From NCBI GenBank assembly GCA_019096065.1, contig JAGUCH010000005.1, forward strand, positions 6,882,001 to 6,946,000: 64,000 nt of DNA, read 5' to 3'. Position 1 is the stretch's first letter; every line of letters starts with the position of its first letter. Of this stretch, positions 1-64,000 are shown in pieces. A model generated the notes under the pieces. The model saw only the letters and a program-made list of their open reading frames with translations. It made no database searches and was not told the origin of the DNA. Source of the stretch: Paracyclopina nana (taxonomy: Eukaryota > Arthropoda > Copepoda > Cyclopoida > Cyclopettidae). The position numbers and the translations under genes are program-made.

Positions 1-112
1 ATAAATATGAAATAGGTCACATCTTTCCACAATTTTTTACATTTTCAATGTATGCTGATGATTGTTTTGATTTCTGTTTTGATATTGACGAGGTTAACAA
101 AGAAAAAATATT

Positions 113-184
113 AGGGGGCACACGGATTTGAACCATGGACCTATCGGACTGCAGCCGATTGCTCTACCACTGAGCTATACCCCC
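113..184 (-). tRNA. tRNA-Cys (GCA)
   Basis: Read on the minus strand this is a complete 72-nt cloverleaf. The acceptor arm pairs GGGGGTA with TGCCCCC with one G-T wobble and leaves a T discriminator. The D arm holds the A box (TAGCTCAGTGG), the anticodon stem ATCGG/CCGAT is perfect around the loop CTGCAGT, and the T arm holds the B box (GGTTCAAATCC). Anticodon GCA identifies cysteine. No intron and no encoded CCA are seen, as expected for a nuclear eukaryotic tRNA gene transcribed by Pol III from its internal promoter. Confidence 0.95.
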
Positions 185-479
185 AACATACTCACTACAG
201 CAATATTTTGTGTACTTATTGCATTTTTTTAAACAAGAACACATTTTTAAGCAACTTTTATTAAAATACTCTTTAATTACTCAAGAGCTGTACGTTGAAA
301 GACCTTTATAAAAACAAAATTCAATCAAGCTAAGTCACAAGTTTAGAAAAAAGCAGCGAAATAACTAATTGTTTTATATTGATTTTTAAAACTAAAAATT
401 CCCCTTTTTTAAAGTAAACAATAAGTTCTTGAAAGGAATGTAGCCCTCATTGGAATGTGGCACCAAAATGAAAGTTTAG

Positions 480-840
480 CAGGCCGGCTTCAGCTCAACT
501 TGCTGGTGAGCTGCACAACCCTTAAAAAACTTTTTTAGCCATTTTTAACCATATTATTTATATGAATAACTGAACATACCAAACATGCGTTATTGTTGCT
601 TTTTGCTCTATGAATACAATATCTTTTTCCTGCATTTCGACGCTTGGGTCAGGTTGTGTCTCAGCAAGTTGAGCTCTGTTGCACTGGGGCCTTTTGGGTA
701 TAGGTGAAACTTGTACCTGGTTCATGTGTGTCAGTTTCACCATTTCACTTCCTGCATAAACTACTACTACGTCTCGAAAATCATCATGAAACAACCACCT
801 CGATTTGACAACAGTTTTTGGGTAAACTATATCCTTAAAT
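480..840 (-). CDS. possible terminal exons of an unrecognised gene
   Basis: An open minus-strand stretch of about 835-560 has protein-like composition. It is preceded by a plausible AG acceptor and followed by a good GTATG donor near 557. About 25 bp further on, a second AG at the edge of a T-rich run opens a short reading frame that reaches a stop within 10-15 codons, near 485-500. I do not recognise the product, found no start, and could not place upstream exons. It may be the 3' end of a small gene or a chance ORF; no family motif decides. Confidence 0.25.
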
Positions 841-869
841 ACTTTTAACCCCAATTTGCCCATTTTCGG

Positions 870-2180
870 CCCAAAATCCAGTTAATTCAAGGAATGAAGG
901 AAATAATGGGATATTTTTGTACTTTTGATTTTTGCTGCATAATGTGACCCTTTCTTGCCCACTTGGATCATTTGAAGCCCATTTGGGCACTTTTAAAGCC
1001 GTATTTAGTATTTTTCAAAATGTCTTAATTACTTTGTAATTGTGTTTTAATTGAGGGATTTTGGCTTCATGAAACCGATTTAGCCCTTAAAAACCCATTT
1101 ACCCCATTTGGGCTATACCAAACTCAATTAGGCGGATTTGCAACACTTTTGGCCCTTCTATGCCCATTTTGGGTCTATTTAGCCCATTTTGGGCCTTCTT
1201 AGCCCATTTTGGGCCTTAGCCCATTATGCCTTTTGAGCCCAATTAGACATTTCCACTTTTATCAGCTCATTTAGCCTTATTTAGCCTTTTGAGCCCATGT
1301 TTCACCCTCTTTGCTCAGTTTTTGCCCTTCAATTGATTTTAGCCCATTTTGCTTCATTTTCATTTTCTTGACATTTTTCGCATAACTTTTACACTAAATA
1401 TTCTTTAATAATCGAGCAAGGTTTCCTTTTTCTTAGAAACCCAAATTTGCCCAATTTTAATATTTACAAATCCTCGCTGCTCATTTTTGCAAAGTAAAAG
1501 GCCAGTTTTCGGGTAATTCTTCTTCATACAAGTTTTGTGCACCGAACTTTACACGCGGGCAATTTTACAGCTCTTTTGGACAGCAGCAGCAGAAGCAAAA
1601 CTTTTGGCCTCACAGATGAAACTTTTTGACATGTGCTCACTTTAATTACAGACTTTTAAATAGCTGGCAAATTCTACATTTTTCTTCCAAAAAGATTCAT
1701 CTTTTGCGCCTTTTTCGCCACAATCAACAACTTTGTATTTCATTTATGCATGTTTTTATTTCAGTTTTTGGAGGTGTTAAGGGGCAAATTTGGGGCATTT
1801 TTTGGAATATTTTTATCTGAGCTTTTGTTTTATGTTTTGTTTTTATGACAAATCGGGCCTATTTGGGGTAAAATGAACCCATAATGGGCTCCATGGGGCA
1901 ATTTGGGTCATTTTGGTTATTAAAAAGTGTGTGGCCATGAGAAAAAACTATTTTGGGGACTTTTGTGCTTGTTTGCGATTGAAAGGGCCAATTTGGGCTT
2001 TTGGGCAAGATTATGGGCGGATTTGGGCTATCTGTGAATTTTGCCTTCTTTATCAAACTTTTTGGCTTTCTTGGCGCGATTTTGATTTGTTGGCACGCAG
2101 AAACTGCATTTTGGGCCATTTTTGCAGAAGCTTGAGCTGTTTAGGTGCCCGTTGATAAACTAGTTAACTAACAACATAAA
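870..2180. repeat. degenerate GCCCATTTTGGGC phrase repeats
   Basis: About 1.3 kb with no gene I can support. Much of 1080-1330 is a degenerate phrase of about 16-18 bp (agcccattttgggcctt and variants). Related GGGC/GCCC words recur in either orientation up to about 2130. The phrase is partly self-complementary. The short ORFs over it on both strands follow from the repeat. The 5' exon(s) of the F-BAR gene should lie in or upstream of this stretch, but I could not identify them. Confidence 0.6.
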
Positions 2181-2191
2181 TATTTGCTCAG

Positions 2192-5100
2192 GACGAAGAA
2201 ATTGGCAACTTTCAAGGCTGGGAGGTTGTTGTGCGAAGGCTCAAAGATGGCAGACAAGTTCTCAAAGAATACTCAGAATTCCTCAAACAAAGGTATGCTA
2301 AAAATACAGTCTGTCCACATTTTCTGAGCAAGTGCTTTCACTCATCTATAAAAGAAAGCTACAATTTTTTCCTATTTTCAGGGCTGGCATTGAGGAGCAA
2401 GTGGGAAAATCCCTGGTGAAATTGGCCAAAAGCATCACCGTCAGAGAAGATATTGAGTAAGCTATGCTTATTAAGGGGAGCAGCATGAAATTCCCAAGGA
2501 AGCTGTTGCTACTTTAATTAGCCTGAGCAACAACAACCATCAATGAATCAGGGCTCAGTTATTGCATGTAGTTTCACAGCTACTCTGTGCTCTGAAGGCT
2601 CTTTTTAAATAGAGTCACCTGATGGCTAAAGTCCACTCCTAATACCTCTTTTGTAGCAAATTAAATTGCCTGCTGCTTTCAATTTGCCTCAGCTGAATTT
2701 CAAAAAGCTCCTTAGATAATTTTTTAATGGCCTTTAACATGAGCTCACATTTTGGGTCTGTCTCAAAGTGAAACTCTGACTTTAAGGCCCTTTAGCAATG
2801 TATAAGCTTTTTTGTGCCCTTCAAGGAACCTTAAGGCTCTATTTTAGGCCTAATATGCTCCTTTGGGGTCCACAAGGGGCTATTCTGTGGGACTTAAAAG
2901 GGTCCTTTATTTAGGGTCCAAATAGGCCCTTTTTGTTTGGGACCCATAAGGGTGATCCTTGTGCCCAAAAAGGTCCACTTTAGAGCCCAAATGTGCATTC
3001 TTTAGGCTATTTTAGATCAAATAAAACCTCTCACAGGGCTTTTATTGAGTATTTTAGACTCACAAGGGTCAAACAGGGCTTATATAATTTCTTTTAGGGC
3101 TCATAGGTGTCCTTTGAGACTCATGGGGGCTCTTTTGTGCTCATAGGGGTCCTTTGGGGCTCAAAGTAGTCAATTGGGTATTGCATGTGTCCATGTCCAT
3201 TGGGGCTCTTGGGAGCTCTTTAGGGCTCATATGGGATGCTTGGGGCTCAAAAAGGTTGTTTAGGGCTCACATGGGGCCTCTGGGTCTCATGGGGGCTCTT
3301 TTGGGCTCATAGGGGTCATTTGGGACATAAAGGACTTTCTCCTTTGGGGCTCTCAAGGGTTTTATGGGATGCAAGAGGCTTCTTCATTGCCCAATGAGAA
3401 GACACTAAGATATTAAATGTAGTGTAAGAACCTTTTGAGGCTTTGAAATCTATTCAGGAGTCAAAGAGTCAATTTTCTGATCTGCTTTCAGGCCCATTCG
3501 AGCAATTTGGGAAGTGGTAAAGTCTCAAACTGAGACCTCTGGGCTTGCACACTTGAAATCTGCACATCAGCTTTCTGCTGAGTTGACAAAAATGGCAGAA
3601 ATTGCAGACCAAAGCAGAGATAAAAGGAGGCTCAAGGAAGAGGCTGTCAGGTAAATTATCCAAAGACTTCCTGAAATACACATCCAAACCAAATCTCATC
3701 ACATAGAAATCACCAGCAAAATGTCAAGGTGTTGTGGAAAAGAGCCAGTGAATCAAGGAAAATCTATGAGCTCAAGTGCAAAGAGGAAGTTGCTTCCAAT
3801 CAGTTGTACCATCAAGAAGTTGCCAGGTGTGGGAAAAACTCAAGGGAGGCTGAGAGGGTAACTAGAAATTTGCTTGTCAACAATCCAAATTCTATATGGA
3901 TGACATAATAGGCCCACATGAAGTATATGAAGTCAAAGCAAATGTTGGATGTGGTTGAAGCATCCTATCAAAGCTCAGTGGCAGGCATTGAAGATGCCAG
4001 AAAAAGCTGGGAAAAGGAAACAGAAAAGAGCCTCCATACTTTCCATGCCATGGAAGAAGAAAGGATGGCTCACATAAGAGATTCCCTGTGGAGGGTGGCC
4101 AATATCAACTCTTTGGCAGCTGTTGCTGACGACCTGGCAGCTGAGGAGGTCAGAAAAACACTCGAGAGCACTGACCTCGATGAGGCCATGGTTAAATTCA
4201 TAACTGATAATGCTACTGGATCAGCCAGGTACATACTATACAGCCAGAAATATTCTTTGGAAGTGTTGAATTTGTCAAAAAAGTGTTTAAAGTGGCTACT
4301 GAAATGTGATTATTTTGTTTTTAGTGAGATTGTAATCAATGTCAATTTTCACACTTGGTTGATAATTTTTGCCACCTACCTTTGCTTTGGTGAGGAAAAA
4401 TTGGAAATCATTATGTATGCTTTTTTAGGCCAGAATCAATTGTCTTTCAACCCCATCCAACATCAACTAGCATTGGCATGGGCAGAGCATCGTCATCTAG
4501 GCTTGAAAAGCCTTTTGACACCCAAAGCTTGATTATCAGCTCAACACCAACTCCACCATCGATTGTCATGGACAACAACAATCATATTAACTTTAGATCC
4601 AATTCTGCATCACTATCCTCGTTAAGGGATCTGAACAATTTCTCTAGCTACTCCATTCCCACCTACACAGCAACGATGCCAAGAGGGCCTTACTTGCAAA
4701 GGCATTTTGCTGGCATCTTAGCCTCACATGACTTTCAAAATAACAATAACAATAATGAACCACCACCAATCCGACCAAGAAAGCCACCTCGTCTACTTCA
4801 CTATGCCCAAGGTGGAACTATGCATAGGAACAACAGTAACAACATAAGTAAGCTGAGTAAAAAAGGTTGCAGCTTAGTTAGCAATTGATTCAATTGATTT
4901 TAGGTTCCTCTGCAACAGTGGAAAATACCGAGTATTTCAGCCTCCAAGAATTCCCAGAGTCTCATACCAGCTCATCAGAATATCAAAGTGATACCAATGA
5001 TGTGAACCAAGATTCAAGTAACTTTGGCAGCCAAGGCAACTCACCTCCACGAAGAGTCGTCAACTTTGGCTACCAAAAGTATCCAGCCCCTCTGCCACCA

Positions 5101-5304
5101 AAAGGATCCACCATCAACAGTTGTGCAGAAAAGAAAGCCCTGGTCATTTATGACTACTCCAAGAAAACTGGCTCTGAGATGAGCCTAGGTAAAAGTCAAG
5201 TGGTAAATGTGCTGGAGGCAAAACCTGGCTCAGAGTGGTGGAAAGTCAAGGATGATTTAGGTCAAGTTGGGTTTTATCCAGCTCACTATTTGAGAATCTT
5301 GTGA
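2192..5304 (+). CDS. PSTPIP-like F-BAR and SH3 adaptor (5' end missing)
   Basis: Membrane-curving adaptor linking the plasma membrane to actin regulators. Proposed exons: 2192-2292, 2382-2456, 3492-3650, 3707-3857, 3912-4228, 4429-4847 and 4904-5304, giving 541 codons with consistent phases. The first exons encode the start of an F-BAR domain (VRRLKDGRQVLKEYSEFLKQ, then a GKSLVKLAK helix). Three further helical exons complete the domain. A Ser/Asn/Pro-rich linker follows, and the last about 60 residues are an SH3 domain with ALVIYDY, a WW pair and GFYPAHYLRIL. The F-BAR wording is closest to PSTPIP1/2 in my judgement; nostrin and CIP4-type proteins are alternatives. The initiator exon was not found. 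The 1-kb intron at 2457-3491 is full of tandem phrases. Confidence 0.85.
2760..3380. repeat. intronic GGGCTC(TTTTGG)GGCTCAT phrase repeats
   Basis: Within the long F-BAR gene intron, a loosely repeated unit of about 18-24 bp (ggggctcttttgggctcat and variants) runs for about 600 bp. Copies are strongly diverged and unit length drifts, so this is an old or constantly reshaped minisatellite rather than a clean array. No exon signal interrupts it. Confidence 0.65.
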
Positions 5305-5357
5305 ATGTTGTATTTTTTGAAGGGATTAACAATTCTCAAAGACATATCATTTTAATA

Positions 5358-7006
5358 TCAGTCTGTTTCAACTTGCTTCATTTGCTTCTCCAAATTTTTA
5401 AGTCTTTGCTGAGTTTTTCCTCTTGTCAAATTAAGGATACGCCTAGGAAGGATATGTTTGATTGTTCCAATTACTTCTTCAAAACTTGTCTCCAAAAGGA
5501 AGTTGTCACCAACAGCCACTGAATCTTCGATATTGAAAACTGAGTGACCAATTGTGTGAGGCATGTAGAGAGTTTCACCACCTCTTTGAAATCCAGAAAG
5601 AATTGGTTGGCCATAAAATATGAAATTCCTATAAATGTGAGATCTTTGGCATAGTACATGAAAGTAACAATTGAGAGGTGATTGCAGCAGTTTTCACCTA
5701 ATTTGAGGTAGGATGTGCTTGTACCAGGCTCCCCATCTGCTTCTAAAATCAAAGAGAGGTGAGGAACAGGAGGCATCGCAACTCCAATCATTAGAGTCAA
5801 AAAACTCATTTAAATCTCTTGGCAGAACAACCCACCACTTTGCACCCTTGACCAACCCATTGAAAGCATCAGTGGCATCAGGATCAATATGCATGCCAGT
5901 ACCTAATAAATAAAAGCCATAAAAACTTAAGGAAAATGAAGTAGGACTATTAAAACATCACCTGTGTCTTTTGAGGCAATCATGACATAAGCTTGATTTA
6001 TGTGATAATTGAACTTGCTGGAAACATCTCTTGGTATTGGAGTTGGAACCTTGTAGTCCTCAATCAAATCCAACTTCTTCAACTTGATTTCCTCTGGGTC
6101 ATCAAGATAATCCAATTCGTACTTTGATAGCTTTTCAAAGAGCTTAACCTTTCTCCCATTCTTCAGCAAATCAAATATTTCAGCCTTGTTCAAATTGCCA
6201 GCAATATTCTTGGTTGAATCGCTGTACGAAACTGCCCATTTAGAATCATTGCCATACCTTTCAAGAATGTTTTCCAGGGTCCATTCACTGGCTTTCCAAC
6301 CTTTCTGGCATCCAAGCAGTATGACAGGTTTTCTCAAAACTGAGAAGTTGTTATAGAACTCACTTTTACTCATGTTGCAGTCGATTCTTTCAAAGTTGTC
6401 AAAGTTGTCATACTCCACTTCTTCATTCCTGTCTAATTTGCAACACCTGTCTATTTTTGGCAACCCACATGTGACTTTTGACACTTTATCTAGCATTATG
6501 GTGATTTCATTTTCACACCTTGATTGGTCCTTTCGGCATGAAGGTGTCACTTTTGACACCTGGTCACTTTGGCAAGAAGGTGTCAAATTATCCATTTCTT
6601 CATCGAAAGGCGTCATTTTTAACAGCTTTTCATGTTCCTTGTTTCCTGTGTCTTGATAATTATTTATCATCAATTGTTCTAAATCCTTTACTTTTGATGA
6701 GGATAAAGTAACAGAGTTCCTGCTCACTTTGTAGTAAGACCAATGTGAAAAGTGGCCTTTCACACAATTGGATGGAACAATATGAAAAAAGTACATCAAG
6801 GCTGGATGGTCATCATTCGAATAAGCACCTTTGAAAGTGAAGCCAGCACATGCTTGGTCACTTTCGCACTTTTCCTTTGCCTCTAGTGGTGTCATAAGCC
6901 CATTCAACTCAGGGTATTCAAACTTCCCTGGGGGAATTCTGCCAATCAAAAACTCTCCACTAGCAAAAGGAAGCAGCAAAGTGACAAGAAAACACCTGAA
7001 CACCAT
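5358..7006 (-). CDS. secretory-pathway JmjC-domain protein
   Basis: Likely an Fe(II)/2-oxoglutarate-dependent oxygenase of the JmjC/cupin family. Exons on the minus strand: 7006-5962, 5902-5698 and 5583-5358, 491 codons in phase. I start at the Met at 7006 because it opens a clean signal peptide (MVFRCFLVTLLLPFASG); an upstream Met at 7051 is in frame. Next comes a Cys-containing segment (CESDQACAGFTFKG) that resembles PAN/apple-type modules, and then the JmjC region. Exon 2 holds the metal-binding H-x-D (GMHIDPDA). Exon 3 holds ETLYMPHTIGHSV with the distal His and a typical AVGDNF ending. A signal peptide suggests lumenal action, as for JMJD8-type members, rather than histone demethylation. 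The substrate is unknown. Confidence 0.85.
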
Positions 7007-7183
7007 CTCTTGCAATTGGACCCAGGTCAACAACTGCTCAAAATGGCCCAATTATTGAGGAAAATTGGTTACCCAGCAAAAATAAGGAAAGGTTGGGTGA
7101 TAACAAATGACATCTTTCCTCTAAATAAGAAATTACTCAAACTAGAAATTGATAAGATAAGAAGGCCACTTTCAACCCCGCAG
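7007..7183. promoter_or_regulatory. divergent promoter between JmjC and muramidase genes
   Basis: The two start codons face away from each other with only 177 bp between them, so both 5' UTRs and core promoters must lie here (or overlap the neighbouring coding sequence). The stretch is AT-rich. I see no convincing TATA box or operator-like repeat. Confidence 0.5.
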
Positions 7184-8379
7184 ATGATGATGAAAGAAGC
7201 CTTGATTTTCTCTGTCCTTTTCTTTGCAAAAAGCAACGGCTTCAATGAAGAGCCTTGCTCACGAAGGAATGGCCACTGTGCAAGTTCCACTGAGTACACT
7301 TGCCCTGGAAATAACTGGGAGTCAGGACTTTGCCCTGCTCAGGCTTCTCATGTGAAATGTTGCCTCACAATGCCCTACCAAGTACAAAACTCAAAATTGA
7401 CCTTAAGTACTTATCACATTGTGTATTCATAGGAAGCTGGATGCCAATCAGCTGGTGGATATTGCACTGATGGAGCTAATTGCAAAAGTTCCACTGTCAG
7501 TGGAAAATGCCCCTCTCAGCCCTCAGAAATTAAATGTTGCTTATTGGATGAGGACTTAGGTTCAGTGAAAAAGTTAAGCTAAAAATTTGTCTAATGATAT
7601 AGTTTGATAAATCAGGCACATGTTCTACTTATGGAGGTAATTGCCAAGACTTCAACACTTGCAATGGCCTGGTGATTGGTGGCATTTGTTCAGGCAGTTT
7701 CAGCAACAAATGTTGTGTTTTGAGTGCAGATGTTGACACTGTGTTCAAGCATGTCAACAAAATGGAGGGTGGCTTATACTTACAAGGGTAATAATGAGCC
7801 AGGCTTAAGACAATTTATGAACCTAAGAATTTTCTGAAATTTCTTTTTAGGTACATTCCCACAAGTGGTTCAGGTTGCACCATAGCAACAGGAGTGGATT
7901 TGGGACAGCAGTCAGAGGATGACCTCAAAAATAGAGTTGGCCTCCAAGCAAGTGAAGAGTTCTTCAGCAAAATTAGGCCTTTCCTGGGCCTCAAAACTGA
8001 GGATGCTGTGCATGGGGCTGGACTCAATGAAAAAGACTTGGTCATCACATTAGAAGAGGGCATCAACCTAGACCAAGCCTTCAATGTCTATAATTTGAAA
8101 AGAGTCGAAGCTTACATTAAGAACCTTTCGATTAAAGGCCAAGCTGTGGTGGCCTCTCTTACTCATTGGTGTGGATCAATTGTGGACTCAACTCCAGATG
8201 GCAAATGTTACCATAAAAACTGCCCCAACTACATAAGAGATGTCCTGTTTGAACAAAAGGCCACAGATAGAGAATTATTATTGGGCCTTTACTACCAACT
8301 GGATTGCTTGAAAACCTTAGGTGAAGCCTCTTGGAAGACAAGCAGAATTCAAAATGAAATTAATTATCTAGAGCACTAA
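7184..8379 (+). CDS. secreted pesticin-type muramidase with Cys-rich repeats
   Basis: Predicted peptidoglycan-cleaving lysozyme, secreted. Exons: 7184-7381, 7433-7559, 7616-7787 and 7851-8379, 341 codons in phase. A signal peptide starts with MMMKEALIFSVLFFAKSNG (three Met codons at 7184-7192 could each start). Three Cys-rich modules of about 40 residues follow, each of pattern C-G-x-C, a central C, C-P and a terminal CC; they look like wall-binding or defensin-like modules, but I cannot name the family. The C-terminal domain begins KMEGGLYLQGYIPTSGSG and continues CTIATGVDLGQQ. The Glu and the T..D after it match the Glu/Thr/Asp layout of T4-lysozyme- and pesticin-like muramidases. Introns show that the gene is resident in the animal genome, though the fold is mostly bacterial or phage. 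Confidence 0.85.
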
Positions 8380-8591
8380 CCATGAATATTGATGATTTAC
8401 AAATTTCTCAGAATAAAAGGACATTTGTCTATTTCCTGTACAAAGCTGATTCATCAGAAGATATGGCTAAATATACAATATTTTTTTTTGAAAATAACTT
8501 TGAAGAAACATCTCAACTTGTTTTGCAACAGTGTAAAAACTGGATTCCTAAAGGAGGAAGGGAGCAAAGTCAAAATTGAGCTACTGAAGAT

Positions 8592-10368
8592 ATGAATAGT
8601 CCAATTTTTGCCTTACTTTTTCTCTTGGCATCACTGAATAATATCAGAGGAAATGATGATGATTTGCAAGATATGGTAAATCTGAAAGGATGGTTGGACA
8701 GCAATGTTGAGACAACAAGACAATTTGTGCAAGATGAACTTGCCAGCTGGAAAATAGAGCTGAAAGCCTTGGCTTTTAATGTTGATGATGTTAAAAGTCA
8801 AATGGTAAAGATATTTTTTTAATTGGTGTACATACTATGTAAGTTTTTTTTGGTTTTCAGCTAGCCATGTTAAGTGAGAGCAATGCAAAAATTGCAGAGC
8901 TACAAATGGAAGTCAAAGCAAAGGTAATTTTCAATCTACTATAAACTACTCTTTTTTAAATTACTTTTTTTTAGTAGGATAGAAGAATTGCCCGACTAGA
9001 AGAATTGTCAAAGATATATGCACCCAAATCTTGTAATGACCTATTTGATCATGGTGTCAATCACACTGATTTCTATTTTGTGGATCTAGATGGCCACAAA
9101 GTTGGCCAAGATCCCCAGCTTGCTTTTTGCAATGTAACAAATTATTTACCCTACACAATTATGAAAGGTAAAATAGTTTCCAGTCAACATATATTCTTAC
9201 CCAACAATCTAGAACAAAGCAGATTTGCTTTTTGATAATTAGTATTACCAGCTCCAAGGCTCTAGACAAATTTTTCAGCATAAAAAATAACAGTACTATT
9301 AATTATATGCCCAAACTCCAATGGAAAAAATTAACTCTCTGAAGTCTCTGCTTCTGACTTGATCTAAGCCAAGATAGCATATGATTTGTTTTAAAGTGTT
9401 TTTTGCAATTAATATTGTTTTGCAGGAAAGCTATTAGTAGCAACTGGATATCAATCAGGTGCAACAAAAACAGAAGTTTTTGACTTGTCCAATCCCAACA
9501 AAAGCTGCAACACTTTCCCAAAGCATCCTCAAGAAATCTATGGTGCAACAGCTCAAGTCCTTGGCAATAAAGTGGTTATATGTGGAGGAAACATAGGCGG
9601 TGTTGGTTCTTCGAACAACTGCAGGATCTTGGGACAAAGTGGACCATTTGTCACCCTAAAGGAAAAAAGGCAACACTTGGGTAGCATTCGATTGAATGCT
9701 ACCCACATGATGTTGGCAGGAGGATCAGGATCATCCAACTCAGCGAGTTCGACTGAGATTATTTCCATAAGCGGATCATCAGTCTATGGTCCCAATATGC
9801 CAGCACCTCTTAATCGTCATTGTTTTATCCGAATCAATGATGAGAAAGCAATGCTCATAGGAGGAGAAAGAAAAGGATCCTCCTTGAGTTCCAAGGTGTG
9901 GAGCCTTGACCTTGCCACATTAGAATGGACTGAATTGCCCAGCTTGAACACTGGAAGATTCGATCATGGATGTGGGTCATTCACTGTTGACAATAAGGTG
10001 TTTGCTATTGCGACTGGTGGTTATAGTTCAAGTCGCTTATCAACCACAGAAATCCTTGATGTACAAAGTGGTCAATCCTGGGTTGACGGTACATTTCTCC
10101 TAACTTCAAAAGGATCAAGTTAATCCTTAGTATTTACTTTTTAGGTCCTAGTTTGCCATTTGGCATGGAAGGCTTTCAAATGGTGGCCAATCCCCAAGGC
10201 AATGGAGTCATCATTATGGGTGGATATAGCGACAAAGGTCTTAGTGGTGACTTTTATGAGCTAGTATGCTATGGCATCTCTTGCAACAATTGGAAGAAAT
10301 TGCCATTGACACTTTCTGTGCCCAGATATTACTCCATTGCATTGAATGTCCCTAATGAGTTTTGTTAG
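8592..10368 (+). CDS. secreted kelch-repeat protein with N-terminal coiled coil
   Basis: Exons: 8592-8804, 8861-8923, 8978-9167, 9426-10088 and 10145-10368, 450 codons in phase. The signal peptide is MNSPIFALLFLLASLNNIRG. An N-terminal helical region spans exons 1-3 (AKIAELQMEVKAK, ARLEELSK) and probably oligomerises. After a Cys-containing linker come kelch-type beta-propeller repeats, seen as KLLVATGYQSGATKTEVFDL, VVICGGNIGG, MMLAGGSGSS, AMLIGGERKG and VIIMGGYSDKG, each a hydrophobic stretch plus GG before a variable loop and W/Y positions. Secreted kelch proteins of this layout have no fixed function, and I assign none. An AATAAA signal sits at 10456-10461, about 90 bp past the stop. Confidence 0.85.
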
Positions 10369-10455
10369 TTTAAACAACTTCATGGTAATAATGAGACTGA
10401 ACAGCAATGAATGTATGGAATGTGATGATGTTTAATTTTAAAGCTGTGGATCAGA

Positions 10456-10461
10456 AATAAA
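10456..10461 (+). terminator. polyadenylation signal of the kelch gene
   Basis: A canonical AATAAA lies about 90 bp downstream of the kelch stop codon, in AT-rich sequence, with no other gene between. Confidence 0.6.
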
Positions 10462-10499
10462 ACCTCTATTCAAATGGAACAAATTCTATTGACCTCACT

Positions 10500-13400
10500 C
10501 AACCTATCTGAGCCTTTTGGGTGACTTGCAATCATAAATGTTAGATTTGACAAAGAAAATTAATCATGGGATCATAGTGAAGTGCCCACACAAAAAGTGT
10601 GAGAAAACAAAATGTATCAAGTACTGTAACCCAAGTCAAGTGCCCAAGGCTCAATTCATTTTCACTGCCACAGGGCAGAAATGTTTTCGTGCAAAATCAG
10701 CAAAGGTGTAATTCAAAATTGCATGTCCAAAAGTGGGCCACAATGGCAACGTGGGTGGAAGTGTGAAGGCAAAATTTGGTTAGCTGCTGTAATTCATTTA
10801 AATTGCATTACACCAAAAAAAGAGCCAATTGTTTCGCTGAGTGCTTTTCGCTGCAGTGCTTTGTTAGAGGCTTTTAAAGTATGCCTATAAATTAGCTATT
10901 TTTTGAAAAAAATATATCTAGAAAATAAAAATTTCTCATAGATGAGCAAAAATTGGTCATTAGGCCATAGCAACACTTTTCAGCTAAATTAAATGGTAAA
11001 ATTGTGTGTTATAAGTCTTTAAGACTTTAAGGTACTTAGAAGTCAAATGTTTTTTTAATTCCAAGGTAGTAAGGAATCTAAGATGTACTCTGCAGGTACT
11101 TAGAAGTCATAGTAGGTACCTAGAAGCCTTTTACACTTAAAAGTCCAAGGTAATTATAAGCCTTTTACACTTAGAAGTCCAAGTTACTAATATATGTATC
11201 AATAGAAACTTGGAAGTACAAGTAACTTAGAAACCTTAGGTTCCTAAAAGTCCAAGTAGACTTGTCATAGGCACTTAGAAGTCCTAGTAACTTAGTCTTA
11301 GGTACTTAAAAGTTCAAGGAACCTAGTCTTAGGCACTTAGAAGTACAAGGGTCTTATATATATTTCCCAGGTACTTAGAAGAAGTCAAAGGTTATATAGT
11401 ATCAAAGGTACTTAAGAGGTTTTGGAACTGAGGCACCAAAGCTCCTAAAATTACAATCTTAAAATATAGTATTATGCAGTATTTTAAGCTTCTAGTATGA
11501 TAGTTTTAAAACCAGATCAAAGGTACAGTAGTTTTTCCAGTTTTTGCAAGGTTTTAAGAAATTTTGAGGAAAAAAGCCTCACTCTGCTTCTTCTAGGCTT
11601 ACTGTAATACTGAGGCATACCCAGGAACTCAAAAATACATGGAAACAAGCCAAGCTAGCGCTTTCTATCAAAGCTATGTTCATCTACTTGAGCAATCAAG
11701 TCATAGATAAGCACAACCTTGAGAGCAAGGGCGAGTCGCGCCAGCCAAATTTGCACACTGGGAGCAAAGCCCCAAAACCCCTCAAAGTTGATGGTAAAAA
11801 TTACATTTTCTGTATGTGCATGAGGAGAAATGCGAGTTTTTTGAGAGGATGTGTTCCCAGTGTGCCAGTCAGGCTCTCCAAGCAATGCACTGTGCAATAA
11901 GCACAGTTGTTGAGCAGCTTCCAGTTGTGAGAGCAGAAAAAAATAAACAAAATGTGAAATATCTCAGCATGGCAAATCTCGTCAAAATCAAGTAAGGCAA
12001 ACTATTCACTTGATCATCCTACATAATAGGAATTGAAATTGTTTCCTCGGAATGTTCTAGCAGTTCATTCTGATGCTTTTTCAAACTTTTTCAATGTTTG
12101 TAATATTTGCAACATGACAGCAAATTGCTATGATTTAAGCTAAAAAGTAAAATGATGATTTTAAGTAAAGTCATGAAAGATTTTTAAAGATTTGGCCATT
12201 AGTGGTCAATTTAGACTTGATATGGTCAATTAAAATGTAATAAAGTCTAAAATCTAATTAAGGCTTAAAAGTGGTCTACTTAGCTTTAAATTGGTCAGCT
12301 TTGTTTAAGGATGTCGAATTTGTTTTCAATTGGTCAATTTAGCCTTTTTAAAAGTGGTAAACTCTGATTGAAGTGAATAATTAAGTCTTAAAGTGGGAAA
12401 CTTACTTTGAAGTGTTCTATTTAGGCTTGAAGTGTTCATCTTAGTCTTTAAATTGGTCAGCTTTGTTTAAGGATATCGAATATGGCTTTAAGTGGTCAAT
12501 TTAGCTTTTAAGTGGTCAACTCAGCTTGGAGTGGTTCATTAAGTCTTTTAAAAGGTGGGAAACTTACTTTGAAGTGGTTGATTTATGCTTAAAGTGGTCA
12601 ACTTTGCTTTAAAGTGGTCAACTTTGCTTTAAAGTGGTCAACTTTGCTTTAAAGTGGTCACCTTGGTTTTAAGTGGTAAATTAAGGCTTTAATCGGTCAA
12701 CTTATTTTGAAGTGGTCGAATTTGGCTTTGAGTGGTCAATTTTGCTTAAAGTGGTCAACTTAGATATGAGAGTGGTCGCTTTTGGCTCAGTGGTCAATTC
12801 TGGCTTAAAATGGCCATTTCATGATCAAAATTTGGGATTTTTTGGCATATCATAGTCAACTATTATTCTTAAAAATGAGTCATTTGTGTAAAAAGATTAA
12901 AAACAACTACATTGGGTCGAATTGAAGAAAAACGGGAAATTGACGAATCATCTGAAAAATGAAGTTAATAGCGGATGACTCATAGAATATTAGAACAGTT
13001 GTTGTCATAGCAGAAACTCGTCTTTGCAGAACAAGCAATAAAAAGGACGAAGAGGGAGACATTTTTGTATATGCTACGTCGTCCAAATATGGCAAAGCAG
13101 AAAATTGGTGCCATAAAAAAACCTCCTTTTTCTTGTATAACAAATTGTAATACAGTCGTTTTTAAGCTTTGACAAATCGCTCTAGCTTAACTTCAAATTT
13201 AACTCAAGCAATAAACTCAAAATTACGAAAGTGAGCTAAAATATGCTTAGCTGAGATAGGTGAATGACTTTTAGCTAAGTTAAGTAAAACTAGACTTTTA
13301 AGGCTTAGTCAAAGCTTAATGAGGCAAAAACGTGCTAAATTAAGTAAATACTTTGCTAAAGCTTAACAAACAGTTAAGCTAAGTATGGTAACTGATGGAG

Positions 13401-14040
13401 CTAAGTTAGGGTAGCATTGCTTAGCTTAATTTCCAGCTGAAAAAGACCTTTGCCATCTTTGTTTACCTTTCAGTGGAAGGCTCGCAATTTTAGTAAGAAA
13501 GAATTCAAGCATAAATAGACGACCATAATAAAAGTTGTCAGTTTTGGCTAGGGCCAATAAATAATCAGTGAATTTGGAAAATCCCTCTGTCAATTTCCTA
13601 ATGGCATTCAATCAATTTGCTATGGCCATACTAATAAGCTGAAACATTCAATGTTTGTGCAACCATTTGACACATTTTTTGTCTAATGTTAAAGAAAATA
13701 GCAAAAACATTTTTTTAGCTGTTTATAGAAATTTCAGAAATTATCAATTTTAACAAATATAATCAGTTTTGTAGCATACTAAAAAATATCAATTTATAAA
13801 AGTCATCAATTTTCTGCATTACTCTCATTAATTTAGGCAAAGTCGTTTTTCAGCCTCAAAATTTGATTTTCCGCCAAATTAAAAAAAGATAATTTTTGTA
13901 TACTTTTCAGGTTTCCAATGACGCCATATTTATACAAATAAAATCCATTGTGGGGAGAAGATCTGGAAAGAGGATAACAAAAAATTTATTTTTTTGGTGG
14001 GGGGCGGGTGCGTGGTAGTGCGCGCGCGCGCGCGCGCCCA
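10500..14040. repeat. intergenic stretch with four families of degenerate tandem phrases
   Basis: No gene is supportable here. About 11030-11410 consists of ggtacttagaagtccaag variants. About 12190-12800 consists of aagtggtcaactttgcttta variants, with three exact 20-bp units near 12593-12655. About 13150-13440 is built of gctaagttaagc words. 13990-14040 is G-rich and ends in an alternating GC run (about 14020-14037) just before the tensin-like start. The remainder (10500-11030, 11420-12180, 13440-13990) is AT-rich unique-looking DNA in which I see nothing coding. Confidence 0.6.
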
Positions 14041-14057
14041 TCACAACACTCAAGGTC

Positions 14058-16130
14058 ATGCACAACAACAAAAGTAAACAGTTGACTTTTGACAACAACG
14101 GCGAGCTGGACCAGCTGTTACTGAGCCTGGATCAGCTGACTGAGAATTTGCCGGATTTCAAGATGGCGGCCACCACGCTGGAGCAGCCTTACCACACAAG
14201 GTCGGATTCAAAGCCTTTTTCCTACTACAGAACAAACAACAACAACAATGGCCTTGAAAGCCCCAATGTTTTGAGGAGAATTATGGGCATGCAAAGCAGC
14301 AGCAACGGGTCGGAATTGTCCCAAGCTAATTCAGGTATTATGATATGGCATTGTTTCCGCGTTCTTCCCTCGATCCAGTGTACAGCAAAAAAGGTCGTGA
14401 CTCATGCAGAAATAATGTGAGGCAAATGTGCGTGAATTTTTGAGGCAACAAAGGCTTAGGATTTTTTTGCTGCGAAATTGGGCCATTTTGCCAAATGTCA
14501 ACATCATGCCAAAAATAAGCTTATTTAGCCAAAAATAACTTGTTTGGTCAAAAATTGCTCATATGGTCAAGAAATGCTCATTTGGACAAAAATTGAATAT
14601 AGTTTGCCAAAAAGTCCCTGGGTTGCCATTGATTGCTAATTTTGCCATAAATTGGTTATTTAGCCATATTTGCTTAATTTGCAAATCCGTAAGCAAGCTT
14701 ATCTTATCTATTTGTTTGCAGTGATAAGTCGGGGCAGCAGCCCAGGAGCAACATCTGCAGTCAGCCGAGAAGTCCACTCAAGTCTGAGCATGTCTGAGAT
14801 CGAATCGGCCAGCCTCACCTGGCTTGAGCGCCAGCAAAAGAAGCTAGCTGAGCGGCGTGCCGCTCAGCGCCGGCGTGACGGTGGCGGCATGAACGGCGCC
14901 GCCGTTAACAGTGATCTCTTACGCGACTTGAAGACGTCGCTCGAGCGCGCGCGCTCAGAAACGACGACGGCGTCTTACGCCGACACCAATTCCACGCGAG
15001 AGTCGAGCCCGTTAAAACCGTTACTGACATCTACGCCGGCGGCGGCCAAATCACCGGCGGCGCCGTCACTAACGCCGCTAGTCGACCGTGCGCGCCCTCT
15101 CATCCAACGGCGCTTACGCTACGACAGTGAAACTTCTAACGAGGACGGCAGTTTGAGTGGGCGCCCAATCACGCCGGCATTTCCGCCGCCTACGCCGACA
15201 TTCAACCGTAGCGTAACGTCATCGCGCCGCGGCAGTCTGAGCTCTGAGCCGGCGGACGTGGCGCCCTCTAACGTCCAGCTGGCCAAAGACAATTACAAGT
15301 TCTGGTACAAGCCCCACATAACGCGGGAAGAAGCCATAGCGCTGTTGCGCCCTCACGGACCGGGTACGTTTGTGGTCCGTGACTCCAACTCGTTTCCCGG
15401 CGCCTTTGGACTTGCGCTCAAAGTTGCCACGCCCCCTGAGCACGCCCCGCCCTCTGAGGACGAGTTGATACGGCACTTTTTGGTGGAGCCCACCTCCAAG
15501 GGCGTCAAATTGAAGGGCTACAGCAACGAGCCCGTGTTCGCCAGCCTCTCCGCCTTGGTGTACCAGCATACCGTCACGCCCCTCGCCCTGCCCACCAGAC
15601 TCGTGTTGCCGGCGCGCGACCTTTCCGCCGGCGGCGCACACGTCAACGGCGCCGCCGCCGTTAACGGCATGCAACAGCTGCTGGCGCTCGGCGCAGCGTG
15701 CAACGTACTCTACTTGTTCTCTTTGGATACGGACAGTTTGACGGGGCCGAATGCCGTTAAAAAGGCCGTAAGTCAGCTGATGCTCGCGCGGCCGCGGCCG
15801 CACGCGGCGCTCGTCCATTTCAAGGTTTCCGGACAAGGTATTACGTTAACGGACCACGGCCGTAAACTGTTTTTCCGTAAACATTACAATACGGCAAGCA
15901 TCTCATTCTGCGGTATTGACCCCGAGGACCGAAGATGGGCGATGAAGGCTGAGGCGACGAGCCAGCGGATTTTCGGCTTCGTCGCGAGCAAAAAGGGGCA
16001 CAACCGGGGTTCGAACCAGTGCCACTTGTTTGCCGAGCAGGACCCCGAGCAGCCCGCGCGCGCCATTGTCAACTTTGTCAACAAGATTTTACTGAACAGT
16101 GGATCTAACAGCCGATCCGACGTTGTCTAA
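14058..16130 (+). CDS. tensin-like SH2-PTB focal-adhesion protein
   Basis: Adaptor expected at integrin adhesions: SH2 binds phosphotyrosine and PTB binds NPxY tails. Exons: 14058-14334 and 14722-16130, 561 codons in phase. Residues 14-32 form a paxillin-type LD motif (ELDQLLLSLDQLTENLPDF). A basic helical stretch follows near residue 120 (WLERQQKKLAERRAAQRR), then a long Ser/Pro/Ala linker. SH2 lies at about 286-392 (FWYKPHITREEAIALL; phosphate-binding FVVRDS). PTB lies at about 419-555 (CNVLYLFSLDTDSLTG ... FCGIDPEDRRW ... HLFAEQDPEQPA). The layout matches short invertebrate tensins without the N-terminal phosphatase/C2 domains; an upstream exon cannot be excluded. Exon 2 is strongly GC-rich with GCC/GCG/CGC codons, unlike its neighbours. 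Confidence 0.9.
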
Positions 16131-16139
16131 AAATATCTA

Positions 16140-18259
16140 TTCTTATCTACACTCGACTCTATATTTGGCCAATATAAAAAGTAGATACTATCTACTAAAT
16201 ATAACTATAACGGAAACCTTTCTTTGGGTTATCTTTAACTAAGTTGTTCTATGACAATCTATGAAATAGATATTCATCGATAATCTATGATATAGATATT
16301 CATAGATAATCTATGAAACAGATGTTCATTGATTATCTATATATGGAATATACATTCATAGCTAATCTTTGAAATAGATATTTATGCATAGATAAATTCA
16401 TAGATACTCTAGAAATATATAGATATTTTAATCAGATCATAGCATCTATCAAAGAAAAATTTGAATTTATCTATTGATTGTAACTAATTTTGCTGCAGCC
16501 AAATATAAAGCCTAGTGCTAGATTCATAGATAATAATCTATCTATTAAACATAACCGAGCTTTGCTAATTCTTCTAAACTTGATCCGTGATACGTACAAA
16601 AAGAAAACAACCACAAAATCTCACTGACATAACCAACATTCAGAAAGTATTAACCATTTATGCTAAAACATCTACAATCTCTATATTGATGGGACAATTG
16701 AAAAAGCAGAATAAATTCTTCTACCACTGAAGCAAGTCTACTTTACTAATGATGCTGTTACATCAGCTGATGCGTGAGTGTGGCCTTCAAGGCCACGCAG
16801 AAGGCCGCTCTAGCAGACCAACTTCTTTCCCGACATTTTCTGAAAAGTGCACTTGGATTGCACCAAAGCCAGAGAAAGGCCGCAGCATCAATCTTCTCCA
16901 CATTCTGGACAAAATAACACAAATATCGCCATGATTTCTGGTTCGGCCTTTTAATCAAAATGTCGAATGTAAATTCAGCTTTGGCATGTTTTACTTTTAC
17001 ATGCTTGAGTTTTGGCTAAGAACTGGATTTTTGGTTTAAATCTGGATTTTAATTCAATACTGGAATTTAGGCTTAGAACTAGATTTAGGCTTAAAACTGG
17101 ATTTTGGCTCAATACTGGATTTTAGGGGCAAACCTAGCTTAAACTGGATTTTTTTGTTTAAAATTAGATTTTGGCTCAATACTGGATTTTCGTTCGAAAG
17201 TGGATTTTCTCACAATTCTGGATTTTGGCTCAATTCTGAGTTGCAGCTTGATTTCATATTGGTTCTGAATTGAAAAAATTGAGTGATGCTACAAAATTGA
17301 GTTTTGGCTCAAATTTGAACTTGGGCTAAACTAGATTGTTATCTCAAAAATTGAGATTTGGCTCAAAATTGAAAATTGGCTCAAAATTGAAAATTGGCTC
17401 AAAATTGAAAATTGGCTCAAAATTGAAAATTGGCTCAAAACCTTATAAATAGTCCAGTAAAAGCTTGGGTCTGAAAATTCAATGAATTTTTCATTTTTTC
17501 AGCTATTTGCCCCGATTATGCCAAAATCGACATTTTTCTAGAGTACGCTTTTGGCCGAGAACGTCACAGAAAATTGTCCGTGATTATGCACATGTCATTA
17601 TGATTGGCCTTGACGCGGCCAAACTAACTGTCAATATACAGTGTAACAAGGCAGGGAAATTAACATCTCTCATGTGAGCTAGTTGTAGCACGGTGAAAGC
17701 TTCTTTCCTAGTTGATGAAAGTGAAGAAGCTTGCTAATAAAAGAAAGTCTGGCTTGTAATTCGAGGTGACATCACACACAACAAAGCGATAAACTCAATT
17801 GTCAACTAGAATTATCTCAACTTAGAATAAAATCCGGAAAGGAAAAATTATATAGAAATCTGTGTAAAGTTTGCGCATAATGGTTATTTTTTTTTTTAAA
17901 TATTTTATTCTCCAAAATATTTAATAAACGAATCCGGAGAATTGGCAATTCCGGTTACCTAGCAAATCCGGAGAAATTCGCAATCCCAGAAAAATTCGCG
18001 AATACGGAAACTTTTGGGCTTTTGCCCTGCTGAATCATGTTGGCAAATAGCTAATAACTTACCGGAAAATGGCACCGATTCCCGAAATTCATCAATTTTT
18101 GTTGTAGTCGTTTTTGTTTTGTTTTTATTAGTTAAAACGTGATTGGGCCCAGGAAGTTTTTATCTTATTAAAAGTGATTTTTTTACTAAATTCGTAATTC
18201 GTACGGATAAATTGCTTCGTAATTAGGTCGTTTATCATAAAATCATTTATTAATATTTT
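16140..18259. repeat. spacer with AT-rich and 18-bp phrase repeats
   Basis: About 2.1 kb without a supportable gene. 16240-16560 repeats tctatgaaatagatattcat words. 17020-17300 repeats aactggattttggctcaat variants. 17340-17440 holds four to five nearly exact copies of attggctcaaaattgaaa. 17930-18010 has a few CCGGA(A/G)AA words. The CATG at 18260-18263 is the left target-site copy of the LTR element. Confidence 0.55.
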
Positions 18260-18263
18260 CATG
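18260..18263. other. target-site duplication, left copy (CATG)
   Basis: CATG abuts the first base of the 5' LTR and is repeated directly after the last base of the 3' LTR at 41341-41344. A 4-bp duplication fits retroviral-type integrases (4-6 bp). Confidence 0.85.
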
Positions 18264-19189
18264 TGATGGGCAATAAGTACATCATGTCTCTGGTGCACGT
18301 TACGACCAGAATAGGACTTGATTGGACCCCTCCAGTGGAACCTGTGGAAACCGTGGAGCCCGTGGAGCCGCCAGAAGTCCGGAAGGTTGCCCATTCACCG
18401 CTACATCACCATCTCAAAATCACAAAACCTCCCTTCTCAAAAAACACCTTTTCATCTCCTCCAACTCTCTGATTGTTGCTGCTGCTGCTGCTACTACCTA
18501 TGCGTTGAGCCTTACCTATGGCAATTCACCTGACCTTGAGTGGAGAAGTTGCTAGCCATTGTGTGGAGGAGTTGCTAGCTGCTACATAGAGAGGACCTGC
18601 AGCTGCATGATAACGGAGAGAAGCAGATGGAAGCTGATGGAACTTGCTGCGATGCATCGAGTGGAGAAGAAGGAGAAGACTCGGGGAGTTCGATGGGGGA
18701 CTTCAGAGAAACAAGACATGGACCTAGTGCACATGGCCCATTGAGTGAGCTCTGCCCTGCTATTGCCCCACCAAAGTTCTCCAAAGTGTGCTGAGGCATG
18801 AAGAAGATGGCCACAAGAATATTTACTGCAGTACTTATTTCTTTGTATTTGCTGCCATTAATTTGTGTGGTGTTAAAAGCCGAGTGAATAAGACAACCTT
18901 GTTGGATTTTGTTCGACCATAACTTGTATAGAGGTTTCCTGGGCAGTTATGCATCCTAACCTGATGCTGTTAAGGCCGCTGAGGACTTGGATAGGAGGCC
19001 CAATCACAGGTCTACAGCACTGAAGCTTGCCATGTGATGTATCTCGCCAGAGTTGGAGCACCGAGGCTGCGGCTTTGGGTCCAAGGCGGGTAGACATCCG
19101 GCCAGCACCCGGAGGCTGCGAACGGTACCGCGACCATGAAGCCGATGCTAACCATCCTAGGCTTCAGAGGGTGTGACCGTCGCACACCA
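18264..19189 (+). repeat. 5' LTR
   Basis: A 926-bp direct repeat starting TGATGGGCAATAAG and ending CGTCGCACACCA. It contains a (TGC)n run at about 18475-18492. Several short ORFs over it are shared exactly with the 3' copy, but none looks like a gene. The LTR should contain promoter and polyadenylation signals; I see no perfect TATA or AATAAA, only near-matches such as gaataaga near 18885. Confidence 0.95.
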
Positions 19190-19192
19190 TTT

Positions 19193-19211
19193 TGGAGGCC
19201 CCGGAGGGATT
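19193..19211 (+). promoter_or_regulatory. putative primer-binding site
   Basis: Three bases after the 5' LTR, TGGAGGCCCCGGAGGGATT begins with the TGG that pairs with a tRNA CCA end. The complement predicts a primer tRNA ending GGGGCCT-CCA. A T discriminator after GGCC is reminiscent of some tRNA-Gln, but the tRNA is not established. Confidence 0.5.
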
Positions 19212-20442
19212 GAAGGCCACTTTCTCTCCTAAAGGTTTGATGACCAAAAAACCATGAAGTCCCGGAAAATGTCTTGGTGTGGATCAGGATTCCTGCTCTG
19301 CGGCGCAGGTTGGGCCGCACGCTGATTGCGATCAGGGTGTGTCTACTACAGTACAAAAGAAAAATCCCGAAGGCTGACGAGCCGATGGGGGTCACTCCGA
19401 TGGCATTTGGGCCTATGTGGTGCGTAGGCTTTAGATTCCCTTAGACCCAAGTTGCGCATTGATGCCGTTGGCGGGTTGGAATTGGCGCGCGGGGAGTGCA
19501 AGAAGGTACAGGCCGTGACGTACCACCAGCCCGTTGATGATGTCTTCCATGGACCATTGTTATGATGATGAGCCTACACAAAGTAACAATGACACTGTCT
19601 TTCCCGGAGGTGAATGCATGCGTGCAGGCTCCGCATGGCATAGCTTGGAGTATGGGTGCCATGGCAGCCGGAAAGCCAGCCAAGGTGCAGGTTGCGACCT
19701 GAGCCTCTGTTGCCTATCCATTATGGGGCGAGTGAGCGCAAGAGTGTTGCGACACTAGTGGGTCTCGTCCGTGGGTTTGGCCACACAGATGGAAGAAGAT
19801 GATGTAATCCATGACTTGCGAGTCAATGAACCCCAAATAGGCCACGCGTGGAGCCAGAGTGGGAGCCACAAAGGAAAATGCGTGTTTGGGGCCCAAAAAA
19901 CTGGCTAACCTTGGACAAGTTGCCGAGGGCACAGGGAAGGTTGGCCGGCCCGCAACTCGAGGAGGAGTGGGCAAACTTTTATCTTTCATTCACTGAGTCG
20001 ACACTGGTTGGCGAAGTGGCATACCTTTTTTGCGTAAAAAGTTGATGCACCTTTGTTTCAGAGACTTAGAAGAACTTACCATCCATACACCTGTTGGCAC
20101 CAGTAGTGCCAAATTTTACTTCATCTTTTATATTGTAATAAGTGAGTGTATATTTGTGCGTGTGTGTGAGTGTGTGTTTTGTCTTGGCCGCTCATAGCCT
20201 TGACAAAAAATAAATAAACGAGCTTAGCAATTGCAACCTTTTTCTCTGTGTCACTTGACGCGGCGTAGTAATTAGGACAAGCTTCCCTGTGCTTTGAACA
20301 GCGTATAGCTTTTAATTCGGTATTACCGAATTTAGTACACACAGTAGTGTACTAAGACCAGAATATTGCGTGTGACTCCGTTGCACCTCTAAGAGATAAG
20401 AAATACTTCGTGTGACTCCGTCACGCTTTTTACAAGATAAGA
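19212..20442 (+). other. 5' leader of the LTR element
   Basis: About 1.2 kb between the primer-binding site and gag. GC content is higher than in the surrounding genome. The short ORFs on both strands show no family feature. A leader this long could hold packaging or translation signals; none is recognisable by eye. Just before gag, a similar TGTGACTCCGT segment occurs twice (about 20370 and 20412). Confidence 0.5.
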
Positions 20443-23007
20443 ATGGCTAATCAGGATTCTAGGATCACTGGACCTACTCTGGCTGAGGAAGTTACGAAAG
20501 TAAAGGATCGATTGTTGCAACATCTTGGGATTAGTGAGGACACTTTTCAAGGGTACTTATCCCAATGCCACCCAAATGGGACCAGCAGGACTGTCTTGCA
20601 AAGATTTTTGCCACACGTTGCTTACCCTGAAGCACTAGAGTTTGTTACGGTAACCCCAGCACAAATAGCAGCTGTCTGGGATAGGACTCGGATAGTAATT
20701 GTTCCTAGGGAGCCAATTAGACCGTTGGATGATCATATTACGGCAATCATTAGTACTATGCCTCTTAAAGATCCAGTAGGCCAGGTTGTAAATGTGGTTA
20801 AATATATTGATGCACTTGACCCTAATTCATTGACAAGCACGACATGTGCTTTATTATGCATTTGTTTTGGTCTGGATGAGTTCCTAACTCGTATTGAGGA
20901 AAAGAAAGATCTGCAGCATATCCAAGAAGTTGATGGAAGCTCCATGACCTACGCAATGTCAGGGACGCATGAAATGGTTGCGACATTGATATCCAGGAAT
21001 TGGCTAAAGATACGGGCATTTGGAGATGGATTTTCTATTGTAGCAAGGCTTTATGGCCTACAAATCGATTATTTCCTAAATGAGCCGCTTAACCTGAAGC
21101 CACAGAAAACTTCAGGCCAGAGTGTACATTTTCCAAACAATGAGACGAGTAATGCTGTTCCAGATATGTCCTCGATAGCAAGTCCACCTGGGACTAACCA
21201 TCATGAGTTCACTACAGGTGTCGATCTGAATGGCCAAAATAAGTCAGTCCTAACCTCGACTAAAATGAATCCTCGTGATTTGCACAACTTGACTAATTCT
21301 GTCACGCTTCCTCCAATGGAAGTTGTACATAGGATGGTACAAAAGATGTTGTCAGGAGGCCATTTGAATATTCAGGAATTGAACACGGTAAAAGCTTACT
21401 ACACGAAAATGCATGATGCAAGCACGGCAAATAAAATCATTGCCTCTGCACAAATCACGGCTAAGCACATGGTTGGGGCAAAAGTAGAGTCTATCTTCAG
21501 TAAGAATTTAGAAAGAACCTTAAGCATAGTAGATGCTGCGACGAAGGAAAGAATGGTGCCGGAAACTGACGTCATCTACGATGAGTCTGCTCCGATTTCA
21601 GAGAGGCTGAAGTTAATTAACACCGACGAGATTAAGGATGTGGAATCAGCCAGACGAGTAATCCTTCAGATGGTTGACCCAAACTTATCCTCAGGAAAGA
21701 AAATGATTGAGATGCAGAAGCTGTTTAGTGTACTTAGCACGAGGGATGAGTTTACTTCTCTCCAAAAGCAAATATTGGCAGAAGGCTACTTAAAGACCCC
21801 TGAGATAAGTGTAGCCGCTGGAGTATCAGCTGACACTTCTAGGAGCATTTATGATCCGACCACCATGAGAGGTTACATCGCTGCACCTACGAATGGCCAT
21901 GTTAAGTATGCAAGCTCACAGTCAATGAAGGAGATTAGGCACAAATATGCTAAAAAGTTTGATCTACATAGTTCCTCATTAACTGCTGAGAATATAATAA
22001 ATTTTCTGGACTATATGGCGAACGAGGCTGGCAGACAGCATTGGTCTCATGCAGCTTTGTTAACAGCTATGTGTGAGGCTTCATCCCAGAATACTAGTGA
22101 GTATTTTAAGGGGATGGCTGGAGAAGGAAAAGATGGTATGGAATTGCTATGGCAAGATATCTTTAACTACACGCAGTTTGTGCGTAAAGAGGATCCATAT
22201 TTCCTCATTCAGGAGATGATCCGGAAGCCTACTGAGTGCTTCACTGCCACACTTAAGGCAATTCTTCGACTGCGAATGAAGATACATAGCACAACCATTG
22301 GAGATGGCGGAGATGCTCATGCAGTCTCTGAAGCCATCTCTGATGGTTTTGCACTCTTAGGACGTCATTGGCCTCAGAATTACCAGTCATTAGTAAACAA
22401 ATACAACGACTATCTGCTGAGAGCGAATATACCTGCTAGGAGTTTGCACGCCTACAATATCATGATGAACCTAATTGGTAGTGACCTAGGTACTTATGTG
22501 CCAAGGGACCTGGATAGGGCTCATAAAGAGGAGAGGCTGCCAATGGTACCCAATATGCGTGCCAAACCTAGAATTGCTATGGTTGAAGCTACTGAAGAAG
22601 AGGTGTTAGACAGTGCTAGCACTATGTCGGCAGCCTCTGGCCGTAGTCAACGAAGTGCTAAAATAATAAATGAGCTACAAAGCGAGTTGGCTCGAGCAAA
22701 TTTTGAATTGAGTAGGCAAGCTGTTGAAGTAGCTATGATGAAAGCTGAATCACCATCCGAGAAAATAAATAGGCTGGGAAAAACTTTTAACATAGATACA
22801 TCTAAGTTGCCTGAAGGAAACCCTCTTCAGACTAATGGGTGCTTGTTCTGCAACCAATTGCATTACGCTACACAGTGTACGAATTACCCGAACACGAATT
22901 TGACCTCAATTAGAAACGATGGCACATTGTGCCCGTTGTGTAAAGGATTGCACCTTGAGTTTAGGGGAGAACAGTGTTGGAAGACACGACCTGCTCGTAA
23001 ACAATAA
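20443..23007 (+). CDS. gag: Gag-like polyprotein with two C-terminal zinc knuckles
   Basis: 854 codons, the first long ORF after the leader. The last about 55 residues carry two Cys/His clusters: CLFCNQLHYATQC (C-x2-C-x4-H-x4-C) and CPLCKGLHLEFRGEQC (C-x2-C-x4-H-x7-C). They are expected to bind RNA as nucleocapsid. The preceding about 750 residues are mostly helical in composition, with a probable coiled coil before the knuckles (IINELQSELARANFELSRQ); capsid domains cannot be delimited by eye. The two-knuckle arrangement recalls BEL/Pao Gag, although the polymerase looks Ty3/Gypsy. The stop codon overlaps the next start as TAATG. The ORF is intact and long for a Gag. Confidence 0.85.
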   Translation: MANQDSRITGPTLAEEVTKVKDRLLQHLGISEDTFQGYLSQCHPNGTSRTVLQRFLPHVAYPEALEFVTVTPAQIAAVWDRTRIVIVPREPIRPLDDHITAIISTMPLKDPVGQVVNVVKYIDALDPNSLTSTTCALLCICFGLDEFLTRIEEKKDLQHIQEVDGSSMTYAMSGTHEMVATLISRNWLKIRAFGDGFSIVARLYGLQIDYFLNEPLNLKPQKTSGQSVHFPNNETSNAVPDMSSIASPPGTNHHEFTTGVDLNGQNKSVLTSTKMNPRDLHNLTNSVTLPPMEVVHRMVQKMLSGGHLNIQELNTVKAYYTKMHDASTANKIIASAQITAKHMVGAKVESIFSKNLERTLSIVDAATKERMVPETDVIYDESAPISERLKLINTDEIKDVESARRVILQMVDPNLSSGKKMIEMQKLFSVLSTRDEFTSLQKQILAEGYLKTPEISVAAGVSADTSRSIYDPTTMRGYIAAPTNGHVKYASSQSMKEIRHKYAKKFDLHSSSLTAENIINFLDYMANEAGRQHWSHAALLTAMCEASSQNTSEYFKGMAGEGKDGMELLWQDIFNYTQFVRKEDPYFLIQEMIRKPTECFTATLKAILRLRMKIHSTTIGDGGDAHAVSEAISDGFALLGRHWPQNYQSLVNKYNDYLLRANIPARSLHAYNIMMNLIGSDLGTYVPRDLDRAHKEERLPMVPNMRAKPRIAMVEATEEEVLDSASTMSAASGRSQRSAKIINELQSELARANFELSRQAVEVAMMKAESPSEKINRLGKTFNIDTSKLPEGNPLQTNGCLFCNQLHYATQCTNYPNTNLTSIRNDGTLCPLCKGLHLEFRGEQCWKTRPARKQ

Positions 23008-24221
23008 TGGGACCAAGTACAAAAACTCCCAATAAGAATGATAAAGATAGTTACATCTTGCCTTCATTTATGAGGGGAGAATGTAACAAAGAAGTAGGAC
23101 GAGCTTACTTTGATTATTTAAAGGAGCAATCTGTGAAAAATGCCGAAATTATGACTCGTGGAAGTGAGGACAAAAAGGCTCTGGTCCTTGCAATAAGGGG
23201 TAGAAAAAGTCGGTTTGTCCATCAGCATACTATGACTGTAATTGAGATTAGCATAATACTGTTTACAATAACAATATGTCAATATTGCTTATTTGGTTGG
23301 AATTATTGGCCAATTACAGTAATCTGTAGTGGAGCAATAATAGCTTTATGGTACTACTTTGTAAAAGGTAGCACGAATGATGAGCAAAAAACTTGTAGTA
23401 ATGATGGTATCGTTACACATCTGGCATCGGTAAATGCTAATGAAGCAGAGCCAGTAACACATTTTGAACCTTTACCGAATCCGGAACTTGAAGATGACAT
23501 GCTGAGTATATACTCATTAAAGCTACACAATGTTTGTGAAAGGTATTTTATACCAGTGGAGATAACTGGAAAAATACGTTTGCATGCTTTATTTGACAGT
23601 GGAGCAATGGTGCAGATAATATCACGCACCCTTGTAAAACTGATCGAAGACAAGATTGGTTACACTCTACCTCGAGTTGAAACTAATTATGTAATTAAGA
23701 ACTTCAATGGAGAAGAATTCCCAGGGAATGAAGCTGTCTCTATTCAAGTTGCATTTGGAAATCGTGTTTTAATCAGACAGGCTGTTTTCCTTGTATCTGA
23801 TTGTGATACACTATTAATGATAGGAAACTCGTTATTAGTGGACAACAATGTCCGGATGACTAGTAAAGATGGAAAGCACTTTATGGATTTCCCTGGAAAA
23901 TCTAAACATAAGAAAATTCCACTCTTACTATCAAAAGAGGCTTTCTACCCAGTGGCAATAAATGAAGGGATCACTCTGCTCCCTGGAGAAGAAGTGACCA
24001 CCATGGCTAGTTTACCTCATGATTTACCTGTCATCAGTAATGACATTCAAATAGATTCTGACTCTGACGAAGATGACGACCTTGGTCGTACCCATCACCA
24101 GAAAAATGTTTATTCCGGATTGGTGGATAAGTACTTAAACTTTATGCCTAGTAACGAGTACCGCGGAGTGACCTCTGAGGGGCACTTACTGCTGTCACTC
24201 GTAAAGGTACTTTCCCAGTAA
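23007..24221 (+). CDS. N-terminal Pol with membrane segment and aspartic protease
   Basis: 404 codons. The ATG overlaps the gag stop (TAATG), so expression probably depends on reinitiation or a -1 shift. Residues about 77-118 are two adjacent hydrophobic stretches (IEISIILFTITI and ITVICSGAIIALWYYF) that could span a membrane, which is odd for a Pol precursor. The protease is at about 180-290, with the catalytic D-S-G at residues 197-199 (LHALFDSGAM). A downstream LLMIGNSLL is a candidate for the family's second hydrophobic-G motif. An acidic run (SDSDEDDD) comes near the C-terminus. The frame stops at 24221, well before the RT, and coding continues in a different frame. Confidence 0.8.
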   Translation: MGPSTKTPNKNDKDSYILPSFMRGECNKEVGRAYFDYLKEQSVKNAEIMTRGSEDKKALVLAIRGRKSRFVHQHTMTVIEISIILFTITICQYCLFGWNYWPITVICSGAIIALWYYFVKGSTNDEQKTCSNDGIVTHLASVNANEAEPVTHFEPLPNPELEDDMLSIYSLKLHNVCERYFIPVEITGKIRLHALFDSGAMVQIISRTLVKLIEDKIGYTLPRVETNYVIKNFNGEEFPGNEAVSIQVAFGNRVLIRQAVFLVSDCDTLLMIGNSLLVDNNVRMTSKDGKHFMDFPGKSKHKKIPLLLSKEAFYPVAINEGITLLPGEEVTTMASLPHDLPVISNDIQIDSDSDEDDDLGRTHHQKNVYSGLVDKYLNFMPSNEYRGVTSEGHLLLSLVKVLSQ

Positions 24222-24496
24222 ATATTGGGAATAATACTGAGGATCCCATCTACTTAAATGCACATGCAGTGATTGGGCGAGCCAGGATTGTCAAGAAACA
24301 GAAATTTAAGAGTACGGTTGCAGCCCATGTGGCTAACATTAGTTTAAAGGCCCTGGAGCATGAAATGGAGTCATGTTACTGCAATTATTTGGATTCGCAC
24401 GTAATTGTGCAGTTTACGGATATAAATGGTCTTTCTTTTACTGATATGCATTTTTTCAATGCCTATGAGCCATTAAGGGAAGCCACAAGCCCTTGA
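24179..24496 (+). CDS. linker segment of Pol in the -1 frame (a)
   Basis: This frame is open from 24179, overlaps the end of the protease ORF by about 43 bp and runs to a TGA at 24494-24496, with protein-like composition throughout. The only in-frame ATG is well inside (24362). It therefore looks like a continuation of the protease ORF after a -1 step rather than a separate gene. No recognisable slippery heptamer lies in the overlap. A mutation, an unusual frameshift site or a short spliced segment are all possible. Confidence 0.5.
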   Translation, partial: GALTAVTRKGTFPVNIGNNTEDPIYLNAHAVIGRARIVKKQKFKSTVAAHVANISLKALEHEMESCYCNYLDSHVIVQFTDINGLSFTDMHFFNAYEPLREATSP

Positions 24497-25341
24497 TTAG
24501 TAGAAAAGGAAATTACGTATTTATCTCAGCTAACCAAAGTGATGGTTACGAAGAGATAACTGATGTGATAATTAGCAAATTTATGAAACGAGAAAAATGG
24601 GATGAATTACCGTGGGCTGTTATTGTCCCAGGACATAAACTTTTGTCTGGCGAACAAAAGCGCATTGTAATAAAGATGAATATGATGGTGGATAAACTTA
24701 AAGTAGTATGGCTAAAATATAAGTATATTTGCCCACCATGCATGACCATTGCCTTGTGTCCTATTGAATCCTACCTCAATGGGATGGATAGGGTCATAAT
24801 AACTATGATGATACATGAGTATGAGAATTACCCACTTGCTTATCAAAGAAATGAACTAGATAAGTATTTTGAACTAAATGTTCTTGGAGCTCATGGTATC
24901 ATGTTTAAGTTGTCCAACAATGTTGAGTTAATATTCCATGTCCCTAGCGAACATGCTGAGAATATTGGCTACTTAACCACGCTTATGTACATAATAATTG
25001 GTCAATTACGGTACCAAAATGTGGCCGACGACGTGTGGATCAGAACACTTATGGATGGCGATGTGCATGTAGGTGACCCACTTTGTATGGCAACCACCGC
25101 TGCATTGCTAGTGTTATCTGGGTTACAAATGTACCCTGATGACCTTACCAAAGAGGATATAAAGACAAAATTTGGTAAATTTATACCATTTGTACTTGAA
25201 CCACATGGTTGCTCGTGCAAGCCTTGCTTGGCAAAGAACATGGGCATCAAAGTGCCACTTAAGAGCTTCACTACTATTTACGAAGGTCCTATTGTGGATA
25301 CCAGTGTCAGACAAACAGTTCTAAAAGTCCTTCTGAACTAG
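24469..25341 (+). CDS. linker segment of Pol in the -1 frame (b)
   Basis: Open from 24469 to a stop at 25339-25341, overlapping segment (a) by 28 bp and again one frame back. About 290 codons of protein-like sequence. A Cys pair (CSCKPCLAKNMG) stands near the end, and no domain is recognisable. It lies where a protease-RT connector would be expected, but it is much longer than usual for Ty3/Gypsy elements. The next frame (RT) opens at 25263 inside its 3' end. Confidence 0.5.
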   Translation, partial: AIKGSHKPLISRKGNYVFISANQSDGYEEITDVIISKFMKREKWDELPWAVIVPGHKLLSGEQKRIVIKMNMMVDKLKVVWLKYKYICPPCMTIALCPIESYLNGMDRVIITMMIHEYENYPLAYQRNELDKYFELNVLGAHGIMFKLSNNVELIFHVPSEHAENIGYLTTLMYIIIGQLRYQNVADDVWIRTLMDGDVHVGDPLCMATTAALLVLSGLQMYPDDLTKEDIKTKFGKFIPFVLEPHGCSCKPCLAKNMGIKVPLKSFTTIYEGPIVDTSVRQTVLKVLLN

Positions 25342-28300
25342 ACCTCGTATCAGCTAGCCTGGAGCTTTCTAAAGATGAGAGAAATAACCAAAAACTATAT
25401 GATGAGGATTATATTCTACTTTTGAAATTTCCAAGTGAATTTACACCCCTCCGTGTTTTAAATGGAGTAGCAGGTTATACATTTCCATTGAAACCAGAAA
25501 CGATCCTGAACATGGATCTAGAACACATTCCGGATGAGGTCAGAGAAGACTTTAGGGACCTCTTAATAGAATATAAGACTATATTCTCGGAGGATCCTAG
25601 ATCATATAGGCTATGGAATGTCGAACCCATGAAGTTCCAGTTAAAGGATGATAAACCATTAGTGCCAAAAGTATTTAACATGTCGGAGTATGAAACTACG
25701 CAGGTTGACCGTAAAATAGCATTAATGCTGTCATCTGGATTAATTGAAATTGTGGATAAGTCACTTAATAGGTACTCGGCTTGCCCTTGTTTCTTGACTT
25801 CAAGGCCAAATGATGAAAAGCTGCCTATGAAGCAACGCAAGCCTCGGCTACTAGTTGACTTAACATCTTTTAATAAAAATCTGATATTTACGACTTCGGA
25901 GCACATAGTGCCACCTATCCCTACCTTGCTAGGGATGTTATCTAATTCGTGTTTAATGTCATCTTTCGATGTAACATCCGGATACGATAACTTACCTGTG
26001 GACTCTGATAGTGCTGATATGTGCTGCTTTGCAGTAACGTCCCCTCGCAGTATATATAGATCAGTCTTTCTGAAAAGTAAGTCATGCCTACAAGGGATCG
26101 CCATTGCTCCGAGAATGTTCGCAGAGCTCCTCCAACAGGCCCTTAACCCTGAGATATTGCCCTTTACATGTGTATATGTAGACGATTTGGTTGTGGCATG
26201 TAAGAACCCTGGCAAGCCTAGGCCTGCTACATTGGATGATTACATACGACATTTAGGTGATCTGAGGAAGTTGTTTCAAAGCCTCAAGGACTTAAATGCC
26301 CTATTACAAATTAAAAAGACCCAATTAGGTGTTAAAGAAGCTACAGTCTTAGGGCACCTAATATCTATTGATGAAAATGGGATTATGACTATGCGAATGC
26401 CCGATAAATTCAGGTCTGCATTTGATGATTTCCCTATTCCCACAACCAAGAAACAGCTGCAAAAGTTTATTGGAATGACAAACTGGTTAAGCCAGTACTG
26501 TCCTAATATGGCTACATACACAGCTCCATTGCTAGATGTGTTACAAACAGCGCAAGGAAAAGCAGGAAAATTCACTTTCACTGCTTTCCAGGAAAAATGT
26601 TTCTATAAAGTAATAGACGAGATTAAAACGGGTATGTCGTTGGCACTACCACGTTTTAAAGAAGGTTATTTAGTGGTTGATTCTGGGGTAATAAGTACTT
26701 CAGCCTTATTAATGGAGGTGAATGAGGATGGGAAAGCTGTGTGTGTTGGTGCACACAGCGCACGCTTTCCTCTATCGGTTTGCCTCTCATACCACTCATT
26801 TCAACGTGAAGCATTAGGAGTTTTAACAATGATAAACCATTTTAAAAGCATACTATTCGCTTATGAGCGGTTGGTAATAGTTACTGATTGCTTATCTATC
26901 GCTAGCGTACTTGCTAGTTCGTTTACTGGTAAAGATGCATTTACTCATAGATTAGCAGCTCGTATTTATTCCCTGCCTGTAGCATGGAAATTGAGGGCTG
27001 TACCTCGCACAGAGGTAGAAGTAGTTGATGTATTATTAAATAAATACCATCAAACACCAGAAGGTGAAACTGTATTTTATGCGCCTTACTCCATTGCGGG
27101 ACAGATTACGAAGGATATTTATGCAAATAAATACCCTCTGCCCGATGCAATCAAAGATAAGGTGCTAACGACACAGGAATTACTTACACATGTGTATGAT
27201 ACACTTGTGAATTCTGGAACTATGAGTAAGACTCTACTCCAGAAAAGGTTGCATTGCCTAAATGACAAATGGGTTGACATGATCGGCACGAAGCCGCCAT
27301 TTGTGCACGACGACACGTCAACCTTACTTCAAGCAAAACATGATGATGATGAAATTCTTGAGGACGAGATACTTTCTAAATTATCCCATTCATTTCATGG
27401 TGAAGCTGATTTTGATTCGCCAGTGAATCATATAGAAAATAACTTAAGAGTAGATACAGTCACTGTTAAACGGCGAATATCGCCACATTTACCAGGAATT
27501 ACACGCAACCTACTCATTAAGTTGCAACAAAATTGTGAAGAAACACAAAAGATAATAAATCTAATTATGCTTTCGCCTCCAGAGAAAGTACCACTAGATG
27601 TTGCGGTAAAATATCGTGTCCTTGACGGTGCCCTGTTGGTCATTCGCAAGAATGTAAAGTTACCTTTTAGCGTTGCGACCAATACGAAAGTATATATGAG
27701 TATGCCCAACTGTGTGTACCTGATGGCATGTATTCATTTGCTACATAACCATTTGGGAAGTAAAAAGACTAATACTCTTTTTACCCAATCTATGTATTCA
27801 ACTTACTCAGCCAGAATCAGTCGTATTATTATTGGTGCGTGCATGCATTGTGCTTTATACCGCCAAGCTAATACTAGGTTTGTTGGGAAGGGGCGTTTCC
27901 GCATCCCGACTCAGCCATGGGAATTGGTAATGATTGATTTGGCCAAGTTCGATGACACTTTAGTCAAAGGGTCTTCCGCAAAAGACCTGTTAGTATTTGT
28001 CGATGTTTATTCTAAGATGATAATTGCTAAACCACTATTGGATGCTAAATATAAGCAGGTAGCGAATGCTATGGAAGAAGTAATTTCTTTGTTTGGGGTG
28101 CCAAAAACATTACTTGCAGATAATGGTGCCCAGCTAACGACTAATAAGGCCCTCCAACGCCTTGTTGATCGTTATAAAATTAAGGAGTTATGTCATTACC
28201 GAACTTTATCGCCATACAAGCATTCGAACGCTTACGCTGAAAATGCTATACGAATAATAAGGAGTGCTTTAGTCCTAAACTCTAACTCATACAATATGAG

Positions 28301-28556
28301 GTTATGCGATGTGTTTAAGACTTCTATTTACGCAATAAATAATCGCCCTCTTACTTATTTGGCATATACTGATGATAAAGGGGTGAAGATCACCCCCACA
28401 CCTTTTTCGTTATTTTTCGATAAAATGCCGTTCTATCATTTAGGACGGGATGTATTTGAAATACTTAGTGAAAGCGAGGACAAAATTCATAAAGCCGAAT
28501 GGCGTCAACGCATGCGTGAATATGATCTAGAAGAACAGTTCCACTTAGAAAAATGA
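25263..28556 (+). CDS. pol: reverse transcriptase / RNase H / integrase
   Basis: Core polymerase ORF, open from 25263; the first ATG is far inside, so entry by a -1 shift from the preceding frame is likely. RT: the catalytic YVDD is at about 26175-26186, preceded by PRLLVDLTSFN, FDVTSGYDNLPV and GIAIAPRMFAELL, the Ty3/Gypsy pattern. RNase H: LVVDSG at about 26671 and VTDCLS at about 26881. Integrase: HHCC zinc finger (HLLHNHLG; CMHC at about 27842), then catalytic D (MIDLAKFD, about 27933), D (LADNGAQ, about 28119) and E (NAYAENA, about 28239). About 39 residues separate the second D and the E, slightly more than the usual 35. The ORF ends ATGA, overlapping the next start. Confidence 0.92.
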   Translation, partial: ELHYYLRRSYCGYQCQTNSSKSPSELDLVSASLELSKDERNNQKLYDEDYILLLKFPSEFTPLRVLNGVAGYTFPLKPETILNMDLEHIPDEVREDFRDLLIEYKTIFSEDPRSYRLWNVEPMKFQLKDDKPLVPKVFNMSEYETTQVDRKIALMLSSGLIEIVDKSLNRYSACPCFLTSRPNDEKLPMKQRKPRLLVDLTSFNKNLIFTTSEHIVPPIPTLLGMLSNSCLMSSFDVTSGYDNLPVDSDSADMCCFAVTSPRSIYRSVFLKSKSCLQGIAIAPRMFAELLQQALNPEILPFTCVYVDDLVVACKNPGKPRPATLDDYIRHLGDLRKLFQSLKDLNALLQIKKTQLGVKEATVLGHLISIDENGIMTMRMPDKFRSAFDDFPIPTTKKQLQKFIGMTNWLSQYCPNMATYTAPLLDVLQTAQGKAGKFTFTAFQEKCFYKVIDEIKTGMSLALPRFKEGYLVVDSGVISTSALLMEVNEDGKAVCVGAHSARFPLSVCLSYHSFQREALGVLTMINHFKSILFAYERLVIVTDCLSIASVLASSFTGKDAFTHRLAARIYSLPVAWKLRAVPRTEVEVVDVLLNKYHQTPEGETVFYAPYSIAGQITKDIYANKYPLPDAIKDKVLTTQELLTHVYDTLVNSGTMSKTLLQKRLHCLNDKWVDMIGTKPPFVHDDTSTLLQAKHDDDEILEDEILSKLSHSFHGEADFDSPVNHIENNLRVDTVTVKRRISPHLPGITRNLLIKLQQNCEETQKIINLIMLSPPEKVPLDVAVKYRVLDGALLVIRKNVKLPFSVATNTKVYMSMPNCVYLMACIHLLHNHLGSKKTNTLFTQSMYSTYSARISRIIIGACMHCALYRQANTRFVGKGRFRIPTQPWELVMIDLAKFDDTLVKGSSAKDLLVFVDVYSKMIIAKPLLDAKYKQVANAMEEVISLFGVPKTLLADNGAQLTTNKALQRLVDRYKIKELCHYRTLSPYKHSNAYAENAIRIIRSALVLNSNSYNMRLCDVFKTSIYAINNRPLTYLAYTDDKGVKITPTPFSLFFDKMPFYHLGRDVFEILSESEDKIHKAEWRQRMREYDLEEQFHLEK

Positions 28557-30982
28557 AGGCTACTGAAAGACCTTCCTTTAAACCAGAGATTGGATCATTA
28601 GTGTTAGTTATAAAACATCCCATAAATAAACAACGGTATAAATTTATGGATGATTTGTTTGAAGTTATTGACATTGGACAGCATTCGACTGTGACTGTAA
28701 AGCCATACCTTTATGATGGGCTTACTCGTGAAGTAAGCTTAGATCATGTCAAGTTATATCGATTCCATGAACTATATAGATTTCTTCCGGAAAAGTTGTC
28801 CAACCTCTTGAAACGACCTTACACTCCGGAAGAAATTCTACGTAAAAAAGCAAGGAATGAGGTTATCGAATTTCTTGAAGGGGCAGCCCCTGAAAGTCAT
28901 GATTATAGTTTGCGGGGTCATACAAAGGCCTCTAGTATAGTGGCCTCGCAAAGTTCATTGATTTCACAGTCCACATCAATGGACACTGAGCCAAGTGCGA
29001 TTCACCAAACCTATAAGCGCTCTGGTTCTATCCTCATGCAAAAGGCAGCGAGCTTGTTTAAGCCCTCAGATATTTTGCGAATACAGGAGGAAAATAAACA
29101 ACTCGTGCAAAAGCAGTGGGAACAATATGACCGTAAGAAGTTAGAAGAAAAATACCTAGCTGACAATGCTGGTAATAATATTCTCCACAAAGAAGCAAGT
29201 GATTCTTTGTCTGACACTGGCACTGATGATTTTATTGAACAAGCAATTGCACTAAGTGCAAATACAGGGCCCAATGAAGCATTTTATGAGGACATGCTGG
29301 CCTTGAGCCAACGTGGCCCTCCTACTTTTGCTGAAATGGCCCAACAAGAAAGATTATACCCGAATTTACCAAGTGTCAAACCTGACCATATTAGTACTCC
29401 TGATCGCTCGAACGTCAGTGAAGGGACACTTGCAGGGGTCAGCCCTGTAAAGTGGGCCTTTCGTGGCCAATACCGTGATCAACGTGTGCCAGATATACCT
29501 GAAAGTCCGGAGAAATATCACACTCCTGACCAAAGTATGTCTGCAACTCCTAATAAGGACAATGATAATATAGAGGAGATTGTTGAAAAAGCAGCATCTT
29601 TCATCGCACCTTCCAAATTTGACACTGACCTAGAATCTTTATCTGCTGGCCTGGAAAGTATGCAATTAGCACTGCCTACTGATCCATTCGGCGGAAATAC
29701 ACACGATGATGAAAATGAAAGTAGTGATAGTGATGACACAACTACAATTTATTATACTGCTCGTAAAAATCTGCGGCGTACACCGCTGACAAAAAGCATT
29801 AAACAGAATGTTCAAAAAGCAATCGATATTGTACGACGCCAGTTAGAACTCTCACCACGTAAACGGCCTCCCTCTCCACCAATCGATAATCCTATGGAAG
29901 GGCCCAGTGCCCCGAAACCGGAGATTTATGGAGCTGAAGGAGGGGAGCCTCAAGTTCGGTATACTATAATGAAAAGTCCGGTCAGAAAACCTGATTTGCA
30001 ACCAAGAAATAGTGAGTTACCAAATGCGGGAGTACCACAAACTGTGCCAAGCACAAACGTACTTGAGCACTTTTCGGCAAAGGTTACACCTTTGGGTGAC
30101 CTGGCTATGACTGAAAATGAGCACCTTGCTCATCCATCTACTCCTGAGGTTACACACCCCACTGTCAGGCTAACCAGCCCGGTAGTTCCACAACCGGGTA
30201 CTCAGAAGCCACCTGAGGCTGCTGTACGAGCTCCGTATGAACCAGAAAAGTTGTCTCCATTACGTTTTCTTCCTCATAACCTAAGGAGAAGAAAAAACGT
30301 TAACTATCGCTCCCTGGCAGGGTTTCGAGAGTATAATAAAAATAACGTACCTGCGGGTCCTCCTGCGATTGTTCAGCCTGATCCCCTGGAAGCATTGACT
30401 CGTCCGGAAGCAGCATTGACAGCTGAACAGAATACAAGTCCTTTACAGAATGTTCAACAGCTTCTTGACCAGCCTAGTAGCTCGGCAGCCACACCAATTG
30501 CCGGATCAAAGGAACCAGAATCCTCGGCCGCTGTCCAACCAACAGTTGAACCCGAGATTAGTGAGCCCACTCCAATACGGATCCTTCCCAGACGACAACT
30601 GCGGGAGAGAAAGGAAACTGTAGATTACAGGGAGTTAGCGGGCATAAGAAAGTATGGGAAAGAGAAGAGCAAAGCTGGTAAAGCACAAAAATACTTTCCT
30701 AATATTCCACGAATAGCTCCTTTAGATCGGGAGGAAAAGGAATTCGCCCGTGTTAGGTTTACAAATACGAACCAAAGGCCAGACCAAAAAGAGAGAGAGT
30801 TACTAGAAGAGGTAATTCCTAATTGGAAACTGAATAAAAACATGGCTGCAGTCCATGATTATATTCAGTTTCTCAAAGCGACTGGCATGGATCACCAAGA
30901 TGATAGCAACATAAATGAAATGAAGAAGCTGCGTCTCACCTATGATGAACTATACAAGCTAGCTTTTAAGAAGTTTAAATAG
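28553..30982 (+). CDS. integrase C-terminus plus long low-complexity tail
   Basis: 809 codons, with the ATG overlapping the RT/integrase stop (ATGA). The first about 80 residues (GSLVLVIKHP ... REVSLDHVKLYR) resemble the SH3-like C-terminal DNA-binding part of retroelement integrases, so the integrase is divided between two ORFs. The rest is Pro/Ser/Glu-rich and probably disordered. It contains a short motif twice, RRRKNVNYRSLAGFREY and RERKETVDYRELAGIRKYGK, each after LR(R/E). The C-terminal about 90 residues are charged and helical. No chromodomain is visible. The tail may be a targeting or structural protein; I do not recognise it. Confidence 0.7.
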   Translation: MKATERPSFKPEIGSLVLVIKHPINKQRYKFMDDLFEVIDIGQHSTVTVKPYLYDGLTREVSLDHVKLYRFHELYRFLPEKLSNLLKRPYTPEEILRKKARNEVIEFLEGAAPESHDYSLRGHTKASSIVASQSSLISQSTSMDTEPSAIHQTYKRSGSILMQKAASLFKPSDILRIQEENKQLVQKQWEQYDRKKLEEKYLADNAGNNILHKEASDSLSDTGTDDFIEQAIALSANTGPNEAFYEDMLALSQRGPPTFAEMAQQERLYPNLPSVKPDHISTPDRSNVSEGTLAGVSPVKWAFRGQYRDQRVPDIPESPEKYHTPDQSMSATPNKDNDNIEEIVEKAASFIAPSKFDTDLESLSAGLESMQLALPTDPFGGNTHDDENESSDSDDTTTIYYTARKNLRRTPLTKSIKQNVQKAIDIVRRQLELSPRKRPPSPPIDNPMEGPSAPKPEIYGAEGGEPQVRYTIMKSPVRKPDLQPRNSELPNAGVPQTVPSTNVLEHFSAKVTPLGDLAMTENEHLAHPSTPEVTHPTVRLTSPVVPQPGTQKPPEAAVRAPYEPEKLSPLRFLPHNLRRRKNVNYRSLAGFREYNKNNVPAGPPAIVQPDPLEALTRPEAALTAEQNTSPLQNVQQLLDQPSSSAATPIAGSKEPESSAAVQPTVEPEISEPTPIRILPRRQLRERKETVDYRELAGIRKYGKEKSKAGKAQKYFPNIPRIAPLDREEKEFARVRFTNTNQRPDQKERELLEEVIPNWKLNKNMAAVHDYIQFLKATGMDHQDDSNINEMKKLRLTYDELYKLAFKKFK

Positions 30983-31062
30983 AAGTTTTGTAAGTAAGGA
31001 CGTGATGACGGTAATCGTAGTTCAATTTTATGGGATAACTACCTTTACTTTGTCAGTCCAAA

Positions 31063-31571
31063 ATGGGCGCACCGTTTTACCAACCAAGTGCACCCAAAAT
31101 TATATTATGTAATACGTCATGCGGACTTCAAGTTGTTCGCTTGACAAAAAGATCATACAATACTAACGGGCAATATAACTTCGCATGCCCGTCAGTAATT
31201 TACGATATTCATAAAGGTAATGATAAGTTGCTGAAAAATACATTGACAGCAAGAAAACGACTAACGAAACATACTTTTTGCAGTTCGTTAGCGGTTCTAA
31301 AAGTATGTATAAAAATGATGGAAAATGATGGATGCCACAAGGCATTGGATTTGGACTTCCTCTAAGGCTTGTTCAACCCTTCAACAAACCAAACCTCGCT
31401 TGTTTTGACAAAATAAATGAAGTTTGTGTAGGTTCTTTTTACAGTATTGATATTGATGGGACAAATAATTTTGTCCTGTTTCCTGACAAATACCGATGCA
31501 AATCACGCGTTGACCGGTACTTGCATGTGCTTGCCCCATACTACTATAGTAGGAGGTCAAGCTTACGATAA
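31063..31571 (+). CDS. two small overlapping ORFs of unknown function
   Basis: ORF 31063-31365 (100 codons) is followed by ORF 31332-31571 (79 codons), overlapping by 34 bp and again offset by -1. Both have plausible composition with several Cys residues, and neither resembles a known family. They stand alone after the long tail ORF. They could be a real small gene with a frameshift or remnants of one. Confidence 0.3.
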
Positions 31572-34260
31572 ACAATGGGCCGATTGGCCTGAATAAAGTT
31601 AAGTGTTATATAAGTTATATAAAGAAAATAATATGAACACGCCATGCAAGAGGGAAGTTGCAGATGGGCGTCATACCAGAGGGGCGAATGCCCCTTCTGA
31701 ATAAGTTATGTTTTGAAAACTATGGTTAAAGCTCTACTGAGCTATGTCCAAATGAACTGCTATCCACTCCATGCCTCGCGTGGGTTGATAGCTATTGGGA
31801 CTTTCGTACCTAAGTACAGCAAAAGTTGGCACTAGGCACTGTGCAAGTGGGACACAATAACCCTCACAATACGTAAGAGGACTTGTGTTGGCCGCATTAT
31901 TGTATAAAATCTTGGAACGATATTGAAAAACTCTCAAACGAGCTGACGAAAAGTTGCACACCCTCTGAAATGAGGAGTGGGCATAGAAAAAAAAAAGAAT
32001 GATTATAAATCACACAAGTTCTGGCATGGAAACGATACCACAGTAGTATATGCCATAAAACACAAACTCTGTTGCAACGACTACTGTGCCTATAATATCA
32101 GAGTGTCGCGACCATGACCTGGTTGCATAACGCAGGTCTAGTCGTGACGCCTCCAGACTTTGAGAAGGATGGAACATGGAAATCTGTACAAAAATGGGAT
32201 TCATCTCCCTAAAAAGGGATTTTGAATGAAATACTTAACACAGTTTTTTATGCTTGGATGAATAAAAATGCCCATATGCTGGTGAAACCATCAGCTTTGG
32301 ATACAACTGGAATATCTTGGAGGAGAACAAGTGTTTCCCCATAAAATACCATTTTACATTTCATTTGCCCAAACATTTTTTGTGTGGCAAACGAAATTGT
32401 AATTATAAAAGAAAATAAAGTTCAATATATGCCGCCTTTTTCTTCTTACTAAGGCACGATTTAGTTATTGACATCATGGATGGTGCCCGCAGGCGCCATC
32501 GATTAAATAAAATTGAATAAAATTAGCCTAACCGCTAAGATCTTTTATAGTTAAAGATTCGAAAACATACTTACCTGAATTTTGTGTGACTGCTCACTGC
32601 AGTTCCCACAAAATGAAGAAAATTGTGGCGGGGGGGGGAGTATATATACGTAGCCGCAGGAAATGCAGCCTGCGCCCCAAAAATTTCACAAAATTTGAGC
32701 GCCCTCGTGCTCTGAGAAAGTATTGTAAACAAAATTTCTAGAAAAAACTGGAAATGGCAAAACTATGAACCGGAATACTAGCACATAAATGTCGCAAAAT
32801 CTGCTTCATATATTATTATTAGTGCTAACCGAAATTAGCTGAAAAGATTGGTGCTGATAACCTCAATCTTTTAAATCAATTTCGGTTACGAGCACCCGAA
32901 CTTGATGCACGCATCAAGACCGAGCTGGAATGCAGAGCTATAATAGCGGTGCAATTCAGTGATAACAGATAAAAAATAACCCATGAGTCTGTTCAATATG
33001 GCTAGACAAAAAACTTTTGAGCAAGATCAACTGAAATGTGAGTTGCATTGCGCAAAGACGCTGAGCCAGCTTTTGTCGAACAGATACCCGACTCCAAGGG
33101 GGGCAAAAAGTTGTTATGGAACAAAAGATCCAGAGACGCTCCTAAACTAGAAAAATCTAGTTTGAGCGGCTTCGCTTGGAGACGTAGAATGGTGGCGCCA
33201 CCATGCGCCTAACCACAAACTAAAAACGTTTTGCCCAAGGCTAAAACGAACAATGAAGATTGGAACCGCCGGTGCACCTACAATTCACCTGGGAAGGTTT
33301 TTGAACCGAGCTAAACTCAAATTATGGCCACACTCGGCTCGAGTGGTGATTCAAATTCCGTGATTTATTATGCGAGTACAAGGAATAAAATAAAACGTTG
33401 CATTAAAGTCAAGAGAATCAAAATGACTAATGTTATAATGATACCGCTAATGACCGCCAGATGGACCAACAGATGAAAAGGTTCAAAGTGCACAAAGATT
33501 AGGCATATTGTTAAATAAAATAAGTGATGAAATTCGGCTATCTTGCAGTCGCCACATGACTCCCCTCTTTTTTGATGGAGAATTTGAGTTATGCTAAACA
33601 CAGCACTAGCAAAACAAGCTAGGTCAGCACAAATTGTAGACTGACATGTGAGAAAATGAAAAATACACGTCTTCTAGCTTGATATGGAAAAGAATATTGT
33701 GCCATTGCCTAGTGCTTGAGCTTGCTTTTGCTATGTGCAATGACATACGGCCGGTTTTCCAGTCCTGTGGGGATGATACGAATCCCAAGCCACCTTCAAG
33801 GCCTAGCTGGAATGCGGGACAATTTCCCTTGCATCAAGGCCGAGCCGGAATGTCAATGGAAAAAATGCTGCTAAAAAGCATTGATACCCCATAAGCACCA
33901 ACGCTCGGCCGGTAGTAATCGCAGACACTCAAGTATGGTGCTGCATCAAGCCCGAGCTGGAATGCAGGGCTATAATTAGTCCTCATGAGACTGTTCTTGA
34001 ACATTGAAGCATCGTTTGCAGAGTCAAGGCCGTCAAGGTCGAGCTGGAATGCTAGCTTATTTACAGGCCCGAATCTGTGGATTTGGGCCGCTAATGATTA
34101 ATTATGCAACTAAGATGCAATTCTTGGCACCTGATACTTGTTATTCGCGGTCCGCTTGGCCGTGTAATGTAAACTAATTGAGATAATTAGCTAAGTTCTG
34201 TTGGATTATGCTGAGCTGCTGAGCTATCTACTGAGGTAAACGCGAAATGAGTTGCGGCAA
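31572..34260. other. non-coding region of the LTR element with an iterated motif
   Basis: About 2.7 kb without a gene I can support. Notable content: a poly-G run at about 32627-32637 followed by a tatatata box at about 32640-32650, and a short palindrome TTGATGC-AC-GCATCAA near 32902. Five copies of a motif CATCAAGnCCGAGCTGGAATG lie at about 32912-32934, 33795-33815, 33832-33852, 33943-33965 and 34032-34052. Two of these copies continue with gCAG(A/G)GCTATAAT. Such clustered sites in an LTR element may bind a protein or form an enhancer or insulator; that is inference. Confidence 0.5.
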
Positions 34261-34296
34261 ACACAGTAGACACAAAAAGTACAAAGGACGTGGACT

Positions 34297-35004
34297 TTTA
34301 TTGTCCCATAAGGGAGGCCTCCTGGCTGGTGGGGGTGGGCTGGCCTTGGGCCACGTTGGGGCCAGCCCTGGCCGGTGCGGTGGCCTACCGATAACGAGAC
34401 GATTTCTGCAATAGAAAAGAATGAATATAGTGAAGCTGTGATAGCTTAAGTGAATAAGTTAGACTTACTAGACGACTCCTTCGAGGGGGTCCTCCTCCCC
34501 CACAAACAGGTGGAGGACCCAGGCCGAGACCCTGGGCAGGTCGGTGGGCTCGTCCCACACCCGGCTGACGAGCCGATACAGGGCCCTGGGCCTGGCCCGG
34601 TGGACCCAGGCGAGGGCGGGCAGGGCCACCAAATAATAGGTGGCCGCCCCTGCCACGTTCAGGGCCACGCCCTAGAGGATCTCTTCGGCCTGTAATACGA
34701 GAAAAAAGTCGAGCTTTGACCAAATAGATAACGAATAATGCACTTACGAAGCCCTGAACGGGGCAGGGAGGGCACGCCTCCTGATGGCCCAAAGGGGCTG
34801 CGGGCGGGGCCGCGGGTGGCTGGGGCCACCCCGCCGCGGACTCGGCCGCGGGGGGCGCCCCTACGGGAGCCTCAGTGGCGGGGGCCACTGTTGTGGTAGA
34901 AGGATTCTACATTCCCAATGAAAAAGATACAGTTTTACGAAAGGATTCAACGGATTTTAATCGAAATAAAAACTTACGAACAAGCCGTGAAGGAAGCCCG
35001 CCAT
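34297..35004 (-). pseudogene. antisense spliced gene 2: short Pro/Ala-rich protein with in-frame stop before a membrane segment
   Basis: Minus-strand gene with good GT-AG introns. Exons: 35004-34978 (ATG, nine codons), 34906-34748, 34689-34469, and a 3' exon from 34405 containing AATAAA (34297-34302). Exon 2 is Thr/Pro/Ala-rich. Five codons into exon 3 a TAG (34672-34674) stops the frame. Past it the same frame encodes a hydrophobic segment (GAATYYLVALPALAWVH) and a basic, acidic-ended tail. Without the stop the layout would parallel antisense gene 1. The exons are extremely GC-rich while the introns are AT-rich. It may be a broken gene or a natural short product; the stop is seen directly. 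Confidence 0.5.
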
Positions 35005-35487
35005 GTTTTGGACTTTTTAGTAAACAAGGCACGCTACCAGAAAAATCCGGTCTGAAATCGGCCAAATTTTACGTGAAAAAGCCTCTTTTTATTACGCGCC
35101 TCTACGTGAAGTCTGGGAGCGCTGTTAGATGAAGGTAACGGCTTCGCTAATACCTGCTACCCCACTTGAATTCGAATTCTTTATTACATATATATAGAAT
35201 ACAAGTACTATAGTATATACTCGAGTATATTGGAAGCTTTGAGATCAAAATAAAAACAAGACGAGTGCAATTGCCAAAAGCCGGCTTTGAAGTCTGCAAG
35301 TCTGCGAGGCCTCGAAAAGTTTGCGAGATCTCGAAAAAGTGGAAAAGTCCGCGAAGACTGCAGGAAATGCAAGTATAAAGTGAGAATTGGCACGCGATAA
35401 GAAGAACAAAGTGCAAAAGTTACAGAAAACAAGCGTAAATGCGTGCGAAAAGAGAGTGATCTTCGTCTTGCAAGTTCATGGCGATCC

Positions 35488-36537
35488 TTAGTTGGCATCG
35501 CTGTTAACGTCTTGGGAAGCCTTGGACCCAGCTGAGTCCCGGTCCTCATCTGCGATCGAGAGAGGTTCAGCCTCATTGACTTCGTCTTTGTCCGGAATGG
35601 ACCCTGCTGCCGAATCCAAGCGACGGTTATCTCGGGCTCGAGCCCGGCGAGATCGTTTCTTCAAAGTTCGCGGCCCGCACCCTTCAGTAGCAGGTACCTG
35701 AAAAGGTGCATGAAAAAGAGTACATGAGTAATCCGTTTACAGTTCATAAATTGATAGGTCCTTACCCAGCCCTTGGGATTAGGGACGTCATAGATGTGGG
35801 CCAGCCCGGACATGATGCTGGGATTCCGGCGTAGTGTTCCATAGGGGTCCATGGCAGCCATTGCCATTTGGAGCGAATGGACATCAGGGTCACGCATAAT
35901 CGGGGCTGGTGGCAAAGCTCGGACCTCTGGTGTACAGCAGTGAAATACCGCTGCATGCTCAGATGGGGCCTTTGTTGGAAGCATTTGCGTGGCTCCACTG
36001 GCAGCCGCTGACTCCGTACGAATAGCTCGAAACGTGGCCACAAACCTACGGCACCATCGTGATGTCCACACGCAGAAGTACACCAACATGCCAAGCAAAA
36101 TCTGTAAGGAAGAGGTGGTAAATAAAATTTGGCCATAGTTGCAAAACTAGCCATAAAGTTGAACTTACCAAAGCCATCCCAATGGAGGCTCCAAGACCGA
36201 TCCACCCCATTACACCGTATCGGTGATAATTGAAAACCTCATCGATCCAGTCCCTCTGAGGGGCAACGGGACGATAACCATTTGGTACCGCTGGCATTAA
36301 ATCTCGGGGGTCAAACACCTCCACTTCAAAGGGATCGACAGGAGCTGGGTCAAACCCAGGTCCACCCTCAGCTTCAGAAATGCCACTCTCAGGAATAGCA
36401 ACAGTAGGACCTACTGGGCCCGTGGTTTGAGAATCCACTAGCGCAGGATCCACCGTTGATGGCTGGATTGGAACCTCAGTGGGAGCCTCTGTAGAGCTGC
36501 CCTCTGGAGTTAGAGAAACCCAGGCTAAAATGACCAT
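35488..36537 (-). CDS. antisense spliced gene 1: predicted type I membrane protein
   Basis: Minus-strand gene inside the retroelement. Exons 36537-36169, 36101-35766 and 35697-35488, with GTAAG donors and CAG acceptors at both introns, give 305 codons including the stop, all phases consistent. A short hydrophobic N-terminus is followed by a Thr/Pro/Glu-rich outer region. A transmembrane helix is assembled across the first splice junction: exon 1 supplies GLGASIGMAL and exon 2 continues with a hydrophobic stretch followed by basic residues. The tail is Arg/Lys-rich near the end of exon 2 and start of exon 3, and ends acidic. I do not recognise the family. The junction falling exactly within the helix is strong evidence that the gene is truly spliced on this strand. 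Confidence 0.7.
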
Positions 36538-36902
36538 CGCGAGTTGATTGGGATTGGAATATCTCTAGAAAAGTGACCAGCTTGGACGAAGTCCGATGGG
36601 AGAATGATCAACATTAAGTGAAAGCTGAGAGTTGCAACTGCCTGCTGCACCCTCGCTACGTTTCTCGATCTAGGAAGTCAAAAATGTCCGTGCAACTTAA
36701 CGATGAGCGTGCGCGCACGCGCCCATCTTATAAGGAAGTGGTATAAGTCCTGTTACCTTGTTCTTATTTACCTAGACAAAAAATGACCTTGGGTTTTTTA
36801 AAAAGGGACAATTCACGCATTTAAATGCCCGAGAGTGTGGGGCATACCTGTAAGGATGCGTATAAAAAGGGCAGTTTACGGCCCTACAGCAACAGTCTGG
36901 AA
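36538..36902. promoter_or_regulatory. divergent promoter of the accessory module
   Basis: Lies between antisense gene 1 and the sense accessory gene. It contains the 14-bp palindrome GCGTGCGCGCACGC (36707-36720), a self-complementary CTTATAAG (36727-36734), and a strong TATA box TATAAAAAGG (36861-36870) about 33 bp before the chosen sense start at 36903. These suggest transcription independent of the LTR. Confidence 0.55.
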
Positions 36903-37946
36903 ATGAGCGATAGCTTGAATAGCCTCGATAACCTAAGGATGTCTCTGATCACCGAATCCATGGAAGGAGAATCTGCATTGGTCTCCATGATGGAGACTGA
37001 TAAGACTGGAGAGTTCAACGAGCATGAGGTTAGTGAGCTCCTAAAGGATGATGAGCCAGTTATGGATCGCAACATGCCTGCTGTCAATATTGAGAATCAA
37101 GCCCAGAATCAGACGACTAGGCACCAGGACCAAGAGGAACCCCTCGAGGTCCCATTGGAAAGGGTATCCTCCAGTTTGGGGTACCCATTGCCATTTGAGG
37201 ATTTGATCAGGCCTCCCCACATGGAGGGTCTACAGGCCTATGCGAGGGAGGCGAGCCGGACCAGAGCTACTATACAGCAGCATTATGATGCAAGCCTGTT
37301 GAAGATAGCTACGAAAGAGGTCATGACTGTTGGAAAGGAGGTGCCTTTTGACCTGACGATTAGGATAAATGGAGAACCCTATGAACGGACCGAGCCTCGT
37401 AGGCCATTGAAGGTGAAAAACTTTGACTGCATTGAATTGATTATCGAGCCAGTGAGTAAAGGAGGGGAGATTCCCGATTTTCTTGTTATATTTCCGATGC
37501 TAGACAATCTACCAGTCTACAACTTGCCTGACAAGATGGAATATGACGAGAATGTCCATAAGTTGGCCAATGTCAGGAGTTGGTCTGCCGTCCAGAGCCC
37601 AACAGCTGTTGGGTATTATGTGCATGGAATCCGTGGACAGGGTGGAGCTCAACTCCCTGTAGTAGTCTCCAAACATTATACCAAGCGAGGCTGCATTCAG
37701 ATCATGCCAACATTGGACTCATCATTTTGGGATCCGCGGATGTTCCATGATTTGACGTCGCCTTACGTGCAACTGTATGTGGGACCGCCGTCCTGCCTTA
37801 ACAATGGCGTGGCTCAAGCACCACGAAAATTGGACGTGAAGATCGATATGACCGCACTCCTGCCTACCATGGTAGCCCAGTTTGTCGATCGAGCCATTGG
37901 GACATATCCGCAATGCGTGAGGTACACAGCCGGGCCAGGCCCCTAA
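36903..37946 (+). CDS. accessory protein of unknown function (possibly virion structural)
   Basis: The frame is open from 36825, but TATAAAAAGG at 36861-36870 lies inside that extension, so I take the Met at 36903 (MSDSLNSLDNLRMSL), giving 347 codons. The N-terminal about 110 residues are acidic and Ser/Glu-rich. The rest alternates hydrophobic and polar residues, with many Pro/Tyr turns (LVIFPMLDNLPVYNLPD; VQLYVGPPSCL; KLDVKIDMTALL), suggesting a beta-rich domain. The style recalls viral jelly-roll capsid proteins, but no diagnostic motif is present. The 3' end overlaps the next ORF by 34 bp in the -1 frame. No signal peptide or membrane segment. Confidence 0.6.
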   Translation: MSDSLNSLDNLRMSLITESMEGESALVSMMETDKTGEFNEHEVSELLKDDEPVMDRNMPAVNIENQAQNQTTRHQDQEEPLEVPLERVSSSLGYPLPFEDLIRPPHMEGLQAYAREASRTRATIQQHYDASLLKIATKEVMTVGKEVPFDLTIRINGEPYERTEPRRPLKVKNFDCIELIIEPVSKGGEIPDFLVIFPMLDNLPVYNLPDKMEYDENVHKLANVRSWSAVQSPTAVGYYVHGIRGQGGAQLPVVVSKHYTKRGCIQIMPTLDSSFWDPRMFHDLTSPYVQLYVGPPSCLNNGVAQAPRKLDVKIDMTALLPTMVAQFVDRAIGTYPQCVRYTAGPGP

Positions 37947-38191
37947 AACTAGCCGCGTTTGTGGAGAAGTCTTGGCAACAAAAACCAAGGCGAGGACCTA
38001 GACTGTACGCCGATGTAGCGCGCGGGCGCCCTTTTGGCGCAGGAACGAATGGACCAGACATTTTGCACTCCAAAGTCGATAAGAATAAGGAGCGTGTGAA
38101 CTATCTCCTCCAGGCTAAAATGGAGGAAATGACCCCCAGCGACATCAAGGTATTCACTGAGGCGATTAATGGATTTGTCGGGCAGTTCTAA
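37913..38191 (+). CDS. small basic ORF overlapping the accessory gene
   Basis: 92 codons, starting at an ATG 34 bp before the end of the preceding ORF, one frame back. The N-terminal half is basic (SWQQKPRRGPRL) and the C-terminal half helical (KVDKNKERVNYLLQAKMEEM). It may be a separate small nucleic-acid-binding protein or a C-terminal extension reached by a -1 shift. Not recognised. Confidence 0.45.
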   Translation: MREVHSRARPLKLAAFVEKSWQQKPRRGPRLYADVARGRPFGAGTNGPDILHSKVDKNKERVNYLLQAKMEEMTPSDIKVFTEAINGFVGQF

Positions 38192-38361
38192 AAAATGAAA
38201 TTACCCTTCAGAATCGAATTGTACATATTGATAAAATACTTGGTTGTGGGCCAATACTCTTAACTTTACCATACATGTCGACATGCTATGATAATAAAAA
38301 CCAATGGAAAAAGCAAAGAATGTCTAGACATAGTGAGGTGGCGTGCCCATACTTGTCTGGG

Positions 38362-38369
38362 TTTATAAG
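38362..38369 (+). promoter_or_regulatory. TATA-like box upstream of the envelope-like ORF
   Basis: TTTATAAG stands 57 bp before the envelope-like ATG, a spacing that would leave a 5' UTR of about 25-30 nt. The same TTATAAG word is used in the divergent promoter at 36728-36734. Confidence 0.4.
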
Positions 38370-38425
38370 GAAAGTTAGCGGTCTTGGGGCCCAAATAGTT
38401 TCTGATCAGAGTTTGTGCTGGTAAG

Positions 38426-40310
38426 ATGTCGTTTGAATTGGCCTTCATACTCACCCTTTTGGGATCTGGCACTTGGGGCCTGTCCAACTACCCAAATACT
38501 CAGTTCGTACTGGATGAGGCACTTTGCCATTCCGGACATGCCCTAGTTCCAGTTAGAGTGGTCCATCATCCTAGAATGGTGAAAAAGGCTATGGTGTTAG
38601 ATACGAAGGATTACAGTGGCCTTTTGCAATCAACAATTGGCGTCCTGAATAATATTGACACCGTGGTAAAAGAAGTTAAGGACAAGGAGGACTTGGTCCA
38701 TATTGGGAATATGTTGGCAGTTGGAGAAGAGAGTACCCCTAACACCATCGACAAAGCTTGTTCCAAACGTCAAGGGTTTGTACCATTTGCCCCTAAAACT
38801 TATGAAGACATGGACGTTTTTCTAGAACTATTACGTTATACGGCAAAGGAAAGCCCTCTTGCCACTAAGGTAACTTTATGTGTAAAGTTTCGGATCGTCA
38901 ATGAGGTACCTATGTCCTTGGATGGGAAAACCACATTTCCTCAAGTGGGGTATGAGAAAGCCGGATGATGAGATAATTGCAGGTTACCCGTGTATCACGG
39001 GGTATTTCACTGTGGGACAAGGGCCGAGGACCATGACGTCAGTTAAAGCCCATGCACCACACAGTGATGGGAAGGCAACAATATGTGTTCAAAATGACTT
39101 TGTCATCACCCATAAGGACTTTGTCAAATCTGAATTGTCTGGGAGGAAAAGCTTCCTTGAAAAGGCCTACAACGCCGTGATGGCCCTAGCAGAATCAGGT
39201 AAATCGACAAAATTCACCGATGGCATGATAGCAAATACCACTCCACTGAGAGTACCACCGAAAGTTTCTTTGGCCTTTCGACTACTGAAAGGTTTTAGCA
39301 AGGTATTTTTGAAGTCTGGATTATTACCAAATGATCTGCAGCAAGTATTGTCATATGCTGACACAGTTGTGCAATTTGCCAGAAATTTTGGGCAGGCAGG
39401 CACACGGTTCAGCTTACCAACTCTGGCGCATAATAGTGACAGAAATGCGGCCACCATTACTAATGTTTATGAACCTTTGGCGAACACTGAGCAGAGTGGA
39501 GACTTTGTCACTCAGGGAATAGTTGGGTATAAAGAAATGGACCCTACCCCTGAGGTCACATATCATATTGTGTCACGAAGCAAAAACGGATTCTTACTGC
39601 ATGATAGGTATTTGACCCGCCGAAATGATCTAGTGTTTGTGTCTCGGGAAATACCCATCTATAGTGATTGCTTTGTTCATGACCATAATTTAACCGTGTG
39701 TGAAAACAAGGACTTTGACTTGACAGAAGGAGTCCAGCACTGTGCTAAAGTACTTTTAGGGCTAGCTCTGGGTGACCCTTTTGACGCCTGTGAATTAGAG
39801 CCACTTAAAACTAACACGCTCACTGATGTGGGATGTGCTAATTATAAAGGGTTCTTAAATTTGGTCTCAAGTGCAATGATTAATAGGACTTGTTTAAGTG
39901 ACTTCAAGAACTCGGTGGTATTGGAACCAGGATCCTATCAGATCCTTAGCAATTGTAAGGTTTCCCTTGGAACTCAAAGTACTGGATACGAGGACTCTCC
40001 TTGGGAAAGTGATATGGTGAAGTTCTTTACAAAATTCCCTGAAGATGAACTTGGAGGTTTATTCAATAATTGGGAAATAATCCTGACGGTGAGCCTATTG
40101 TCTGCAGCACTGGGATTCACGTGTATGGGCATATTGATTTGGAAAAGGCGGCGAGTATGCAGCCGATGTTATGATGATGGAGGCTATGTGAGACCTAATA
40201 CGTCCCGCCCACGGCTTCGCTACAATAGAGGAGATCGCAAGAAAGATGCTGACCAAAATCAGCGCCTTACTGTGCGAATGAGGGGCCTGGGAGGCGCGAC
40301 GTTAGTATAA
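38426..40310 (+). CDS. envelope-like type I glycoprotein, frame broken near 38950
   Basis: Two overlapping ORFs (38426-38968 and 38901-40310) together look like one surface glycoprotein. The first starts with a signal peptide (MSFELAFILTLLGSGTWG). The second holds a large ectodomain with many Cys residues and N-glycosylation sites (NTT, NLT, NRT). Near the C-terminus are a membrane helix (IILTVSLLSAALGFTCMGILIW) and a basic cytoplasmic tail starting KRRR. The shift between the frames is +1, within 38901-38968. No obvious slippery site is present, and the one short GT-AG interval there (33 bp) would not restore the frame. A mutation or base-call error is likeliest. No furin site or fusion peptide is evident, and I cannot tie it to a named fusion-protein class. 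Confidence 0.65.
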
Positions 40311-40402
40311 TAACTGTATCAACCTTAATGTGATGTAAGCGATCAATGACACCTTTTTTATATTTTTAGAGCTTAAAAACTATTTCAAAAGCTGAAAAAG
40401 TT

Positions 40403-40414
40403 AGGGCCGGGGAA
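40403..40414 (+). promoter_or_regulatory. polypurine-tract-like stretch before the 3' LTR
   Basis: AGGGCCGGGGAA directly precedes the 3' LTR. It is purine-rich except for two Cs. It occupies the position where plus-strand synthesis is primed in LTR elements, but it is short and interrupted. Confidence 0.4.
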
Positions 40415-41340
40415 TGATGGGCAATAAGTACATCATGTCTCTGGTGCACGTTACGACCAGAATAGGACTTGATTGGACCCCTCCAGTGGAACCTGTGGAA
40501 ACCGTGGAGCCCGTGGAGCCGCCAGAAGTCCGGAAGGTTGCCCATTCACCGCTACATCACCATCTCAAAATCACAAAACCTCCCTTCTCAAAAAACACCT
40601 TTTCATCTCCTCCAACTCTCTGATTGTTGCTGCTGCTGCTGCTACTACCTATGCGTTGAGCCTTACCTATGGCAATTCACCTGACCTTGAGTGGAGAAGT
40701 TGCTAGCCATTGTGTGGAGGAGTTGCTAGCTGCTACATAGAGAGGACCTGCAGCTGCATGATAACGGAGAGAAGCAGATGGAAGCTGATGGAACTTGCTG
40801 CGATGCATCGAGTGGAGAAGAAGGAGAAGACTCGGGGAGTTCGATGGGGGACTTCAGAGAAACAAGACATGGACCTAGTGCACATGGCCCATTGAGTGAG
40901 CTCTGCCCTGCTATTGCCCCACCAAAGTTCTCCAAAGTGTGCTGAGGCATGAAGAAGATGGCCACAAGAATATTTACTGCAGTACTTATTTCTTTGTATT
41001 TGCTGCCATTAATTTGTGTGGTGTTAAAAGCCGAGTGAATAAGACAACCTTGTTGGATTTTGTTCGACCATAACTTGTATAGAGGTTTCCTGGGCAGTTA
41101 TGCATCCTAACCTGATGCTGTTAAGGCCGCTGAGGACTTGGATAGGAGGCCCAATCACAGGTCTACAGCACTGAAGCTTGCCATGTGATGTATCTCGCCA
41201 GAGTTGGAGCACCGAGGCTGCGGCTTTGGGTCCAAGGCGGGTAGACATCCGGCCAGCACCCGGAGGCTGCGAACGGTACCGCGACCATGAAGCCGATGCT
41301 AACCATCCTAGGCTTCAGAGGGTGTGACCGTCGCACACCA
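40415..41340 (+). repeat. 3' LTR
   Basis: 926-bp copy of 18264-19189 in the same orientation, with no insertion, deletion or substitution noticed. It is followed immediately by CATG (41341-41344), the right copy of the target duplication. Confidence 0.95.
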
Positions 41341-41344
41341 CATG

Positions 41345-41835
41345 CAGATTATAATCTTGGCAATTTTTCATATAGTCTACTTTTTTAGTAAATAAATAAA
41401 ACTCGACCTCTTGAGCCCAAGACATAAACAAAACAAATTCAGTTCATGTTTATCAGTTTTCTTCGTAAAATTCACGATTTTGTGGTCGTCTGAAAAATTC
41501 CGATTTTTTAGAAAATCTTTGAGCTCCATCTAAATTCAAGGTAAGGCGACAACTTAAATCAGAAATTTGGGCATTTGGACTGGATTTTTCCCGTTTTTTT
41601 AAAAATAAAATATGAGTTTGAACAATCTCAAAAACTGTCCGAAAATTTGCACTTTCTTCTGAATTTTGAGTGCTTTTGAATTCGTAGAATTTCAATTAAA
41701 AGAGGCTGAGTAGAAAAAAATGAGACATGTATTTGATAATTGAGTTTATTGAAGTTATTTTACAACTTGGAAGCAATTTATTGCGGAAAGTCACACAACC
41801 TTTCTCAATTTGAAAGCCGAGAACTTTTTTCTTCA
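41345..41835. other. short spacer between the LTR element and the CARP gene
   Basis: About 490 bp of AT-rich sequence. The 3' UTR and polyadenylation site of the minus-strand CARP gene should be here. Apart from the CATG copy of the target site at its left edge I see no gene. Confidence 0.5.
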
Positions 41836-44800
41836 TCAGACTATTGTTTTGTCTTTGAGGCTGAAAAATTGTGAAAATGTCAAATCAATATCATTTTCAT
41901 TGACATTAATTCTTTTACCTTTATAAGAGACATTATCTAGTAGATTGGGACACTTATTTTCATCCTGAAACAGATCAAGATTTTTGTTTACTGCATTAAA
42001 TAATTTTAAAAGTGAAAATCACCTTTAGATCTGGTGAAGCCAGAAAAATTGTTGTTCTAATTGTCCTGCCATTTAATGGTTGAATTGGCCTAAAATTACC
42101 ACCAAGTGGAGCCCTCGGATCTGCTGCATCACCTTGGTTCAGTTTTCGCAATGAGTGCAGCTGCAATATAGGAAATTTGGGCAATATTGTCATCAAGGAC
42201 GCAAAAACCATTCCATGGCTCGATCTCATATTCATACAGCAAAGCTATTCAAAGTTCAGCAAGGGCATTTGTTTTATCTCAGCTCAGCAACTATTATGTC
42301 AATTGGCGCCAAACTTGTTAGGATTCCTCCAGTCATTCCATTTGTGCTTGATATTTATTGCTACTTTAGTAACAGAAAGACATTAAATCTAGTACTAATA
42401 AACATACAAGCTTTTAGGCCTGCAAGTTTTAAGGCCAACGGCTTAAAAAAGAATGGTTTTATCAAAGGCTCATTATCTTTTAGACTTAACAGGTTTTAGA
42501 CTACACAGCTTTTAGACAACACAGGTAATCTACAAAACCAGATTTTAGACATAATAGATTTTAGACAAAATAAGTTTAAGACAAAGCAGGTTTTTAGACA
42601 AAGCAGGTTTTTAGACAAAGCAGGTTTTTAGACAAAAACAGGTTTTAGACATAACAGGTTTAAGACATAAGATGTTTTAGACAAAATAGGTTTGTAGACA
42701 AAACAGGTTTTAGACAAAACAGGTTTTAGACGAAACAGGTTTTAGACAAAACAGGTTTTAGACAAAACAGGTTTTAGACAAAACAGGTTTTAGATCAAAA
42801 CAGGTTTTAGATCAAAAACAGGTTTTAGACCAAAAACAGCATTTAAACAAAGCAATAAATATAATTTTGACACACAAACAACAATTAAACAAAGCAGTTT
42901 TTTGGCATAACTGCAGCTTTTAGACAAGAATCCTTTTAAGGGTGCTTAAAATGTTTTTCTGGAAATGCGTCCTTAGTTGTGCCTTAGGATTGAAAGACAC
43001 CTAAGCAAGATTGGCGCCAATTTGTGCAATTTTTGCTGAGATCCAAGCCAACAAATACTCTTGCTTCACTTCATGTCAGCCTTGCTTGATGAGTTTGGGA
43101 ACGAGCTCATATGTTGGTATGCAAGACTTACTTGTTTGTGTGTGATGTAGATGGGTCTGTTCATGATAATCCAGGTTACAGTTTCACTGCAGCCAGGCTC
43201 AGTACGAGAGCCCTCATAAGTCATGTAATCAGGCGTTTCTGGCAACAATTTGGCCACTGTGACATTCTCCAGCCTTGAGCTGTCACCTGGTGGCAAAAAG
43301 TGGCAAAATCTCCTTTATTCTGCTTCTGTACCATTGCTTACCTCTGTATTGGGCTGTGAGTGCACTGTCTGTGATTTTTCTCAGCTCGGTATTTGACAAT
43401 TGCCCCAATTGGACGAGAATTGACAAACCAACTAGGCCATTTGGGTGATGAGAGGCCAAAGACGAATTGTCATACAAATCGGCATTGTATCCAATCATTT
43501 GCAACTAAACAGAAATACCGTTTACAAAACTTTACAATACTTTGTTGATCAACTTTGATTTTAGTACACAGGGCTTTCGATAACCTGCGCCAAGTTCAGC
43601 TGGGTTGCATAACTTTTTGACTGAAATTTCTCGTGGTAACCTATAAGGTTACTATCAACCTTTTGAGGTTACTAATATACTCTATGGGTTACTTAGAAGT
43701 TCGTTTAGAATTTACTACTAGAAGTAACCTGTTGTTGTTACTGATAACATCTTGAGGGAATAATATAGGATTATACACCTCTAGGCTGGAGGATAACACG
43801 AATTATTTTTTAGTGTCAAGTGACAGATCACGAGTGAGCGGAGCGAACGAGTGATTGGCACGAGACACTAAAAAATAATGAGTGTTATCCGACAGCCTAG
43901 AGGTGTATAATCCTATTACTATTAGCTACCCCCAACATTTCAAGCATTGGGTAAAATTTAATTTAGGTAAGTTTTTTGGCTTGATTTTAGCAAGATATGC
44001 CTTAAATTTTGCGACTCGCTTACTGATGCATGAGCTCATCAAAGTTGACCCAGCGGGCTAGCCTGCAACATGCGCTTATTGCCGTGCGTCTTGCAACTGC
44101 GCCTGGCCGGCCGGTACGGCCATGTATATGCAGCGCTCGCCAGTTGCTATTTGTATTTGACCCGGCTCTTAACTAGCTTTTCATGAAGCAATTCGTTGGC
44201 TCAGAGGTAGAGCGTCGGCGCGCCAACCAGGTGTCCCGAGTTCAAATCTTGCTAGATCCTTCCTTTTTTCTATCATATTCAAATGAAATAGATGGCGCAA
44301 GGATCAAGTAAGGTATAATGATCATTATCCACTTGCAGATGCATAATGTTCATTATCCTCCTCTAAATAAAACAAGAGTGAAAAAATCATGGAAAATATA
44401 TGGTCGCAACTTATGTAATGCTCAGCCGTCTCAGCTAATAGTAATATCCTTTTTAAGTTACCAAAAACCTTTAGAGGTTACTGAAACATTTTAAGGTTAC
44501 GAATAACGTTTTGAAGTTACTCATAACCTCTTGAGGCAACTAATGACCTTTTGAGGTTATTAATAACCTCTTGAGGCAACTACAACTATTTGAGGTCACT
44601 AATAACCTCTTGAGGCAACTAAAACTATTTGAGGTCACTAATAACCTCTTGAGGTTATTAATAACCTCTTGGGTCAACTAATAACCTTTTTAGGTTATTT
44701 ATAACATTTTGAGGTTACTAAAACATTTTGAGGTTACTAAAAACCTTTTGAGGTTTCCTTAAAACTTTTGAGGTTACTTATTCTTTTGAGGTTACTCTAA

Positions 44801-45669
44801 ACATGGTTTCTGATAACCTTCAGTGGCTGATAATTAACCTTCTAGATTTCTAATACCCTTTCAAACTGCTTGGACACATTTGAGGCCACTTTGAACCATG
44901 AACCTTTTGAAGTTGCTATGAGCCTTTTGAGGTTACTTAGGGGGACCTTTTTCCAAGTAACTTGTAACCTTTCAAGGCTGCTAATAAACTTTCATGATTT
45001 CTAGAAACCCTTAGAGCTTGCTAAGAAACCTTTTAAGGTTGCTTATAGCCTAAATGTTATAAGTAACCTTTTTTAAAGGTTGTTTATAGCCTAAATGTTA
45101 TAATTAACCTTTTTTAAAGGTTGTTTATAGCATAAATGTTAAAAGTAACCTTGCAAATTTGCAGTTATAGGAAAGTTATCAACAGCCCATTTGTTAATAA
45201 CAGCTAAGTTTAAACAAAGGCCATTTTTTAAAAATACCTCAGCTGCAAAATGGTCTCCATCTATGGTATGTTCTGAGCCCATCTCATCTCTGAGCCCAAA
45301 ATGCAACGAGACGTCAAAAATTGGGTAATTATACAACAAAGGGCCACCACTTATGTTGACCATTTCATTGATGCCCAAATCCAGCTGAAGGCTAATTCCA
45401 TGTCCAGTATTGACCACATGGCCATGTGACTGAAAAATTTGCATTTTCAATGGGAATTATGCCATAAGTGAGTAGTTACACCTTTTCCTGGCTGAGGATG
45501 ATTTTTTGGAGTGATGGATCGAAGAGCAATTTGCTTGGGTTCACATTGATGGGAGACTGTTTCCTTCCTTCATTGCATAGGCTCCATTCAGGATTGATAA
45601 GTCCCCAAAATGAAGGCCCTGAAATGCCATCATAAGTCCACCAATCCTCCCAGCTGACACAGCCAATTC
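41836..45669 (-). CDS. carbonic-anhydrase-related protein, CA10/CA11 type (5' exon missing)
   Basis: Secreted, catalytically inactive alpha-carbonic-anhydrase homologue; vertebrate CA10/11 bind neurexins. Minus-strand exons: 45669-45482, 45429-45238, 43504-43342, 43286-43132, 42160-42023 and 41964-41836, in phase. Diagnostic stretches are WWTYDGISGPSFWGLINPEW, RKQSPINV, SLHFGLRDEMGSEHTIDG, TWIIMNRPIYITHKQ and NFRPIQPLNGRTIRT. Of the three zinc His residues, the first position is Ser (VSLHFG) and the third is Gln (AAE-LQM across an intron), so zinc catalysis is not expected. The signal-peptide exon upstream of 45669 was not found. The long intron 43505-45237 is packed with tandem repeats and a foldback element. 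Confidence 0.9.
42480..42850. repeat. intronic CAGGTTTTAGACAAAA minisatellite
   Basis: About 20 copies of a 16-17-bp unit (caggttttagacaaaa and variants) inside the CARP intron 42161-43131. Copies are nearly exact in 42690-42800 and degenerate at the flanks. Confidence 0.85.
43766..43915. repeat. foldback (long inverted repeat)
   Basis: Arms of about 52 bp (43766-43817 and 43864-43915) are inverted copies with only a few mismatches, starting taggattatacacctctagg. They are separated by a loop of about 46 bp that contains cgagtgagcggagcgaacga. The structure would form a strong hairpin. It is followed by a tRNA-like stretch, and a short inverted pair attactattagct (about 43915) / agctaatagtaat (about 44440) suggests a composite mobile element. 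Confidence 0.75.
44185..44265 (+). repeat. tRNA-like sequence (SINE-head-like)
   Basis: TTGGCTCAGAGGTAGAGC matches a D-arm/A box, and GAGTTCAAATC about 30 bp later matches a B box. The anticodon stem and acceptor arms do not pair properly, so this is a tRNA-derived sequence and not a working tRNA gene. Confidence 0.55.
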
Positions 45670-48600
45670 CTGGATTAAAATATGTAATGAAAGACGACTC
45701 GTATTCAAGTAAAGTTAAGCAAAGCAAGGCGCTTTTGAGGCTCGAGTCTCAGTATGAACTGAGACGATTGGTTCAACATTTGGGAAATGTCATGTTCAGT
45801 TTGGAACAACTGTCCATGTGAAATTTGGATGAGATCCGAGGTCGTTTTCTAGAGGCTGTTTTCGCCTTGCTAAGCTTTGCGAGCAGCTAGCTCTAAGCAA
45901 GGCAGAAGCAACCTGGATAAATCATACTCAGATCTCAACTAAACTTGACAAGGACATATGGTATTCTATGGTCGATATTTAAGGCTGAAACTTCAGAGAT
46001 TTGCCATGACTAAGCTAAGCAATGCTAAGCTAAGCATGGTACTTACTTTAATAATTACTGAGCCAATTAGTACTCGAAAAATAGCTCGAGAATAGCAAAT
46101 GACTAATGGAAGTTTAGCTCACTTCTGAGGCTGATTTGTTGTGGTTGATTCCGCATTGCTAAAAGCTTGCTGCTTAATAAGCTAAGCAAGGCAAAAACGG
46201 CCTTTGGAAAACAACCTCGGATCTCACGCAAAATTAACATGGACAGTTGTCACACTGTTAACATGAGACATGCCAAATATGGTACCAATCGTCTCAGTAA
46301 TTACTGAGATTAGAGCCTTTAGAGCGCCTTGCTTAGCTCGACTCAATTTGTGTTATTGTTTTAGAATGGTAAAAGATGTTGAACCTTTGATTGCTGCTAT
46401 CAGGATAAATAAGATTTTTATCCCATTTCCTGAGCTGCTGTCCATTTTGTGGCAGATAACCCCTCAGACTGACAACTATTTGTCGGCAAAAGGATTGCTG
46501 CTTCTGCAGCGCTCATGAAAGCAACGGGGGGAAAACGAAAGCTTACACTATGTACAGGCTTAGTACATACACTGGTTTTTGTTGATACAATCAAAAAATG
46601 AAAACTTTTTTTAATAACTATTTACCTTGCTTATGGTTGGTAATTACAATTACAATATACCCATAATGTTAAAAAATACAAACAATTAAATATTTTAAAA
46701 TCAAATAAACAAAACAAACTTTTCTAAACTAAGTTAAAGAAATAATGTTTGTTTGTTATCGCAAGCTTTTGATTTGAAGATGATTTGTTAAGGTACCTTT
46801 CAATATAATTAGTAACCTTTGTGCATTACTCTTAGTTGTGAACAACTTTATTGTTAGTTACTACTGCAAAATGTAAAGGACACAGATAGCCTTGAGTTAC
46901 GACATATGCAAAAACCCGTTCAGGTACTGAGCCTTGTGTATAAGAGGATGCGTGGATGCCTCTAATGAACACATTTGTCTATAATGAAATTGCTGCTTGA
47001 CCTGTACTACAACACTCAAACTCTGATGCAATGCTGTATTAGGAACAATCAGTGTCTAATGATGGCTACTTGGGCTCACTTTTTTTTCGACATGTAGCCT
47101 TTACATTTTGCTGTAGTTATTAACAATCAAGTTGATAACAACTCAAGGTAAAGGGCAAAGGTTACAAATTATCTTGGAAGGTATCTTGTAAAATCACTTT
47201 TAAATATCGAGCCTCTGCGTTCAAATAAATAATATTGTTTATATTCATCGGTGAATCAATGTAAGATGTGATTGTTTGGACTCAAAAATCCAAAGTGTAA
47301 CTAGATATTTAAATATTTTTTCAACTTAAGAATTACTCTTGGCTGAGGTATGTTGTAATCCACTTGAAATGAGGCACATTTATCATTCTTGAGCATCTTT
47401 TACCTATGGTAAAGGCTGAGAATGTTTGTGTGTATTATGAGATGCATAACAGTGTTGAAATCATCATATGAATGACAGATTAGCCAGGATTTCACTGCTG
47501 GCTGCAGCATAATAATGATAATAACTATGCTATTTGTTTTTCTTTGCAAACAAACTTTTGGTCCCACTCTTGGCATATCAAAATGTGGTGAAGCAATTGA
47601 GAATTGTGACATCAATGGCAGCAGCACACTCTCCAAAAATGGGATCAAGTGTGGGAAAAAGATGCAAAAAAAACTATGGCTGTAGATGACAATAAATATG
47701 GCTGCTATGTGGTGTTCATCTATGCTAAAATACGTTTTGACGACATTTTACTATATGTCGCGAGTTAGCAATTTTATGGCAAAACATCTCATTTGCATCA
47801 AATGACATTGGAATGGCTTTCAATCCGCAACTCTTTACTTGGTTTTCAGTTCCGCAAAACTGAAATTTGCTCCAAGTGTAAAAAAATGCTTTGCAGATGA
47901 CTGCGCTTAAAATCAGAGCTTTTGCATGTGTGCGAGAATTTATGTTGGGGGCAAAGCATAATAGAGATCTGTGAAAAATTCATAGAATACAATGTGGGCT
48001 GATGCAGACCAATAAAATGCAGCCGAGTCTCAAAGTGGAAAATTCATGGTAATTATTGTTATTTGGGCTGGTTCAGACCTACCAAGCCCGAAAGTTTCAT
48101 TTTGGGATCCTAGTTTCAATATGATGATGTCTCACAGATGTTACGTGCTCCTTCTGCCGACCAAGGTGCATGAAAAAATCAATTTGACGTCATCCCAAAT
48201 GTTTTACTTACAAAAGCCAATTTGTATCACTTGGTGCTCAATTCAGTTTGTTGGAACTGAAACACAAAGTTGAAGTTCACGATTAGATGCCATTCCTAAG
48301 TAATTTGTTACAAATGAGATGTTTTACCAATAAATTGCTTATCACGAAAAAAAGCAAAATATCGTCAAATCCTACTTTTTAGCAGCTTGTGCCAAATATT
48401 GAATAACATGTGTGTCAACATTTTGTTAGATTTAATAATTAATTCGAATTTCATGAAAATATAGACGATGTTTTTAAACAGTTACAGTAGCAGAGAATAC
48501 AATGATTACATCATGTCTATTTTCAGTTGCCAAGATCTGAAACGGTTTCAAGTCACGAATGTATTATGCATTATTTTCTGTCAAAATCAGATTTGAGCAC

Positions 48601-48820
48601 CGTTTCAAACATCTCAATTTCTTTTTCCCTCAAAGGTCAAATTGTCAAATTCAAGGAAAAAACAAACACATATTTTATAAGGTATCCTAAATAGAGGTTC
48701 ACCTAGTTTTCATGCGCCTTGTTTATTGCTAGTCAAGATCAACATATGTGACACATCAGAGACCGAAATTGACTCAGGTCATGTCAGTGTCTCTCAGTCG
48801 TCCAAAGCCAACTATTACTT
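45670..48820. other. intergenic or upstream CARP sequence without recognisable exons
   Basis: About 3.1 kb of AT-rich DNA. 45680-46330 contains scattered GCTAAGCAAGGC words, the same vocabulary as near 61080 and 61140. The missing first CARP exon may lie here or further right; no convincing signal-peptide ORF with a donor site was found. Remaining short ORFs look like chance. Confidence 0.4.
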
Positions 48821-49055
48821 CCAGGCTGCACAGTGGATTATTTCAAAATTCTATGCCGCATATTTTATTCATATTTTTTTCTTTATTTCACTTTTCATCC
48901 TAAAAAAATCTTTACTTTTTAGCAGTTTTGCACATAGGAAAATTCACTGCGCTTGCACAGTGTGATATTGTTTTGTTTATCTTTTCTTTACTTTTCATTC
49001 TTAAAATATTTATACTTTTAAGTAGGTTGACATGTAGGAAAATTCACTTCGCTAG

Positions 49056-49188
49056 CACAGTGGATTATTTTGGCGCGCATAGTAAAACTGCAAAGACTAG
49101 ATCATTCTTACTATTTAAAGTGTGCAAAAATAATAAACTATGAGATCGAGCTGTATGTATAGTTATGCGCGTCAAATAATCCACTGTG
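49056..49188. mobile_element. small inverted-repeat element (MITE-like)
   Basis: 133 bp bounded by CACAGTGGATTATTTTGGCG at the left and its inverted near-copy at the right (49166-49188, CGCGTCAAATAATCCACTGTG read rightward). There is no coding capacity. Sequences like the left end recur at about 48833 and 48956, suggesting relatives nearby. No clear target duplication was seen. Confidence 0.5.
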
Positions 49189-49189
49189 G

Positions 49190-50340
49190 ACGCAGTGGGA
49201 AAAGGGCCAAATGGAGATTTCTTGGGCTGGTCCCTCGTTCAGAAATCCAGTCTGTGTGACCTCAAATTGATACAAATTGCTACCCCCCAAAACTCAAATC
49301 TGGGAAAGGATTTCAAAATGGAAGAATGTGCATTGAAATTCAAAAAATCTCATCAGTGAACTGATCGTGACTAGATGAGACCTTGAAAAAAATCCACAAA
49401 AATATGGAGCAGATTACTGAGAGAATATTTCAAAAAGCCGTCATTACTTGGTACTCATCTTGGATATTTTCCTGCCTGGGGCAAATTTTCAAATTTCTCA
49501 TTCACCCTTTATGTCCCGTTCATCTACAGCTTTGAGGTACAAGTTTGACGTTAAAGCCTCATTTTCACTTAGAGTCAATTTTCAGTTTTGTAAACTGACT
49601 ACAAATTTGAAAGAACACAATCAATTTTCACTCTTGGGCTTTTCCATTTGTAAGAGTTATTTGACCAAAATATTGCTTCTCAAACCCAAAGCAAAAATGT
49701 CGTTAACTTTGAAAAAAATGTAAATAAATGTGAGACCAAGGTTGATATCAATGCCAAGTGTGAAACCACATGCAATTATCATTTGGTTACTCATCTTGAA
49801 AATCCCGGACCAAACTTTGCATTTGAGCAAAACAACCTTGAAAAATTTGTCGCAGACAAATTTCTAAATTACCCTTTTTGACGACAATTAAGTTTTTGGT
49901 ATCTTCACCAATTTTTTGGACCAAAAACTTTTACAAATGATCAAAGCAAAGAGTGAAACACGTTTGAAATCTTTCAAGTTTGTTTTCAGTTTCAAAAACT
50001 GAAAACGAAGTGCTCGATGCTAGTTACGTTCTTTGGTACCTCAGCACTAGATTAATTTTAGGGAAGAGAGTGGTAATTAAGGTCCAAGAGATCCTTCAGA
50101 AGATCCAAGCTCTGTAGTATAAAGCTAGTTAGTTGAAGGGTATCAATCAGCAAAGTTTTGTGCTTCCAAGGAAGCTTTTGTATCACTGATTGATCAACAG
50201 TTTTTTTGTGTACAGATTGGCCCAGAATTCAAGATTAACTCTCCAGGATTTGTTTGCAGTTTTGAATCGACAGAAAATCTTGTGAAAAACGAAAAATTAG
50301 CTAAAAGCATTAATTTTGTCTGAAAATCACTTTTGGTGAA
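49190..50340. other. AT-rich intergenic DNA
   Basis: No gene, clean repeat or RNA is evident in this stretch of about 1.1 kb. Confidence 0.4.
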
Positions 50341-50730
50341 AAAGTCATGCACTTTGGGTAAAAAAGTCACTTTCGGTCAAATAGTCCCTTTTGGTCAAAA
50401 AATTCCTTTTGGTCAAAAAATTCCTTTTGGTCACTAAGTCCCTTTTGGTCACTAAGTCCCTTTCGGTCAAAAAGTCACTTTCGGTCAAAAAGTCTCTTTC
50501 GGTCAAAAAGTCACTTTCGGTCAAAAAGTCACTTTCGGTCAAAAAGTCACTTTCGGTCAAAAAGTAACTTTCGGTAAAAAAGTCACTTTCGGTAAAAAAG
50601 TCACTTTTGGTCAAAAAGTCACTTTCGGTCAAAAAGTCACTTTCGGTAAAAAAGTCACTTTTGGTCAAAAGTCACTTTCGGTCAAAGAGTCACTTTCGGT
50701 CAAAAAGTCACTTTCGATCAAAAAATCAAG
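50340..50730. repeat. 18-bp minisatellite (TTTCGGTCAAAAAGTCAC)
   Basis: About 21 tandem copies, mostly exact at tttcggtcaaaaagtcac, with related variants at the left end. The 18-bp period keeps frames open on both strands, which yields artificial hexapeptide-repeat ORFs. Confidence 0.9.
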
Positions 50731-50846
50731 TTTGGCAAAAAAGATTTTATTTTCACAATAGTCCACTATCACTAGTTTCATGCATGATTGGAGTAAAAAA
50801 GCAAAATTGTAAAGTGATGCAATGTTTGTAGGAATTTGTGGTTATA

Positions 50847-53800
50847 CAGATTGGACCCCGAATAGCGGAACGATAATGTAAAAATCGGCTGATAGATCAA
50901 TCGAGCCTTCATTTTTAAGGCATTGCTTGCTGCTACTAGGTGACGCATTTTTTAGCAGACGCTGCACAGTGAGGGCTGAGAGCTGCGAATTCGGCAGGCT
51001 CAATAGTGGTGGTTGACCTGAATAAATAGTTCCTTTATACAGTATGATCATCGAGCCAAGAGTTTTAGGGCATTTAAACAGTGGTAACTACTCACGCATT
51101 TTTAATCCGATACAAAGATGCAAAGAATTAAAGAAAGGAGCCATCAAAAAGTGAGCCCATCATAAAGGTTATTTATTGCAAATAATTCAATCATTTTCTC
51201 TACCATAGCATAGCCTCATTTTGCAGTCTTGAGCAGCTGCAATTTGCAGCAGTCCCAACTTGAAGCCTTGAGAGGCCTCAGTTTGTAGTCTTGAGCAGCC
51301 TGGATCAGCCTAAAAATATATAATAAAGCCAAGATTGGCTCAATTGAGGCACCAAGCATCCTCTTTTCTTCATGGTTATAGGAAAGGGGAACCGATGTTT
51401 TCGGACGTCAGTTCAGCTGTAGTGACGTCAGGACGCGCGAGCGTAGTTGACCCGTGCCTTATTGGTGTTACTAGACATGTACTTTAATATCAGGCCAAAA
51501 GTAGCCAAATTCATCAAACAATACTGCCACTTTTATTGAGCAAATCTATTCCGGAAGCACTTATAAATGGTGCTTTGGCTTACCCAAAAGCTAGCCTTAA
51601 ATTTCACTAAAAATGGGAATTTCAGACAATGTAAGGCTCAAAATATGGTCAAATCATAATAAAGTGTATCCATCTAATGCCTCAAAACAAGTGGATCATA
51701 GCTTCATAGCTGCAGTTGCCCTAGAACTTAAAAAATGCGGGAAATTCAAACTGCAAATCTGGCTTAACTTGTGCGCCAGCGAGTACTCCTTTGACATGCC
51801 TACAAGCGCTACCAGACAAATCCAAAATAAAATTAGCCCATCACAATTTCTGGCTTTTTTAAAGAGATTTTGGCATAAAATATGATTACCACTGCAAAAA
51901 CAATAATGAAAGTCCACAGATCTACCTTAAAATTTTGTCTTGAAACTTACCACGGAGTAATCACTCGATTAGTAACAGTACAGCTGCAGAAAGAGTTCAC
52001 CTTATTAGTGAAGATCATCTTGAGCTAGCCATGACTTGAACTACCAAATAATCATCTTCTTGAACATCATAAAGTTACATTATTGGCAGAAAAACGATAC
52101 AAAGCATCCTATTTTCTTCATTTTTATCATGTCAGGACTACAGCCATAACTCAAATGACCAAAGACTTGTCTTCTTGAACATCCTGGAGCCTAAGAACAG
52201 CTTGTAAAACAAAATCATGTCAAGGGCTTGGTCCACATGGGTCAATCCACTATTTGCTCCTCTATCTGTTAATCCTAGCTACACACAACAACTTTATTGT
52301 CAGCAGCTAAACTAACGCTTCAAAAAGCATGCAAAAAAGAACATATCAAGTGGTCTTTGCAAACATCCTCTGATTTAGATGAACATCCTTGTCCTGAACT
52401 TTGGGTACTTGTCCTCTTGAACTTCCTGGAGCAAGGGCAAGCCTGGAATAGATAATGAACTAAAAATTGGCTCAATTTTGATGGGAGATATCCTCTTTAC
52501 TTACTCTAAATGATGACAGCGCTTCAGCCATGCCTTGAATGACCTTTACTTGTCCTCTTGAACATCCTGGAGCTAAAGTCTGAACTGAAATAGACAAGAA
52601 AGTCAAGATTGGCTCAATTAAAACACTGGGTCCAAGGATTATTTCATTTAAGTTTCTATGAGTTAGTTTCTGCTCACAGAAGCTTCCAGATACGATCACT
52701 GTAATTCCTTAACATATGGTGAAAGGCAGTGCTTCTCTGGACTAAGTCTTTGGTCTTACAAGGCCATTGAGAGCAACTGTGTGTTAGAGACCTACAAAAA
52801 TTCCTAGGTAGTTTGTTAGTCTTTGTTAGTTCTACATGAATGAGTCTTGAACTTGTCTCTGCAAATCGTCATGGCCTGGATTTGTATGCTGTGCGGGAAC
52901 ACAGCAAAGGGTACCAACAATTTTGAGCATCCTGGAGCAATAGCCTTGACTTGAACGCACTTAAATTGTCTTCTTGATCATCCTGGAGCAAAAGCCTTGA
53001 CTTGAACGCACTGTACTTGTCTTCTTAATCATCCTGGAGCCAAAGTCCGGCCTGAAAAACCAATAAAGAGATCTCTTTGCTAACTTTCACTTGCATTACC
53101 AAATAAAGACAAAAATGCCACTTTGGTCATCTTGAACAAGCCAGGGTAGGACACACAGGTGTCTGGAGATGGAGACTCTTCTATTGATTCTGTCAAGAGA
53201 CCTGAAAGGGAAAACTTCGTTAAAAAATCAGACTCTTTGCTAACTTTCACTTGCATTGCCTAATAAAGGCGAAAATGCCACTTTGGTCATCTTGAACAAG
53301 CCAGGGTAGGACAGACAGGTGTCTGGAGATGGAGATTCTTCTATTGATTCTGTCAAGAGACCTGAAAGGGAAAACTTCGTTAAAAAATCAGACTCTTTGC
53401 TAACTTTCACTTGCATTACCTAATTAAGACGAAAATGCCACTTTGGTCATCTTGAACAAGCCAGGGTAGGACAGACAGGTGTCTGGAGATGGGAGACTCT
53501 TCTATTGATTCTGTCAAGAGACCTGAAAGGGAAAACTTCGTTAAAAAATCAGACTCTTTGCTAACTTTCACTTGCATTGCCTAATAAAGACGAAAATGCC
53601 ACTTTGGTTGTCTTGAACTAAGCCAGGGTAGGACAGACAGGTGTCTGGAGATGGAGATTCTTCTATTGATTCTGTCAAGAGACCTGAAAGGGAAAACTTC
53701 GTTAAAAAATCAGACCCTTTGCTAACTTTCACTTGCATTACCTAATTAAGACGAAAATGCCACTTTGGTCATCTTGAACAAGCCAGGGTAGGACAGACAG

Positions 53801-54478
53801 GTGTCTGGAGATGGAGACTCTTCTATTGATTCTGTCAAGAGACCTGAAAGGGAAAACTTCGTTAAAAAATCAGACTCTTTGCTAACTTTCACTTGCATTA
53901 CCTAATAAAGACGAAAATGCCACTTTGGTCATCTTGAACAAGCCAGGGTAGGACAGACAGGTGTCTGGAGATGGAGACTCTTCTATTGATTCTGTCAAGA
54001 GACCTGAAAGGGAAAACTTCGTTAAAAAATCAGACTCTTTACTGACTTTCACTTGCTTTACCTATATAAGACGAAAATGCCACTTTGGTCGTCTTGAACA
54101 AGCCAGGATAGGAAAGACAGGTGTCTGGAGACTTACCTTACCTTTGCCAAATGGAAGACACAGTCGCACACACTTTTTGTTTAAACACAAGATGGCTGAC
54201 TGAGCGGTATAAAGCAAAACTTCACTTTTAGCTCAAATACTTGAAAAAATTGCCAAATTTAGAGCTCCCGGCATTTGAAACTAAAAAAGCCAATATGATA
54301 ATTCTGCTGACGTGATTGCAAGCGCCCGCATGCGTCATGATTCCTCCGACCCAAGTTGTTTTGATGGGCGCGCTACTTTTTTTGCGCTCTAGATTACGCA
54401 TTCGAGATCGACCTTAGCATTTTCATTAATACCTGCACTGCCATCTATTGAGCGTTCCGCTATTCGGGGTCCAATCTG
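50847..54478. mobile_element. pogo-like DNA transposon remnant (3,632 bp), apparently non-autonomous
   Basis: Perfect 26-bp terminal inverted repeats at 50847-50872 and 54453-54478, beginning CAGATTGGACCCCGAATAGC, are flanked on both sides by TA (50845-50846 and 54479-54480). CAG/CTG ends, an ACCCCG core and a TA duplication are typical of the pogo/Tigger branch of Tc1/mariner elements. No DDE transposase ORF of useful length is visible inside. The interior contains AT-rich sequence, a cluster of (T)CTTGAACATCCTGGAGC phrases at about 52070-53045, and a 160-bp satellite array. Confidence 0.75.
53050..54135. repeat. 160-bp satellite array, about 6.7 copies
   Basis: The landmark gtctggagatgg recurs at 53161, 53321, 53481, 53643, 53803 and 53963, with a diverged copy (gtctggagac) at 54123; spacing is 160 bp apart from one 162-bp step. 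Copies are almost identical except the first and last. The array is wholly inside the pogo-like element. Confidence 0.92.
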
Positions 54479-54479
54479 T

Positions 54480-56343
54480 ATGAGTTTGATTTCTTCAGCT
54501 GAAGCATGAATTTCATTTTGGCGGAAAAATTCAATAGCCATTTGCAATAAAGAGCCGTTTAAAGGTAAACAGAAGTATTGATTTATTTTCCCTTGCAAAG
54601 TCACGTTCCTTATTCAGAGTGCCAATTTTATTTTGTGGGGTTGAGATAGAAATTCGTGACCTGATCTCAGAAGCTCACAATAAATGGAAAAATGAAAAAT
54701 TTCGGCTATTTCTTAATTAAAAACCTCACCATTGGACACAAACCAACTTTTGTCTGAGATGAAAGAAGAAAAGAAGGGGAGAAAAGGTGAAAGAAAGCTG
54801 CAAAATTGATGCGGTGTTCATCTACATCACATTTTGACATTTTGTCATGTAGACGATATATTTCCTTTTCGACAAAAGAAAAAAATCTTTCCAAACCAAA
54901 TAACTTCTCCATTAGTTTCAACTGTGTTCTCCATAATTTGTTTTCAATGAACAAAACTGAAATACAAAGCATAATGAAAAATTTGCTTTGATGAAATATT
55001 TTTCTCTTAAGTAGATGAACAGCTCATAAATTGCTTCAACTCCACGACAACAAATTGAGAACGACTTCTTCCAATAAAGGTATTATTTTGGAAGCATTAA
55101 TTTTTTTGACGCATTTTTCAATTGAGAATTCCTGTTGTGACTCTTTTTGTTATTTACCAAAGTCCATCAATCTATTTCAAGTTATACGTGATAAAGTTGC
55201 TTCATCAAGTTGTTGCACTGTGACATGAATATAAATTGAGATTTCCATTTCACCATACTAGGTGTATACTATATCTTATGTACTATATAGGTAAAAAAAA
55301 GTCTGCTTCTTTGATGAAAATCCTTGGCACACAATTTTCACTTGCAGCAAAATGTGAGATAACCAACAAATTTAACAATATAAGTTACATAAGCAATTAA
55401 CATTATCCAACCTCATTTGCAAAATCATGGAAAAAAAGCAAATTTGTTTTTGAGCTTTTTGTTTCAGTCCTAGAAATTGAGAGAAAATTTGCAAGACCTC
55501 AATTGACACAAATTTTGAGGCTCAATGATTAGAACAGATTATTTTTTTCGAGTAAGTGAAAGTATTGCCAAAAAATCAAACAATAAATTATGTTCTTTGA
55601 TGTAATGCTAATGTTGTAGGATTTCTGCTAATTGACTTATTTCTTGCAAAAAAATAGTATATGGTGTTGACGTGCCAGGTATATATTATACTATTAGCAT
55701 TTTTTCTGCCAATGCAATCTCATAAAATTCAATGTCAACATGTCTTTTCCTCCTGCTATATGAATGATGAAATGACAAAGTCCAGATTTAGAAACAATTA
55801 TCTATACATTGCTATTTTTCCTCTGGCTCTTTAATGCCAGTTTGCACAACTGAAAACAATTGCAGGAGATAACATTCCAATATCAAGTTTTGGTTAATTC
55901 ACTTGTAAACATTAATTTGTCAAAAAATATGTCATTTGACAATAAAGAGAAGATGTCGACAAACTAATCAATTTTCTTTTCAACATTTTAGCAATTAAGT
56001 ACAAAATTACTTTAATTAATGAAATAAGCTCCTGTTTTTCATGTTTCATGCGCTCAAAGCATGCTTGAATTTGTGGCGCATGGAATTTCTTCAGCCACCT
56101 GAACACACGTGCATTCAGTTCACATTCGCCTGTTTCAATGTCAACATCATGTGTACGTTTTACTATTTTGACGTGAATCTATTTTAGAAGTGACTTACAC
56201 ATTTTTTGGCAAACTAATGTGCACAAGTGATAAAGCCATAGATTGAGATTGGAATGTGATCTTGAAAAATTGTCATCAGTTGGGAAGTCTTAAATTAAAC
56301 TCCAGAAGTCAAAAGTTAAACATCGTCATTATTTGTTAACACC
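54480..56343. other. AT-rich intergenic DNA upstream of the WH1-CRIB gene
   Basis: No gene can be supported. A minus-strand ORF at 54604-54389 has protein-like wording but crosses the transposon end, so at best part of it is an old exon remnant. tatatattatactatt-type words near 55270 and 55680 are simple AT-rich sequence. Confidence 0.4.
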
Positions 56344-58485
56344 ATGACAGCGAAACATTACTTGATGTCGAAAGGTGCCAAGGAAAGTCTTCATTATGCG
56401 TCAACACCAACTTTGTATTATGATGCCACTAAATATTATCCAACATTGGAAGAGGAGGGAAAAATGTACAAATCCACAATGTACTTACATTCCTCAGATT
56501 CTTCAACAAATTCTTCTGAAATGACTGATGACCTAATGCTAAGTCCTCAAGACTTGAAGGCCAGTGAGACCTGTTTGAAAGGCCACAAAACTAAAGTGTT
56601 TGTGTGCAAATGCCTGGCTAACTTGTATGGTTGCCCCAAGATCAATTTAGCTCATTTGAACAGCAATAAAATCAGCTGGACTCTAAAGTTTACTGGGATT
56701 CCTGTGCTGGTGTTTGACCTGGGCAATACCAGGTCCAGACACAAAAGGCAAATCCAAATTTGCCTGGTGGAAAAAGGAACTGGATTTGTGCTGTGGAAAG
56801 ATATTGTTGACAATTTGACAAAATATCAAATTTCACAAGATTGCCTATTTCACACCATGCATTTGTCAAATGACCATTCCAGACTGGTTGGACTTAGCTT
56901 TGATTCAATGAGTGCAGCTGAAGAATTTCATGACTGGTTAAACATGCTGACCTCTGACCCAGCAAACATCAGTCTCAGTGGCCCATACAGGTTGAGCCCA
57001 GTCCAAGCTGCCATCATGGAAGAAGCGAAGAAGAAGTAAGTCAAGCTCACATTTTACGCCCCGCGAAAACCAACAAAGCATTTGATTTTGGATGCCTACT
57101 GATGCTTGAAATGGCAGAAAATATTTTGGCACACTTTTAAAATGGTGGAGGATGTCACGTCCCACCTTATTTTGCCTTTTTCTCAACTTTGAAATTTGTC
57201 GCTGAGCCCTAATTTTGCTGGTACACTTTTGTGTTGCCAAAAACATCCGGATTGCAGTGACAACAACAGCCAAAACTTGAACAATTAAAATCTTCTATTG
57301 ATTGTAAGGTCAAGAAGCACATTATTACTCTTTCTAATGGTAAATTTAACCTTTCATGAAACTGAGATCAAGGAAGTAAATCTCTATTTTTTGCAAGAAA
57401 AAAATCACACCTTTTTTAATGTGGCTTCCTTGTGGAAATGAAAAGTGAGTCACATTTTTGGCTTCCTGATCTATTTTGAGCTGTTAATTATCCCCATAAA
57501 TTCACATCATTTATCAACTGAATTGATCACATGATTGCCAGCCCAATAATTAATAATACCTTTCAATGAAAAACTAGATGATTTTTGAATAGAAAAATTA
57601 TGTATCTGAATAAATATATTATATTCTTAAATGAAAAAAATTTATTTATGTGTTAATAAATCAGCTTTATGAATGAAAAAATTAGATTTCCGAATGAACA
57701 CATTAAGTTTGGAAAAGATAAAAATATATTTTTAGTTGAAAATAGATTTTTGATTGAAAAAAATAGATTTTTAAATGAAAAAATTAGATTTTTAAATGAA
57801 AAAATTAGATTTTTAAATGAAAAAATTAGATTTTTAAATGAAAAAATTAGATTTTTAAATGAAAAAATTAGATTTTTAAATGAAAAAATTAGATTTTTAA
57901 ATGAAAAAATTAGATTTTTAAATGAAAAAATTAGATTTTTAAATGAAAAAATTAGATTTCTGAATTAATAAATCAGATTTTTAAATGAAAATGACCTAAT
58001 AAATCAGATTCTTAAATGAAAATATTAGATTTCCGAATGAACACATTAGATTTGGAAAAGAAAAAAAAATAGATTTTTAATTGAAAAAATAAGATTTCAA
58101 ATAAAAATTATATTTTTTTTGAGGGGAAATGATTTCATTTAGAAAAAATACTCATTTTTGCCAACTTTTTCGATTTCTAGGAGATTTACTTTTTAGGCTA
58201 TTACGTGGTTAAAAATGCCATTTTTTTTTCAGGCAAAGGCGAAAAGGCATCAGGGGACCAGACAAGAAGGATATTTCTTCACCGTGTGGATTTGAGCACA
58301 TTGTCAGCATTGGATCAAGAGATTACAGCAAATTTTTCTCACTCCAAACTTTTGTGGCCAAATCTGACATCAATGGAAGTAAGCAACTCCCAAGTTTTGC
58401 CAATGCTCAGCAGCAGCAGCAGCAGAAAATTCCATCCAGAAAAGCTAAATGGGCCCCGCAACCCCCTAAAAAGCGGATTGCGTGA
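56344..58485 (+). CDS. WASP-like protein: WH1 and CRIB domains, no visible VCA
   Basis: Exons 56344-57035 and 58233-58485, 315 codons including the stop, in phase. Residues about 75-215 read as an EVH1/WH1 domain (KTKVFVCKCLANLYGC, FVLWKDIVDNL, CLFHTMHLSNDHSRLVGLSF, AEEFHDWLNML), which in WASP binds WIP. The splice joins a Lys/Arg-rich stretch. The second exon then encodes a CRIB-type Cdc42/Rac-binding motif (ISSPCGFEHIVSIG), a six-Gln run and a basic end. Order (WH1, basic, CRIB) is that of WASP/N-WASP, but the polyproline and Arp2/3-activating VCA parts are absent before the stop. A longer splice form using exons further right was looked for and not seen. The intron holds a 21-bp minisatellite. 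Confidence 0.8.
57560..58085. repeat. 21-bp minisatellite (AAAAAATTAGATTTTTAAATG) in the WH1-CRIB intron
   Basis: About ten nearly exact 21-bp units occupy 57770-57960, with degraded units on both sides. The period is a multiple of three, so one frame stays open and simulates a seven-residue repeat protein. Confidence 0.9.
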
Positions 58486-58621
58486 TTCAACATTGAAATA
58501 ATCCGTTTTGTCAGAATTTCAATCATGCCATCCACAATAAATTAAGATCGATTATCTCAGTATTTATTTAATGCCAACGAACAGCTGGTTTTTGCCAGAG
58601 GATAACAATTAAAAACAATCC

Positions 58622-59062
58622 TTATTTGGCTGGTTTGTAGCAATCTTGGCAACCATTCACTCCATAAATCTGAATTTGGGTGCAGTATCCAAATCCTGAG
58701 CAATATGGGGCAGTCCTCTGGCCGCAATCTGCATCTGACCTGCATGACCCGTACTCCTCTGTAGAGAAGAAAACAATAAAAATCAGCTGACCAAAAACAA
58801 AATAGCACCCAATGGCTACTAAAAAAAATTTTCTCACAAAAAATTAATTGAAAAATGAATTTAAATGTTTTATTATTTTTTTATATTTACCAGGATAGGC
58901 TGACCGGCAGCAGCCAAGCTGGCCATAAACTGGAGGCTCAGCATAACCTTGAGGCTTGGCATAAGCATGAGGCTGAGCATAACCCAGTGGCTCAGCATAC
59001 CCTTGTGGCTGAGCCATGGAAATGTAAACAAATGACAAAATAAGTAGGCAAACCAACTTCAT
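58622..59062 (-). CDS. small secreted Cys-rich protein with PQGYAEP repeats
   Basis: Minus-strand exons 59062-58891 and 58758-58622, 102 residues, in phase. The signal peptide is [18 protein letters not shown]. Five imperfect heptad-like repeats follow ([31 protein letters not shown]). Then comes a Cys-rich C-terminal domain with ten Cys residues in [22 protein letters not shown] patterns. It could be a cuticle, mucus or defence peptide; the family is not recognised. Confidence 0.75.
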
Positions 59063-59326
59063 GTTGCTGCTTGAACTTCAAGGAAGGAACTGAGTTAAAA
59101 ATCAGGTTTGTGTCAAGGCCACAAAAAGGAAAAGGAGATAATTTAAGGAGCAAATGAATGAGTCAAAAAAATTTCAATTATGGCCACTTTTAGTTTATTT
59201 TCTGGGTTTTAGTTTTTGAATTTGGTATCTTCATATATACTTTAATATTATGTTCAATTGGCTTTCAAATTTCTGCTAGGTTTTGTGAGTTGTTCCAATA
59301 TTTGTTCCATGTTTCACTCTGGTGTT

Positions 59327-60524
59327 TCAATCATACTTTTGGGCCAGGGCTTTCCACAGGGCATGCAAAATGCCATCAGAATGCAAAACTGACCTGAAAG
59401 AGCTATCAGCAAAAAAAGTCAAAGCTGGCAAAATGATGAAAAACATTGCCAAAATCAACAAGAAGAGGATGTGATCCACCACTCGACTGCTCCCAGCTGT
59501 GGTTACTATGACAAGTGCTATCAAGGTTCCAGAAAGTTCCATCAGCCACTGCAAGCATGTGATTGTGATGATTGCTCCATCATCCCTTTAAAAAAAGATT
59601 ATTTTTATCCTAGATAATCAAGGTTTGAAGTACCTTTGTCGAAGCTCCAGATTCCTTCTGCTGAGCAAATCTGCCACTTTTTGTGTCTGCTTTCTAATTG
59701 AGAATAAAATGCTTCCCAACAGAAAGACTTCCATGATGTTGCTACAGAGGAGAGCACTTATCAAAAATCCTATGTAACAAGCTGCTCTTGACGCAATGTT
59801 GTCAAATTCACAATAGGTCTTGCTCCTTGAAAATCCTCCTGGAGTGAAGTAGTCAAATTCAAAGAAGAGCTCATTTCTTCCTTCGCAATTGGTGATTGTG
59901 CTTCCTGGTGTGGTTGATGGAATCGAAATTGCAATGGACTGGATGAGTGCAACCAATGTTTCCAAAGCGAAGATTCCTCTGGCCAGATTCTAAAAATGTA
60001 AGCGTACTTTTGAAAAAGTTTTCAATCATGCGAAGTGATTTGTTCAATCATGTTCAATGACGCTGTTACTTCCTTTTTCCGCCTTGTTGAAAGGCTATAA
60101 GACGAAAATTTACCTTGTGAGTGATACCAAAGCTGGCCATCAATGCACCATGCTTCACACAAATGTATCTGAACAGCGACATGAAGAATGTGCTACAGTT
60201 CATGAACATTGTGACGAATCCGGAGACCAAGATGTTGGCGAAACATCCAGGTGTCGAGATGTAATCACTTGGTACTCGAGTCCATGTGGTGAGCATGAAG
60301 TAGCCATAGACAAGTGGTATCGCAATGATGTTGATCACGGTGTGATACCTGATCAAATCATTGATGCCACGCCCACTTTTACGCCTTAGCATGACAAATA
60401 TGTTTTTGGCCACAGAAAATCCCAGGATGGCAGACACTAGGGAAATGCCAGTGAATACCACCTTGGTGAGCAAGTTATGCCCAAAGTCCCCATTAAGGGT
60501 GACAATCCAACTTATTTCATCCAT
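59327..60524 (-). CDS. seven-transmembrane receptor, rhodopsin-like
   Basis: Minus-strand exons 60524-60114, 59989-59634 and 59585-59327, 341 residues, in phase. The short extracellular N-terminus has no signal peptide. Hydrophobic segments: VVFTGISLVSAILGFSV (TM1), NIIAIPLVYGYFML (TM2), VTMFMNCSTFFMSLFRYIC (TM3, ending FRY in place of DRY), LETLVALIQSIAI (TM4), CYIGFLISALLCSNIMEVF (TM5), a sixth in exon 3 (WLMELSGTLIALVIVTTA) and HILFLLILAMFFIILPALTF (TM7). It looks like a lineage-specific peptide- or odour-receptor-like orphan; the ligand is unknown. A decayed copy lies immediately upstream of it on the same strand. Confidence 0.75.
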
Positions 60525-61439
60525 GTCAGTCCTCTCCTTTGCCCAAGAGGAGACTGCAATAGGAAGCTTTCAATTCCATCATTAGATTCCACTCTCTCTT
60601 TAAAGGATTTGTTAACTGGAAAAAGAGAGTAATCCAACCAGAGAATACCAACATAGAGTGTAATCTCTTGAAGGATCTCAGTGAAATCAGATTACAGAAT
60701 ACTAACAAATCTGAAACATTTGCTCTTTTATATTAAGATATTTCTTAAGTAATCTATCATAGTGCTTTCTCTATCATAGACAAATGACATGACAAATGTT
60801 ATGAAGAAGACAAGCTCAAATTGGCAAATAGCTCAACAACAACTGACTCACTTGGCACCAAATTTCGCAGGATTCATAAGAAGAGCCCAATAAGCCACCA
60901 TACCAAATTTCAACTGGATCTGAGGCTGCCTTCCATAGGCCGACTTTAATTGCCAAAAATTACCTTGCTTTGCTTAAAAAATGGCCTCCACTAAACGGCC
61001 TCCAAACCTTGCCAAACTTGGAAGACATCTTGATGAATTCTACCAAATTTAGTGCCAATACACTCATAATTTGCTGAGATATTGGCCTCCAAATAACCTA
61101 GCTTAGCTTGTCTTCTATAAGCTTGTTCTCATAAATCATTTCTATAAGCTAAGCAAGGCACTTTGCTCGTTTATATTTCAGCATCTACTCGTCCGATTGG
61201 AACCAAATTTGGAGGAATTCATAAGGACATATTGAAGAATCTTCATGCCAATTTTCATCCGGATTGGAGGACGCTGAGGCCGCCTAACTGAAAGTGAGGC
61301 AACTCAGTTAGGCATAAGGAGAAAAATCAGCCACCTCTTCAGAGGCCTCAGATCAGGATAAAATTTGGCATAAACATTCAAAATATACTCAAATGGAATA
61401 GATCTAAGTTTGGTTCCAATCGGCTCAATACTTACTGAG

Positions 61440-62155
61440 GATTGAGCTTCCAAAGTGCCGTGCTTTGCTTTCTCCCTGCCTTATTTTTCTTGAGAACCAG
61501 ACGAGCCACTTCTTGTGTCAGCTTTCTGGCCAAGAACAGGATGTAAAGGAAGTTACTCCTAAAAATAGTCAGATTTTGTTCATTGGAAATCCTCCTGAGG
61601 TGAAGTAGGCAAATTCGAAAAAGAGCCCATTTTTTCATTGGCAGTTTGGTATTGAGCTCTCTGGTGTGTTTGATGGTGCACAAATTGCTACAGTTTGTAT
61701 CATGCCAACCGTAATTTCCAACTCTTATATTCTTCTCGCAAGTTCCCACATGAGGAAAACTGACCATAATTACCTCTGTTACAAAATGACATTAACATAG
61801 GCTGAAATGCCTTTTGAATAGCTTTTTTGCTCAAAAAAGCACTCAAGAGCAATTACAACTTTGGGAACATTGAAAGCGAAAAATTAGTAAAAAACGTACT
61901 TTTCTTGTGACCTCAAATTTGGCCATTGCTTCACCATGCCAAGCACAAATGTATCTGCTTGTGGACATGAAAAATGTACCACAGTTCATGAACATTGTGA
62001 CAAATACAGTTATTACATGGATGTAATAACATCCTAATGAAGATATGTATTAGCGTGGTGGTTGTGATTTCAACATATCCATATCACAAGGGTATCGCAA
62101 TAGTATTAAAAGCAGTGCGATACTTTATCAAATCATTGATACCACGATAACTTTT
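61440..62155 (-). pseudogene. decayed duplicate of the seven-transmembrane receptor
   Basis: Minus-strand fragments resemble the neighbouring receptor. Near 62155-62084 there is a copy of the GRGINDLIRYHTVINIIAIPL region. Near 61990-61905 there is a TM3-like NCGTFFMSTSRYIC stretch. In 61760-61460 there are frame-shifted matches to exon 2, including an RKQTQKVADLL-like piece. Frames are interrupted and the TM1 end is replaced by a tRNA-derived repeat. The copy is therefore a pseudogene. Confidence 0.65.
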
Positions 62156-62157
62156 TT

Positions 62158-62380
62158 GGAGGGCGGGCCGAAGGCCCGCCCTCCACATTTCGCTGTGACC
62201 TATGTCACTCCCCAGTTTTTGGCCAGGAAACTGCACCAGGAAACCAAACCAGGATATCGACCAGGAAGTAAATTGCAATCCAGAAAAAACCAGAAAAATA
62301 ACTGCCTGTTGTGGGATTTGAACCTGGGTCTGACTGCATTGCAATCAGACACTCTGTCACTGAGCCACCAAAGCATCACA
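62158..62380 (-). repeat. tRNA-derived SINE-like repeat, copy 1
   Basis: Read on the minus strand it starts with a tRNA-like head (TGGTGGCTCAGTGACAGAGT, then GGTTCAAATCC) and runs into a body that ends in the GC hairpin GGGCGGGCC-TTC-GGCCCGCCC. The anticodon arm has lost proper pairing. A second copy with the same order is at 62652-62860. Confidence 0.75.
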
Positions 62381-62599
62381 TAAAATTTACTTCTCTGATC
62401 AGCATTATCAATGAAAAAGTTGAAGTTGAGCAAATTTTTAGGATTGCCTGTACCCCAAGCAAATTTTGTATGTTGGCTGCATTCTGCCCAGTGGCCGTAG
62501 GCCTCTGGGCAGAATATGGTAGTTACTGTTTTTCCAAAGATGGGATTTAAACCTTCATCCCATTAAACACAAACAGCAATGCTATATACAATTTGATTG

Positions 62600-63570
62600 A
62601 TGCATATTATTGGGAGTGGGCAAAAGGCCCGCCCCTACTCAATTTTTTATGAGGGCGGGCCGTAGGCCCGCCCTCCACATTTCCCTGTGACCTATGTCAC
62701 TCCCCAGTTTTTAGCCAGGAAACTACACCAGGATATCGACCAGGAAGTAAACTGTTATTCAGAAAAAGACAAAAAATGTTTGCCTATACCGGGATTTGAA
62801 CCTGGATTGGACTGCATTGCAATCTAACACTCTGTCACTGAGCCATCAGAACATCACACAATTTTTCCAACTCTTTGCAGTATCATTCATAGCAAGAGTT
62901 GAACAAATGTTTTGGATTGCCCCTACACCAAACAAATTATTCAGTAATATTCGGGCAATATTTGTGGGAGCGGGCAGAAGAAGACCCGCCCTCCACATTT
63001 CACTGTGACATATATTGCTCCCCTGTTTGAAAATGGAAACAACAAAAACCAATGACCCACCATGATTCCTTTGTATGCTTCTTCTCTGATATTATATGCT
63101 TTTTGCAACAAGGACATTTTAAGAAGAGCAATATTCGGGCAGTGTAAGTGAGAGCGGGCCAAAGGCCCGCCCATTCTCATTATTTTTGGGAGGGAGGGCT
63201 CTCATAACTCAAACTGCAATACTATCAACAAATTGATTGAAGCACATTATTGGGAGTGGGCAAAAGGCCTGCCCTCCACATTTCACTGTGACTTGTGTTT
63301 CTCCCCTGTTTGAAACAAGAAGCTGTACAAAAACCAATCAGGCACCATGATTCCTTTGTATATGTGATGTTTCTAGTTTGATATTAAGTGCTTTTTGAAA
63401 ATACAAAATTTTAAGAAGAGCAATAGGCAGGAAATATTAGTTGGAGCGGATCAAAAACCCGCCCACTCTAATTATTTTTGGGAGGCTGGGCCCTCATAAC
63501 TCAAACTGCTATCAACAAAGTTATTGAAGCATATTATTGAGAGTGGGCAAAAGGCCTGCCCCCTCTCCCT
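62600..63570. repeat. cluster of partial repeats with GC-rich hairpins
   Basis: Shortened copies of the body/hairpin unit recur at about 62610-62640, 62965-63030, 63145-63200, 63253-63320 and 63430-63490. Each contains (G/A)(G/T)GGGC-AAA-GGCCCGCC-like inverted repeats, mostly followed by CTCCACATTTCACTGTGAC. Two also share a 'ctcataactcaaactgc' stretch. The tandem arrangement suggests local duplication after insertion. Confidence 0.65.
62652..62860 (-). repeat. tRNA-derived SINE-like repeat, copy 2
   Basis: Same layout as copy 1 (hairpin, CTCCCCAGTTTTT body, tRNA-like head with A and B boxes on the minus strand), with scattered substitutions and small deletions. Both copies face the same way. 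Confidence 0.75.
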
Positions 63571-64000
63571 TCCCAATGCATCTCTGTCCTGTCTATCCAA
63601 GGAGTGTGTGTTCTAACAATCGATCCAAGTAGTATCCCTCTTGTTGATCCAAGGACTGTACAAGTAGTTGATCCAAGTAGGATGTTTATTGCAGTTTTGA
63701 GTTTTTGGGATAAGTTTCAAATCCCCTCTTTGGAAAAAGAAACACTACCACATTCAGCACAGAGGCCTACAGCCTCTTGTGCAATTTCAGCAAAATGTCA
63801 AGGGCAGGCCTTCAGTCTGACTTCCAAAAGAAGGACCCAGATCATGACCAACAAAACATTTCAGGAACATGGCCTACTGGTATGACTGACCCAGAACATA
63901 GCATGACAGGGACCAACTACTATTCTATTATTCTAACATACTAAGTTGGGGCTCATTTGTGTAACCTAACTGACTTGTGACTTAACTAGCTTGGGCTGAC
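63571..64000. other. right edge, nothing firm
   Basis: 63600-63690 has a few (TTGATCCAAGTAG)-type words. A 93-codon ORF at 63604-63885 covers them but shows no family feature or splice context. No gene is claimed. Confidence 0.35.

Follow-up and report, generated by a model that had tools for sequence, protein, structure and literature searches.

Analysis of the 64,000-nucleotide window, that is, the whole stretch of DNA examined here, indicates that two spliced genes lie antisense within a 23.1-kb Ty3-like LTR retroelement (18264-41340), which also carries an env-like gene. We consider it probable, at roughly 60%, that the element represents a retrovirus-like Ty3-like lineage that codes on both strands and whose antisense genes give rise to fast-evolving accessory proteins of the membrane, a function that we infer. 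The principal parts of the element are as follows.

18264-19189, plus strand: 5' LTR, 926 bp, TG...CA, with CATG outside it as a 4-bp target duplication
19193-19210, plus strand: primer-binding-like site, its complement ending in CCA (read by eye)
20443-23007, plus strand: gag-like frame of 854 aa, assigned from position and order, with no Pfam match
23007-30982, plus strand: pol region with Ty3-type protease, RT, RNase H and integrase, interrupted in the window copy
40404-40414, plus strand: polypurine-rich tract
40415-41340, plus strand: 3' LTR, identical in sequence to the 5' LTR

The pol domains follow the order protease-RT-RNase H-integrase, the RT is closest to Ty3 (best solved relative, 1.6e-23), and twelve RT matches elsewhere in the genome lie within open frames of more than 2,640 codons. 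By its LTRs, short target duplication, putative primer-binding site, polypurine tract and pol order, the element is classified from its sequence as a Ty3/gypsy-type LTR retroelement (Metaviridae-like). As a separate observation on the assembly, telomere-like (TTAGG)n repeats, which are associated with arthropods and point to an arthropod here, were present at three of the four contig ends inspected.

The window copy belongs to a family that we designate A; three related families of the same genome, B, C and D, have RTs that are 86, 65 and 50% identical, and one locus of each was read. Antisense gene 1 consists of three exons with a spliced product of 304 aa, and gene 2 of three coding exons; all introns of both genes are in phase 0.

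36537-36169, minus strand: gene 1 exon 1, ectodomain rich in Ser/Thr/Pro, together with the first half of the membrane helix
36101-35766, minus strand: gene 1 exon 2, remaining half of the helix plus a tail with the tyrosines of PYGTL and IYDVP
35697-35488, minus strand: gene 1 exon 3, basic stretch followed by an acidic end
35004-34978, minus strand: gene 2 exon A, MAGFLHGLF
34906-34748, minus strand: gene 2 exon B, Pro/Ala/Thr-rich
34689-34468, minus strand: gene 2 exon C, AEEIL, in-frame UAG, membrane part, conserved tail, and a stop followed by UAA
34672-34674, minus strand: in-frame UAG of gene 2, invariant in 39 of 39 covering copies and also present at the family B and family D loci that were read
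34406-34468, minus strand: candidate intron in the 3'UTR of gene 2, with a donor that overlaps the stop codon (TAG TAA G)

When the window copy was compared with 47 other copies (40 near and 7 divergent, these comparisons not being mutually independent), gene 1 gave a dN/dS of 0.19 for the near copies (12,107 codon comparisons, none with a stop) and of 0.17 for the divergent copies (dS 1.15), with one stop in 2,072. The corresponding values for exons B+C of gene 2 were 0.14 and 0.25, with 1 stop in 3,155 and 0 in 808 comparisons. Four of the other five frames of gene 1 yield ratios of 0.96-2.4. The only other frame with a low ratio is the mirrored sense frame, as expected because third positions coincide, and it holds many stops: for gene 1 the ratios are 0.29 and 0.35 (stops 317/11,985 and 86/2,058), and for gene 2 they are 0.16 and 0.43 (117/3,123 and 34/807). 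Both introns of gene 1 and the first intron of gene 2 are bounded by GT..AG in 48/48 copies. In the divergent copies, triplet and other gaps number 26 and 2 in the exons of gene 1 as against 2 and 35 in its introns, and 10 and 3 as against 0 and 23 for gene 2. In the near copies the introns of gene 1 (111 nt) hold 1 triplet and 41 other gaps, while in its exons (915 nt) the non-triplet gaps exceed the triplet ones (14 versus 9).

By a strict test gene 1 is intact in 36 of the 48 copies, or in 39 if three with a stop displaced by one base are included, the other nine being broken; together with the 14 versus 9 exon gaps, this is what may be seen in a family that includes dead copies. The broken copies, and a spacer between the two genes that carries 149 non-triplet gaps in the near copies, would be in keeping with antisense frames and introns that are chance or fossil features of a non-coding part of the element. 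Against this stand the frame-specific dN/dS of 0.14-0.25, the total lack of stops in gene 1 among near copies, the uniform GT-AG sites, the triplet gaps in the exons of divergent copies and the homologues in related families; judged by the dN/dS, splice sites and gap pattern of the copies, such an origin is already refuted, and we accord it next to no probability. The same three lines of evidence bear out the original prediction of two minus-strand genes with proper GT-AG introns, and we conclude that genes 1 and 2 are real antisense spliced protein-coding genes, of which the transcription itself is inferred. That other copies of the element would keep the module was likewise confirmed, by the intact copies of gene 1 and by exon C of gene 2: of its 81 matches in the genome, 75 lie on the strand opposite to an env match as well as an RT match. 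Of the six remaining matches, four have one of RT or env opposite and two have neither, one of these lying beside a same-strand env match and the other (C6:6501190) being isolated. Matches to gene 1 are antisense to the element in 53 of 58 cases.

The antisense RNA itself might alternatively be the main product, acting by pairing with genomic RNA or by interference with silencing or sense transcription, with the proteins secondary. Some antisense RNAs of retroelements do function at the RNA level, and the RNA of HBZ has two functions, according to the parts of the literature available to us (PMC7264820, PMC10186651). Here, however, selection acts on amino acids, and the introns and the spacer, which would pair as well, gain gaps freely, so that we give this explanation little weight beside coding for protein.

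The membrane helix of gene 1 had been predicted to become complete only by splicing. This holds in the main, as the best 19-residue hydropathy is 2.21 for the spliced product, whereas exons 1 and 2 taken singly reach 0.82 each; the word "only" is slightly overstated, since exon 1 read on into the intron without splicing would reach 1.73. The phase-0 intron lies within the helix in 4/4 families. In gene 2, by comparison, the membrane part is weak by hydropathy in families A and B (1.57 and 1.53).

The UAG of gene 2 precedes this membrane part and is invariant in three families, in contrast to the acceptor of intron 1, where T and C are found in 27 and 21 copies. In our first reading the UAG was the true acceptor. 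The five codons that precede it scarcely vary: they are identical in 37 of the 39 covering copies of family A, with one synonymous and one replacement change in the others, and differ by one synonymous change in family B. Readthrough and an alternative acceptor were therefore both retained, and the UAG, along with the double stop at the end of the gene, points to putative short and membrane isoforms that would arise by either route. An additional coding exon, from 34405 downwards, was also considered and rejected. Gaps in that stretch are almost exclusively non-triplet (31 to 0 in 16 near copies and 20 to 1 in the 7 divergent copies), and we take it to be untranslated.

Next to the antisense pair lie two sense genes, S1 and the env-like gene, and the region contains several boxes and signals that may serve transcription.

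36903-38191, plus strand: S1, split into two frames in the window copy but running to about 458 open codons in many others
38426-40310, plus strand: env-like gene, with a signal-like N-terminus and a C-terminal membrane anchor, both judged by eye
36861-36867, plus strand: TATAAAA box of S1, in 48/48 copies
38362-38369, plus strand: TATA box of the env-like gene, in 6/8 copies checked
36728-36733, minus strand: TATA-like box (TATAA) ahead of gene 1, in 45/48 copies
35180-35185, minus strand: AATAAA of gene 1
34297-34302, minus strand: AATAAA of gene 2, in 24/24 covering copies

The sense frames 36825-37946 and 37913-38191 of the window correspond to a single frame in many other copies and are interrupted in the window copy, which is shifted in frame relative to others, as is the env-like frame, which elsewhere often comprises 637 open codons. 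S1 has a dN/dS of 0.08-0.09. The prediction that sense genes with their own TATA boxes lie back to back with the antisense genes agrees with the conservation of the boxes at 36861 and 38362. Two of the loci checked, L060 and L062, have unrelated or shifted sequence in place of the latter, and similar TATA-like boxes occur upstream of S1 in L066 and L067. A conserved TATA-like box thus precedes each of S1, the env-like gene and gene 1, and we regard these boxes as candidate promoters by consensus only. A single polyadenylation signal had been proposed for the antisense pair; the one at 34297-34302 is present, but the total is two, as gene 1 has its own signal, with AATAAA or ATTAAA found 269-338 nt past the stop in 10/10 copies checked.

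Comparison of the families bears directly on the origin of the module. Gene 1 was found at the same place in the element in all four families and gene 2 in three of them, i.e. in two of the three related ones. Family B is linked to A by gene 1 (blastp, 3.7e-7) and by exon C of gene 2 (tblastn, 1.6e-26), and family D by gene 1, which matches a divergent A copy (3.4e-6), and by gene 2 (1e-10); in family C, gene 1 was recognised by its position and plan. Since genes 1 and 2 sit in related families down to 50% RT identity, the module is thus, on sequence comparison, ancestral to these families and not a recent cargo. The original prediction had favoured capture from the host or a DNA virus, and the introns, promoter-like boxes and poly(A) signals do resemble those of a cellular gene pair, while S1, env and gene 1 are without known relatives. 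Yet several families carry the module at the same place, no convincing host paralogue emerged when the genome itself was searched, and nearly all gene 2 matches have RT and env opposite, which leaves a recent capture very improbable. "Cargo system" is accordingly the wrong term for what is a resident module shared by several families, although an ancient capture that preceded the family split would be compatible with these data.

Searches for relatives outside the genome were negative. Profile searches did not place the module's products in a known family, there being no Pfam match at E <= 1 for spliced gene 1, exons B and C of gene 2 or exon C of family D. The env part, S1 and spliced gene 1 had no match in a large protein database; among PDB sequences there was no relative worth naming for S1, env or exon C of gene 2; and no homologue of pol or of exon C was found in viral contigs. 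For the env part at 38901-40307, Pfam, the protein database and PDB sequences all gave no relative. Single-sequence structure predictions for S1 and the env part were uninformative (pLDDT 31) and so provide no fold in support of the proposed function.

We propose that the LTR presumably drives the sense gag-pol, that S1 and the env-like gene would be read from their own TATA boxes, and that genes 1 and 2 would be read from internal promoters on the opposite strand, any promoter of gene 2 being, like the transcription, putative. By established logic, the antisense introns would persist because they are present in the reverse-transcribed genomic RNA as their reverse complement and are not splice sites there. 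The product of gene 1 would span the membrane once, with an ectodomain that is Ser/Thr/Pro-rich or prone to glycosylation, a helix assembled through splicing, and tyrosine motifs in its tail; that of gene 2 would be a small Pro/Ala/Thr-rich protein with short and membrane forms, made by readthrough of the UAG or by its use as an alternative acceptor. Most likely the two are accessory proteins at the surface of the producing cell or particle, partners of the env-like protein, and they may evolve fast because they meet host factors. Gene 1 diverges faster than the sense genes, being 24% identical between A and B as against 46-51% for env and 47% for S1.

It might instead be that the proteins are factors of membrane signalling or trafficking, the tail tyrosines of gene 1 recruiting SH2-type or clathrin adaptors; an SH2 preference is one that we presumptively assign to the motif. 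The tyrosine of IYDVP is kept in 48/48 copies of family A (alignment column), followed by D in 41, E in 6 and K in 1, with the V kept in 47 and one gap, and in otherwise unalike tails family B has EPIYDV and family D EPVTYDV. However, this column is no special case when 51 of the 111 residues of exon 2 are invariant within family A, family C has EYNAPP without YDV, one copy has F in place of the upstream tyrosine, and short motifs arise by chance. We hold a signalling role to be unlikely, and surface accessory proteins remain the preferred interpretation. More tentatively, and with considerable doubt, the lineage may be one of animal retroviruses or retrovirus-like elements in which both strands truly code: each strand would hold two accessory genes, with internal pol II promoters and with antisense introns shielded from reverse transcription by their orientation. 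Of the antisense products, both surface proteins, one would be mucin-like and receptor-style with phosphotyrosine adaptor motifs, and the other would switch between soluble and membrane forms by a conserved recoded UAG.

Antisense genes are known from other retroelements. The ASP protein of HIV-1 is a membrane protein encoded opposite env, and its gene is not known to have introns. ASP shares with the genes described here its antisense position in a retrovirus but, in what the consulted sources cover, is an overprinted frame opposite sense coding sequence, whereas the genes here occupy a stretch of their own and have introns. HBZ of HTLV-1, to which the APH antisense genes are related, is likewise read from an antisense, spliced protein-coding transcript of a retrovirus, such a transcript being predicted here; in the portions available, HBZ is described as starting in the 3' LTR and giving a nuclear bZIP product (PMC10186651). 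Here two genes lie in the internal region, the candidate promoter is an internal TATA-like box, and the putative products are membrane proteins, gene 1 having a helix and no Pfam domain. The plant Ty3 elements Grande, RIRE2 and Retand carry additional antisense ORFs (aORF-3R), also conserved between pol and the 3' LTR, and the present module would work like them; their known products are, in the sections at hand, nuclear or of TRP28 type, gene23 of Grande has its own promoter, and the word "intron" is absent from the main texts (PMC7264820, PMC11963269). Unlike these, as far as those texts go, our module comprises two multi-intron genes with putative membrane products in an animal element with an env-like gene, and as no homology to aORF-3R proteins such as TRP28 was found (no Pfam family at E <= 1), we do not file it as a member. 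Insect errantiviruses and iERVs share the LTR element with Envelope as third gene and the logic of an infectious retrovirus, their env being, in the excerpts consulted, a spliced ORF of the baculovirus F type (PMC12992720); the element here differs in that its env-like gene, for which no relatives were detected, has a TATA box of its own, and in the presence of antisense genes. LTR elements of bdelloid rotifers are animal elements with extra genes too, although none of their additional ORF3s is described as antisense or intron-bearing in the parts available, where the antisense passage concerns small RNAs (PMC5408684). In a limited search of the open-access literature, antisense genes with introns were not found reported for any animal LTR retroelement.

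The usual view is that a retroelement cannot retain introns, since its RNA undergoes splicing before it is reverse-transcribed. The present lineage would have found a way round by placing intron-bearing genes on the other strand and keeping them until its RTs were only 50% identical, and elements of this kind may therefore be able to run a second gene set from the opposite strand. Annotation tools limited to the sense strand or to unspliced frames will miss such genes. If our interpretation is true, antisense coding is a stable part of the gene plan in an animal retrovirus-like lineage, and these elements may offer a clean system in which to ask why a retroelement would need membrane proteins whose expression does not depend on its LTR.

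A single LTR retroelement lies in the window on the plus strand (18264-41340), bounded by two identical LTRs of 926 bp each with TG...CA ends and CATG on the outer flanks; between them are a primer-binding-like site, next to the 5′ LTR, and a tract rich in purines, just ahead of the 3′ LTR. The reverse transcriptase (RT) scored above the Pfam cut-off (3e-13), the Ty3-type protease (1e-3), RNase H (1e-4) and integrase (2e-7) were all under theirs, and the best solved relative of pol was Ty3 (1.6e-23). Within the frame after the integrase, ARAGORN called a tRNA-Asn at 30500-30580, which lacks Rfam support and is probably a false positive. Pol is followed by approximately 3.3 kb with no frame of at least 150 aa and then, in order, by antisense gene 2, antisense gene 1, the sense gene S1, the sense env-like gene and the 3′ LTR. 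The antisense genes are laid out as follows:

36537-36169, 36101-35766 and 35697-35488, minus strand: exons of gene 1 (304 codons, both introns phase 0)
35004-34978, 34906-34748 and 34689-34468, minus strand: exons A, B and C of gene 2 (introns all phase 0)

The identical LTRs indicate that the window copy is young, although its pol, S1 and env are interrupted (23007-40310); its RT frame has 1,097 codons, 12 RT matches in the genome lie in open frames of more than 2,640 codons, and many of the other copies are open over longer stretches. The copy may have been moved in trans and have truly decayed, or the interruptions may be indels of the assembly. The genome comprises 92 Mb in 10 contigs, with (TTAGG)n at three of the four contig ends inspected and a different repeat at the other; such (TTAGG)n ends suggest an arthropod. 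Around the element are many tandem-repeat arrays (42478-42854, 44435-45152, 50314-50743, 53069-54131 and 57561-58117). Roughly 2 kb upstream of it lies a host exon of the SH2+PTB (tensin-like) type (14670-16127), and there are Kelch repeats at 9485-10120. A plus-strand frame at 7894-8376 has a weak pesticin/phage-lysozyme-like match (Pfam 3.8e-5; 24.1 bits, cut-off 25.8) and is possibly a horizontally acquired lysozyme-like gene in an animal genome.

Coding selection was assessed by aligning 40 near and seven divergent copies of the element's own family (A) to the window copy, the reference for dN/dS. In these comparisons, which share history and whose counts are not independent, gene 1 gave a dN/dS of 0.19 among near copies and, at dS 1.15, of 0.17 among divergent ones; stops numbered none in 12,107 codon comparisons and one in 2,072, respectively. 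Of its five alternative frames, four gave 0.96-2.4, and their near copies contained 293-821 stops. The one remaining, which is the mirrored sense frame, gave 0.29 (near) and 0.35 (divergent) with 317 and 86 stops, a low ratio that is expected because third positions coincide. Exons B and C of gene 2 together gave 0.14 and 0.25 (one stop in 3,155 and none in 808), the mirrored sense frame 0.16 and 0.43 (117 and 34 stops) and the remaining frames 1.2-3.8, while S1, the positive control, gave 0.08 and 0.09. This frame-specific constraint (0.14-0.25), along with GT..AG at the two introns of gene 1 and the first of gene 2 in 48/48 copies, argues that the antisense genes with GT-AG introns of the original prediction are real. 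Gaps in the divergent copies, as triplet/other, numbered 26/2 in exons and 2/35 in introns of gene 1, and 10/3 and 0/23 in gene 2. Among near copies the figures were 9/14 (exons, 915 nt) and 1/41 (introns, 111 nt) for gene 1, and 20/11 (389 nt) and 3/69 (123 nt) for gene 2, the many non-triplet exon gaps being what a family that includes dead copies would show. By a strict test, 36 of the 48 copies have an intact gene 1, or 39 counting three with the stop displaced by one base, and in nine it is broken. Of note, dS varies strongly along the module in the divergent copies (L059-L065), from 1.15 in gene 1 through 0.64 in S1 to 0.29 in gene 2, which suggests recombination between subfamilies.

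The module is also kept in other copies and in related families of the genome, whose RT matches group at approximately 86% (family B), 65% (family C) and 50% (family D) identity. Gene 1 exon 1 and gene 2 exon C gave 58 and 81 match rows, a few being pieces of one copy, and a neighbourhood test took in 84/105 RT and 84/92 env rows. In 53/58 gene 1 and 75/81 gene 2 rows the match is on the opposite strand to both an RT and an env match in its neighbourhood (54/58 and 76/81 when one omitted RT fragment is added). Of the other six gene 2 rows, four have only an RT or only an env match so placed, and two lack both. One of these two adjoins an env match on the same strand; the other is an isolated B-type exon C at C6:6501190-6501393, with no listed RT or env nearby, which may belong to a truncated element or be a copy on its own. 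Conversely, 7/84 env and 9/84 RT rows are not accompanied by a gene 2 match on the opposite strand, and C-type rows make up six of these nine RT rows.

Each related family was represented by one locus. The B locus (L066) has an exon C of gene 2 that is 68% identical, and a gene 1 built on the same plan (blastp 3.7e-7 against A), with a Thr-rich ectodomain, a helix cut by a phase-0 intron, a tail ending in ...IYDVLRPLGQ and then a basic exon. In the D locus (L067), gene 2 was found by tblastn (1e-10) and an intron cuts the gene 1 helix at the same place; this gene 1 matched a divergent A copy (blastp 3.4e-6) and had no significant blastp match to the window protein. The C locus (L068, 2.2 kb) carries, on the antisense strand, a frame whose ectodomain is rich in sequons and whose helix is cut by a phase-0 intron. 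We call this frame gene 1 from position and plan because tblastn of the A, B and D proteins found no match there; an additional phase-0 intron lies within its ectodomain. Gene 2 was not detected at that locus, nor near any of the six C-type RT matches. On this evidence the module is ancestral to these families, barring an old exchange between them through recombination.

Past the strong acceptor of its intron 2, gene 2 reads AEEIL-UAG-G in A and B and GFD-UAG-A in D, and a conserved membrane exon continues in the same frame to a double stop, UAG UAA, in all three. The in-frame UAG is present in 39/39 A copies covering all 18 bases, none of which has the T-to-C change that would keep the acceptor and remove the stop. 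Since T and C vary freely at the intron 1 acceptor (27 vs 21), the stop itself seems to be selected. Readthrough would fit, and so would splicing to the UAG as an additional acceptor; either would yield two products, the shorter lacking the membrane part and the longer including it. Gene 2 also has a candidate 3′UTR intron with a donor that shares bases with the stop codon (TAGTAAGT), seen at 34406-34468 in the window and at L067:303-363 in D.

Expression signals were read as sequence matches, and the promoters are predicted ones; none could be established for gene 2. The TATA boxes proposed for the sense genes recur, as TATAAAA ahead of S1 in 48/48 copies, with similar boxes upstream of S1 in L066 and L067, and ahead of the env-like gene in 6/8 copies checked, including the most divergent one. 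A minus-strand TATAA precedes gene 1 in 45/48 copies. The original prediction of one antisense polyadenylation signal held for the AATAAA closing gene 2 (24/24 covering copies) and failed as to its being single, as a separate AATAAA or ATTAAA lies 269-338 nt past the gene 1 stop in 10/10 copies checked.

The gene 1 product has a Ser/Thr/Pro-rich ectodomain (31% of the first 100 residues in A, 50% in B), a helix of hydropathy 2.2-3.3 in A, B and D and, past it, positive charges and a tail with tyrosines. Structure predictions, made for S1 and the env part, gave no usable fold (pLDDT 31). The IYDVP tyrosine is present in 48/48 A copies, where 51/111 exon 2 residues are just as invariant, and Y-D-V is retained in the otherwise unlike tails of B and D and absent in C. 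Recruitment of SH2 adaptors by this tail may be considered as an additional, testable idea. Between A and B, gene 1 is the fastest-evolving of the genes measured (24% identity, against 46-51% for env and 47% for S1), which would fit a surface protein in contact with factors of the host. We infer the location and partners of the products; our preferred reading is that they are membrane accessory proteins working with env, a function to which we give about even odds.

Antisense genes are present in plant Ty3 elements (PMC7264820, PMC11963269), and spliced ones in deltaretroviruses (PMC10186651). The consulted portions of these papers describe, for either group, no pair of multi-intron antisense membrane-protein genes with internal promoters; an animal LTR element with such genes was not found in the open-access literature searched. 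Antisense coding in LTR elements is already known, and the new part, as far as we have read, is the presence of two multi-intron antisense genes for putative membrane proteins.
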